Shown: positions 1 to 64,000 of the stretch, piece after piece
How the letters are laid out: every line of letters begins with the position of its first letter
Position numbering within the stretch: the stretch's first letter is position 1
NCBI GenBank assembly: GCA_036768485.1
Contig: JAVLUZ010000273.1
Span: 3,825,391-3,889,390 of the forward strand
DNA from: Mermis nigrescens
Taxonomy: Eukaryota > Nematoda > Enoplea > Mermithida > Mermithidae
Length of the DNA stretch: 64,000 bases
Reading direction: 5' to 3'
Notes under the pieces: generated by a model
Told to the model about the DNA's origin: nothing
Database searches by the model: none
The model's input: the letters and a program-made list of their open reading frames with translations, nothing else
Made by a program: the position numbers and the translations under genes

Positions 1-187
1 ATATGGATCAAATATTGTTGATTTGGTGCATGACTAAACTCGTGATCGTAAAACAATACCTGCTGCAATTGGCGCAAAAGAGTTGTCTAGAGTCCTTAGA
101 CGTTCAAACGCCCCACTTGAGAGTAAAGCTAATAGGAAACGCAAGAGCATAATAGCCTCTGAAGGTGGCTTTTCCTGGGATGAATAA
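1..187 (+). pseudogene. Tail of an unidentified ORF at the head of the left Polinton capsid module
   Basis: A reading frame enters from the left edge and runs to a TAA at 185-187, with one in-frame TAA at 35-37. The visible C-terminus is strongly basic (RRSN..., NRKRKS) and ends in GGFSWDE. It lies directly upstream of the PX-like gene on the same strand, so it is probably another small gene of the same element. I do not recognise the family. Only about 60 residues are inside the window, so function cannot be assigned. Confidence 0.35.
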
Positions 188-230
188 AATCTATAAATAG
201 AAACAACATTGTAGAAATAGAAAACTAAGA

Positions 231-668
231 ATGCATATTCAATTCAATGCTGAAAACAGTGGATTTTGGCTACAATATTACGCAGAACAGGCGGCACAAA
301 CAGGGTATGGCCTAGAAGGGTGTAGAGGCATACCATACCAGGGAGGTGGCGGATTAGGGAGTTTCCTCAAATAATTATTTATAATGGTTGTGCCTGTATT
401 GAGATCAATTGGTAAAAGTTCGGGCAAGCATGCTTTAGCAGCAGGAGCTAATATTGCACCTGATGTTGCGCAGGGAAAACCAATATTTCAGTCTGCCAAA
501 GAACATTCCAAGCATAAGGCGGCGCAATTTTTAGATGAGGCATCAATGGCTATGTCTGGGGAAGGTTTAGGCAAGCGTCAAAAGTCTATAAATAGGAATA
601 ATGATTATGCATTTACTAAACTAATTCGGAAAAAAGGATCTGATAGACATAAAATCTATTCCAAGTAA
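231..668 (+). pseudogene. Polinton/Maverick PX-like protein with one in-frame stop
   Basis: One frame runs from ATG 231 to TAA 666-668 (145 codons), interrupted by TAA at 372-374. The first part has Tyr-rich YYAEQ followed by the Gly-rich GGGGLGSFL. After the stop come VVPVLRSIGKSSGKHALAAG, DVAQGKPIFQSAKEHSKH and a basic tail around GEGLGKRQK. This order (Gly-rich turn, hydrophobic segment, DV.QGKP..SAKEH) is the pattern I know from the small protein encoded just before the major capsid gene in animal Mavericks of the F54H12.2 type. Both sides of the stop fit one family member, so I read it as one gene broken by a nonsense change. The ATG at 384 could give a shorter product, but nothing shows that it is used. 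Confidence 0.62.
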
Positions 669-1925
669 GAAATCTGAACTGGATCTTTTCAAAGTTCCTC
701 GTACTCAAGTTGCCATGAGAAGAGGATTTTGGGATGAAGTGCAGCCTATGCACCCTATAACAAATGAAGGCTTAAATGAATTTAGGATCCCACCCGATCC
801 TCACTATATGCAAATGAACAGGAGTTATATATACATGGCACTAAGAATTAAAAAGCCAACGCTCACAGCTGGAGCTGCAGTACTAAATTATGCGCCAATC
901 AATCTTATAGGCAAAACATTCTTTAAGCGACTTAAGTACTTTTTAGGCAGCTGATTAGTGTTTGACAGCTCCAAATAATATGCTTATAGATCATACTTTG
1001 AAACAGAATTAAATTATGGTTCTGATGCGAAAGTTTCTCATCTTCAGTCTGCACTATATTTTCATGAAGGTGGGGCTAATGTGGACACTGCACATAATAA
1101 AGGGTTCAAAGAAGTTGCGGCATTGTTCAAAGATTCAAATATTGTGGAAGTATCTACGCCTTTACATATTGACATGTTTTCACAAGACAGATATTTGCTG
1201 AATTTTGCAGATTTCCGCCTAGAATTACACATAAACAACAATAATTTTGTACTTCAGTGCTTTGAAGATATTCAACTAGAACTCAATGTTTCAGTGATGA
1301 AATTCTTTGTGCGGAAAGTAGGAGTTTTGGAAAGCGTGAGTTTAATTCTAGTGCAAACAATGTTAGCATATACTGCAAAATATCCTATAAGACTGGTTGT
1401 CATGACAAACATGCATGTGTCCAACCCTTCAAGAGAAACGCCCAATTTTACATTGTCTACTGGTCAGCTGCTAAGATGGCTGGTTTTGGCTTGTATCAAA
1501 GGAAGCGCATTCCGAGGCTGTTTATCAAAATCGTCATTCTATTTCAACCCATTTAGTGTTTAGATGTAAGAGTGCGTGTGTGGGACAAACTCATTCACTA
1601 AATGTGTCATTCAAGCGTAATAAGTTTTTTCAGGCATTCAATCAGCGTACGATGCACTTGAAATTGGTCATGATAATAGAGGCAATTTTATTAGCCGCAA
1701 TGAGTTTGAGACAAGTCATTGCTTCTTTGTGTTTGATCTGACGCCCAAAGCGGACGATAGTGGGCATTGGGATATAGTGTTTGAAGGAACAACAAGTATA
1801 AATGTCAAGCTTGCGGATGATTTACCAGACTCTGGAGTAGAAATTATATATATGTCAAATGTGATAATTTGATCATGATAGATAAAAATCGCGATACATT
1901 CCATGATTATAATGCTTGGAAATGA
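669..1925 (+). pseudogene. Polinton major capsid protein (F54H12.2-type), decayed
   Basis: Starts just after the PX-like stop; the family start Met is not visible (first ATG 715). Recognisable segments in order: DLFKVPRTQVAM and the region ending in IPPDPHYMQMNRSYIYM near the N-terminus; YRSYFETELNYGSDAK about 990-1030; ALYFHEGGANVDTAHNKG about 1055-1105; PLHIDMFSQDRYLLNF about 1160-1205; FFVRKVGVLESV about 1300-1345; AKYPIRLVVMTN; an NPF segment near 1550; then FVFDLTP near 1735. These match the double jelly-roll capsid family annotated in invertebrates as F54H12.2-like. Stops and frameshifts occur throughout. The frame ends in TGA 1923-1925, overlapping the next gene's ATG at 1922. The right-hand module has the same ATGA junction. 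The protein would form the virion shell of the element, but this copy cannot encode it. Confidence 0.78.
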
Positions 1926-2318
1926 ACACCCTAGAAATACTGAACATTCTAGGTGCTGATCCTAGTGTAAACAGAATTTTACTGGGCGTCTTATCTATCG
2001 ATCGCCTTCCACCTAGTTGCCATGTTTTTTAGTCATAAGGCGCACTGTGATTACTTTGATAGCAATGGTCAAAAAACCTTTGAGCTCAGAGAATATATTG
2101 AGAAAGATGCTTCATCATACACATATAATAATATGAGGGTTCAGGGACTTTTCTCTGATTATCAAAATCGTTTGTGCGGAAAGTAGGAGTTTTGGAAAGC
2201 GGAAAGTAGGAGTATGTATATATACTTTCAGCATTTTTGTGCAAAAAGCATTTCATTCAGAAGAATAGTGAAATATATGCAAACACCTGAAATCTATAAA
2301 TACTTTGAGAAAATGTAA
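1922..2318 (+). pseudogene. Polinton adenovirus-type cysteine protease, decayed
   Basis: ATG 1922 overlaps the capsid stop. The start MNTLEILNILGADPSVNRIL and the following GVLSIDRLPP match the opening of the maturation protease in this element type. Then come HCDYFDSNGQ (the YFDS-G segment of the adenain fold) and YNNMRVQGLFS before the expected Cys box. Exactly there a segment of about 45 bp, copied from the capsid gene (identical to 1306-1336), replaces the CG..C region. A catalytic Cys is therefore not visible, and the GSHWV His box is also missing. The frame recovers to end YKYFEKM at TAA 2316-2318, just before the penton-like gene. Identification rests on position, the right-hand paralogue and short motifs. 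Confidence 0.66.
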
Positions 2319-2329
2319 AGGACACAAAC

Positions 2330-3043
2330 ATGGATCCTAAACAGTTTTACATGACGCTTCCAAGCAATTCTCAAGAATCAAATACCACATCAACCTTTAT
2401 TTCAAAGCTGCCTAGACACAATGTGCTTGATGGTGAGTTGGAAGTAGGGCTGGCAGAAATAATCTATACAAACACTTGGCATAACATAGCCAAAGATCAG
2501 AATATGATACAATTCTACGATTTAAAAAATAATATGCGAGCTTAAAAATAGTCATTCTGAAAGAAAAGTCAAGTATACAGAATATCTTGGCATAAAGCAT
2601 GATGAAACAAAAAATTTTGTTATTTGATTATCAATACTGAATATATATTCGAAGTGTAAAGTTGACCAAACATTTAATGTGTATGCTGGGTTTTCTAGAA
2701 AGTCAACTTGATAACATCAATTACACTATCGCGCAATAATTAAGTATAACTGCCCATCATTTTCCCGATATGCTAATCGGAATTCATAATTTTTATGTAT
2801 ATTGCGATATAGTTGAGCCTTAAATCGTTGGAAACGTTTTTGCCCCCACTCTTGCAAGTCGTAAATATTGCAGGAAAGTACATGGACATTGTGAATCATT
2901 CCTATATTACCCCTCATTATATACCTGTGCAGAAACAATGATTCAATACTATTGAAATTAATGTTAAAACAGATCAATGTCAAGCAGTTCCTTTTAAATT
3001 TGGCAAAACTATTGTTAAATTGCATTTTAAACTAACAAATTAA
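2330..3043 (+). pseudogene. Polinton penton-like minor capsid protein, decayed
   Basis: Begins MDPKQFYMTLPSNSQE, the hallmark N-terminus of the single jelly-roll minor capsid protein in Mavericks (M..FY.TLPSN). FISKLPRH and LEVGLAEIIYTNTWHN follow. After residue 71 the frame breaks repeatedly. Later remnants include GIHNFYVYCDIVEP near 2770-2820, a VGNVFAPTL segment, and KTIVKLHFKLTN at the end (TAA 3041-3043). The right-hand module carries a better preserved C-terminal half. In intact elements this protein would occupy capsid vertices. It is the last gene of the module, the usual place. Confidence 0.75.
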
Positions 3044-4123
3044 TAGATTTATACAACTGTATACAGGGGCTGTGTACAGGGGTACTGCGTGCAGGGGTAG
3101 CAAGAGCGGACCCCTGCTTCGGATTTGTTAATTTTTTATCACCCAAACATGTTAGACATAATGATGTAATGCAAGAGCAGCCTCTCTGAGAGCAACCTTT
3201 TTTTGACCCAAAAAATAATTAGGTACCGCTGGGGCTGGGGGTAGGAGGGACCATCCCCGCTATTTCCCTCAGGTAATTCTCACACGAATGCTGGTCCTAT
3301 CAACACAGGTATATCCTTATGCACACTTGACATTTTGGCTAGACTTAAGCAGTGCCTAAGCTTTATTCAAGAGTTGCCTATCTTATAACTTGGGCCATGT
3401 TATAATGTTGCTCCCCAGCACATATAACTACTCTTTTTAATCCTAATGTAAAAAAATTGCTTTGCTTGTCCAAAAAATGCGCTGATCATAAAAAATGCTT
3501 CCTCAATGCACTTATTATAAATTCCAAACAGGCTGCCAATGTGCAATATTATGGACATCAAGAAAAAATACTTCTCCAATACACTTATTATTAGTCACGC
3601 TGCCAATGCTTGATATTACCAGCTGCAAAAAATTGCTTCGCCAAAGCACAATATGCGTCAGCAGCTGCTTAGCCAATGTGCGATAGCAGGATTGCATCAC
3701 ATGGTCAATGTGCAACCTAATTCAGTGTGCTTATCATAATTATGATGATTCAATCTATTATGCATTAAACGGCCCAACAAGCAGGTTAAAAAGTGGTACC
3801 CTGGTGTGCAAAAGATAGGCGGCCTGTCCCCACGTTAGAACATAGTGGTACCCTTGAAATACGCTTGTGACCCTCCCTCCATACTACTATATAGGATAAC
3901 AACATACAGAGTGATGTAATAAAATGCATAAACCCTGAAGTTCAAACAGTGAGGTGTTAAGAAAATGCTATATTGCAGGTGATGCTCTAAGTTGCCAAAA
4001 AATTTTTACGTTGAATAAACTAAAACATGTTTACTTTTTACCTGTGTACTACAGCTGGTATTAAAATTTTATTTCAACATCAGCTAAGGTTATGACGTGT
4101 TTTAAAAATGAAGCTTTTTTTAT

Positions 4124-4126
<3 letters not shown>
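3044..4126. other. Non-coding stretch after the capsid module
   Basis: No gene seen. At about 3085-3115 there is GGTAGCAAGAGCGGACC, which also occurs inverted near 62,020, so homology between the two capsid modules extends slightly past the penton-like gene. Between about 3,400 and 3,730 there are three or four degenerate units of roughly 90 bp around 'CCAATGCACTTATTAT' and 'GCTGCCAATG'. The rest is AT-rich with nothing recognised. Confidence 0.5.

Positions 4127-4209
<83 letters not shown>
4127..4209. repeat. (AT)n microsatellite
   Basis: Uninterrupted AT dinucleotide array of about 83 bp, directly abutting the left end of the TIR element at 4210. Confidence 0.97.
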
Positions 4210-4211
<2 letters not shown>

Positions 4212-5436
4212 ACATAAACGGAGGGGACTAGAAAAAGCTTAAAAAGCCCTATCTACAAATGTCACAAAATTTGCTAAAACTCAGAAATTTCCTAAACAAA
4301 GAAAAAATGAAAGTAAGTAAATCAAAGAAAAAACCTATCTGTGCCTAAAACTGCAAGATATGCTAAAAATCAGACTTTTTCTAAGCAATGCAAAAATCGA
4401 GGTATATTCTGCGGCCTGCCGAAGAAAGCAGCATCCTGTCGAACAAAGATAAAACATTGGGCTAGATAACTGAACCACTCACTCTGCAAAAGCAGATATC
4501 ACCATAGCTGAGTTGCGCCATGTTGCAATATTTTTCTGGGTCAAAAAATAGTAATTATGGTATGTTGGAAAAACGGCAATTTTCGACGTTTCTGATTGAA
4601 CACTGGTGCATACCCCTAATCTCCCAAGCCTAATGGTTATCAGTTTACATGGGCAGGAATGAAATCCGGTGGTCTTGTGCGATTAAACGCCAGAAGAGTA
4701 CTGAATGGACGCATGCATTATATAGAAATCACAGTCTTTCGTTGCGGTATCAAAAATAATCATAGGATATAACTTTTTGTAATATTTATCTAGCCACAAT
4801 ATCGAATAAATTAACGTTGCAAGTGATTAGCAAAAACACAGATTTGAGATTTATTTTATAAGCTTTATAATAAGCATTGGACACCATTCCAAGACGTAGG
4901 GGGTTTGGGGAGTATGCACCCGAAGGCAAAATACCCGACAAGAAAACGCAAATACCCAACAATACCTCCAGAATTCAATTTTTTAAATCTTTCTGCTCTT
5001 TTCGGGTTTTTTTGGTAGGTACCGATAGATAGAGCTTGAAAATAAACGTTCAAAAATGGTTTTATCTTCGCCATAGCACTATTTTTAAGGCCAATATTTC
5101 AATTTGAAAACCCTCCTCAGAATTTTGGAACCGTCCACTGTGTGGTTAACAATATAAGAAGGTTCACCTATTTTTTTCAGAGGCCGCAGAATATACTTCG
5201 ATTTTTGCGTTGCTTAGAAAAAGTCTGATTTTTAGCAGATCTTGCAGTTTTAGGCACAGGTAGGTTTTGTCTTTGATTTACTTAATTTCATTTTTTCTTT
5301 GTTTAGGTAATTTCCGAGTTTTAGCAAATTTTGTGACATTTGTAGATAGGAGCTTTTTCTAGTCCCCTCCGTTTACGTCCTTGATAATTCTTTGTTCCAA
5401 GTATATTTTACCTTTTTTTGTTCCATCGGAGCATTT
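4210..5436. mobile_element. Unclassified TIR transposon, non-autonomous (copy 1)
   Basis: Inverted arms of about 220 bp: GGAGGGGACTAGAAAAAGCT near 4221 mirrors AGCTTTTTCTAGTCCCCTCC near 5350. The right end continues through ACGTCCTTGATAATTC and ends GCATTTTTTCTTGC. The left end has lost its outer part to the (AT)n array. No coding capacity. The interior carries an older palindromic insert (about 4,870-5,160) that is also present in copy 2 at 46,231-47,528. In copy 2 the full terminus GCAAGAAAAAATGCTCC is seen after a TA, so a TA target duplication is possible. Fragments of the family occur near 49,905 and 60,675. Confidence 0.7.
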
Positions 5437-6490
5437 TTTCTTGCTAGCCCTTAATTAACGCCCGTCCCATTTTTCTCCACAAACTTTGCTGCAAAATAAC
5501 TCAAGAATGATGGAATCTTATAAAGCGTGCGAGTGTTCATTCGAAAGCATTGTCCAAGATCTGCAAGTTTATGTGCATTTTCTTTTATGTTAGTAGTGTG
5601 AAATTTGAAATATACTGTAACCTCTTTTTTTGTCCGCCGCATTGATCGTCCTGGGTTCCAGAATTTTTTGTTTCTCTGGTCAGGAATTTTTACGAGCTGA
5701 GGAGCTCATTCAGGGCTTTCTAACGGTATCTCAATAATTGAAATGCGGCTAATACCCTTTAAGAAATTTAAATCGAAAAATAAAGTCCCATTTTTGGACG
5801 CGCGCTCATAAGTGACAGCATGAAAAAGCGATTGTTTTTCTCTTGATGATACCTAGTATTATATCTTCATGACCTTTACTACCTTCAGAAACTGCTCAAA
5901 TTCTCTCTTAGAATTGTGCGTACGTACATACTACGCAATGGCGGATCCAGGATTTTCCTAAGGGAGGGGCGGTACCCCTAAGGGGGGTGGGGGTGGGACC
6001 CTTATGTATTTGGGCGGAAAAACTGCCCGTTTTTACCCGAATATCGCTCAAAAATAGTTAATTTGCGCATTATTTCGGGCCAATGGAGGGCGGTTGCCCC
6101 CATCCGTCCCTGATACTACCTATGTAAACCAGCTGCTTTACAGTCCAATTAGGTACATAGGTACCTATACCTATCTATATGTACCTTGTATGTATCTAAA
6201 CTAGAGAATCGCCTTGTAACAACATCAGACTAGATAGAGAACGTCAATCTCAAAAATTTTCCATGCAAAAATGGGATGTACACTTATTGACGAGCGTCCT
6301 GTATGTAAACTTATTAACGATAGTCCCAAAAATGGGAAATACAGTTATTAACGACCGTCCCAAAAATGGGACTTTTTTCTCACGTCCTACAGTAGCTAGA
6401 GTCACGAAAAAAATCAGGGAGACTTTTTGAAGGATGGGGAATTCGAATATGAATGAGATTTTGAATGAACTACCCTACACAAAGTGCCAA
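5437..6490. other. Segment absent from the paralogous repeat
   Basis: The inverted paralogue (46,190-46,235) passes directly from the TIR element into sequence matching 6,491 onwards, so about 1.05 kb is present here only. Its ends, CCCTTAATTA and TAATAAAGGG, are near-inverted, suggesting an insertion, though no clean target duplication is visible. It contains a hAT-like MITE (5936-6112) and several copies of ACGNCCGTCCCAAAAATGGG (near 5,460 inverted, 6,300 and 6,345). No gene seen. Confidence 0.45.
5936..6112. mobile_element. hAT-like MITE, 177 bp
   Basis: Starts CAATGGCGGATCC and ends GGATGGACC-like in reverse (CATCCGTCCCTG). It is flanked by ATACTACG (5928-5935) and ATACTACC (6113-6120), an 8-bp target duplication with one mismatch. 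The CAGTGGCGGATC-type terminus and 8-bp duplication fit hAT. No coding sequence. Confidence 0.72.
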
Positions 6491-6538
6491 TAATAAAGGG
6501 CAAGTACCCAAGTTTTGTTAGCAAAAAATAGTAGTTAT

Positions 6539-6802
6539 CATACGTGGGCAGCAAGAAAATTCTGGGGGGGTGCAAGATTTTTTTGAAGGTCGAAAAATGG
6601 CCTTAAAAATGGTGGTATGGCGATAAAAACACCATTTTTCGACGTTTCTCATCAAGCACTATCCATTGGCATCAAAAAATTGCGAAAAAAACGAAAAAAA
6701 TTTTCAAAAATTGAATTCTGGGGGGTATTTTGATTTCTGGGGGGGGTATTTTGATTTTCGGGGGGTGCATACCCCAAACCCCCCCCCCCACGCCCAGGTG
6801 TG
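6539..6802. mobile_element. CATACSTGGGC-family MITE with perfect 8-bp TSD
   Basis: Termini CATACGTGGGC and GCCCAGGTGTG are flanked by perfect GTAGTTAT repeats at 6531-6538 and 6803-6810. The interior has G/C runs around 'TTTCTGGGG'. The inverted paralogue near 46,195-46,215 holds the empty site (AAGTTAT once), which proves the insertion. 8-bp duplications and CA...TG ends suggest hAT mobilisation. Other members: 14,420, 15,645, 19,484; truncated at 54,750. Confidence 0.88.
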
Positions 6803-6810
6803 GTAGTTAT

Positions 6811-7080
6811 TCCTATCTTTGTCAGTGTTGTAGCGAATGTCATTAGGTACTGCTTCCATCTTAACAATTTATACTTGCATTGTGTATGAATTATATTCCG
6901 ACTCCGCGCGTTTGCAATATTATTTAGCTGAAGTTCGAAGAAAAATTATTTTCTGTGCTCAAGCTGGAATTCACTTATCGCTTCTGATTGTTGCTTACTT
7001 CGACCACGATGCAACTTCAACAAATAATATCACGTTTTGTCATTTTGCTTCTCGCTGACTCTTATTTAGTCCGATAAAGT
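6811..7080 (+). repeat. Segment shared in inverse orientation with 45,930-46,200
   Basis: From CCTATCTTTGTCAGTG through the GACTCCGCGCGTTTGCAATA region, it is closely similar to the reverse complement of 45,930-46,200. A frame of 73 codons (6837-7058) crosses it, but it has no recognisable motif and is not kept in the other copy, so I do not call a gene. It is one block of the composite repeat that also includes 4,210-5,436 and 8,166-9,324. Confidence 0.7.
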
Positions 7081-8165
7081 TGACTGCCAGGAGCAATGCA
7101 CTGGCTAATGGGTCTAAGAAACACGCATTTCAAAGTAAAATGCATGAGTCGTTCAAGTGGACATTTCTTTACAGTTGGGTAGATTGTTTAGCAAACGGGG
7201 CGCATTGATCTTCGCCCAATCGCTATGATTGAAGATAGCTAAATACATATACATATGTGGAAAATTTCTTGCATGTTATTGCGTGCTTGTTTCAGTAAAT
7301 TTTAAGATGATATTTATCACATTGCGTGTATGAATAATGTTGGTAAGCACTAACATAGTAGGTACAACAAGGTAGGTACTGCATCTAGGATTTTCACCCT
7401 AACTTTTACAAAAACCACCAAAAACATGTCAAAAATTTGCTCTTTGCACAAAAATGCGTTTTTTACGCTTTTTGTGTGGTCTATACTTTTATCTAAAAAA
7501 TATTCTATTTCACGTAACCTTGTGCATGAAAATCAATTTTCTTCGACCTTTCCGGCAGCTACATACAAAAGTCATTTTTAGTCGTCTTACTGTAATGATA
7601 TTTTGCACAGTAAAACTCCATTTGTTTATCCAATGCCATGCTAATTATCATGATCGCTGCTTCTATTTGAACCGCTTTTGTAAACGATTCATATCGACTG
7701 AAGAATTGCGATCCATGCACAAGGTTTCGTGAAACAGACTATAGAATAACTTTTGACGCAATATTTTTACTAAAAAATTTTGAAATTTTCAACAATTTTG
7801 TGCGAAAAAATCAATAAATTTCTATGACTTTAGCTAAAATTCGGCGCGAAGCGCCGGAAAAATTTGCGAAATCTTCTCGACTGACAAGACATTTAGAAGC
7901 TCGATTTACTGTATTTGTATATACAGTACCGCTCACAAATGAACGCCATTTTTTCGTGAAAGCTTCGTCAAGAATTTGCTTCTTTCTCATCAACCTCAAA
8001 ACAAAAAACAACCAGAAGAACTTTTTCGAGTTCTTCGAGCTTCCTTCTAACAAAACAGCACTTTAGAGATTACTCACTGGCATTATCGTCTGAGGGCACA
8101 AATTTTCTGCGGACAGTTGGCGAAAAAAGTGCTGTTATTTGCGAGGTTTCCGAAACTTATAAGTG
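7081..8165. other. No gene seen
   Basis: AT-rich sequence not matched in the inverse paralogue, where 45,310-45,925 differs. It contains the short palindrome GGCGCGAAGCGCC at about 7,842-7,855, a motif that recurs elsewhere in the window. Open frames at 7,811-8,066 overlap on both strands and show no family motif. Confidence 0.45.
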
Positions 8166-9324
8166 ACTACATACAATATAGTATTTTAAAGAAACAAGAC
8201 AGAAACCTGTTTAAAGCACCCCATTCTTGACTTTACACTCGCTTAATATTGGTTTAGACATACGCGATTTTGCTATGACATACACCCCATATAAGGCACT
8301 TTATTTTTATTCTATTGGACATATCCTGTCTTTTGAAAGGAGAAAGTGGCGAACGAAATTCAAACAAAGACATATTTTCCATCATTAAGAACATCGTAAA
8401 CTTTAAAAATCCGTACCGTATTCCCCATTGAGTGTAAAGAAATTCGGTTTAGTATAGTTTGTAGCTTTCGAGTTGTAGTACGTTTCTATGTGCAGAAATT
8501 TTGTTGCAAAAATTATTTGATATGATTTACCAATTAAAATTTGGGAAAAAACGTGTTTTTTCGCCCATTTTTCACATCTGATTTCGAACTTTACACCCCC
8601 ATAAATAACTCAATATTGCGTTTTTTAAATGCGGTTTGCTGCGATGTGTAGTTCCTGTAAGGCACTTTATTACTGCTGTATTTAATTTACCCTGACTCAT
8701 AAGCGGAAAAATTTGACAGAGAAATCTTAGTTAAAATCCGTTTTTTACACCATCCACTAGAGTGTAAACTTTAAACCCCAGGATCTAACTCACCATAGAG
8801 CGTAGAAGACTTTGCTTATATGCAGAATTTAGCCCTTGATCCGCTCTACATTCATGTCAGAAAACATTTTAAAAACTCATAACCGGAGTTAGTATCAGAC
8901 ATAAGCAGGTTGAAAACTCGACCAAAAGGTGCTTTTTCACTCCCAGATTTTCGCACTCTTTACACTGCCATTCAAGAACTAATGCTAATTTCAAAAAACA
9001 ATAAAATAGTTATCTGTAGAATTCATTCCTCTATAATCCTATGCTTTTTAATTGTTCGAGTCATCAATACTCAGTTGTCCACTAGCCGCAGTGAAAAAGG
9101 TCCGAAAATTTGGCCCATGTTATAACGTTACACAAAAACTTTACACCTTCTTTACACAGTCAGTTTTGAGTTTCAAGAAAAACAAAAAAACACAGGCAGG
9201 GAATTTTTTATTATCTCCTTTTAAAAAAACTGCGCCTTCCAAAAGTGTCTCGTTATAGCTTTAGTGGGTGCACAGGTGTTAGGGGTACCTAAGTATATTA
9301 TAGGTATGCGCTAATGCGCTACCT
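8166..9324 (+). repeat. TTTACAC-rich repeat, forward copy
   Basis: Contains many TTTACAC/GTGTAAA heptamers (for example near 8,233, 8,591, 8,747, 9,142). It ends in the near-palindrome AGGTATGCGCTAATGCGC followed by TACCTATGA (about 9,303-9,324). The reverse complement of 33,603-34,347 plus 44,838-45,300 matches it, but that copy is split by the Polinton dimer. The intact target of that insertion corresponds to 8653-8658 here. No protein evident, class unknown. Confidence 0.7.
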
Positions 9325-10255
9325 ATGATTTAACTTGTTTTGGACCGAATTCCGGTGCTTGAAAATATTAAGGTTTCCTAAGTATAGTGTAGCACAAGGA
9401 CAGAATTCAACAGCACGGAAATTCAACCGAGCTCAGCATCGTTAATTAAATAATTAATTTTTACAATATTTTTCGGACAGAAAAATAATGAAGCAATTAA
9501 AAAGCGACAGCATGGAGGATACATGCTGCCGACCGTCGTGTTACGATAATGGGGTAAAATCAAACAATGTAATTAAACAAGGGCACAAAGCCCTGCCAAA
9601 GGCATACAACTGATGCCAATTGGCACAAACACGAATGATTAAAAACAAAGCATACGGCGAAAAGAAGCGTGCACACTATGCAGGAAAACAAACAGACGAG
9701 CTCTGCAGCCAAGCAGATAAAAGAGGCACGTATGGAGTCTGCTCACGTACGGCGACAAAAAGAAAAAGGTACGCTCAGCGCGGAAGCTGGTGGAGAGGCT
9801 CTCAGGCTCAAAAACTAATTTTAAAATGTAAAATCTTAAAGTGTCATCAAAACTGCGCTCACACGCAGTTTTAACTGACGCGGAAAAAGAGGCGTAACAA
9901 CACGAACCAAGAGATATGAAAAGGATCTATGAATACGACAATAGGCCTATGGGCAAAAGCTTACAGTAAAGCATGTACAAACGAGACAGGCACAAATATG
10001 AGACACACAACATATGATCTTTTAACACACGTAAGATTTGATAACACATATACCAATGCGTACTCAAGTCACATTAAGCCTGAGTACCCATTTTCCAATC
10101 CCGGATTTTGCTTGAAAATATGTGTAGGAATGGAATAAAAAATATGATAATCTTTAGAGGGAAATGGTCCCGGGCGACTCACTTAAGCATTGCACTTAAC
10201 GGTCTTGTACGTGCGTATGGCAATTGAGCACAAGAATGTACATCTGGGGCAATCA
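9325..10255 (-). mobile_element. Truncated LTR of the Ty3/gypsy-like family
   Basis: Aligns by eye with the interior of the two full LTRs: 'AACTTGTTTTGGACC' here equals 11,909, and the ACAGCATGGAGGATACATGC block equals the one near 12,085. It continues to GTACATCTGGG near 10,236. Both LTR ends are missing. Strand is given as the element's coding sense. It shows that another insertion of the family once lay here. Confidence 0.75.
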
Positions 10256-12912
<2,657 letters not shown>

Positions 12913-14063
12913 CTCCCTGGTATTGAGACAAATTTGCACACAGTGCAAATTTTCACATGCAACAAAGTTTGTGCACAGACTTTTTGCGCAAAAATGACCA
13001 CGGCATGGAGTTGGGCGATTATAGAGTTGTGTCGGCAGATCAAAGCGGGATGTCAACACATTTTTATGCACAAAACGTATGCATAAAAATGTACAAGATG
13101 ACATGACTTCTACATCAAACAATTGAGCAGCGGGAGACAAAAAACAATGCGTCAATGACATGTTGACAACATGGTTTTGCGCAATGTACAGACTGACTGT
13201 TTGCCGGGGACTCGGAGAATTTTAAATGAAAAAATAATTTAAGATAGGAGGACAGGTTACTCAGCTTAATTAGTATTGAGTACAAAAGGATCAAATTATG
13301 GACAAATTGCGAACACATATGGACAAGGACAATAAATGAATCAAAGACAGACAAATACAATGAAATAAAAAATATGTTTTTGGGAAAAATCAGAAAAGTA
13401 TACATCGTAATAAAAATATACATGGAAAACAATGATTAACGGAGATATGTAAAAAAGATTTTTAGAGAAATGTCTTAAGATGGAGCGAAAAATTGAGTGT
13501 GGCTGCAGAAAAGATCTAGTAATTACAGTAAGAGAAAAATTACAAAGAAACGGTTGAAACAAATAAAACATAAAAGTCTAACGCACTGCTGGTGGTTGGT
13601 ATATTGATCCTGGCACAGAAAAAATCAAAAAGATGAGCAAAATGTTAAAATGTGGCGATCTGGTTGATTGCGAGGCAATGACGACTGAGCGGTGCAACGA
13701 CCATCAGTTGTGCACAAAATAGTAGGCCTAACACACAATATGGATCGGGCGTGACTGTTTCCTTGTGACAGAATAGGCGTTAAATGCGGCATGGCAATAT
13801 GCTGCTGTGCAGGATGATGATCCTGCAATTGCGTAACCAAAACGCGGCACGGATACGGACATCAGGGCTGCGTGACACGGCGCAGCGGTATTGTGACGAC
13901 AATGATTGTCTATACGCGTAGGTCATGGAATACTATGGCCGGAAGCAGACGGTTGAGCAGACAATTGTGAAGCCAATTGTTTGGCTGCAGCAGCACAACA
14001 CAATTGACAACTACGTTCGACTTGCTTGTAATGACATTGACGAGAACTATAATGTGTGGCTGG
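12913..14063 (-). other. Retroelement 3' region between ORF3 and the 3' LTR
   Basis: Follows the ORF3 stop in the element's sense. Open frames near 13,625-13,840 and 13,115-13,570 lack recognisable motifs and have no continuity. I treat it as untranslated or fully decayed. Confidence 0.45.
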
Positions 14064-14419
14064 CTATAAAGAATTGTGCGGCTGAAGATCGGTCAAAGTA
14101 ATGGCAAAATTGGTAGTATGGCACATGTGAAATGATTGTGGCGTTTCCTCAATAGCCTGCATAGACCTACGGTTACGTCGCTCTTGTTCCATGCAACGAC
14201 GATGCAAAGCAATTTGACCTTTGATCAATAAATCAATGGTGCATTTGCGCGTTTTCAGTGGTGGCTCTTGAGCTGGAGTTGTAGACGCGTCGCGGTTGCT
14301 TGGTCAATTGTGAATTTCTTCTAATGCGGCTGGGAGAGTTACTATTAAGAAACCTTGGATTTGTTGACGTGTGGCATAGTGTAGAAAAACGGTTAGACAA
14401 CTGATTGGCGGGTCTGTAC

Positions 14420-14678
14420 CACACATGGGCGTGGGGGTTGGGGGTATGCACCCCCCAGAAGTTGAAATACCCCCCCAGAAATCAAAATTCCCCCCCTAGA
14501 AAATTTTTTTTGCTTTCTTAGCAATTTTTTGATGCCATTGGATAGAGCTTGATTAGAAACGTCGAAAAATGGTGTTTTTTCGCCATACCACCATTTTTAA
14601 GGCCATTTTTGACCTTTAAAAATTTTTTCATCCTCCAGAAATTTTTCACCCCCAGTACTTTGGTGCTGCCCACCTATG
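14420..14678. mobile_element. CATACSTGGGC-family MITE in ORF3
   Basis: Ends CACACATGGGC and CCACCTATG, flanked by perfect GTCTGTAC repeats (14,412-14,419 and 14,679-14,686). 259 bp, non-coding. The ORF3 frame is continuous across the site if one duplication copy is ignored. Confidence 0.9.
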
Positions 14679-15644
14679 GTCTGTACGCGAACGAATGAGC
14701 TGAATTTGCTTATGTGCAGTGTACAAACCTGTAGTTGTTTCAGTAATGCCAGGAAACTCGACAAAAACTTCTCTCGGAAATGGATCAAGAAGTCTTTCCA
14801 CAAAAGTTGATCTAAGCATTTGTCAAAAATTGTTCAACCATGCATCAAGCAATTCTGGGTTTTTGATACCAGAATTGATATCTATAGAACCAATTGTCGA
14901 GAAATTGAAGAAGCATTGGTGCAGACATGAAAGTTGTAGATTGAAATGACGGAATAAAATGGAATGTTGACTTGTATTCTTCGAAAAATCCATCCATTGA
15001 AGTGGAAATGTCAGCCATTTGGCGAATTGTTAAGGCCAAAGGAACATGAAGGTTGGGCGGATTCGTAAAGCTATGCGGAAAAAATTCCAAAGGAATCATG
15101 TAATTAGCTCGATGCTCGACTTGTGGCGGTTCTAGCAAATTAGGATGATTTGCTACGAACTCTAAACCAATTTCATAGACCATTGGGCCGGTCAAGACGT
15201 AGAATCAACTCAATGGAATTGGCAAGACCGGTTGTATTTCTATTGACATATTTGGCGCAGAATGCTGACAGGTAAGCACAGCTTGAGGCAATGATTGTTG
15301 CTCACTGGCTTGATATACATTGTTGAACCTTGTCAAAAGTTCTGCAATATGGCTGTTTTCATATTCAACAAGACTATCAAGAAACGTATTGGCGAATTCT
15401 TGTCCTAAAGCATTAACAAGATGGGCTCTGAAATCTTCAGTGTATACACGAGAGGCATGTTTGGCTGCCTGGGTCACAATTGAATCTCGACTTTGAGCAA
15501 ATATTTGCGCTTGTTGCTGATTCAGCAACATTGGCGCGCGTTCCTGATTTTCTTCATTATATTTATCTACAACATCTAATTCTTTGAAAAATCTTTCATG
15601 GGCAGCTTTAGCCAATTCATCTTCCATTTTTCGAATATGAGCAC

Positions 15645-15900
15645 CACACCTGGGCGTGGGGGTTCGGGGGTATGCACCCCTCCAGAAACCAAAATAACCC
15701 CTCAGAAATCAAAATACCCCCCAGAATTCAATTTTTAAAAATTTTTTTGTTTTCTTCGCAATTTTTTATACCAATGGATAGTGCTTGATGAGAAACGTCG
15801 AAAAATTGTGTTTTTATCGCCATACCACCATTTGTAAGGCCATTTCTTGACCTGCAAAAAATCTTGCACCCCCCTAGAATTTTCTTGCTGCCCACGTATG
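15645..15900. mobile_element. CATACSTGGGC-family MITE in ORF3
   Basis: Ends CACACCTGGGC and GCCCACGTATG, flanked by perfect ATGAGCAC repeats (15,637-15,644 and 15,901-15,908). 256 bp with the same G/C-run interior as 6,539. It interrupts ORF3. Confidence 0.92.
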
Positions 15901-16495
15901 ATGAGCACTTATCTCTTTTGTTTTTCCTTGAGGCACGATGAGATATTTGTAGCTGCAAGTTGGCTGATCTTGCATCATCATTTCTTCTTCAGCTGTGATT
16001 GCTGGCTTAGATATTTGCGCCCATTCGGCTTCATCTGTGATTGGACTTTCAGAAGCTTTGTTGACAACTTCGAAAACTTAATCATCATATTCAAGGGCTT
16101 CTTCCTCTTCTTCGTAGACTTTATTTAGATATTTCGGCTCTGTATCTGGCCGTAAGACGGAAGTTTGCACACATGTGTGCTGATCATCATTGGTAGATGG
16201 AGGTGCAGAGACAAAAGGAGATTGAGACAAAGATGCAGTCGATTCTTGTGACGCTTCTGGTGCTAACGTGAAAGCTGGTTGCACCATTTCTATATCTGAT
16301 TCATTATTATCTTCCTCGTAATCCTCTTCGCTTTCATCAAAGCTAGAGTTAGAGTGTCTACAATTACATTTGCCTTTCTTGAATACTTCAGCTTTCTCCT
16401 GCTTTTTCGGCGGCGTCAGCCGCCGATACATATAAACTTCACTTGGTGGCATGGTGTTACAATTGGGTCTCAAAGCGAAAGCTGAAGCTCGCTTG

Positions 16496-19483
16496 CATAT
16501 CGGACTAAATATTGGGGATTAATGTTTATCTTAAGCATGTATCGAACAAAATGTTATGAGCTTTCGGCTGACGAAACTAAATAGTTAATGAAGCCAGATC
16601 GCTGTTTTGCTTGTCAAATTACTGTTTGATTATCAATCGCATCAAGTATGCTTAAATTAGAAAATTTTTCATGAAATTTTCTCATAAATCTGGATATAAA
16701 ATAGAGTTGTAAGGCTTGACAACACAGCATGTTTGGGTTTTTTAGGAAGCTCGTTCAATTCTTTACATGTATAAAGCTGATTTTTGTTATTATTTTATAA
16801 GTTCATCAAGAAATTTGCGTCCTTACCGACCTGACCTTCGAGAAGATTTGTTTGTGTTTGAATTACGCGTACCTACCTACCTATACCTACCTAAGCTGAC
16901 TATACGTACATATTTTGCTTGATGATGTGAATGTACGGTAAACTGAAGTACCGTTTGCAGAAAGCAAAATTAGTGTGTTCGCGCCTCGTAGGAAATTTAT
17001 TGCTTCGCTAAATGCAGCATATTTTGTAATGCAAGTATGTACATATGTACATACATATGTACTTATGCGGGTCAAAGTATAGCTACACCAAACTGTTGTG
17101 ACTCGGAGGGAGATGTAGGTATATCAGCAAAAAGCTACAAAAGTGTATCTACGTCCTAATCATATGCATAGTAATGAAAGAAATTGATATCAAGCAAATT
17201 TGTGGATATTGTCGACATAAACAGTAACAGATGCTTACGATTTTCACCAATGGCTCTGTGCGTTTTGATGACGATAAATTTGTTCTAAGGAATATCAATC
17301 AATTTGCGAGAATTTTTGACAGAAATCTGCTTGGTAGGTACGATTTTTACAAATGACATGGTGCGGTTTTGATGATCTGAAATTTGTGTGAGGTTAGGTT
17401 ATCTAAGTATGTAGGTACGAGGAGTTAATAAGATGCACAAAGCAAAGCTCTGGTCTGAAAGCAGAACGTTAGTCGAATTAGCGATTTGAATTTGTCTGGA
17501 TAGGTCGAGTCGAAAATTTTGGGGATAAAGGATTCTGATATAATAGTCGCAGTATTCGCATGGTTCAAAAGATGGCGAAAGGACGAGGTAAAAATCTATT
17601 GTTTAATGGTTTATGAAGAATAAATTCAATAAAAGATTGCGATTTAATTTTCTCGGATTAATTTTTGAGGGAAGAATTTACTAAAAAATGCCTCCCGACT
17701 TGTAAAATCTATGATTTCCCTAAATGGGTGTATCTCATTCCTTTCAATGTTTCTGGTTCATAAAATGATAAATTTGAGAAAGGTGAGGATATGAAACTTT
17801 TTCCCGTGTTCATAAAATCTGCAATGTATTTGCATAATTTCTGAAGTAATTTTTTATAGGTTCATATTTTAACTTCATGCCCCAAGGTGTGTATATATAC
17901 ATATATGAATGAGCATGCCTTGCCTTCAATTATATTATCAGCACCCGTGGCTTCTAATAGGCGACTCTGACCTGAGCAATATCTTAGACTTTTAGACTTT
18001 GTCCGCAATTCGGCGATATCGCTGATTTTTGTTAGTGATATTGGCGAAATCGCTCATATCGCCTATAATAATCGACGATATTGTCGACAAAAATCGGTGA
18101 TATCGCTTTGTTCGTAGACCGGCGATATTGGCGACCAGGGACTAGCCAGGTGGGGGCACATGGGGCTGTGGCCTCCGATATGTTCCAGAAATTTTGATGA
18201 CTTTTCATAGTGCATTAGGTGTTCAGATAATTGAGTTCAAAATGGCAAAAAACGTCAAAATTTTTCGGCGCTGCTATCCGAGTCAGTACAATTTATTGTC
18301 ATTTAGATGAGCAGTGAGTTTGAAAGCTTGTGGCTGAAATAATGCAGCGCCTCAAACCAGTTTATTGATTTTAAGCACTATTTATTGATCGAATGAAACT
18401 GGAGTATGCTTGATGAGCATTGTGGTAAAACTGTGGTAATGATTACATATCAGTTTGTCTATTCTCTGTTTTATTTGTCTTTCTTTGCAATGTCACATAA
18501 TCCTATTTTAATAAAGGAATGGCCAAGTTTTCTTGTGTTTTTCGCATTGTTTGTTTTCTGAACTGTATCTTAAGGAGTTCAAAAATTGGCCTGAAAACGG
18601 TAAAAACTAAATATTCACTAATAAGTATTTCTATATGTTATTGATGGCGACCTGTTGCTAAGGTACCTATATATGTAAGTACTTAACTGAGTTTAAAAAT
18701 CGCGTTTCAGCTAAGAATGCATTCCAGAATTCAGCGGTCACCTAAGAAGTTTTGTGCATATTTGATCAATTTCAGTGTTTTTTGGGCTTAATTTAAAACC
18801 AAGATTTGACCGATTTCGCGTACATTTTCTTTTTTAACAAAAGATTTCGTGGCTCCTCCTGGAAGCTCGCTTTGAGTGCGCAACCCGAAATGCTCTCAAA
18901 GTCGCAAAATCTCCTTGCATATGTTTACAGACTTTGGCTAAAAAGGTTGGTAAATAGGAATTACTAGAAATTTTGGATTGTTTGTTTAAATAATTTTACA
19001 GCTGTATTAATCGGGCCTATACAGCAAATAAGTCAAAATTTTCCGGCGCAAGCGCCAGTGACCGTCATACATGTTCTTGGGGGATTGAACCCCCGGAGAA
19101 TCGCTGCTGAATCCCGCAGAATGGTCACTGCCCCTCTCCCCTGCAGAATTGCCGATTTCTTAAAAAATTTTAAAAAGTTTGCTCTTTTACGCATTTTTAG
19201 CTCATTTTTTGCTCAAAGGTAATAAATATTCGCCGTTAAGCGCCATATGCACATTTTTTGCCCATATGTACTTCATTTAATTTTTTCGATTTTTTCAAAT
19301 ATTTTTTAGAATTTTTTTTAAATTTCTATGTTCTAGAAAGAACAAGCATTGCTCGAAACGTCAAGAAACAGCGTTTTTGATGCGTATCTGACGTTTTTAA
19401 GCCCACAAAACCACTTTTTTAAAAATTTCTCGGGCCTGACCCCCTCTTCCCCCAGATTTTGCATGCTATACACGTATGGTGAC
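16496..19483. other. Unassigned AT-rich sequence
   Basis: No gene seen. Simple runs TACCTACC near 16,870. A cluster of GGCGATATCGC-like palindromes occurs at about 18,010-18,135, resembling subterminal repeats of a DNA transposon. The palindrome GGCGCAAGCGCC lies near 19,045. At about 19,330-19,475 there is a region resembling the right half of the CATACSTGGGC MITE family. Confidence 0.45.
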
Positions 19484-20054
19484 CATACGTGGGCATCCAA
19501 AAATTCTGGGGGGTGCAAGATTTTGTGAAGGTCAAAAAATGGCCTTAAAAATGGTTTCTGGGGCGGGGGGGGTATTTTGATTTCTGGGGGGGATTCTTGT
19601 TTCTGGGGGGAACATACCCCCCAAACCCCCCACGCCCAGGGACCAATTCATTTCCACTTGGAATTCCAAGTCCCAAGTTCCAAGTCTTGGAAAAACGTGA
19701 AATTTTCCAAGTCCTAGTTTATTTGCTCCGTCATTTTCCAAGTCCTTAAAATTCCAAGTTCCAAGTTCCTAGTCTTGGAAAACCGGCTTTTTTCCAAGTT
19801 GTGATTTATTTGCAGCTCGGTTTTCCAAGTTCCAAGACTTGGAATTCCCAAGTGTTTTTCCCAAGTAAATGTGCATTTTTCCAAGAGTCGGTTCATTTGC
19901 TTCTGAATTTTTTGACTTGGATTCCAAGTCTTGGAAAATTTACTTGGAAAATAGCATTATTTTGTCCCAGTCGATTTTCAGTTGGAAAAATTTTTCCAAG
20001 CGCGTTAAGTCGATCTTATACATATTATTTGGCGCTAGTGAATAATCAAAAATC

Positions 20055-20160
<106 letters not shown>

Positions 20161-20599
20161 GTAATCAATAATAATAAAAGTAATAATAATTATTATTATA
20201 ATACATTAATAAATAAATCTTATGTTTTTCAAATTTATCGGAATAAACCTGTGACATTTAAAAATCCAAATAAATTATTATGCGAGTGTAATTATTTTTT
20301 CAATAACTAAAAAGGATAAATTTGAGAAATTATGATCACTAACGGCCAAAAATCATCGCAAATTACATAAACAGCCAAACATTTTTGCCCCTCCCCTTAA
20401 ATCCGCCCCTGCTTTAAATATACATACAAAAAATCTTATAAAACAGTCTGAACATCTAGAATTATTTCATTTCCGATTTAACTAAATAGCTTTTCACATC
20501 TCAAGATCGTGTTAGATGCCGCTTGCAAAGCAAATTCGCCCTCTCTTGCATGTTGCAGAAAACTGACTAGATCAGCATAAGTTGCTCTTTGAAAAAGTT

Positions 20600-21082
20600 T
20601 ATCAGCAATTTCTAAATAAGACTAATTTTCTAAAAATCTATAGTACAAATATTGAAAAGTCGAGAAATTTAAATTCTTTTGAATTGCATTATTTAGATTT
20701 CATAATATCAATAATAATAATGCTAAAAAATAATAATAATAATCACGACAATAATAATTATGACAATCATAATGAAAAAATTGTTCTACGAGTCAAGCAA
20801 GACTGTTCCCTTATTTTAAAGAATGCTACTCAAAATAAGTAAAAAATATACGATTCTGTCAAATATGCAGCCTTATAATGCTAAGTTGCAGTACATACGC
20901 GCAATATATTGGATAATCGTGCATAAATAGGCATTCAACAGTGACTTGCAGGCGTCGCGCAAGATATAATGTAGGTACATAAATGTACATGTTTCTACTA
21001 CATAGTAAAAATTGGATGGAGTTCTCCTTTGTTCTCATTTATTGTGATGAATATCTGAAAACAACTTTTTTAAATCCAACAA
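20600..21082. other. Interior of the Harbinger-like element, no gene recognised
   Basis: AT-rich, Asn-rich open frame on the plus strand (20,582-20,842) without motif. AAT-type low complexity near 20,705-20,760. Nothing resembling a transposase. Confidence 0.4.
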
Positions 21083-21362
21083 TCATGCAATTTTCAACAA
21101 ATCAAGGAGGCTAAATAGTAGAGTATGTTGTGTTTTCAGCTTATTTCTACGTACTTCTGAGTACGACTCTACACCGGATCCACTTTGATGATTCTTGTCG
21201 AACTTCCGTGATGTAGCTTTCCGCAGATCTTGCCAGCATTCATCACGAAGTTTACTCCACGATTTTTCTGAATATTTCGTTAATCCTCGCGATAGTGTTT
21301 CTCTTTGCACTTCTTTGCATGCCGCTTATTTGTCTTTATTCGTTAATTTTGGAGAAAATGCC
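21083..21362 (-). pseudogene. Myb/SANT-like DNA-binding protein remnant (Harbinger accessory protein)
   Basis: The minus-strand frame contains WSKLRDECWQDLRKATSRKF followed by NHQSGSG, the third-helix-and-tail pattern (W..L...A..K...  ...TGGG) of the Myb/SANT-like protein that accompanies the transposase in PIF/Harbinger elements. Upstream the same frame continues FSPKLTNKDK, also typical, but is broken by stops (one between K and A just before 21,320, others near 21,390-21,400). No ATG is in reach. In intact elements this protein assists transposase nuclear entry and end binding. Only a relic remains. A host Myb-domain gene is possible but less likely given the enclosing TIRs. Confidence 0.5.
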
Positions 21363-22639
21363 CAAAAATTACGCCTCTTCTTTCCTCAATTGCCTTAAAC
21401 GCTATTTTGTACGCGCGTTTTATCGTTCGGTGGTTTTCGGCACAACATTTTTAGCGCAGTGTTTGCGAACACAATGACAGTCCACCAAAAACAACGTTTT
21501 CACAAGAGACGCGCGTGTGACACTCCTTATTGCTTTTATCGTACCTTAACTCACGAAGGGCGCATTGTGAACAGATTTATGTTGATTAGACTTGGAAATT
21601 TTTATCCGAGTTCGACTTGGAAATTCCAAGTGCTTGGAAAGAGCAAAAAGACAGACACTCGGAAACTTGGAAAATTAACTTGTAGACTTGGAGAAAAAAC
21701 GACATTTTTCCAAGTTGAAAAATGCTAATGACTTTGAACTTTTATTTGAGCAAATGAACTGACACTTGGAAACTTGGAAATTCCAAGTCTTGGAAACTTG
21801 GAACTTGGGACTTGGATTTCCAAGTGGAAATGAATTGGCCCCAGGTGTGATGGTGACCGTTATTTCGTATTTTGAATCCGCAGTATGTTTTAAAGCCTGA
21901 ATCAATCACTATATTCATATGCTGCTAACTAACTTAGAGATTTGCAGTTTTTTGTCAGAGACCTGGAATCATACATGTACAGCGTGGGAATTCTGGGGTG
22001 CCAGCGTCAAAAACAATGTTTCTAATCGTTTTGAGCAATGCTTGTGCTTTGTAGAATCTGAAATAGATAAAGTCTAAGGAAATTTGAAAAGTTGAGAAAA
22101 GCAAACACAGTATGTATAATAAAAAATATATATGGCGCGAAGCACCGAAAATTCCGGGGCTTACTTATATTTTCGGGGACCTACCTTTTCAACATATAAT
22201 GGTGAAGTTTAGTGAGTAAGCGACTAACCGTGGATGTCAACGGCCGCGCAACTCATTAAAAATTGGTTTTCGTGCTGTGAGAGCATAACAATAAGATGAA
22301 AATATATCCCCGTCAAGCGACTTATTCAAAATTTTGCCATCCGCTTATTCAAAATTTATTTATTGCACAAGTCGCGCATAAAGCTCAGCAGCATAGATCT
22401 GACTATACATTATCTGAGGGGTTTGGGGTGTTTCAACCCCTCCCCGTATAAACATTTTTCACCTCCCGCGAAAAATTTTTCACCCTCCTTTAGAATTAAC
22501 GATTTTTCGAAAGTTTCCAAAACATACCTGAAAATCGGTAGAAAAAGAGTCTTTTTTAGGGTTTTTGGCTATCTATTTGCTCAAAATCGCCAAATTTTCG
22601 GCTCTTAGCGCCTTATTTTCATAGGTTAAAAAACCCTAT

Positions 22640-22783
22640 TTTTTATTATTTTTTGCGTATATTATATGCATAATTCTTTCCTTCTGTAGATTTTTAGACA
22701 ATAATCATCTTTTTTTCTGCGTATATTATATGCATAATTCTTTCCTTCTGTAGATTTTTAGACAATAATCATCTTTTAGGTTA
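22640..22783. repeat. 64-bp tandem duplication
   Basis: GCGTATATTATATGCATAAT begins at 22,655 and again at 22,719. Both units end at GACAATAATCATCTTT. Near-identical, so recent. Confidence 0.9.
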
Positions 22784-22910
22784 CCCGCGTTTAGTTTGCT
22801 CTGGATCGTTCGCACAGAGCAGCAGCAAATTTTCGACTTCCTCTCGTGGAAAACAATGTACTGTATGTGCATATTTTGCAATTTTAAAGCATTTTTCAAA
22901 AAATTTTGCT

Positions 22911-23769
22911 TTGACAGAAACCATTGACAACGTTCTATGTGTGGGTGATGAATTTTACAGGGAAATATGTGAAGGAAGTAATGAAAATTACATGTATCTT
23001 ATGCATGATGATCTTGCCTCTTTGAAGCATAACGAGAAGTTTTGCAGGCTGAATATAGCTGGTGAAATCAAGGGATCATTGCAAGTAATTTTGCAGGATA
23101 AGGATCATATAGAAAGCTTAAAAAAATTTTCTGATGACAGCTGATTTCATTCAAGAGGGATTTCTAATTACAATAGGTTGTTACTGTAAGTCTGTTTTGC
23201 CAGTTTCCTCATATTGCTTGCTTTTCTTTGATTCACAGGGTCGATCGGTTGAATTTAAGCGCTGTTATATGGGTAAATCTAGTGTCGTAGAATTTTGTTC
23301 GGTTGTGAACTTGATTAATTTTTTGTGTAAAGACTTTGCATCTGGAAATCCAGAATATTTTGATGTGTCTTTGGTTGCTGTTGAAATTGATTCCTCTCGT
23401 GACTGTTTGATGTCGAAAAACCTTGTGTCTTTTGAAAAATTGTCTGATATAGATAAAATCAATGAAGAACTTAATGTGCCAAGTTCTGATAATTGTAGTG
23501 AAAAGGAGACATTAAAACCTGAAAAGCGATGTCTAAAAACAATTGAAGTTTTGGAAGGCAGCGATGAATCTTTTGAATATGGTTGTTCTGAAGCTGGAAG
23601 TTATCACAAAGTTATTAACAAATATGAAAAGCAATCATATCAGAAAGGTAACTTTATGATAAGGGACGTGGATTCAAATTTAGCATCATCTGGTGACAAA
23701 GATGTTATTCAGTGTGAAATTCTCGATGATGCTGATTTGAGACGAAGAATCTTACCTATTTGGATTTGA
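22911..23769 (+). pseudogene. Transposon-associated C76-like (herpes tegument DUB-like) peptidase fragment
   Basis: Two overlapping frames (22,911-23,144, then 23,134-23,769) form one protein with a frameshift near 23,140. Part one: VGDEFYREI and YMYLMHDDLAS. Part two: ITIGCYCKSV, then CLLFFDSQGRSVEF and a hydrophobic VVNLINFLCKDF. The order 'VG...Y', 'LTIG.YSVA', 'FDSH.R...G', 'L..YI' is what I know from predicted cysteine peptidases encoded in invertebrate transposons; here the His of FDSH is Gln. After residue 80 of part two it is Ser/Glu-rich and unassigned. The sequence TTTTGCTTTGACAG before the first codons could be a 3' splice site. It might come from the 8.1-kb insertion itself. Assignment rests on motif memory only. 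Confidence 0.42.
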
Positions 23770-24617
23770 CTTCTGTGCCTATTATAGATATGGACGTACA
23801 TTATAAGTTTCTAGTCAAATTTCAAACACTTATGAGAAAATTTCCAAATTTTCATTAATTTCCGGCCTTTTTTAATCAAATTCCACCAAAATTTCTTATT
23901 TTTATATCTCGAGGGTCTGAAACACTTCAGTAAATTCTCAAATGCATGTCTAGCCATGACGCCGCCGTTTTATAATGTTGCTTTAGCAATGTTAAAGCTC
24001 AAAATGAAAGTTTATAAATTTGTCTCTAAAAATTACTCAGATTTGTTTCAAAAGGAACAAAAGCACGCCATATAAATAAGAATAATCTGTCAAAATGTAT
24101 AACTCACTTTTCCTAGGCCACTTGTTCTGTTCAGCAATATCTCAGTGTTTGATTCACTCGGCAAGCTCTGCTTTGGATCTAGCAGGCATTGACTTCTGTG
24201 CCTATTATAGATATGGAGATATGGACGTACATTATAAGTTTCTAGTCAAATTTCAAACACTTATGAGAAAATTTCCAAATTTTCATTAATTTCCGGCCTT
24301 TTTTCATCAAATTCCACCAAAATTTCCTATTTTTATATCTCGAGGGTCTGAAACACTTCAGTAAATTCTCAAATGCATGTCTAGCCATGACGCCGCCGTT
24401 TTATAATGTTGCTTTAGCAATGTTAAAGCTCAAAATGAAAGTTTATAAATTTGTCTCTAAAAATTACTCAAATTTGTTTCAAAAGGAACAAAAGCACTCC
24501 ATATAAATAAGAATAATCTGTCAAAATGTATAACTCACTTTTCCTAGGCCACTTGTTCTGTTCAGCAATATATCAGTGTTTGATTTACTCGGCAAGCTCT
24601 GCTTTGGATTTAGCAGG
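23766..24617. repeat. 423-bp tandem duplication
   Basis: TTGACTTCTGTGCCTATTAT begins at 23,766 and 24,189. The two units are nearly identical apart from a 6-bp insert in the second (GATATGGAGATATGG) and a few substitutions. Each unit ends GATCTAGCAGGCATTGA-like. The second copy ends at the boundary of the 8.1-kb insertion. Confidence 0.92.
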
Positions 24618-24627
24618 CATTGAGCCG

Positions 24628-25419
24628 GCTTGAGCCAATATCATTTCAAATTTTCGATCCTTTTTGACTTTTTGATTTCCGGACAATTCATCTCCGGTGA
24701 ATTGCTCTCTATTAGTTGGAGCCGTAAGAGCAATATATGAGCAATCAACTGCACAATGCACTCTCAAATGATACAGATCCAGAGCACTGAACGGGTTGGT
24801 GATTAGATATTGGACTATTTGGTCTGGCAATGGAGTTTGATTCCAAGCTTGACCTACTGCTGTTCTAGCTGATTGGCAAAGTTGGAGATTGAACATATAC
24901 TGTAAAAGCGTTTGAAGACAATGATTTCCCGGAGTGGTTGCCACAGCTTTCGTGAAATTATTGCCGAGCGAGAGCGCATCAATTATGTGAGCCTCAAACA
25001 GGTTGCGTTTAAATAGCTCGTGATGCCTCTGACACTGACGGCGACTTTGTTGATAGTGCTCCTAAGCATAAAGGCGAGTTGCATACATGTGCAAAATATA
25101 AAATTTGATTCTTATCTGATCCGCGGCAAGCTTAGGCAACATTGGATAGTTGTACAATGAGCAACTCATGTAAGCCAAAAGGCAGAAGTGGGAACTGTGT
25201 GATGTCCCATACAAAAACATGATCGCGAACTGTAGCGATCTGAATGAAATGGACAAACGGGCCGCTTGAATTGTGATGCATGGCACTTATGGCCCAATAC
25301 TGAGCATCCCATTGGGAATAAGGCATATAAATGCGATCATTGACAAATTCTGAGTCAAAGCCGAAAAGAAGATGGCGATTTAAGGCATTCATTGGCACAA
25401 GAATAGCGACAATGGCCAC
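24628..25419 (-). pseudogene. DEDD-type 3'-5' exonuclease-like domain in the retroelement
   Basis: Reading the minus strand: LLFGFDSEF (about 25,370-25,345) matches Exo I with its D-x-E; FIQIATVRDHVFVWDI follows, like the IQ.A....VF..D strand of RNase D/WRN/EXD proteins. A frameshift near 25,138 and a TAG at 25,062-25,064 interrupt it. Then come AHIIDALSLG, LQTLLQYMFNLQLCQSA and AWNQTPLPDQIVQYLITN followed by ALDLYHL, closely following the family's W..PL...Q..Y...D......LY..L. Where Exo III should have Asp after Y-x3 there is Asn, and the Exo II Asp is not evident, so this copy looks inactive. In the family two metal ions bound by four acids cleave 3' nucleotides from RNA or DNA. It lies downstream of integrase on the same strand. 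Role in the element unknown. Confidence 0.6.
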
Positions 25420-25959
25420 GTACGACTATGCGGATGAATCTACAGAAACTACACAAATATCATGGGCTGGGACATATGGCGCAGTCAATGGCGCTCTGCC
25501 AAAATGTTGAAAATACCAATAACGTTGAGCCATGATACAACGATAATGATGAGGTTGAGCATGTGGGCTTACTGGCGCTATATGGGCAATGAAGCCAGCA
25601 CGCCCAAATAATGGAGACTCTTGACCCGTAGGTCCTAAGCGTAGCTGCATGCGTGCAGCTGCCACATGCAAGGCTATGAGGAATTTTGTGAAGTTGGAGG
25701 GGTATGGCCATTATAGTTGAATTGTGGACGCTTGTTATCCATATTTTCAGGCGGTTGATCTGACATAATTGGGTAAAATAGGGTTCTGAAAAAGGGATTC
25801 CTCTCAGACATAACAAGTAAACGGATGGGAACGCATTGCCTTTTGTGACATTTGCTAGCCAGTATTCAGAGCAATCTATGACAATCCCAGGGCAAACGGG
25901 GCAACGTGGTACACAAATTAATACAATATCGCCTGGAATATATGCACGTTTCTCCGAAA
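25420..25959 (-). pseudogene. pol C-terminal extension with PWWP-like motif
   Basis: After the integrase tail the minus-strand frame reads GDIVLICVPRCPVCPGIVID (25,933-25,874), which resembles the opening of a PWWP domain (GDLVWAK..G.PWWPG.V.D), with Cys in place of the aromatic pair. The following WLANVTKGNAFPSVYLL could be the next strands. From 25,671 a second segment (LFGRAGFIAHIAPVSPHAQP; RYWYFQHFGRAPLTAPYVPA) links to the exonuclease-like domain; a stop and frameshifts separate them. In chromoviruses a chromodomain sits at this position, so a different chromatin reader is plausible. The motif is short and may be coincidental. Confidence 0.38.
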
Positions 25960-27383
25960 TTAAATCAGAAAATGGCAGTTTTGGCGATTGCAATAGCCTA
26001 TTTTGATGAACCAAGTGAGTCACAGGCGGATTGTGAATATAGACAATCCGAGCTGTTTCGGAAGTTGGCTATTCGGTGATACGATATGGGCCCACTTGCT
26101 TAGGAGCAAGTTTGCCTTGGTTTGATGGAACAACTGCTTTGTTGTTCAGATAAACTATATTGTTTCCCATAATGATTGTTTTGGAAACATTTTAATCATA
26201 TTGTCGCTTTTGATGCATTTGTGCTTTTGCTAAATTAGTAGCTGCAGCCTCATGTAAGTCATGTTGGGAGTGAACTAGGCTGGCTAAGTACGCTTCAACT
26301 TGGTTAGACGATTCAGGGTTGAGGGTTAAATCATTTAAGATTTCAATATCTAATGGAAAAGATGGCTCTCGACCATGAAGTAATACAAAAGGTGATAAAT
26401 TTGTTGAGGCTTGAGGTGTTGCTTGATAGGCAAACAACGCAAGTGGGAGATACTCTTACCAATCAAATTGGTCACGAGCACTTAGCTTTGACAAACAGTC
26501 AATCAATGTTCGATTATAACGCTCAATCAGACCATCACATTGGGGATGGTACAGTGTTGTAAAATTTTCTTAATATGTACGATTTCGCATATCTCAGCGA
26601 CTAACGCTGATTTAAAATTGTATCCTTGATCTGTCAAAAACGTCTAGGCACTCCGTGTCTAGGTATGATTTCACATAGCAAAAGATTTACGATTGTAGTA
26701 GCTTTTGTGTCCAAAACAGGAAATGCTTCTATATATTTCGTGAAATAGTCCACGAAAACTACTACTTGGTCGTTTCCAGAGATATATTTTGGCATGTGAA
26801 GACAATTACAAGTGATCAGATCAAAAGGTGCGTTTACTTCAATCAGTTTTAAGGGTAATGATGCTGGGATGCTGGGATTGACAAAATCTCATGTTACAGA
26901 CACATATGACATTTTACACTATGCAATTACATCGTTTTTCATTCTTGGCCACCAATATCTCATTTGGATATTGGGCAAAACTTTTGGGCTGAGAAATGAG
27001 CACGAAAAATTGAATCATGAAATTCGGATAGGATAAAACGACGTAAAGATTTAGGAATGACGAGCTGATAGATGACTTGGGGTTATGTTTGGGTTTAAAA
27101 CGTCGAAAAAGTAGATCTTGGCTGATGAAAAATTCATCGCGATATTTTTCTCGGAAAGATCATTGAGTGAGTCGCGAATTTTGACAATTTTAGGATCAAA
27201 TTGTTGCTCTGCGAACAGTTTAGCTGGCGTAAGAATATCTTCTTTTTCTGCATCTGTCAGCATATTTCTCTCATAATATACTGGTGGTATATTTCTATTT
27301 GCGTTTGACGTAGTAGGTATGTCAGGCGGATTATCATCCTCTTCCGACTCGGATTTCTCGGATTCTAGATTGGCGATGTTCAC
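25960..27383 (-). pseudogene. Retroelement integrase, decayed
   Basis: Order on the minus strand: an N-terminal region with acidic linker (27,383-27,051) and YWWPRM near 26,950 with a degraded Cys pair; core segments FDLITCNCLHMP, VVFVDYFTKYIEAFPV, then TDQGYNF near 26,630, YHPQCDGLIERYNRTL near 26,540-26,500 and FAYQATPQASTNLSPFVLLH. A C-terminal SH3-like piece (KLAPKQVGPYRIT) follows near 26,100. The first catalytic Asp is Asn (CNC); the second (TDQG) and the Glu (IERYN) remain. Several stops and frameshifts. Integrase joins cDNA ends to host DNA. Assignment to Ty3/gypsy is secure from motif order. Confidence 0.85.
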
Positions 27384-27499
27384 CTTTGCTTTTCTTTCAG
27401 CTTTGTACTTTCACTTATTTCCATCATATTTTGGGTGACGGGAAAGTAAATCGGCAGCACAATTAAAATCACCAGGGACATACACAATTTTATACGTGT

Positions 27500-27899
27500 A
27501 TTCTTGAAGCTTAAGTCCCCATCTTCAATGACGACTAGATGGATCTTTGAAGTTGACTGGCCATGTGAGAGCTTGGTGGTCGTTTTCAACCACAAACTCG
27601 GTTCCGTAGAGATAGTGACAATAGGAATTAATCTCCCATACAACGGCTAGAGCTTCTTTCTCTGATGTGGCGTATTTGCACTCAGCGGAATTCAAGACTC
27701 TGCTTGAATAGCTGAGTATGAAGCGATTACCTGCCAGCAGATGATTTTGGGTGAGAATTGCACCTGAAGCATATTTGCTGCTACCAGTTGTCAAAATAAA
27801 CTGATGTTTGTCGTCAAACTGGCAATTGTAGGATTGGTGGAGAAGTAAAAGCATCTTTGATTTTTTCGAAAGCTTCATGGTGCTTTTCGGCCCAAACAA
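27500..27899 (-). pseudogene. Retroelement RNase H domain
   Basis: Minus-strand frame 27,899-27,525: FILTTGSSKYASGAILTQ (the usual DAS is GSS, so the first catalytic Asp is missing), YSSRVLNSAECKYATSEKEA with the conserved E, LAVVWEINSYCHYLYG and FVVENDHQALTW with the conserved D (DHQAL). It then shifts frame. It lies directly after RT, as in all Ty3/gypsy elements, and would degrade RNA in RNA:DNA hybrids. Confidence 0.83.
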
Positions 27900-28680
27900 A
27901 AGGTGTATCTGTTCACAATAGCGTAAAAAGTGGCTTAGCTATTTTTGCGCGAGATCCTTCACAAACTTTTTGAACCAATGTACAAGGAAAATGAGTTTTT
28001 GTACGCCTTTCACATTTTTCAAAGTCAGAGAACTTCGCGCATCTGCAACCTTTGTGGGGTCTGGCGCGATCCCAAAAGAACTAATTCTATGCCCTAAAAA
28101 TTGCACTTCTTGATAGGCAAAATGGCATTTATCAGGCTTAATGCGCAGATCTGCATCATTTAAGGCCTTAAAACTGTCACTAAGTCTTGCAGATGTTCAG
28201 GAAAAGTTTGAGAAAAACTATGATGTCGTCAATGTAAACTAAACACTTGTTCCAGTTTAACCCTGCTAGAACTAATTCCATTTAGTGCTGAAAGTCTGCT
28301 GGCGCATTTTTGAGACCAAAAGGTAACACGTTGAATTTGTAGTGACCGACTGGGCAAATGAAAGCTGTTTTCTCCCGTGATTCTTTATTTAATGGGATTT
28401 GCCAATAACCTGATTTGAGATCTAGCATAGAAAAAGATGCTGCAGATCCGAGAGCATCAAAATAATCTTCGATTTGAGGTAACAGATAGACTTGGGTCTT
28501 GGTGACTTTATATAGGCGACGATAGTCTACAACAGGGCACAAAAAACCATCCTTTTTACCGATAAGGAATAACGGAATAGCCCATGGGATTGTAGTTGGA
28601 CGAATCACTTTATCAGCTAGCATCTCATCAATAACTGCTTGCATCACTTTTCGACATCAATGTTCAACGCGATACGTTTT
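27900..28680 (-). pseudogene. Retroelement reverse transcriptase
   Basis: Minus-strand frame 28,647-28,282 holds IPLFLIGKKDG, VVDYRRLYKVT, FSMLDLKSGYWQIPL and YKFNVLPFGLKNAPADF, in canonical RT order with the first catalytic Asp in MLDLKSGY. After a stop near 28,282 the palm motif YIDD appears at about 28,238-28,227 (LVYIDDIIVF), then a thumb region with frame changes. PFGLKNAP is a Ty3/gypsy signature. The copy is broken but the fingers/palm are clear. Confidence 0.88.
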
Positions 28681-29560
28681 TCATATGACCGGGGCTATCA
28701 CCCATGTCTATATGATGTTTCATGAGTGGCGTTTGGCCTAGGGGCTCTCCTTTTAGGATGAAAATGGATGAATAACGCTGACATAAATCACGAACTTGCT
28801 GTTGCTGATGGGCATTTATTGCCGAGCCATTTAAGGCTTTGTTGATTGATGCAAAAAACTTTGGGCGCTATATCGTCCGATAGGGTAACATGAGATACAA
28901 TTTCAGCTTCAGTTGTTAGGCAACCAATGAATTCTCCGATATTGATGGTAATAGGTGATTTAGTTGTATTGCAGACGCAAAGGGGAAAAACAGGGACTGA
29001 CAAGTCAATGATAGCTGGTGTGACGAACAGTGATTTGCTTAGCATGAAATCATTATCAGGTTCTAAAAGAGCAATTTCAGCATTAAATTAACCAAAATAA
29101 ACATATCTGGGCGTCACAACTTCATGACACGATTGAATGACAATTGATTTGGTAACACTTATGCGAGCACAAACTGGACACGCGATTTGCATATCAGTGT
29201 TTATGTGAAAATGTTTTTTTGTCATTTGCGGATAGTAATTCGACACAAAAACCATTGGCAAAAGAACAATCTTTGACTGTGTTGACGAAAAATAAGGCTT
29301 GTTTGCAAAAATCGAAGTCTAGAAGCAGATCTTCCGGTAAATCATCAATGAGTAAGACAATAGCCAGAGTAGGTTGTTCTGCGACTGTGATTTGCATGAT
29401 ATAGGTGAAACGCACAGTTGCTGTCATTTTTACGATTCCATGAAAAACATGCACTGCTTGTTCTGGTGGCAATTTGAAAGCTAAGCGCAGAAAGCGCTCG
29501 TGGTCATCATTGTAACTTCTGATCCTGTGTCAATTAACGCAGGAGCTTTACTCCATTGAT
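28681..29560 (-). pseudogene. Retroelement aspartic protease and pol N-terminus
   Basis: At about 29,540-29,500 the minus strand reads ALIDTGSEVTMM, the catalytic DTG of a retropepsin. The frame 29,472-29,194 follows (VHVFHGIVKMTATVRFTYIM; LPEDLLLDFDFC, resembling the LGMDFL-type flap/ILG segment). Further down, frame 29,045-28,788 (LFVTPAIIDLSVPVFPLCVC; GEFIGCLTTEAE) is the linker to RT. The protease would process Gag-Pol. Frame breaks near 29,545, 29,190 and 28,790. Confidence 0.78.
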
Positions 29561-31943
29561 TTGCACTATTATTGTAGGCAAATTCGTAGATGCATGGCTA
29601 ACTGTGGTTTTGTTAGCAACATCCTGAGTTTTGACCTGCAAATTTAGCTTTTTGTAGACTGTTAAACGTTTCTGTAAGCGATGATTCTCTTTGAGAAAAG
29701 CTTGGGATGCAAAAAGCTGCTCCAAATTATCGGAAGTAGAGACAGACAAACTTATGACGTTTTCATTATTATTAGTTGTTTGGGTCGGCAGCGGTGGGGG
29801 AAACATAAAGGTGGATGTGGAAGATACCAAATGCATAAGTGCCCAGGGGGGTTTAGAATGCATAGGTTGCTGCGGAAATTGTTGATATGCTTTATTAGGC
29901 TGGTAATAATTCTGAGAATGTTCTGCAAAACGATTGTTTGCATACATGTTTCTGTCATTGTCATAATATTGCATATTACTGTAGGAATAACTGTAGTTTT
30001 GGCGATTACTGTAATTTTGCCAAAAAACATTGCTCGGACATCAAAAATCTTGACGGGAGTCATAATTTTGAGACGTAGATGGATACTGTGAGTTTTAAAA
30101 CACACAAAAATTCCACGGGTGACAGTAGTTCGAACGCGACAATGATGGGTTGTTTTGAAATACTGGCCTAGATCGGCTATGATAGCAATACACGTACTCA
30201 CTGGAAATGTGAGTTTTGCTGTTGCAATAATTTCGGTTGTTGTTTTGTGGACGCCAAAAATATTCATCTCTGGTGTGGCCCATGTGTTTGCAATGCACGC
30301 AGTATGGTTGTTTTTAAGCATTAGATGTCTCTGGACGTGCTTGACAAAAAGACATACATTGATGGAGGTCTCATTCTGACTATTCATTGAATGACAAAAA
30401 TTATTTTTCGGCTACACAATACTAGCTACTGCAGCGGCTGTTGCTGGTAAATACGATGTAGGCTGCTTAGCTGGAGCATACTGTAGTTTTGCAAACTCTA
30501 TGCAATGCGTAGCATGGAAAAAATCCTGTAGTGGCGCTTCACACGCTCCATTGTAAGCCTCTTTTGTGATTTCTTGATTGATCGCTTTTATGAGCTGATG
30601 ACAAAGCATTTTGTCAAAAGCTATTGAATCAACCTGGATTTCTGGTTTAGCACAAATGAGATTTTCACATAATGCCAAAAACTGTTTGCGCTCAAGAAAT
30701 CTATCAAACAACATGTCTGTGTCGATAGGACAAAATTCTGCAATTAATGCATGCTTTGTATGTTCACGTGATTCACAAACGTCATTGGGTACGGAATGAA
30801 ACAATTGAGTCATAAAGGTATCAAAAAAAGATGGTAACAAATCAAGACACAATCTTTCATCAACTCTGTAGCCATTTGCTAATTACTCAAGTTCATGAAA
30901 ACATCCACGAATATCTATTTTTTTACCTTGGAAAAACTTTTTATTGGCTATTGTGAACTGAATTTGTTGCAAAAATGGACCTCTGTTCATAGAGTCAGCT
31001 AGGTAGCAAATACCTACATTTTCTGAGCTATCAGACAAGGCGTCATGGTAGCAACAACGCCGTGAACGTCTTTGAAAGAGATCTATGACGCCTGGGACTT
31101 TCCGGCAAAGAGTCAGTAGCTTGATCCAGATAGGGAAATCTTTGGTTCTGCTGATACTGAGGTGGAATCTGGTTCGGTAGGATCAATGGTACGAAAATTT
31201 GATTCTGCAGAATATGCATTGCATGAAGTGGCGGTAGTTCAGAATTTACTGGATTAGCTTGGTTTGGGGCTGGCAGAATGGCTGGTGAGACAATCTGTAC
31301 TCGTGGAGACAGTTCAACATTCGCATAATGAGCTAAATGTTGCTGCTTAGCATTTACAGTGACGGTGTGATGCAATGAACGCTACGCAATTAGCTGATTT
31401 GGACGCACTGAGGCAGACAAACGACGGATGGGCGTTGGCGTTGCAAGCTGCACGCATGAATCCAAGTCAGCATTTTGCAAAGCGAGCTAAATGCTGCTAG
31501 TCCGCGTTTGCAGTGACATTGGGAGCCAGTTGTGGCTCAATAGGCTGCATATAAGGCCTTGCAGAGTTTGCATTTTGCTGTTGTGGCATGCACATGTTCA
31601 ACAACTATACGTTCGAGACGATTTTCTAATTCTTGCATATGTGCAAACATCACATTTGATTCACGTTTGTGTCAGAAACCGATTGTTGCAGATTAGGAAT
31701 TGTCGTTTTGTTCAAAATTTGGCAAAGAGTGATATTGTCGTCGTTTGCAACTTGGTTGGCCTGTGTAGAGTCAACACTTGTGTCCTGATTTTGGATGCTA
31801 AACGTCTGATTTGCATTCACAACACTGTCTGAGCTTGCACAGTTTTGTTCACTGATGCTATGATCAGAATCTGAGTCATTTGACAAATTTCGAGAGAATT
31901 TCTGTGTGCTAGCCTGCTTGAGCGACTTATCCGGGGTTTTCAT
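29561..31943 (-). pseudogene. Retroelement Gag with zinc knuckle, decayed
   Basis: ATG 31,943 starts a Ser/Asn/Gln/Asp-rich N-terminus (KTPDKSLKQ...). Capsid-like helical sequence lies at 30,852-30,412 (LFDRFLERKQFLALCENLIC; HQLIKAINQEI), typical of Gag capsid helices. At about 30,305-30,265 a zinc knuckle reads CVHCKHMGHTRDEYF; in the C-x2-C-x4-H-x4-C pattern the last Cys is Tyr. An Asn/Tyr/Gln-rich linker (29,974-29,690; YYDNDRNMYANNRF) continues toward the protease. Several stops. Gag would form the intracellular particle and bind RNA through the knuckle. Confidence 0.72.
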
Positions 31944-32216
31944 CCCTTATTCTAGTCATTTTTCCCTCTAGTTTTTTGGCTGGCATGGCAGACAATAGAG
32001 ATTAAGATCAGGACAAGAAATTTTTGTCACAACCCCAATCTCAAACAGAAAAAATATGCACACCAACACAATAAAGTCAAAAAATGCACACAAACAGTGA
32101 AATATTAAAAATACACACAAACATTGTATGGTTACACAAAGTGGAATATTTTTTGAAAATTTCAGGCAGAAAATTGAACAATGTTAGCTCGGCCGGTCGT
32201 TCTGAATGACCTCCAA
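31944..32216 (-). other. Leader between 5' LTR and gag with candidate primer-binding site
   Basis: In the coding sense the LTR end TTTTACA is followed by TTGGAGGTCATTCAG. A PBS should start TGG next to the LTR, and TGGAGGTCATTC fits the position, though I cannot name the tRNA. Confidence 0.5.
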
Positions 32217-34353
<2,137 letters not shown>

Positions 34354-35107
34354 AGTAGTAAATCGGGTCTCCCTGGGCTGCAACACAAAGTATAGCCCGT
34401 GCTTAAGCATAGGCTGTGTTGAAGCATAGTCATGTGTTGAAGCATAGGCTATATGTTTTGTGTTGCTACCTAGGGGATGACGGCACACTATAGTTAACCT
34501 CAACTACGGGTATACTGGAGACTATTTTAAATTTGCGGATCAGGTCAACCAGGTATACTTTACACTATAGCATGAGTACCTATTTAACGCAGGGGGAGGG
34601 GGAACCATCAGAATTTTATTTTTTATGGGACAACTATGAACACCGCTTACCATACTAAATCCGTACAATATTCTAACTTGGGTATCAGTTGACCACTTTA
34701 CACTTTACACTCGAGTAGTTTACACCATATCATAAAACCGCTATAACTCATGAACCAATAGTTGAATCGAGCTGAAATGTTCAGAATGTAAAGACTACAT
34801 GTCAAAAATAATGTATATAGAAATTCGTGCACCGGCTTACTGTAGCTATGTTAAATCACGTATTTTTTGAACTAATGGCCGGATTGAGCTGAAATGTTCA
34901 GAATGTAAAGACTACATGCCAAAAATATTGTATATGGAAATTCGTGTACCAGCTTATTGTAGCTATGTTATAACACGTATTTTTGAAGCAACGGCCGGAT
35001 TAAGCTTTAATTTGAGAAACAGCATATACGCAAGACACAAATTCTTTACACGTTGTCTTACTGTAGGTATACTGTAGCTTACTGGATTTTCTATATCTCA
35101 CAAACTA
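34354..35107. repeat. Outer terminal inverted repeat, unit 1
   Basis: About 750 bp. The first 125 bp fold into a hairpin (arms 34,370-34,397 and 34,447-34,476, sharing GCAACACAAA/TTTGTGTTGC). Then come TTTACAC motifs near 34,690, and three tandem units of about 120 bp around GCTGAAATGTTCAGAATGTA. Ends near GGATTTTCTATATCTCACAA. Confidence 0.85.
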
Positions 35108-35924
35108 ACAGTCAAATAAAGCTGAAATTCAATAAATCAGATGTATATGAGTCAAAAATAATGTACGCAAAATATAGTGCATGGGGTTACTGTAGGTATG
35201 CTACAACATGTATCCTTTAATTTGCCGAGGTGGAAATTTGAGAGATTCAACAAACACAATAGAACAGTGCACCAGAACTACTATAGGCAACATTTAGTAA
35301 CCCATAGTGTGGAAAAGGTGGTTATGAAAAAGGTTGCAAAGGGTCCACAGTCTCGCACAGATCTCCCCAACCTAAAGCTAGAGGATCGCTCTGTAGACTG
35401 CAGATCTTTTGTTTGAACACACTGAAAACGTGCATAATACTTAATAAGATTAAGGGACAATAAAACATGAAGATACGGGTTTAACGAAAAAATCAGACAT
35501 ATTTTGTAAGATTTGGTAATTATTTTGTAGAATTTGGAAACTTTTTTGTAAAATTTGGAAATTATTTTGTATAATTTGGAAATTATTTTGTGAAATTTGG
35601 AAACTTTTTTGCAAAATTTGAAAACTTTTTGTAAAATTTGGAAATTATTTTGTAAAATTTGGAAACTTTTTTTGTAAAATTTGGAAACTTTTTTGTAAAA
35701 TTTGGAAATTATATGTAAAATTTGGAAATTTTTTTATATGGTTAAGTATATGTTTTTTTGTAGAATTTGGAAACTTTTTTGTAAAATTTGGAAATTATTT
35801 TGTAGAATTTGGAAACTTTTTTGTAAAATTAGGAAATTATTTTGTAGAATTTGGAAATTATTTTGTAAAATTTGGGAATTATTTTGTAAAGATTAGAAAT
35901 TTCAAAAAAAAAAAACAAAAGTAT
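35108..35924. other. Spacer between outer TIR and integrase with 21-bp minisatellite
   Basis: About 35,220-35,470 is conserved in unit 2 (43,700-43,970). Then comes a minisatellite of about 21-22 bp at roughly 35,500-35,905 built on TTTTGTAAAATTTGGAAATT, shared with 43,440-43,690 in inverse sense. The frame 35,177-35,416 has no motif. No gene called. Confidence 0.7.
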
Positions 35925-36979
35925 TTACAGTTTGACAACCGTGGAAACCCATGAGTCAAATTTTGATGGGTACCCCCGCCAGTGGACCAGATATTTGGTC
36001 TTATTATTCCCTCTACGCGTATTTAGAATTTTATCAACTATCAAAAGCTCACCTTTCTTTACATGGATTTTTTGAAGTTCCGGCTCATAAAAGACACCCT
36101 CCTATGTCTCACCCATTTGATCTTGCAGAGTGTAAACAGGCGGTATTCTTGCATATTTTTCTTTAATTGTGAACCACTCTTCTGTCCAATTAGGCCAAAA
36201 GCCATTTTCAAATGTGCGTTTTACTTTACTTATTCGTACGTTATCTCCAACATTAAATTTAAATATAATAGGTTGTCTAATGGTTCGAAATACTTTATTC
36301 AGAATTTCCTGCTCATTTTTTAATCCACATTTGCCGGAAATGTCCCTATGGTTCGATGGTACAAATTGTTATAATTTTCCAACTAATCAGCCAAAACGTC
36401 AATGTACTTATATGTATTTTTGGCTGTAAAATATCTCCACATTTTTTCCTTTAGAGTGCGGTTAAAACGTTCTACAACACTAGCTTTTAGTTCACTTTTG
36501 GTTGTGAAAAAGTGGATATCCTGAGTTTTTAGAAAATTTTGAATTTCTTTGTTGATAAATTCTTTTCCTGCATCTGTCTGCAATTTATATGGCATTCAAC
36601 CGGTTCTAAAAATTTCCTGGAATGCTTCTAGAACCGCTTTTAAAGTTTTGGTTTTGAGTGGCAAAGACCATGCGTATTTTAAAAACTAATCAATACAATT
36701 TAGTAAAAATTTATACCCACCTTTGAATTTGCTCAATGACTGCAAATCAACAAGATCAACCTGCCATTGCTCATCAATACCAATTACTAGAACTTTATTA
36801 TGTGTGAAATGCTTTTTGGCTGGTTTATGTAATGTATATGTGGGCTGCTTAGCCAGTCATGCTTTCACTTGCAAAAGTTTTAAATTAGGTAACACTTTTT
36901 TGCTTCTTTTGTATAACTGATTTGCCCCAGAATAACCAGTCTTGCTATTATAATACAAGTTTTTCAATGTTCTATCCAT
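35925..36979 (-). pseudogene. Polinton integrase with chromodomain, unit 1
   Basis: ATG at 36,979; stop 35,925-35,927. In order: helical N-terminus, core with the first Asp region, then KLQTDAGKEF (second Asp) and ASVVERFNRTLK (catalytic Glu with the usual ER.NRT), about 33 residues apart. The C-terminus is an open chromodomain: LLIVDKILNTRR, KYLVHWRGYPSKFDSWV, with the aromatic residues expected of a methyl-lysine cage. Defects: Trp-to-stop in AWLAKQ (TGA, plus-strand 36,857-36,859), other stops near 36,383, and a frameshift near 36,595-36,605 also found in unit 2. A retrovirus-type integrase would insert the element and make the 6-bp duplication; the chromodomain may guide targeting. Confidence 0.85.
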
Positions 36980-37342
36980 TTTGGTTATATTAAATTAATG
37001 CAATGACAATACTTATAGATGAATGAGCAGGATTTTTTGGGGTTTCATGTTTTATTATTTTTTGGGGTTTTTTATTTTTTTAATCATAAATAATACTTAT
37101 TAATTCAATTTTTCCTTTTCTTTCTCCAAATCTTGAGCTATATATTGCCTTATAACGCTGTTTCCTGCATCCTGAGGTGATCGGTTATTTTCTATACATC
37201 GTGGACACATTTGTACAGTAAAATATGTACGCCCTGAGTTTGTTTCAAAACAATCGTTTTCCGAAATGGGTCTTTGACAATAAAAACATAATTGAATCAT
37301 GACAGGGAACATCGGCCGTTCTAAGTTTTGCCCACAAAGAGC

Positions 37343-39343
37343 TAGGGATGCAACGGATATCCGGATCCGGATCCGGATCCGTTATTATCCGGTATTATTT
37401 TGGATCCGGATCCGGATCCGGATCCGCTATTTTGAAAAATTAAGATCCGGATCCGGATCCGGATCCGGTATTTTTAAAAAATATGATCCGGATCCGGATC
37501 CGGATCCGTTATTTTTACAGTTTAAAACGGATCCTAAACGGATCCAAGAGATTATGATAAAATATCATTAAACCTTGAATTGTATTGAAGAAACAACATC
37601 ATTATGAGACAAAAGCTTCACTTTGATTGACTTAATACTCAAATTCAATGACAGGCAAATTGTATTTAAGAAACAGCAGCTTTTTTGCAACCAAAGAAAA
37701 CGGTAGATTGCTCAAAGTCATAAGCTCAACTAACGGCTCATCTATATCAATTGATCTTGCATCATCGTTATTCCATTTTTTACCCTCAAATCGTACATAA
37801 GTTAATTCGGAATTTTCTCATAAAAATAAAACAGGAAGTAAGCATGCTTCCATTGTCATTTGCACTTTTTGTTTTTCATGTTTCAAAGCACTCTTTTCGC
37901 AATCTGCGCGTTTTTCTGCAAAGGAAAGTAGACATGCCTGACGGGAATCTTCTACAATCTGTGCTTAACAAGAATACCTCCTTCCTTTTCTTCGATCTGC
38001 TGGGACTCCTCTGCTTTGAACTTTTTATAATCCGCCGCATGCTTAGTTTACGGACGCTTTTTCATACAGGTGGTACCAGTGTTTTTTTGTACTCGGAAAA
38101 GATTTTTCCCGATGTACAAAAACTTTTCGGGACCGTCTTTGTACATGTACAAAGATTTTTGGGAAGACAATTATTTCAGAAAAGGACTGAAATTCGCAAA
38201 AATTTTCGGCGCTTTGCGCCGAAATGAGTAACTGTGTGTTGTATATATCTTTATAATGGCAGGAATAGGATTTCAAAAGGAAAAATGTCAAATTTTTCGG
38301 CGCTTCGCGCCCTTTTAAGATGATAGTGATTTTCGCTCTTGGAGAAGCAGAAATTTGCTATAATACACTACCAAAAGTCGAGCAACTCTGTTTTTAACAC
38401 TACTAAAATCGCTACTGTACCATATTATAGTACCCAAAAATTTGTGTGTACAAAATGTACAAAGATTTTTGGGAAGACAAAAACTGTAAAAAGGTGTAAA
38501 ATTCCCAAAAATTTCGGGCGCTTCGCGCCTAAATGAGTAATTATTTGTCCTATATATCTTTAAAATAGCAGAATTTGCATTTAGAATGGAAAGATGTCAA
38601 ATTATTCGGCGCTTCGCGCCGTTTTGAGACAATTTTTAATAATTTTTGGCGTCAGAAACCCAGAAATTAGATAAAATACGCTATCAAAGATCGAAAACCC
38701 TGTTTTACCACACTAAAATCGCTACTGTACTATAGTACACAAAAATGTGCATGTACTAAATGTACAAAGACTTTTGTGGACCATCTTTGTACATGTATAA
38801 ACGGACCTTGTCCAAAAAAACACTGGGTGGTACCCCTCCACCGCTTCTGGAAAGCTTTGCTGCGCAGAGATTACATTGCCATTTAGATTCGTTATCAGCT
38901 AGCGTAAAATAGTTTCAGATAGGACTAGAAATGCTTTTTGGCATTTCCGATTAATGAGAGGAAGACGCCAGATTCGCAGTTTTTCAAGCTACAGCCGAAT
39001 TAAGATCAATCTGGACCACTGAACCAAGCTCATGCAGCTTTGCTTATTTCATCATCCTATAGTAATTCTGCTTCTGAAACTAGTGAGCACCGTACTTGCG
39101 AACAAACATTTAGGTATTAAAAAAATTAAGCGTTCATAATGCATATTCATGGATCCGGATCCGGATCCGGATCCGTTATTATCCGTTATTTTAATAATTA
39201 AAGATCCGGATCCGGATCCGGATCCGTTATTTTAAATTTTATGGATCCGTATCCGGATCCGGATCCGTTATTTTGAATTGTACGGATCCGGATCCGGATC
39301 CGAATCCGATATTATTGGAAAACCCGCATCCGTTGCATCCCTA
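37343..39343. mobile_element. hAT-like transposon, 2,001 bp, non-autonomous
   Basis: Perfect 14-bp termini TAGGGATGCAACGG/CCGTTGCATCCCTA and a perfect 8-bp duplication CAAAGAGC (37,335-37,342 and 39,344-39,351). Unit 2 shows the empty site (CACAAGGAGCTATTGG near 42,010-42,025, inverse). Subterminal arrays of GGATCC/ATCCGG occur at 37,360-37,540 and 39,150-39,310. On the minus strand about 37,630-37,800 reads IDIDEPLVELMTLSNLPFSL, resembling a hAT transposase segment after the BED finger, so it is probably a deletion derivative. Another MITE is nested inside (38,077-38,825). Confidence 0.9.
38077..38825. mobile_element. hAT-like MITE nested in the hAT-like element
   Basis: Ends CAGTGTTTTTTTG and CAAAAAAACACTG, flanked by perfect GGTGGTAC (38,069-38,076 and 38,826-38,833). 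749 bp. The interior has three imperfect tandem units containing TTTCGGCGCTT(T/C)GCGCC and GTACAAAGATTTTTGGGAAG. Non-coding. Confidence 0.92.
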
Positions 39344-39520
39344 CAAAGAGCTATTGGCGGTCTAATCAACCTGCCATATGGCTTCCTTTCCTCATCACTA
39401 AAAGGATATTTCTTAATTTCAGTCACTTCCTCCATCATCGAAAAGATTCCTAATATTTGGGAATGCTACTCATATTTATAGACTTACTTTATAAATATTA
39501 AAACAAATTACAAAAAGTAA

Positions 39521-40036
39521 ATGCAATCCTTAAAAATGCTTTTTGAGCATCCTTTCACGTGTATAGTTTCTGGACCATCAAAGTCCGGGAAGACATCCTT
39601 CATTCAACAAATAATTCAAAATAGAGAAAGGCTCATAAATACTAAAATATCAAAAATCTGGTGGTCTTATACAGAGAATCAACCATTCTACCAAAAAGTA
39701 AAAAACGTCACATTTGTAGAAGATTTTCCAGATTTTAATCGCATTAAGCAATATAGTCCAACACCACAGTTAGTGGTGTTGGATGATTTAATGCAAGAAA
39801 GCAAAGGCAAGCCACAGTTAATTCAGCTCTTAACTTGTGGTTTTCATCATTGGAATGCCAGCCTTATTCATGCTGTTCTCAATTTATTTTTTGATGGCCT
39901 TCAAACTTCGCGAGTGAATTCAGATTATATAGTGCTGCTTAAAAATCCAAATGATAAACTGCAAGCACAGGTTTCGGCACGCCAGCTTTATCCTTCGAAT
40001 TCAAAATATTTCTTAGAAGCCTTTATTGACTGTTAG
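39521..40036 (+). CDS. Polinton packaging-type ATPase, unit 1 (open but truncated)
   Basis: Open frame of 171 codons. FEHPFTCIVSGPSKSGKTSF carries the Walker A at residues 18-25; TPQLVVLDDLMQ carries Walker B at 84-90. The segments LLTCGFHHWNASLI and SDYIVLLKNPNDKLQ follow the pattern of the A32/FtsK-HerA-type genome-packaging ATPase in Mavericks (HH.N.S, YIVL.KNPRDK, ARQ.YP). Family members continue for roughly 40 more residues past EAF.D; here the stop comes at EAFIDC, where the TIR begins, so the C-terminus appears lost. It would drive DNA into capsids in a complete element, but there is no capsid gene here. Opposite strand to the other two genes. Confidence 0.83.
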   Translation: MQSLKMLFEHPFTCIVSGPSKSGKTSFIQQIIQNRERLINTKISKIWWSYTENQPFYQKVKNVTFVEDFPDFNRIKQYSPTPQLVVLDDLMQESKGKPQLIQLLTCGFHHWNASLIHAVLNLFFDGLQTSRVNSDYIVLLKNPNDKLQAQVSARQLYPSNSKYFLEAFIDC

Positions 40037-41330
40037 TTTGTGAGATATAGAAAATCCAGAAAGCTACAGTATACCTACAGTAAGACAATGTGTAAAGAAT
40101 TTGTGTCTCGCGTATATGCTGTTTCTCAAATTTAAGCTCAATCCGGCCATTTGTTCAAAAAATACCTGTCATAACATAGCTACAGTAAGCCGGTACACGA
40201 ATTTCTATATACATTATTCTTTGCATGTAGTCTTTACATTCTGAACATTTCAGCTCAATCCGGCCATTAGTTCAAAATATACGTGTTATAACATAGCTAC
40301 AGTAAGCCAGTGCACGAATTTCCATATACACTATTTCTAACATGTAGCCTTTACATTCTGAACATTTCAGCTCAATCCGGCCATTGGTTCATGATTTATA
40401 GCGGTTTTATGATATGGTGTAAACTACTCGAGTGTAAAGTGTAAAGTGGTCAACTGATACACAAGTTAGAATATTGTACGGATTAAACATGGTAAGCGGT
40501 GTTCATAGTTGTCCCGTAAAAAATAAAATTCTGATAGATTCCCCCTCCCTGCATTAAATAGAAAAATTAAACATAGTTAAAAAAATTAAATTGCATAATT
40601 AAACATATAGATTAAACATATAGCCTATGCTTCAACACATGACTATGCTTCAACACAGCCTATGCTTAAGCACGGGCTATACTTTGTGTTGCAGCCCAGG
40701 GGTTGACGGCACACTATAGTTAACCTCAACTATGTTCATACTGGAGACTATTTTAAATTTGCGGATCAGATCAACCAGGTATACTTTACACTACAGCATG
40801 AGTACCTATTTAATGCAGAGGGAGGGAAAATCTATCAGAATTTTATGTTTTATGGAACAACTATGAACACCGCTTACCATACTAAATCCGTACATTATTC
40901 TAACTTGGGTATCAGTTGACCACTTTACACTTTAAAGTCGAGTAGTTTACACCATATCATAAAACCGCTATAAATCATGAAGCAATGGACGGATTGAGCT
41001 TAACTATTCAGAATGTAAAGACTACATGTCAAAAATAATGTATATGGAACTTCGTGCACTGGTTTACTGTAGCTATGTTATAACACGTATTTTTTAATTA
41101 ATGGCCGGATTGAGCTGAAATGTTCAGAATGTAAAGACTACATGCCAGAAAAATGTATATAAAAATTCGTGTACCGGCTTACTGTAGCTATCTTATAACA
41201 CGTATTTTTTGAACCAATCGCCGGATTGAGCTTAAATTTGAGAAACAGCATATACGCGAGACACAAATTCTTTACACATTGTCTTACTGTAGGTATACTG
41301 TAGCTTTATGGATTTTCTATATCTCACAAA
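40037..41330. repeat. Central TIR pair and dimer junction
   Basis: 40,037-40,700 is the ATPase-side TIR of unit 1; 40,701-41,330 is that of unit 2, inverted. At the junction TTTGTGTTGCAGCCCAGG runs straight into GGTTGACGGCACAC. The last bases of a normal end (AGACCCGGTTAACTACT) are missing. The adjoining inner hairpin arm of unit 1 is replaced by about 55 bp of AT-rich sequence (40,568-40,625). Only one terminal loop is present for two units. Confidence 0.85.
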
Positions 41331-41846
41331 CTAGCAGTCAATAAAGACTTCTAAGAAATATTTTGAATTCAAAGGATAAAGCTGGTGTGCTAAAACCTGT
41401 GCTTGCAGTTTATCACTCATATTTTTGAGCAGCACTATATAATCTGGATTCACTTGCGAAGTTCAAAGACCATCAAAAAATAAATTGTGAACAACATGAA
41501 TAAGGCTGACATTCCAATGATGACAACCACGAGTGAAGAGCTGAATTAAGTGTGGCTTGCCTTTGCTTTCTTGCATTAAATCATCCAACACCACAAAATG
41601 TGGTGTTGGACTATATTGCCTAATGTGATTAAAATCTGGAAAACCTTCTACAAATGTGACGTTTTTTACTTTTTGGTAGAGTGCTTAATTCTCTGTATAA
41701 CACCACCAGATTTTTGATATTTTAGTATTTATGAGCCTTTCTCTATTTTGAATTATTTGTTAAATGAAGGATGTCCCTCCAGACTTTGTTGGTCCAGAAA
41801 CTATACACGTGAAAGGATGCTCAAAAAGCATTTTTAATGATTGCAT
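41331..41846 (-). pseudogene. Polinton ATPase, unit 2 (dead copy)
   Basis: Same length as unit 1 (516 bp from the equivalent ATG to the equivalent stop). The Walker A region reads GPTKSGGTS: the catalytic Lys is Gly. The next Gln codon after the P-loop (in F-Q-Q) is TAA. Walker B VVLDDL survives. Other substitutions add stops. Encoded from the central TIR outward on the minus strand, mirroring unit 1. Confidence 0.85.
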
Positions 41847-41931
41847 TTACTTTTTGTAATTTGTTTTAATATTTATAAAGTAAGTCTATAAATATGAGTA
41901 GCATTCCCAAATATTAGGAATCCTTTCAAAG

Positions 41932-42260
41932 ATGGAGGAAGTGCATCAAATTAAGAAATATGCTTTTAGTGATGAGTAAAGAAGCCGTATGGCAGGTCAA
42001 TTAAACCACCAATAGCTCCTTGTGGGCAAAACTCTAGAATGGCCGATGTTTCCTCTCATGATTCAATTATGTTTTTATTGTTAAAGAGCCATTTCGGAAA
42101 AAGATTGTTTTGAAACGAATTCAGGGCATACATATTTTACTGTACAAATGTGTCCACAATGTATAGAATATAACCGATCATATCAGGATGCAGGAAACAG
42201 CATTATAAGGCGATATATAGCCCATGATTTGGAGGAAGAAAAGGAAAAATTGAATTATTA
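41932..42260 (+). pseudogene. Small Cys-rich Polinton protein, unit 2
   Basis: Homologue of the split gene in unit 1, here without insertion. ATG 41,932 (MEEVHQIKKYAFSDE), then a Glu-to-stop change (GATGAGTAA) and a Gln-to-stop change right after CFYC. The second Cys pair (CPQC) remains, and it ends at TAA 42,258-42,260. It gives the empty site for the hAT-like insertion. Confidence 0.78.
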
Positions 42261-42377
42261 AGTATTATTTATGATTAAAAAAATAAAAAACCCAAAAATA
42301 TAATAAAATATAAAACCAAAAAAATCCTGCTCATTCATCTATAAGTATTGTCATTGCATTAATTTAATATAACCAAA

Positions 42378-43435
42378 ATGGATAGAACATTGAAAAACTT
42401 GTATTATAATAGCAAGACTGGTTATTCTGGGGCAAATCAGTTATACAAAAGAAGCAAAAAAGTGTTACCTAATTTAAAACTTTTGCAAGTGAAAGCATGG
42501 CTGGCTAAGCAGCCCACATATACATTACATAAACCAGCCAAAAAGCATTTCACTCACAATAAAGTTCTAGTAAGTGGTATTGATGAGCAATGGCAGGCTG
42601 ATCTTGTTGATTTGCGGTCATTGAGCAAATTTAATGGTGGGTATAAATTTTTACTGAATTGTATTGATATGTTTTCAAAATACGCATGGTCCTTGCCACT
42701 CAAAACCAAAACTACCAAAGCGGTTCTAGAAGCATTCAGGAAATTTTTAGAACCGGTTGAATGCCATATAAATTGCAGACAGATGCAGGAAAAGAATTTA
42801 TCAACAAAGAAATGCAAAATTTTCTAAAAACTCAGGATATCCACTTTTTCACAACCAAAAGTGAACTAAAAGCTAGTGTTGTAGAACATTTTAACCGCAC
42901 TCTAAAGGAAAAAATGTGGAGATATTTTACAGCCAAAAATACATATAGGTACATTGACGTTTTGGCTGATTTGTTGGAAAATTATAACAATTCGTACCAT
43001 CGAACTATAGGGACATTTCTGGCAAATGTGGATGAAGAAAATGAGCAGGAAATTCTGAATAAAGTATTTCGAACCATTAGACGACCTATTATATTTGAAT
43101 TTAATGTTGGAGATAATGTTCGAATAAGTAAAGTAAAACGTGCATTTGAAAAAGGCTTTTGGCCTAATTGGACAGAAGAGTGGTTCACAAATAAAGATAA
43201 ATATGCAAGAACACCGCCTGTTTACACTCTGCAAGATCAAATGGGTGAGACATTGGAGGGTGTCTTTTATGAGCCATAACTTCAAAAAATCTATGTAAAG
43301 AAAGGTGAGCTTTTGATTGTTGATAAAATTCTAAATACACATAGGAGGAATAATAAGACCAAATATCTGGTCCACTGGCGGGGTACCCATCAAAATTTGA
43401 CCCATGGGTTTCCACGGTTGTCAAACTGTAAATAC
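42378..43435 (+). pseudogene. Polinton integrase with broken chromodomain, unit 2
   Basis: ATG 42,378. Residues 70-80 (EQWQADLVDLR) hold the first catalytic Asp at 75. YKFLLNCIDMFSKYAWSLPL follows, as in Maverick integrases. A frameshift near 42,760-42,775, identical to unit 1, separates this from KLQTDAGKEF (second Asp) and VVEHFNRTLKEKMW (catalytic Glu). The frame 42,761-43,279 then runs openly through FNVGDNVRISKVKRAF (SH3-like) and PPVYTLQDQMGE to TAA 43,277-43,279. The chromodomain continues beyond this stop (LLIVDKILNTHRR, KYLVHWRG) and loses frame after WRG through a missing G. Apart from these breaks it is the better preserved copy of the core. Confidence 0.88.
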
Positions 43436-43439
43436 TTTT

Positions 43440-44087
43440 GTTTTTTTTTGAAATTTCCAATCTTCACAAAATAATTTCCAAATTTTACAAAATAATTTCC
43501 AAATTCTACAAAATAATTTCCAAATTTTACAAAAAAGTTTCCAAATTCTACTAAACACATATACTTAACCATATAAAAAAATTTCCAAATTTTACAAAAT
43601 AATTTCCAAATTTTACAAAAAAGTTTCCAAATTTTACAAAAAAGTTTCCAAATTATACAAAATAATTTCCAAATCTTATAAAATATGTCTGATTTTTTCG
43701 TTAAACCCGTATCTTCATGTTTTATTGTCTCATAATCTCATTAAGAATTATGCACGTTTTCAGTGTGTTCATACAAAAGATCTGCAGTCTACAGAGCGAT
43801 CCTCTAGCTTTAGGTTGGGGAGATCTGTGCGAGACTGTGGACCCTTTGTAACCTTTTTCACAACCACCTTTTCCACACTATGGGTTACTAAATGTTACCT
43901 ATAGTAGTTCTGGTGCACTGTTCTATTGTGTTTGTGAAATCGCTCAAATTTCCAGCTCGGCAAATTAAAAGATATGTGTTGTAGCATACCTACAGTAACC
44001 CCATGCACTATATTTTGCGTACGTTATTTTTGACTCGTATACATCTAATTTATTGAATTTCAGCTTTATTTAACTGTCAGTTTGTGA
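43440..44087. other. Minisatellite and spacer, unit 2
   Basis: 21-bp repeats (AATTTCCAAATTTTACAAAA) at 43,440-43,690, fewer than in unit 1. Then comes the spacer conserved with 35,220-35,470. No gene. Confidence 0.75.
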
Positions 44088-44831
44088 GATATAGAAAATC
44101 CAGAAAGCTACAGTATTCCTACAGTAAGACAATGTGTAAAGAATTTGTGTCTTGCGTAAATGCTGTTTCTCAAATTTAAGCTCAATCCGGCCATTGGTTC
44201 AGAAAATACGTGTTATAACATAGCTACAGTAAGCCGGTACACAAATTTCCATATACACTATTTTTGGCACGTAGTCTTTACATTCTGAACATTTCAGCTC
44301 AATCCGGCCTTTAGTTCAAAAAATACGTTGTATAACATAGTTACAGTAAGCCGGTGCACGAATTTCCATATACATTATTTTTGACATGTAGTCTTTACAT
44401 TCTGAACATTTCAGCTCGATTCAACTATTGGTTCATGAGTTATAGCGGTTTTATGATATGGTGTAAAGTACTCGATTGTAAAGTGTAAAGTGGTCATCTG
44501 ATACCCAAGTTAGAATATTGTACGGATTTAGTATGGTAAGCGGTGTTCATAGTTGTCCCATAAAAAATAAAATTCTGATAGTTCCCCCTCCCCCTGCATT
44601 AAATAGGTACTCATGCTGTAGTGTAAAGTATACCTGGTTGACCTGATCCCCAAATTTAAAATAGTCTCCAGTATACCCATAGTTGAGGTTAACAATAGTG
44701 TGCCGTCATCCCCAAGGTAGCAACACAAAGCATATAGCCTATGCATCAACTTATGACTATGCTTCAACAAAGCCTATGCTTAAGCACGGGCTATACTTTG
44801 TGTTGCAGCCCAGGAGACCCGGTTAACTACT
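44088..44831. repeat. Outer terminal inverted repeat, unit 2
   Basis: Inverse of 34,354-35,107, with the same hairpin (GTAGCAACACAAAGC at about 44,716 against CTTTGTGTTGCAGC at about 44,795) and the terminal GGAGACCCGGTTAACTACT. Directly followed by TAGGGG 44,832-44,837. Confidence 0.86.
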
Positions 44832-44837
44832 TAGGGG

Positions 44838-46230
44838 CTACACGCTGCAGCAAACCACGTTCAAAAAAAACGCAATATTGAGTTATTTATGGGGGTGTAA
44901 ATTTTGAAATCAGACGTGAAAAATGGGCGAGAAAACACGTTTTTTATCTAATTCTGATTGGTAAATCATATCAAATAATTTTTTCAACAGAATTTTTGCA
45001 CATAAAAACGTACTACGACTTGAAAGCTACGAACTGTACCAAAACCGAATTTCTCTACACTCAATGGCGAATACGGTACGGATTTTTAAAGTTTACAATG
45101 TTCTGAAAGATGGAAAATATGTCTTTGTTTGAGTTTTGTCCGCCACTTTCTCCATTCAGAAGTCAGGAAAAGTCCAATAGAATAAAAATAAAGTGCCTTA
45201 TATGGGGTGTATGTCAAAGCAAATCGCGTATGTCTAAACCAATATTAAGCTAGTGTAAAGTCAAGAATGGGATGCTTTAAACAGGTTTCTGTCTTGTTTC
45301 TTTCTGCCAGCTTCTTCGGTTATGAGTTGGGGACATGATTCTCAAGTCTGTAAATGAACCTAAAACCAAATTCGATATGCAATTTTGGCGCGTGTGTTTA
45401 CACTCAACAGTTCAGTAAAGTGGTTTAAACCAATGTTAATTTATCCTTACAAAATTATGGAGACTTACTATTTTCATAAAAGTTGGTCGTAATATCGAAG
45501 CAATATTAAAATTACGATTCTGAATAAAATCCTTTTTACACACTACATATTAATCTTCATTTTAGAGCCTTGCAGAAACCTTATTTTTTCCTTGGGACTA
45601 GAAATTTTCAAGGAATCAAGTGTGAGAAGTCAATTAGACACATTTTTTTACACAACAGTGGTGTAAACTGTTTTACACCTAATGTTAATTTGTCATCAGA
45701 CCATTGTTGAGACGAGATGTCTTTATAAATGTTGATTGTAATATCCGCGTAATATCAGATTTACGAATCCGACTAAAATCTTCTGTGCATTTTGTTTATG
45801 TAAGTAAACACTGCATATTAACACTTGACCTAGAGCCTTGCAAAACCATAATATTTTTCTTAAATTAGAAAAAACAAACAATAAATGAAGTGTGAGATGC
45901 CAGTTGGGCGCGTTTGTTTACAATGAACTTTATCGGACTAAATAAGAGTCAGCGTGAAGAAAAATGACAAAATGCGAGATTATTTGTTGAAGTAGCATCA
46001 TGGTCGAATTAAGCAACGATCAGAAGCGATAAGGGAATTCCATCTTGAGCACAGAAAATAATGCTGCTTCGAACTTCAGCTGAATAATACTGCAAACGCG
46101 CGGAGTCGGAATATAATTCATACACAATGCAATTATAAATTGCTAAGGTGGAAGCAGTTCCTAATGACATTCGCTACAACACTGACAAAGATAGGTATAA
46201 CTTCTATTTTTTGCTAACAAAAAGTTGGGT
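44838..46230 (-). repeat. Composite repeat, inverse copy, right part
   Basis: 44,838-45,300 is the reverse complement of about 8,200-8,652, and 45,930-46,200 of 6,811-7,080. 45,310-45,925 has no match to 7,081-8,165; it is rich in GTGTAAA/TTTACAC and contains two units around CTTGCAGAAACC/CTTGCAAAACC spaced by about 265 bp. No gene. Confidence 0.68.
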
Positions 46231-48226
<1,996 letters not shown>

Positions 48227-49244
48227 TAGTGTTGTAAAAGATATCTTTATCTTTATCTTTTTAGCAACATAAAGATAAAGATAAAGATAACTTTATCTTT
48301 ATCTTGACAATTTTTCATCTTTATCTTTATCTTTTGGAAAAATCACAGACTATCTTTATCATTATCTTTATCTTTTTGATAGGAATTTGTCTTGCAAAAC
48401 AGATAAAGTATGTACATAATTTAGGGAGTAATCAAAAATGCAGGTTTGATGTTAAATACATTTAGATGCATCCAAGTTTTATCTTAATACAAGAAAAGAA
48501 AACGATTGCTTAAACCCTATGGCATGCAGCCCAAACTAATGCCTGTAAATCAACCTAAGTAAGCAGGAGTGATACCGATCTAAGCAGGAGTACAATTTCT
48601 AGCACCCACGTCAATCTAAGTCCAAGCCTGGGAATCATAGAGGAGTATGAAAAAATCAATAACTGTTGCAATGATACTTTGTATAAGCGCACATAGCAGG
48701 GATTTGATTTTTGTGAAAAGAAAGAAGTGCATGCTGTCAGCCAGTAGTAGTAGTACATGCGTCAGTCAGATACCGCGGGAAAACTCCAAACCTACATTTA
48801 TGTGTGCTTAATGCCTATCACCTCTTTGTTCTCGGGTGTAAAAATTAGTGCATTCATTTGTCTGCTCTGCTTTACATCACCCACTATTGTTTATTGCACT
48901 TCACAAACATATGGGGCACAGGTGAGCGCAATCTATTTGCCTGTGTGTCCAGGACATTTTGCATTTTATTTTATTTTCCTTGCGACTTTTGTTTTACCCT
49001 TGTGTTTCTTTTCTGAATAAAGTATTAGTATTAGTATCATTCTCCTGGGTCCAGGCGACCATATTTACATATATACACTGTTTCTTCATCTTTATCTTTT
49101 TTGGTTCCTTTATCTTGCAAATTATCTTTATCTTTCTTAATTTTTCACTTTATCTGTATCTTTATCTTTATCTTCTAGATTTTAGAATTTCAACTTCATC
49201 TTTATCTTCCATCTTGCAAAAAATCCGCATCTTTCACAACACTA
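48227..49244. mobile_element. hAT-like element with AAGATA subterminal arrays
   Basis: Ends TAGTGTTGTAAAAGAT and ATCTTTCACAACACTA, flanked by ATCCCTAC and ATCCCTTT (8 bp, two mismatches). Subterminal arrays of CTTTAT/ATAAAG lie at 48,240-48,380 and 49,085-49,215. The interior holds a retroposon-like tail. No transposase seen. Confidence 0.75.
48545..49045 (+). mobile_element. Possible LINE or SINE 3' end
   Basis: A stretch ending TTTTCTGAATAAAGTATTAG followed by TATTAGTATC: a polyadenylation-like AATAAA then a short TATTAG tail, the usual look of an insect-type non-LTR 3' end. The open frame 48,757-49,020 has no RT motif. Only the tail supports this. Confidence 0.4.
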
Positions 49245-50480
49245 ATCCCTTTAATTAAAATTCACAAATAAAACTAAAAATATATACATGCATCACCACA
49301 TAATTTGGTGGTTCAGTAAAGTCAGGTTGTCGTATTTTGAAAGCTTTAAGGATCTACTTGAATTTTGGGCGGCTCTTTAAAAATATTTAACACTGTGCTA
49401 ACGTATGTACTTAAAAAAAGCAATTGAACTGTTCTGAGGTAATAAATCAAAGCAGTGTCCGGAAAATCGAGTATTATGACTTAGAGCAGGCTAATTACTA
49501 AACGAAGTTTATGGCTTTTCACAAGCAGAAGATAGATCAACAAATAATCTTCAATTAACTGTGATCTTGATTCAAATTCAGAGACGCGTTATGTTAACAT
49601 TAACATCATATTCTGATATCAAGTTTTTTAAAATTGATTTAAGTAGTAGTAATTTTAGAATTTACCAAGAAATGACAAAATAATCCGATTAGGATATGCC
49701 AGCGTTAGCATAGTAAAATCCGACATCAACTTCAGTTAATTGTATGCAATGAATCCTGTGATCTTAGCACGTTTTCATTGTTTCAAAATAAGTAATGTAT
49801 AGATCGCTTAATCACTGATTTGTTTACTTAACTATCACACAGAAATAAAGCAAAAACTAGGAAATTAGGTTGTGGGAAAGCTGATGCAGCTTGGCATATT
49901 TATATAGCAATGAAAAATGCTCCAATGGAACATAAAAGGACAAACATACTACACGCATTTTTGAGGATATAAAAGGAAAAAGTTGTGCGGCTAAAAAACC
50001 TTTGACTTTCTCCTTAGCAATGCTAAAATCGAAGTATATTTTGTGGCCTACAGAATAAAAACACAAATACTCGAAATGGAAGTTATCACTTTGAAGTAAA
50101 ATGAAAAAAATCTCGCGGCTTTTTAACTTTAAGTGCAATCAAATTTAGGTAACGCAGCAGAGGCGCTAATTCTGACATGGACTAAACACTCGCATAAACA
50201 ATATTTACCACTAAAACGTATAAAGTACATAAGAATAATTAGAAAGACAATAAGATTTGCGAGTAAATTAAGATGACAGTTCATCATCATTAATCATATT
50301 AATAAATCTTGGATATATATGATCAAAAATGAGATATTCATGATAAGGAAATCGAATATTTAATATAAATAAAAGTTCTTAATAAGCTCTTCTGTAAGTG
50401 AAACAGCAAAAACATTTCACACTTTCATTTTGTAGTTGTCTAAACTGGCGTAACTGGGATTACCCACGTAGGGATCATCT
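49245..50480. other. Mostly unassigned; fragment of the TIR family
   Basis: 49,905-50,065 resembles the end of the 46,231 element (AAAAATGCTCCAATGGAACA; AAATCGAAGTATATTTTGTG). The rest is AT-rich without a recognisable gene. Confidence 0.5.
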
Positions 50481-50489
50481 AGGTGAACG

Positions 50490-51500
50490 CCCCAAACCCC
50501 ATTTTCGCCAAAATTACTCTAACTAAAGGAAAGTTTTGGGCTTGGAAGGGGCTGAACCTGGTTCCATCGGTAGTTTTCTCGCCCTGGGGCCAGCCTAAAG
50601 TGGCGGAACCAGAGTTCTCTGGTAGAGACCATCAGAGGGCACATCCGCAAGCCCTTTTCCGCCAAAATTACTCTAACTGACAGGGGTTTTTAAACTCGCA
50701 AACTGGATATTCGAACTGTACATATGAAGCTCACCCATTATTCAGACAGGGGTTTCTTAACCCTGCAGGGTGGTCAAGAGTGGCGGAACCAGGGTTTCCC
50801 AGTTAGGGCCCATCATGGGAAAACACACCCAATCCTGTTTCTGCTAAAATTTCTCCAACTGAAGGGGTTTTTGTGCTAGGAAACATGATACCTCATTCAT
50901 GTATGTAAAGCTGATTCTGTTTCCATTGGGACTTTCTCTGCTCAGGCAGTGATGGAACCAGGCTTCCCCATGTAAGGACCTTCAGAGTAAACACCAACAA
51001 CCCCATTTCCGTCAAAATTTCTCTCACAAAAGATGTAATGAAAGGCTCGGAAACGGGGAACCCTATCTGCACATGTGAAGCTGACCACGGTTCCATTGAG
51101 GTTTTCTCTGCCCTGTTGGATGTCCAAAGTAGCGAAAGTAGCATTTCTGAAGTAGGTCCTATCAAAGGTAACACCCCGACCCCATTTCTGCCAAAATTAT
51201 TATGTATGAAAAGCTTTTATGGCTGGGAAACGGGTTACCGTATTTATACATGTGAAGCTGACTCATTTCCATTGAGGGTTTCTTCACCCTAAGAGGACAT
51301 CAAAGAGACTGAACCGGGGTTCAGCCAGTAAGATAGAGTACTCGTTTCCAAGCAATGTAACGTATTAGTAGGAAAAATTCGGGCGGGAACAGGGTTAGGT
51401 TGTTCATCCTGATGGGCCCTATCAGAGAAGCCCTTGTTCCAGCAATTTAGACTATGTAACCAATTTAAACCACCTTCAGGGCAAAGAAACCTTTGATGGA
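50490..51500. repeat. Degenerate satellite, about 170-bp units
   Basis: The block 'CC(C)ATTT(C/T)(C/T)GCCAAAATT' recurs at about 50,507, 50,661, 50,843, 51,011 and 51,190 (spacings 154-182). Each is preceded by a 'GGAACC..GGTT' and 'CCATC..GG' segment and followed by 'TGAAGCTGA'. A related unit reappears near 52,800-52,930. The short frames here are not genes. Confidence 0.75.
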
Positions 51501-51890
51501 GCCGGGGTCAGCATCTACTATATATTTTTGAAAGTTTATTTGTTTGTATGTATGTTTGTGCCGGGTTGGCTCCGGCCCAATGAAATTTGGTGGGCTGATA
51601 TTTTGGGCCAAGGTCGGTCCAATGGGGGAAGGAGCCGTAGCAATCTTGAAATTTCGACAAACGCACCCATTGGCCCTGGGCAGGGAGGGAGCAGGGTTTG
51701 GCCCCTGTGCTATAAGCCTCCACGATTTTGGGAGATGGCCGATTTTTTGCTATTTTTTCAAAAATTAGTTTATACTGTTTGAATAGGGATACCCCGGCCA
51801 AGAGGAGCATGCCTGGCGACACTATGTACATTGTTATATGTTATAGCATTGGTCGGCACTGTGAAACATCAAAATACAGGTTTAACCAAA
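51501..51890. other. Unassigned GC-richer block
   Basis: GTTTGTTTGTATGTATGTTT then CCGGGTTGGCTCCGGCCCAA. Open frames exist on both strands without motif; base composition differs from the surroundings. No call. Confidence 0.35.
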
Positions 51891-52735
51891 TGATGCTATA
51901 ACATAGGCAATTTTATAAGATAGACATGGTATGAGATACTATGTGCAACAAGATAAGCAATGCTATAAGATAGGACGTGATATAAGATACTCTGTGCTAC
52001 AGGATAGACAATACTATAAGATAGGACGTGATACAAGACACCCCGTGCTACAAGATAGGCAAATGCTATAAGATAGAACATTATAAAAATACTCCGTGCT
52101 ACAAGATAGGCAATGCTATAAGATAGGAAGTGATATAAGATACCCCAAGCTGCAAGATAGGCAATGTTATAAGATAGTATGGGATATAAGATACCCTGTG
52201 CTACGACATAGGCAATGCTATAAGATAGGTTTGGTATAGATACCCTGTCTGTGCCATAACATGCAGTGATATGAGATATGAGATACCATCAGCTATAACA
52301 TATCATGTGATATATGACACCCTTGCTACAACTAACAAAAAATTTTTAAAACATCAAAAATATGGTTTTACCGAAAAAATTTTCCAAAACATACTAAAAC
52401 ATCAAAAATATGGTTTGACGAAAAAAATTTTCCAAAACATCCCAAAACATCAACAATATGGGTTTTATTAAAAAAATTTCCAGAACACCCCAGAACATCA
52501 AAAATATGATTATGGCTAAACAATTTTCAAAACCATTCCGTAACGTCAAAAATATGGATTTGATCAAAAAAATGGTTGACAAAAGACATTTTAAAAAAAT
52601 CCAAAAAATAAAATATGGTTTGTACCAATAATTTTTTAGAAAAATATCCCAAAAACATCAAAAGTCTTGAAAAATAAAAAATACAAGAGACATATTAATT
52701 CCATATAGCTATCAGGCCTAAGTTCAGCCCGGTCA
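51891..52735. repeat. Two degenerate tandem arrays
   Basis: 51,891-52,260: about 60-bp units on GCTACAAGATAGGCAATG and CTATAAGATAGGA. 52,325-52,660: about 57-bp units on AACATCAAAAATATGGTTT and AAATTTTCCAAAACAT. The 52,240-52,735 part recurs in direct orientation at about 57,050-57,530 (both begin CCCTGTCTGTGCCATAACAT and end near CTATCAGGCCTAAGTTCAGC). Confidence 0.8.
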
Positions 52736-52929
52736 ACGCAGGGCAGCTCAACTAGTTACATATAAATAACAGGGTATGCTGTTTCTGAGCCCCAAAACCG
52801 ACATACGGTTTGTAAAGTTTTGTCTGAAATGAGGTTAGGGCGCTCATCCTGACAAGCCCTACCTCGGAAATATCAGTTGCGCCACTTTAGATAACTCCTT
52901 TGCAGGCGAAAACCCCAGATGGAATCTGA

Positions 52930-53080
52930 GATGCTTAATCATTTATGTTTCCATTTCCACATTTTAGGCATTAATTCCATTTCCGTTTCCGCTTCCGTTC
53001 CGGATTCAACCCGTAGTTTCCATTTTCCTAATTTTTTTCCATCTTCGTTTCCGTTTCCATATCAGGATTTTACCCATTGA
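52930..53080. repeat. TTTCCG/TTTCCA hexamer-rich low complexity
   Basis: Repeated TTCCATTTCCGTTTCCGCTT-type units; could be the subterminal part of a DNA transposon, but no end is visible. Confidence 0.55.
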
Positions 53081-54745
53081 CCAATCCTGCAGAAGCCATC
53101 AGACAAAAATGGTCAAGTAAATCCCTAGAAGTGCTTTATTTTAATACCTTGCACGTCCTGATAAATAATCAAACAAAACGAGTAAACTAAAAAAAATGAA
53201 AACACATTTTTTCTCTACCTCAGAGTGCTGTTGTGCTATAATTTTGTATAGAAAAAACAATAGTCTAAGTAATTTGAGTATTTGCAAATCTCTAACGAAT
53301 CATTGTAAACTTGTGATACTGTGCACTATTACTACCATACCATTTCTATGGGTCCGAGAGGGCAACAAATAAGTGTAATAGAGAGTTGGTACACGCTGTG
53401 AATTATAATCAAGCATTAGAACAAAGATATCAGTCGAACATTTTAGTTAGCAGAAAGGTAGCATGTATACTGGTGCTTCTCTATAAAAATTCCGTAATAT
53501 CAAAATTTTATAAAAAAATATGTTTTTTATTATCACTTCTTTATGGAAATTGAATTTTCTTAAAAGAATCAGGATTTGTGATATTATAGCAATTAAGAGC
53601 AGAATACATCTCAATGACACTGATTTCGTTTCAATGAATTTGAACTTCAGCTTCCCCTTAAACACATCTGAAATTACATTTCTCACAATCCCTCTGAATT
53701 TATAAAATTATTTGATAATTCTGATTATAGTAGAAAAATTGAGTTATGCATTTTTTACCATCGTGATTTTCACAAATTTCCGGTGTTCCAATTTCGGGAT
53801 CTAGAGTTAGTTGGATTTTTCTAACAAAGTGAAGTGTGTCATATTATATGCGTATGCGGTATATGAGCATGTCTTTGTCCAGAAGGACAATTACGATTTA
53901 ATTCAAAAGAATAAATGTTCGGTTTTGAAGCAATAATATAGGTAGGTTTTCTATGTTCAAATATTCGTTTTAACTTACAAAGGTACATTTTTCCGCCCAT
54001 CTGGGATAATCACATTTTGACCACATTTTTCATCTCAAATAAGATGTCCAAATGGTCAAGAAACTCTAGAATAACAAAATTTATTTTTCTGTCTTTTTGG
54101 ATGTGATACATGATTACATGCACGTCTGAGGGTGTTCAAATGAGAGATTTTGGGGTAGTGAGTATTTAGCACCAATCGAAATCTTACTACCAATATAAAA
54201 AAATTGTAATATGAATATGAAAGCAACAAAATTGTAGTTTGAGTCAAAAATTTAGAAATTCCATATTTAAATTTCTTGTATTTTCCAATTTATAATCTGT
54301 TTGAATAGTTTCTTCCTTTGTTATGTTTAGGCTCATTCATACTTTGCTCGGCTCGTCAACTTTAGTGTTGGAATGCAAAAATTGACAAAACCGCTGCAGC
54401 AAGCTGCAGCACGAGCCTGGCATGATCTGGCATCATGTGGCACACATCTGACTTTCCCAGTCACATGACATCATAATTGTGCCGCAATGCGGCTTTTTGC
54501 CGCAATGGAGAGGTTGAGTTGGTATCAACTTTTGTCCATCTGGCACACATTAAATGTTAAGGACAGTGTAAAAAATCAATGTTTTTAGCAGACTGCGCTG
54601 TACTCGTCATAAGCGCATTGAGGGTTGGAAGATTGGCATAAGATGTAGCGCATTGCATGCCTCGTTTTGTTTGTACTATTTCATTCCTCAAGCTTTAAAT
54701 TTTTGGTTAATTGCTGCTCTTTACTTGTTATTATGAGAGCGTATT
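53081..54745. other. No gene seen
   Basis: AT-rich sequence with short frames lacking motifs. Around 54,385-54,500 there is a GC-richer CTGCAGCAAGCTGCAGCACG palindrome and GTGCCGCAATGCGGCTTTTT. Nothing assignable. Confidence 0.45.
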
Positions 54746-54749
54746 GAGA

Positions 54750-54968
54750 GTCGGAAAAAGGTCAAAAATGGCCTTAAAAATTGTGTTATGGCAAAAAAAT
54801 TATTTTTAGACGTTCCTCATTGAGCACTATTCATTGGCATCAAAAAATTGTGAAGAAAACGAAAAATTTCAAAATTGAATTCTGGGGGATGGATTCTGTT
54901 TTCTGCGCATGGGGGTGTTCTGGTTTCTGGGAGTACATACCCTGAACCTTCCCCACGCTCAGGTATGG
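54750..54968. mobile_element. Truncated CATACSTGGGC-family MITE
   Basis: Shares GGTCAAAAATGGCCTTAAAA and TTCTGGGG runs, and ends CCCCACGCTCAGGTATG. The left terminus is missing and no duplication is visible. Confidence 0.68.
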
Positions 54969-55455
54969 TATAAATGCTGTTGGACTGAGAGACAATATTT
55001 ACACATCAATGTTTATTGCAGTGTAACCATGATTTTTAGCCAGAAGAAGCCGGATGAAGTATGAATGAAAGTTGGATTGGATGATCAATGCGGCGCTGCA
55101 TGGTGCTGCATGCCGCATCTCGCCAGACTTGTGCTGCACACTGCCACGTGGCTTTGTCCGGTAAGAGTCTGGTGGGGGTGCGGCACAGACAAATTATGAA
55201 TAGGCCTTCACTCTCTAAATTATCTAATTTTTTGCCCTCTAAATTTAATTTAAGAGGATATGAATTATTGCTTGGTTGTGAGTAGTATACCATGCCACAC
55301 TAAATCCTTATCTTATAGCGTTGTAGTGTTATAAGATAGGGGTCTGGCTTGCTTGGACATGCTTGGAATTAGGGTGGTGGCAAGACCTGCATAAACCTGC
55401 CTAGACCTGCCCAGTCCTGTCAATAAGCCCATGGAAAGGGGTCTCCCGTCAATAA
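54969..55455. other. No gene seen
   Basis: Contains a GC-rich patch near 55,085-55,180 (GCGGCGCTGCATGGTGCTGC) with overlapping short frames on both strands, no recognised family. Confidence 0.4.
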
Positions 55456-56170
55456 GCCCAAGGAGAGGGGTCCTGAAAAAGGGTTTCACATTGACAGCTG
55501 GTTTTGGTACAACTTGTTCTGAAATAAAAGGCAATATAAGTTTCCCAGTCTTAAGGCATAGTATAAATGAGTGTTGTATTTTAAAGGAAACAAGTGTTAA
55601 GTATGAAATGTAGGCCTACTCCTGCTCATGTAGGCTTAATCCTGCCTATGCTTACCCCAACTTAGGCGCCTGGAAAGCAATTCTGCCCATAGCTTAAGCT
55701 AGAACCTGGGAAGGGGATCCCTTAAAAATGAGGACTGGTATAAAGTGTATATAATTCACTTTATTTCAGGGAGAAGAACGAGATGAAGAAAGGTGAGTAC
55801 CTATTTGAAGGTTGGTTGCCTTGACAATACGGATCAAGGTTGTGCCAGGGCGCTAAAGGCATGGAAAGGTCTGCATGCATGTGCCCTTACCTGTCCATCA
55901 ATGAGCCTAACGGGGGAGGAGAGTCCTGAAAAGGGTACCACAGTGACAGCTGGTTTTGTTACAAGTTATTCCGAAACAAAAAGCAATCAAGTTGCCCAGT
56001 CCTGAGGACAGTGTAAAGCATGGGGAACCAGCCTAGCCCTTTGCCCAGACATGCCCGAAGGCCCTAGGAGATCCCAGGAAGGAGGATTAGTGTAAAACGT
56101 ATATAATTCACTATTTTCTAGGAAAAAGAGCGGGATAAAGAAAGGGGAGTACCAATCTAAAGGTCGACCA
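55456..56170. repeat. Large degenerate tandem duplication
   Basis: GTCCTGAAAA.GGGT...TGACAGCTGGTTTTG occurs near 55,468 and 55,922. GTATATAATTCACT followed by 'GGGA(G)AA' and 'GATGAAGAAAGG' occurs near 55,747 and 56,099. Two units of about 350-455 bp with indels. Confidence 0.7.
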
Positions 56171-56814
56171 TCATAATGAGGGGATAGGCTTTTGGAACTA
56201 ATGTCAGGTAGAAACGTGACACACTACTACAGTAATCCATTGACATCTGATGCGCACGTTAGAACAACTGAAATTCAATGCATATATCCAAGGGACATAA
56301 CATCTGAAGGGAACCAGTCCGAGCTCAGCACTTTATAATGCTAATTGAGGAGTCAGCGCTGATAAATGCTGTTAGGTGTTCAACCTGGCAGCACCGGTTT
56401 TATATGCATGTGAGTATGCCCAATAATATACAGCATCTCGACTCTAGCTAGACAGCTCAGTCCGAGCTGCTGACTATTACGAATCTATTGTCAGTCCGTT
56501 AGATGGGCCGAGCATAATATTGACCTAACGATTATTGATCTATGAACTATTGAACCTTCACTCGACAGACGTGCACAAGACACGCGGAGTATTATTACCA
56601 AATGAATATTATTATGAGGCTTGACAGACTTAAATAAGCAGAGTGACCCATGTTGAAATGGATATGTTATTATGATTATTCTCTTAACCAGCAGACCCCC
56701 CACGTGCATGTAAGGCTACAATTCCTTAGATAACCTACCTACAGTTCATCGTAAAAAGAACACCATTGCGCAAAAATAACTTGCAGATCTATTTAAACAG
56801 ATATAACATGACTA
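56171..56814. other. No gene seen
   Basis: Mixed-composition sequence without motif. An open frame on the minus strand (56,491-56,709) is not supported by any family. Confidence 0.4.
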
Positions 56815-56985
56815 AACAGATCCAGATCCAGATAAAGATCGGTTCCAGGTTTTTTGGTAGATCCAGATCCAGATCAGATAACCATGTCAGAAAATAACCA
56901 GATCTAGATTCAGATTAACTGGATCTGGATCTGAATCTGGATAAAATGATCAGATCCAGGTGATCTTTTACATCACTAGTTATAA
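56815..56985. mobile_element. hAT-like element end with GATCCA arrays
   Basis: Repeated AGATCCAGATCC and GGATCTGGATCTG in inverted halves, ending GGTGATCTTTTACATCACTA. The terminus TAGTGATGTAAAAGATC resembles that of the element at 48,227. The left terminus and duplication are not clear. Confidence 0.6.
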
Positions 56986-57049
56986 GATAGGATCAAGCAT
57001 AATATAGCCTACCTAAAGCTGCAAGATGGGCATGGTACAATGATGTGAT

Positions 57050-57530
57050 ATAAGATACCCTGTCTGTGCCATAACATGCAGCGATATAAGATCAGGAATA
57101 CCCTATGCTATAACATTTGAGTGATATAAGATATCACGTGATGTATGAAACTTGTTGCTACAACAAACAAAAAATTTTTAATACATCAGAAATATTGTTT
57201 GACCGGAAAAAATTTCCAAAATATGCCAAAAAATCAAAATATGGATTTTTTCCAGAAGATCACAAAATAGCAGTACTATGATTTTGGCTAAAGAATTTTT
57301 GAAACCATACTGTAACGTCAAAAATATGTATTTGATCAAAAAAAATGGTTGACAAAAAACATTTTTAATAAAATTCAGAAATAAAAATATGGTTTTTACC
57401 AACATTTTTGGAAACATCCCAAGAACATCAAAAGTACCGAAAAATAAAAGATACAAAAGACATCTTAATTCCATATAGCTATCAGGCCTAAGTTCAGCAC
57501 AAGCAACGCAGGGTAGCTCAGTTAGTACAA
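57050..57530. repeat. Direct copy of 52,240-52,735
   Basis: Shorter version with fewer 57-bp units. Ends in the same CTATCAGGCCTAAGTTCAGC and CAACGCAGGGTAGCTCAGTT sequence. Confidence 0.78.
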
Positions 57531-59490
57531 GTATAATTAATACAAAAATGGTGTAAAGAATAAATATTATTTAATGGTGGTCATAAAGTAATTTGGGTTT
57601 AATTTTAAAATAACCACTGGAATTTTTGTTTGAAGCTTTGTTTGATTAACTAATATCTGTTTCTGCGGTTTTCTTTGAAATTTTAAAAGAAGAATCAGGC
57701 TACAAAGGCGGTTTGAACTTTTGTTGCAGTAATGCGGCTTGACACTGGCATGCGTCCCCAAGTTTCTCGAAATACTGTTGAATATGATATTAAATGTATT
57801 AGTTTAAAACACTTTTGTATTCACTTCAAATTTTTGCAAAAAGGTAAAAGCTCAATGAAACAGACTATAGTTTTGTAGAATTTCCTCCTTCATCATGCAT
57901 ATGAGGATTTGTTGATATTCAGGCGTTGTTCGCTTAATCTCATGTTAACTATTCAATGCCCTTAGGCTACTATTTTTCAATTCAATTACTGGCTTCAAGT
58001 TGAAATTAGACATTGTTAGGCAGCAATGTAAGACATATAATTAAATAAAACAGTGAAAGTAATATTTAGAAATCTTGAATCAGATTTAATTGATAAAAGT
58101 GGCTTGAGATGTCAAAGGTTGTAACAAAAGGTTAAAACCAACAAATTTTGTAGTATAAAATGATTTGCTCAGCTGCAGTAGCATAGCTTTCCTTCTGATT
58201 TTTCTGTAAGGGGACTACTAAAAGCTTGAAGTCAGATATTTAAATAAATATTTGTAGGTGGGCAAGAATAATATTGCTTCTGAACGTTTGTCATCAAGCT
58301 TAACTCATTGTCAATAGAAAATTTTTAGAAAATTCAAATAAATCAGTTGATTTAATTAAATTTAAAATCACATTGTATAAAGTGGCCAGAAAAATAATAC
58401 TTTAACACTATATCCTGGCTGTTCTGAATTCCTTGCTTCATTGCAAAGAAACGCAACACGGATAATAAATAATCCTGTGCAGAACGCCCTGAATTTTTGC
58501 CTTACAGCGTGTCACTCAAGGTTTTTGGGTTCTTTCGAGACCAAAACTTACCCAAAAACAACACATTGCCTGGATGTCCAGAAGGCTTTAAATTTATTAG
58601 CTCAAAGGCATATCAAAATCTATTCTGGTGGTATTTTAGGAGCGCTTCATGAATCTTCAGTCTAATCCTTTATGTCACTCATGAGAAAAACCTATACTTT
58701 CAAAATTCAGGGGGTCTGATCGTCTGATCCCCCTATCCTTCTCATAGCTATGTGGCTCTAAGCTATGAACGATAACGTTGTCAGCAATAAAATGATTAAA
58801 TCATATCTCAATCAAATTACACCAAAAAATGAACTATGTTTTTATCCGAGATTATTTTTTTCATAATTTTCTGATATAAGAATAAGTAAATAAGTTTGCA
58901 ATAAGTTTTATCGAATGTAAATAGCCAGTATGTAGCAAATACATTTTGTATGAAAAGATTTCATAAACTAAAATTACCATAGATTCGCCACAAGTACCAA
59001 CAATAAGGGCGTATTTTTTGATATTTTGCTGAGTCAATTGAGTGATTTCTAATCACCATTGCACCAAATGATTTTGTCAACTGCATTTTTAAAGAAACGA
59101 TAAGAGCATGTCCAACTTAGAGAAATCTGACTACAAAAATTACTCTTCATTACAATACTGTAAATGCCTTTGAGCAACTTTTTGGTATATAATCAATTTT
59201 CATTTTAACATTGAAATTGAAATTGAAATTTCATATTGAAAATCATTGGAATATAGATGTTGAAATTCCAATTATTAAAGATGCAGGTAAAAAAGGCTAA
59301 AAGGATGCGAAAAATTAGAAAAACCTCTTAAGCTACCCTTTCATTACCAAAACTGTGGAGAATGCTCAAATATCAGTTTGAGATCTCTGGGGGGTATTTG
59401 GACTTCTGTGGGTACATACTCTTGCAACCCTTCCCCATCACATGCCCCACATTTAGTCTCAAACAATTGATATTATAGAGTGAGTGAAAA
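57531..59490. other. No gene seen
   Basis: About 2 kb, AT-rich, the least repetitive part of the window. Open frames (for example 58,441-58,665) have no recognisable motif. I cannot exclude untranslated or intronic host sequence. Confidence 0.45.
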
Positions 59491-59497
59491 GGAAAGT

Positions 59498-60632
59498 AAG
59501 CTGACACTAGAGTGCGCAACATAAGAGCGCCAACATTAGAGTGTCAACATTAGAGCATGCGACATTAGAGCGCAGCAGCATTAGAGCACAGCAACATCAG
59601 GGCGCATGACAATAGAGTCAGTGACATTAGAGCACAGCGACAGTAGAGCGTGCGACATTTGAGCGCGCAAAATTATAGCACATGACATTAGAGCTTGTGA
59701 CATTTGAGCGCTCAGCATTAGAGCATGCAACATTAGAGCACTCGACATTAGAGCGTACGGCATTAGAGCACAGCCATAATAGAAGTTTTTCACACAACAT
59801 TACAAGATTTTTATGCTAATAGGGCAAAGTTAATTACCTACACATGAATATCTCAGTATCAGGTAGTGATAAATGCATGTGGTTTTTTTTGTAAAACAAT
59901 GAACAGACTTTTGAATTCTTTTGACCAAAGTAGAGGAGAATGGGAAATCTTAGAAAAATACAACAAAGACATTTTCTGACTGAGTTTGGGATGGGCAATT
60001 CACATTTGAAAGAATGAGGTGGCGGTTAACATTTTTGACCGAGTTACAGGCTGTTGAAGTTCATTTGTTTATGGATGGGTGAAAGGCAAGAAGCCTGAGA
60101 TAAATGGAGCGATAATTGTGGAGCAAGTGAAGCAACCAAAGCAATTTTTGCTCCATTTGTGCCTCAGGCTTAGCCCATGTCTGGCACTAATCTGAATCCG
60201 CAAGCAATTGCAGTCGCCACAAACTAAAAACTGAAAAATATTCACTGCACTTTAATATCAGCACTCTAATGTTGTGCGCTCTACTGTCACATGCTCTAAC
60301 GTCACGTGCTCTTATGTCGTGTGCTCTAATGTTGCGTGCTCTAATGTCCCGCGCTCTAATGTTGCGCACTCTAATGTCGCACGCTCTAATGTTGCGCACT
60401 CTAATGTCGTGCTCTCTAATGTTGTGCGCTCTAATGTTGCATAGCTCTAATGTCACGCGCTCTAATGTTACTTGCTCTAATGTCATTGCACTATAATGTC
60501 ACACACTCTAATATTGTTGTGCTCTAATGTCATTGCGCTCTAATGTTGCATGCTCTAATGTCGCGTGCTCTAATGTTGGCGCTCTAATGTTGGTGCTCTA
60601 ATGTTGTGCGCTCTAATGTCTGCATGCCTAAA
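59498..60632. mobile_element. Fold-back-like element: inverted minisatellite arrays
   Basis: Left array 59,498-59,785 repeats (G)ACATTAGAGCGC with a period of about 15-16 bp; right array 60,246-60,632 repeats GCGCTCTAATGTT, its reverse complement. A 460-bp non-repetitive middle separates them. Long inverted ends made of short tandem repeats are the structure of Foldback elements. The Ile-Arg-Ala-type frames on both strands are by-products of the repeat. No flanking duplication could be fixed. Confidence 0.6.
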
Positions 60633-60674
60633 AGAAACAGCAAAATTCAATAGGAACATATATGAACTAGTGAA

Positions 60675-61375
60675 GAAAAATGCTCCAATGGATCAAAAAA
60701 GATGAATATACTTCAGATTGTGGATTATTAAGGATGTAAAAGAAGGGGACTAGGAAAAATCTCCCTAAAGTCGCAAAATCTGCTAAAAATCAGACTTTCT
60801 CTAAGCAACGCAAAAAATCTAAGTATATTCTGCGGCCTCTAAGAAAGTATCTTTTTTAAATAATGTTCGAAGTTTCAGATAAGAGTGTATAAATGATATC
60901 TATAATGTTTATTTTTCTAAATTGCTGGCATGTTGCAATGCTGACTAGCTCCGTATCCTGATTGATAGAAAACTAAGTGGTATTGTATTTGAAGTTATTT
61001 TATTTTGCTATACGCATTAAACCAAGCAAAGCATGGGCCAATTGATTAGTGCACACAATCGTTACGGGCATGCTAGTGTACCTAGATTTAGTCTGTTTCA
61101 AGTCAACTTACGCGTCTCCTACTGTTTTAAACCAACAATTTCTTCAATTGTCAAGGATGCATAAATGTTTGCTATTTCATTCAATTGACTTTGAAAGAGT
61201 GTTAGTTTACTCAATATCATTTCTCATAGCTACTGCATAGCTAACATGCTGCTTTTTCAATCATTTATATAGTTAAATATTTATTTTAATCTGTCGGCCG
61301 CAGGATATACTTCGATTGCGTTGCCTGGAGAAAGTGTGATTTTTATCAGATTTTGCGACTTTAGTAGTATAGAGA
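60675..61375. mobile_element. Truncated copy of the TIR transposon family
   Basis: Left part AAAAATGCTCCAATGGATCA through GGACTAGGAAAAATCTCC to GCGGCCTCTAAG matches the family arm. An inverted remnant (GGCCGCAGGATATACTTCGA; TTGCGACTTTAGTAGTATAG) lies at 61,286-61,375. Internal frame 61,049-61,240 has no motif. Confidence 0.68.
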
Positions 61376-62028
61376 CCCCCTCCCCACTCGCATTTCAGTA
61401 GTACTGCTATGTTATAACTTGTGAAAAAGTCGTCCTATCTTTTCTACTTAATGGTACCGTTTTCTGCAGCTCAAGCAAGGACCAGGAAGTCGAAGGAAGG
61501 GAAGTCAAAGGACCGTGAAGTCAAATTTATATATACACACTCCTTTTGTGCTCAAGTTCAGTTGCATAATGTGTCTGAGCAAGGACCGGGAAGTCATATT
61601 CATGAGTTTTCAGCAGCAGCAGATAGCCTAGTAGTTATACGTGGTACCCTGACGAGTAGTGCTATAATGTAGACAATGGTTAAGCATAGGCAGTGCTATA
61701 AGATATACCATGGTTAAGGATAGGTAGTGTTATAAGATATACAATACTTAAGGATAGGACATAGTTGAGGAGTGGAAGGGTCAACATTGGCACAGTGCCA
61801 ACAAGATTAAACTAGGATTAAACTAAGACTAGATTAAAACTAGACTAAACCCGAACTAAGATTAAAACTAGACTAAACCTGAATTTAGTGTAAACTAAGA
61901 TTAAAGTGAGCATAGTTGTAAAGTACATACTATTGTGCTAAACTATGGCTACCCAGCTAAAACTGCCTGGGGGAGGGGAGCCCCCAACGCAGACCCCTAC
62001 AATACTTATTAGCAGTGGTCCGCTCTTG
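61376..62028. other. Simple and degenerate repeats before the right capsid module
   Basis: GCTATAAGATATAC units near 61,690-61,745, like those at 51,900. ACTAGACTAAAC/GATTAAAACT repeats at 61,790-61,910. No gene. Confidence 0.55.
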
Positions 62029-62805
62029 CTACCACTGCCACATGGGCTTAAATTTCTTAAACACGCTTGAAATGCATTTTACGATAGTTTTGCCAAACTC
62101 GAAAGGAACTGGCATATCTTCATAGCTTTTAACGTTAATTTCAATAGTATTGAATGATTTTTTGAGCACGGGTATATAGTGTGGACTAATATATGAGTGG
62201 TTTATTATATCCATATAGGTTCCTTCCATATTTATCACCTGCAGAAGTGGGGCAAAAACATTACCAACGATTTGAGGTTCCGACATATCACAATATACAT
62301 AAAAATTGTGCATTCCGTCTAGCATATTGGGAGAATGGTGGGCAGCTATTGTCGATTCTTGTGCTACCTTCTAGAAATCTCAGCATGTACATTAAATGTT
62401 TGGTTAATTTTAGGCTCTGAATACGTTCAGTGTTGAGTTTTAGATGACAGCATTTTTTATTATCATCATATTGTAAGCTTATATGTTGAGTATTGTCAAA
62501 TTTTTCATTTGTGCTCACCATTTTTATTCCCTCAGTGATTGTTTTTACAAGATCGTGTGTTTTCAAGTCTCTGGCGCGAGGAATAAGCATTTTTATTTGG
62601 ACATTATTTTTAAAATCATAATATTGAATCATGTTCTGATCTTTGGATATATTATTCCAAGTGCTGCAAAGATTATTTCGGCTAGCCCTGCTTCCAAATC
62701 ACCATTGAGCATTATGTGTCTAGGCAGCTTTGTAATGAAGGTAGAGGCGGTATTTTATTCTTGAGAATCGCTCGGAAGCGTCATGTAAAACTGTTTAGGA
62801 TCCAT
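62029..62805 (-). pseudogene. Polinton penton-like minor capsid protein (right module)
   Basis: ATG 62,805 opens MDPKQFYMTLPSDSQE as in the left copy, with a stop soon after. The C-terminal third is open: GMHNFYVYCDMSEPQIVGNV, FAPLLQVINMEG, SYISPHYIPVLKKSFNTIEI and PVPFEFGKTIVK, which is the conserved IY.YCD...QIVG..APLL and Y.PV....F..IEI pattern of this family. A deletion follows GLAEIIF compared with the left copy, and several frameshifts lie between. It would be the vertex or minor capsid component in an intact element. Confidence 0.78.
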
Positions 62806-62819
62806 GTTTGTTGTTTTTT

Positions 62820-63243
62820 TCACTTTCTCTCAAAGTATTTATAGATTTTGGGCGTGTGCATAGACTTAACGACTCTTTTGAACAAAACCCCTTTTGCTCG
62901 AAAATACAGAAAATAGATGCACATATGGCAGCATGATGTTGAGAAAAATAGCCTGAACCCGCATATTATTGTACATGTACACTGTTGCATATTTCTCAAT
63001 ATATTCTTTGAGCTCAACAAGGGGTTTTTGACCATAAATATAAAAGAAATCACAATGCAATCTACAATTGAAGAACATGGCCACCTAGTGTGACCCTGGT
63101 TTATTGCTGAAATCCAAATCGGCTATTACTGCAGCAGGGTAGTGGGGTATAGGCGGAAGGTGATCAATAGGGAAGACGCCCAGCAAAATTTTGTTCACAG
63201 CACGATCTGCTTCTGATATGTGTAGTACTTCAAGTGTATTCAT
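62820..63243 (-). pseudogene. Polinton adenovirus-type cysteine protease (right module)
   Basis: ATG 63,243 overlaps the capsid stop (ATGA). Segments in order: NTLEVLHISEADRAV, ILLGVFPIDHLPPIPHYP, FSNKPGSH followed by a stop where the family has Trp (GSHWVA, with the catalytic His visible), FFYIYGQKP (the YFDS-G position, altered), YNNMRVQAIF. In another frame FSTSCCHMCIYFLYFRAKGV holds the Cys box. It ends near 62,820. Better preserved than the left copy but broken by the stop and a frameshift. The enzyme would mature the capsid proteins. Confidence 0.74.
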
Positions 63244-64000
63244 TGCTGATCATTAAAATCATGAAAAGTGTTGCGGTTTTTATCAATCATCATTAAATTA
63301 TCAAATTTGGCGTATATCATAATTTCTACACCTGAATCAGGCAAAGGTCTGCAAACTTGACATTTATACTTGTTGTTCCTTCGCGCACTAGATCCCAATG
63401 CCCATTATCATCCGCATCAGGCATCAGGTCGAACACAAAGAAACAATAACTTGTTTTAAATTTGTGTCTGTTGATAAAACTACCTTAATTATCATGCCCA
63501 ATATCAAGCGCATCGTACATCTGAATAAATGCATGATTAAGCTTAATTTTCTTGAATGACACATTTAGTGAATGAGTTTGCCCTCCACACGTTACTTTCA
63601 CATCGTAAACGCTAAATGGGTTGAAATTAAATGGCGATTTTGACAAAGTGCCTCAAAATGCTTTTCCCTCAACACAAACAAAAACTAAACGTCATGGCAG
63701 CTGGCCTGTAAACAATGCGAAATTGGGCGTTTCCCTGGACGGATTTGAAATGTGCATATTTGTCATGGCAACTCTTCTTATAGGGTATTTGGCAGTATAT
63801 GCCATCATTGTTTGCTCAAGCGCTGAACTCCCACTCTCTAGCACCTCTACTTTTTGAACAAACAATTTCATTACTAAAACAATGAGTTCTAGTGGAATAT
63901 CTTCAAAACACTGTATGACAAAATTATTAGTGTTTCTGTGTAATTCTAGGCGAAAATCTGTAAAATTCAGAAAATACCTGTCTTGAGAGAACAAGTCAGT
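63240..64000 (-). pseudogene. Polinton major capsid protein, C-terminal part, cut by window edge
   Basis: Runs off the right edge. The frame at 63,994-63,692 shows MFSQDRYFLNFTDFRLEL, SVALE-like LESGSSALEQTMMAYTAKYP, RVAMTNMHISNPSRETPNF and LFTGQLP, colinear with the left module. It ends LPDSGVEIMIYAKFDNLMMI and DKNRNTFHDFN before TGA 63,240-63,242, with frame changes between. The matching part of the left module is 1,160-1,925. Confidence 0.8.

Follow-up and report, generated by a model that had tools for sequence, protein, structure and literature searches.

Protein-primed linear replicons give rise to defective inverted genomes. The yeast linear plasmid pGKL1 has hairpin and palindromic-dimer deletion derivatives, and adenovirus has defective genomes with duplicated ends; in both, internal deletion is combined with inverted dimerisation, as in the element described here, but those derivatives are free molecules, whereas the present dimer is an integrated fossil. 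Adenovirus reviews refer to left-end DNA in incomplete particles. For Polintons, also called Mavericks (class Polintoviricetes), which are mobile elements of eukaryotes with a virus-like character, protein-primed replication is deduced from the polymerase gene and the end motifs (PMC6431247, PMC8097293); the latter source gives Maverick ends as (AGT)2//(ACT)2 with a 6-bp target site duplication (TSD) and states that protein priming is expected. The gene set is described as including capsid proteins and a protease (PMC11071308). Fold-back priming at short inverted repeats is described as yielding hairpin-capped and then palindromic DNA (PMC7999016), and chromosomal inverted amplifications of the fold-back or ODIRA type resemble the present locus in that the junction falls where a short interrupted inverted repeat already existed (PMC7999016, PMC10766183); the present case differs in that a mobile element's natural end is the substrate and that the product bears the element's own kind of integration mark. 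No report of a Polinton inverted dimer was found among the titles and abstract beginnings listed from the open-licence PubMed Central literature.

An inverted dimer of internally deleted Polinton units

We analysed a stretch of 64,000 nucleotides from Mermis nigrescens (the window), in which positions 34354-44831 are confirmed as an inverted dimer of internally deleted Polinton/Maverick units of about 4.1 kb each, as against 12.7-24.6 kb for the intact vertebrate Polintons described in PMC8097293. Self-alignment pairs arm 1 (34354-37344 and 39340-40561) with arm 2 (44831-42013 and 42026-40806) in inverted orientation at 92-93% identity, as expected from the mirror-image units proposed in the initial annotation of this DNA. 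Divergence between the arms is 7.2% in the inner half and 4.5% in the outer half. The terminal inverted repeats (TIRs), their flanks and the tandem arrays are as follows:

34348..34353, plus strand, TSD TAGGGG, left copy (self-alignment, related-target comparison)
34354..34370, plus strand, left outer tip AGTAGT..., 17 nt beyond the main stem, missing at the centre
34354..35121, plus strand, L1, integrase-side TIR of arm 1, 768 bp by match to the other copies (self-alignment)
35500..35901, plus strand, 21-bp tandem array of arm 1, 19 copies
40021..40561, minus strand, R1, ATPase-side TIR of arm 1, outer part deleted (self-alignment)
40701..41346, plus strand, R2, ATPase-side TIR of arm 2, with no tip or hairpin of its own (self-alignment)
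43452..43685, no strand assigned, 21-bp tandem array of arm 2, 11 copies
44064..44831, minus strand, L2, integrase-side TIR of arm 2, with subterminal hairpin and ...ACTACT tip (self-alignment, fold)
44832..44837, plus strand, TSD TAGGGG, right copy (self-alignment, related-target comparison)

The 6-bp TSD is perfect on both sides, as in Polintons/Mavericks, and two random 6-mers of the window are identical with a frequency of about 0.0006. AGTAGT at 34354 and ACTACT at 44826 match the Polinton ends (AGT)2//(ACT)2, the alternative being (AG)3//(CT)3, in a definition derived from vertebrate elements (PMC8097293). With L1 and L2 on the outside and these tips in place, both outer ends are the integrase-side terminus, as had been proposed. 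The left flank, one TSD copy and the right flank align without a gap at the target to a related repeat within 8480-8830. The dimer was integrated as a single unit, because the TSD copies are identical, the tips are absent at the centre and the related unoccupied target is contiguous; on this point, too, the initial annotation was right. The related host repeat thus provides, within the window itself, an unoccupied related target.

Gene content and the order of events

Each arm is filled by its TIRs, the array, an integrase, a small gene and a packaging ATPase, and arm 1 additionally carries a nested insert:

35931..37000, minus strand, integrase pseudogene of arm 1 (homologue matches 35931-36778; the start near 37000 is approximate, the counterpart of the arm 2 ATG)
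37335..37342, plus strand, 8-bp TSD CAAAGAGC of the nested insert, second copy at 39344-39351
37343..39343, no strand assigned, hAT-like insert of 2.0 kb with TIR TAGGGATGCAACGGAT, in arm 1 and absent from arm 2
39521..40036, plus strand, packaging ATPase (Pox_A32-like) of arm 1, cut at the TIR edge (Pfam, homologues, tblastn)
41334..41825, minus strand, packaging ATPase pseudogene of arm 2, with three stops and the same cut site (tblastn, arm-to-arm match)
42378..43384, plus strand, integrase pseudogene of arm 2 (ORF, Pfam, tblastn)

The integrase is of the retroviral (rve) type found in Polintons/Mavericks: it shares 64% identity over 218 aa (tblastn) with homologue P0049, itself annotated with rve and a chromodomain, and Pfam rve was found on two integrase pieces at 20.9 and 17 bits, both under the cut-off of 32.6. 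The Pfam scan covered four of the five ORFs of at least 100 aa in the dimer, one of the four lying inside the hAT-like insert. The packaging ATPase, likewise a Polinton hallmark, has 47 homologues (best identity 70%); Pox_A32 scored E 0.0008, short of its cut-off and behind RNA_helicase (0.00063), and the Pox_A32 cut-off was passed by three of five scanned homologues. Among solved structures, five matches were returned for the ATPase, all cytochrome P450 at E of about 1. Judged from arm content, neither a protein-primed family B polymerase nor capsid proteins and a protease appear to be encoded. The dimer thus resembles Polintons in its ends, TSD, long TIRs, integrase and packaging ATPase and differs from them in that there is no room for polymerase and capsid genes, the ATPase is truncated and two units are fused as a palindrome; it is classified here as a non-autonomous deletion derivative and not as an autonomous Polinton. 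Ginger DNA transposons share a Gypsy-like integrase and TIRs, but are described with a TSD of 4 bp, or of 5 bp for TDD-4 and TDD-5, with TIRs between about 40 and 270 bp in length and, for Ginger1, with TGTNR ends (PMC2836005); the 6-bp TSD led us to reject this assignment. Searches for relatives of the element, including one by DNA pattern, returned none in viral_contigs, and none were found in the prokaryotic genome_contigs.

In both arms the ATPase ends at residue 164 of the 201 of P0001. The internal deletion predates dimerisation, because the ATPase is cut at the identical place in the two arms. By tblastn, an integrase frameshift near 36323-36356 is confined to arm 1 and another, near 42731-42749, to arm 2, and the ATPase differences between arms are spread 10/17/11 over codon positions; the parent was therefore probably not long dead when the dimer formed. 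The opposite view, of a parent long dead before dimerisation, is unsupported by the integrase frameshifts that tblastn reveals, which are arm-specific; the ATPase truncation is common to both arms. The nested insert, which we take to belong to the hAT-like family, entered arm 1 later than the dimer formed.

The four TIR copies record a further difference. With gapped columns left out, all nine sites that divide the copies two against two group L1 with L2 and R1 with R2; of the four three-state columns, three fit the same split and one pairs L1 with R1. The parental difference would comprise nine substitution sites and one indel, or about six events if the cluster at 34747-34768 is counted as one. 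From this pattern the integrase-side and ATPase-side TIRs appear to have differed already in the parent, and a star-like history, with all four copies identical at dimerisation, is not supported by the split.

The subterminal hairpin and the centre

The structures on which the origin of the dimer turns are the subterminal hairpin and the meeting point of the arms:

34371..34477, plus strand, left subterminal hairpin (outer arm, loop, inner arm), fold z -4.45
40562..40613, no strand assigned, AT-rich filler of 52 nt in place of 121 nt, with the word ATTAAACATA at 40566, 40598 and 40611
40614..40700, minus strand, central subterminal hairpin segment, single and common to both units (self-comparison)
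40698..40700, no strand assigned, switch point from the outer arm to the sequence following the inner arm (base comparison)

Most shuffles fold less well than either outer end, consistent with the proposed hairpin at each TIR end: one of 200 shuffles folded equally well on the left, and two of 200 on the right (z -3.34). Elsewhere in the window, 12 of 531 stretches of 137 nt folded as well as the left end and 16 as well as the right, AT-dinucleotide runs overlapping eight of the 12; the predicted hairpin is clear, but its energy does not make it unique. Its arms are 18 bp long and, by the coordinates of the initial annotation, about 49 nt apart, with a loop that is partly self-paired in the predicted fold. 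The 17-nt tip had been described as unpaired. This agrees with the left centroid fold, in which the continuous stem begins after 17 nt, but the right centroid and the minimum-energy folds of both ends contain weaker pairs that join the tip to the interior.

At 40682-40720, GGTTGACGGCAC follows directly on the outer arm TTTGTGTTGCAGCCCAGG, without the 17 tip bases, exactly as had been read before. The outer-arm variant is present at every arm-distinguishing base up to 40697, so that the switch falls within AGG at 40698-40700, where the main hairpin stem has its outer end. A motif scan of the centre found neither AGTAGT nor ACTACT within 40429-40940; the motif copies at 40423 and 40941 represent a word from inside the TIR that recurs at 34714. 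There is a single spacer copy between the arms, and the switch lies at a pre-existing inverted repeat, as in a fold-back dimer. The earlier description of two units sharing one central segment holds for this single hairpin, but the units meet asymmetrically: arm 1 has lost 121 nt, which correspond to 34459-34579 and comprise the greater part of the inner arm together with adjoining TIR. A later deletion, confined to this side and filled with repeated sequence, interrupted the centre. Read from arm 1, the hairpin stands in normal orientation and retains 12 nt of the inner arm (AAACATATAGCC), which is the collinearity that one fold-back requires.

Proposed fold-back self-priming and its alternatives

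We consider that the dimer arose by fold-back self-priming at the ATPase-side end, followed by integration as a single unit, with a probability of roughly 0.6. The starting molecule would be a linear extrachromosomal Polinton genome of about 4.1 kb with two TIRs, integrase, small gene and truncated ATPase. At the ATPase-side end, the 3' strand would fold back at the subterminal hairpin, the 17-nt tip would be trimmed and the paired 3' end would prime synthesis back across the element, giving a duplex that is capped by a hairpin on one side and has its only normal terminus on the integrase side. Presumably protein-primed copying from the integrase terminus, around the hairpin and back, would yield a linear inverted dimer with two identical integrase-side ends, which an integrase, whatever its source, would insert as one unit with a 6-bp TSD. 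In this presumed order of intracellular steps, both arms would then have decayed, one gaining the hAT-like insert, and the centre of the palindrome would have suffered a one-sided cut, repeated filler being added when it was rejoined.

Fold-back is favoured because one switch within AGG, with outer-type bases before it, explains the centre; the snap-back mechanism of the initial annotation is accordingly preferred as predicting the observed junction, with the qualification that other routes give the same sequence. Several observations count against it. The inner arm is mostly gone on one side, so that a full central hairpin cannot be read, and the folding program predicts no neatly unpaired 17-nt tail. 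Differing parental TIRs are unexpected if both TIRs are recopied in each round, and the higher inner than outer divergence is not predicted by the model itself. Moreover, intermolecular annealing, or joining and deletion, would leave the same final sequence as intramolecular fold-back.

The first of these routes, which we regard as unlikely, is intermolecular single-strand annealing, in which two linear molecules would pair at inverted hairpin arms after resection, the tails would be clipped and the gaps filled, and the head-to-head dimer would integrate. It predicts an identical junction, it would be workable between sister copies having the ATPase truncation in common, and a yeast study reports annealing at inverted repeats near breaks with clipping of non-homologous 3' tails (PMC6103520). 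In that study, however, intermolecular annealing is reported mainly with a long (1-kb) spacer and fold-backs with a short (12-bp) one, the distance here being about 49 nt, and the uniform TIR split gives no sign of two different parents.

A tip-to-tip join of ATPase-side ends, with later recombination or slippage between the 18-bp arms deleting the tips and one hairpin, is rather less credible. Outer and inner arms would become direct repeats whose deletion yields the same product, and the centre was in any case revised at least once. An additional step is needed, however; recombination could switch anywhere in the arm, yet the outer variant persists to the last AGG, and neither inner tip leaves a trace.

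It is more doubtful still that hairpin-ended, internally deleted Polintons form a self-maintaining satellite lineage, with palindromic replication, two integrase-side origins and repeated integration, of which the dimer would be no one-off accident. On this view the element would use its subterminal hairpin to repair or copy its ends by fold-back, and the separation of L from R TIRs would have arisen while the element replicated as a dimer.

Mobile elements are commonly inserted within or beside one another, but two independent side-by-side insertions in opposite orientation, or a chromosomal duplication of one inserted element, are very improbable and were rejected: one TSD pair encloses the entire dimer, the related target is contiguous across it, the inner tips are absent, the ATPase-TIR junction is identical in both arms, and duplication would not recreate the integrase-side tip exactly at the second TSD copy. 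Although inverted duplicates are a known long-read artefact, a hairpin read or chimeric join was dismissed as the least probable reading of all, the arms differing at 4.5-7.2% of sites, in integrase frameshifts, array lengths and outer flanks, and in the insert found only in arm 1.

Implications

If fold-back self-priming is correct, this one locus would preserve the fossil of a folded-back end and would be evidence, at the sequence level, that a linear intermediate existed free and offered an accessible 3' end; Polintons would produce defective inverted genomes, and integration with two copies of the same terminus would mean that one end type suffices. The corresponding signature in eukaryotic genomes would be a single subterminal hairpin, a missing tip, two like ends and one TSD. 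New beyond the initial annotation are the earlier ATPase-cutting deletion, the apparent prior difference between L and R TIRs and the one-sided deletion of the centre with filler; the hAT-like insert, like the internal deletion and the later revision of the centre, had been missed there.

Organization of the inverted dimer

Self-alignment of the window resolved two inverted arms with 92–93% identity, each carrying, from outside to inside, an integrase-side TIR, a 21-bp tandem array, the gene for an integrase, then a small gene and the gene for a packaging ATPase, and finally an ATPase-side TIR. This structure is known from a single locus, and no further copies of the element were found in the window among the 60 longest self-comparison matches listed.

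Features of the dimer (window coordinates)
34354–37344 and 39340–40561: arm 1, from self-alignment of the window
44831–42013 and 42026–40806: arm 2, from the same self-alignment, inverted relative to arm 1
In each unit: integrase-side TIR, 768 bp, with subterminal hairpin
35500–35901: 21-bp tandem array of arm 1, 19 copies
43452–43685: 21-bp tandem array of arm 2, 11 copies
37343–39343: insert of 2.0 kb that we take, from its features, to be hAT-like; TIR TAGGGATGCAACGGAT, 8-bp TSD CAAAGAGC; arm 1 only
40614–40700: single central hairpin segment, normal orientation relative to arm 1

One integrase piece, at 42761–43279, has 209 homologues; among the 120 listed, the best shares 70% identity and the second, P0049, a database protein annotated with rve and chromodomain, shares 68%. 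The packaging ATPase has 47 homologues (top identity 70%), and the translation of the small gene between the two contains CxxC pairs by eye. Searches of the viral and the prokaryotic contig collections yielded no relative. The outer ends read AGTAGT at 34354 and ACTACT at 44826–44831, the same motif that a passage of PMC8097293 gives as the commonest at vertebrate Maverick ends (AGTAGT//ACTACT). The insert in arm 1 has GGATCC-rich arrays near each end and a 141-nt direct repeat (38180–38320 versus 38489–38629, 82% identity).

Divergence of the arms

With the 21-bp array, the insert and the short inter-segment stretches set aside, the arms differ more in their inner segments (101/1408 sites, 7.2%) than in their outer ones (96/2132, 4.5%; Fisher p = 0.0009). 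Either mutation or repair close to the centre of the palindrome, or conversion between the outer arms, may account for this. The arrays differ at 38 of 295 sites, plus one 164-nt gap. The integrase is frameshifted near 36323–36356 in arm 1 and near 42731–42749 in arm 2, and the ATPase has three stops in arm 2 and none in arm 1. An assembly artefact was rejected on these arm differences, the separate frameshifts, the unequal stops and the insert confined to arm 1. Differences between the ATPase copies fell at codon positions 1, 2 and 3 in 10, 17 and 11 cases, with 28 codons differing non-synonymously and 5 synonymously, and gave no sign of purifying selection on this gene since the arms separated.

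Integration as one unit

TAGGGG lies directly outside the dimer on both sides as a 6-bp TSD; a random pair of window 6-mers is identical with a frequency of ~0.0006. The flanks (32216–34353 and 44838–47601) are parts of a larger host repeat, mosaic and diverged, whose relatives lie at 4127–12911 (4.1–12.9 kb of the window) in mixed orientations. An empty-site model, in which the left flank, a single TSD copy and the right flank were joined in a script, was aligned to the window; against the reverse complement of 8480–8830 it was gapless at the target, where the related site has CAGGAA in place of TAGGGG, with a 2-nt gap some 20 nt to the right. AGTAGT and ACTACT are absent from 40429–40940, so the centre lacks the tips, that is, the 17 terminal nucleotides outside the main stem of the hairpin. 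The paired TSD copies, the gapless target in the relative and the tipless centre show that the dimer inserted as one piece, in agreement with the earlier claim of one-unit integration within a 6-bp TSD.

The central junction and its origin

Each outer end of the dimer is predicted to form a hairpin. The tip, initially described as unpaired, lies outside the main stem in the left centroid fold, where the stem starts 17 nt in, but weaker tip–interior pairs are predicted in the right centroid as well as in each minimum-energy fold. Of 531 control stretches taken from the window, 12 match the left hairpin in folding energy and 16 match the right one. What sets the hairpin apart is therefore the junction and not its energy by itself. 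In the outer arm of the central hairpin, positions that distinguish the two hairpin arms carry outer-type bases as far as 40697, followed by AGG, which is common to both, after which arm 2 opens with GGTTGACGGCAC, the sequence following the inner arm (one base off L1 and L2, the integrase-side TIRs of arms 1 and 2). The reported passage from the outer arm into post-inner-arm sequence is thus borne out, and the central junction reads as one template switch, located where the main stem has its outer end.

Fold-back priming, in which a 3′ end would fold onto a hairpin arm, have its tip trimmed and prime synthesis back into the element, would make this junction in one step. Its product would be capped by a hairpin and keep a normal terminus at the other end only; synthesis starting from that terminus would give a dimer with two like ends, the form found integrated here. 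Passages of PMC7999016 and PMC10766183 describe related logic at short interrupted inverted repeats, there in chromosomal DNA. The initial snap-back proposal remains the likelier reading, but the sequence equally allows annealing between molecules and makes no choice between the two; passages of PMC6103520 describe this intermolecular route and the clipping of non-homologous 3′ tails. We regard the intermolecular route as rather unlikely. The dimer may also have arisen by joining of two tips and a later deletion between arms, which would require a further step and a switch at one particular position.

Events before and after dimerization

In both arms the ATPase is cut at residue 164–165 of about 201, at the start of the ATPase-side TIR, and 14 of the 15 homologues aligned (of 47 found) extend past the end of the window protein. 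Because the same cut lies in both arms within a near-identical run (CTTTATT-GAC versus CTTTATTTGAC in L1), an internal deletion at short homology probably removed the intervening sequence before dimerization; the remaining unit could accommodate neither a polymerase gene nor one for a capsid protein.

Nine substitution sites and one indel split the four TIR copies into L1+L2 and R1+R2 (the ATPase-side TIRs), with no two-against-two site for any other grouping, and a star-like history was not supported on this basis; one of the four three-state columns pairs L1 with R1. On this split, either the parent's two ends differed slightly or replication went on for a while in the dimeric form. Five of the nine substitution sites are clustered and may represent one conversion event.

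On the arm 1 side of the centre, 12 nt of the inner arm are kept and the next 121 nt (equivalent to 34459–34579) are absent, replaced by a 52-nt AT-rich filler. Copies of the word ATTAAACATA start at 40566, 40598 and 40611, the last continuing into native sequence. Such one-sided loss by the centre, with locally copied filler, is the pattern left when a broken palindrome is repaired by end joining.

Other repeats in the window

At 59504–60631, less than 1 kb separates two 15-bp minisatellites whose units, ACATTAGAGC and GCTCTAATGT, are complementary. A 17/51-bp minisatellite with ATGCTATAAGATAGGCA units occupies 51893–52229, and a similar-looking array is present at 61658–61758.
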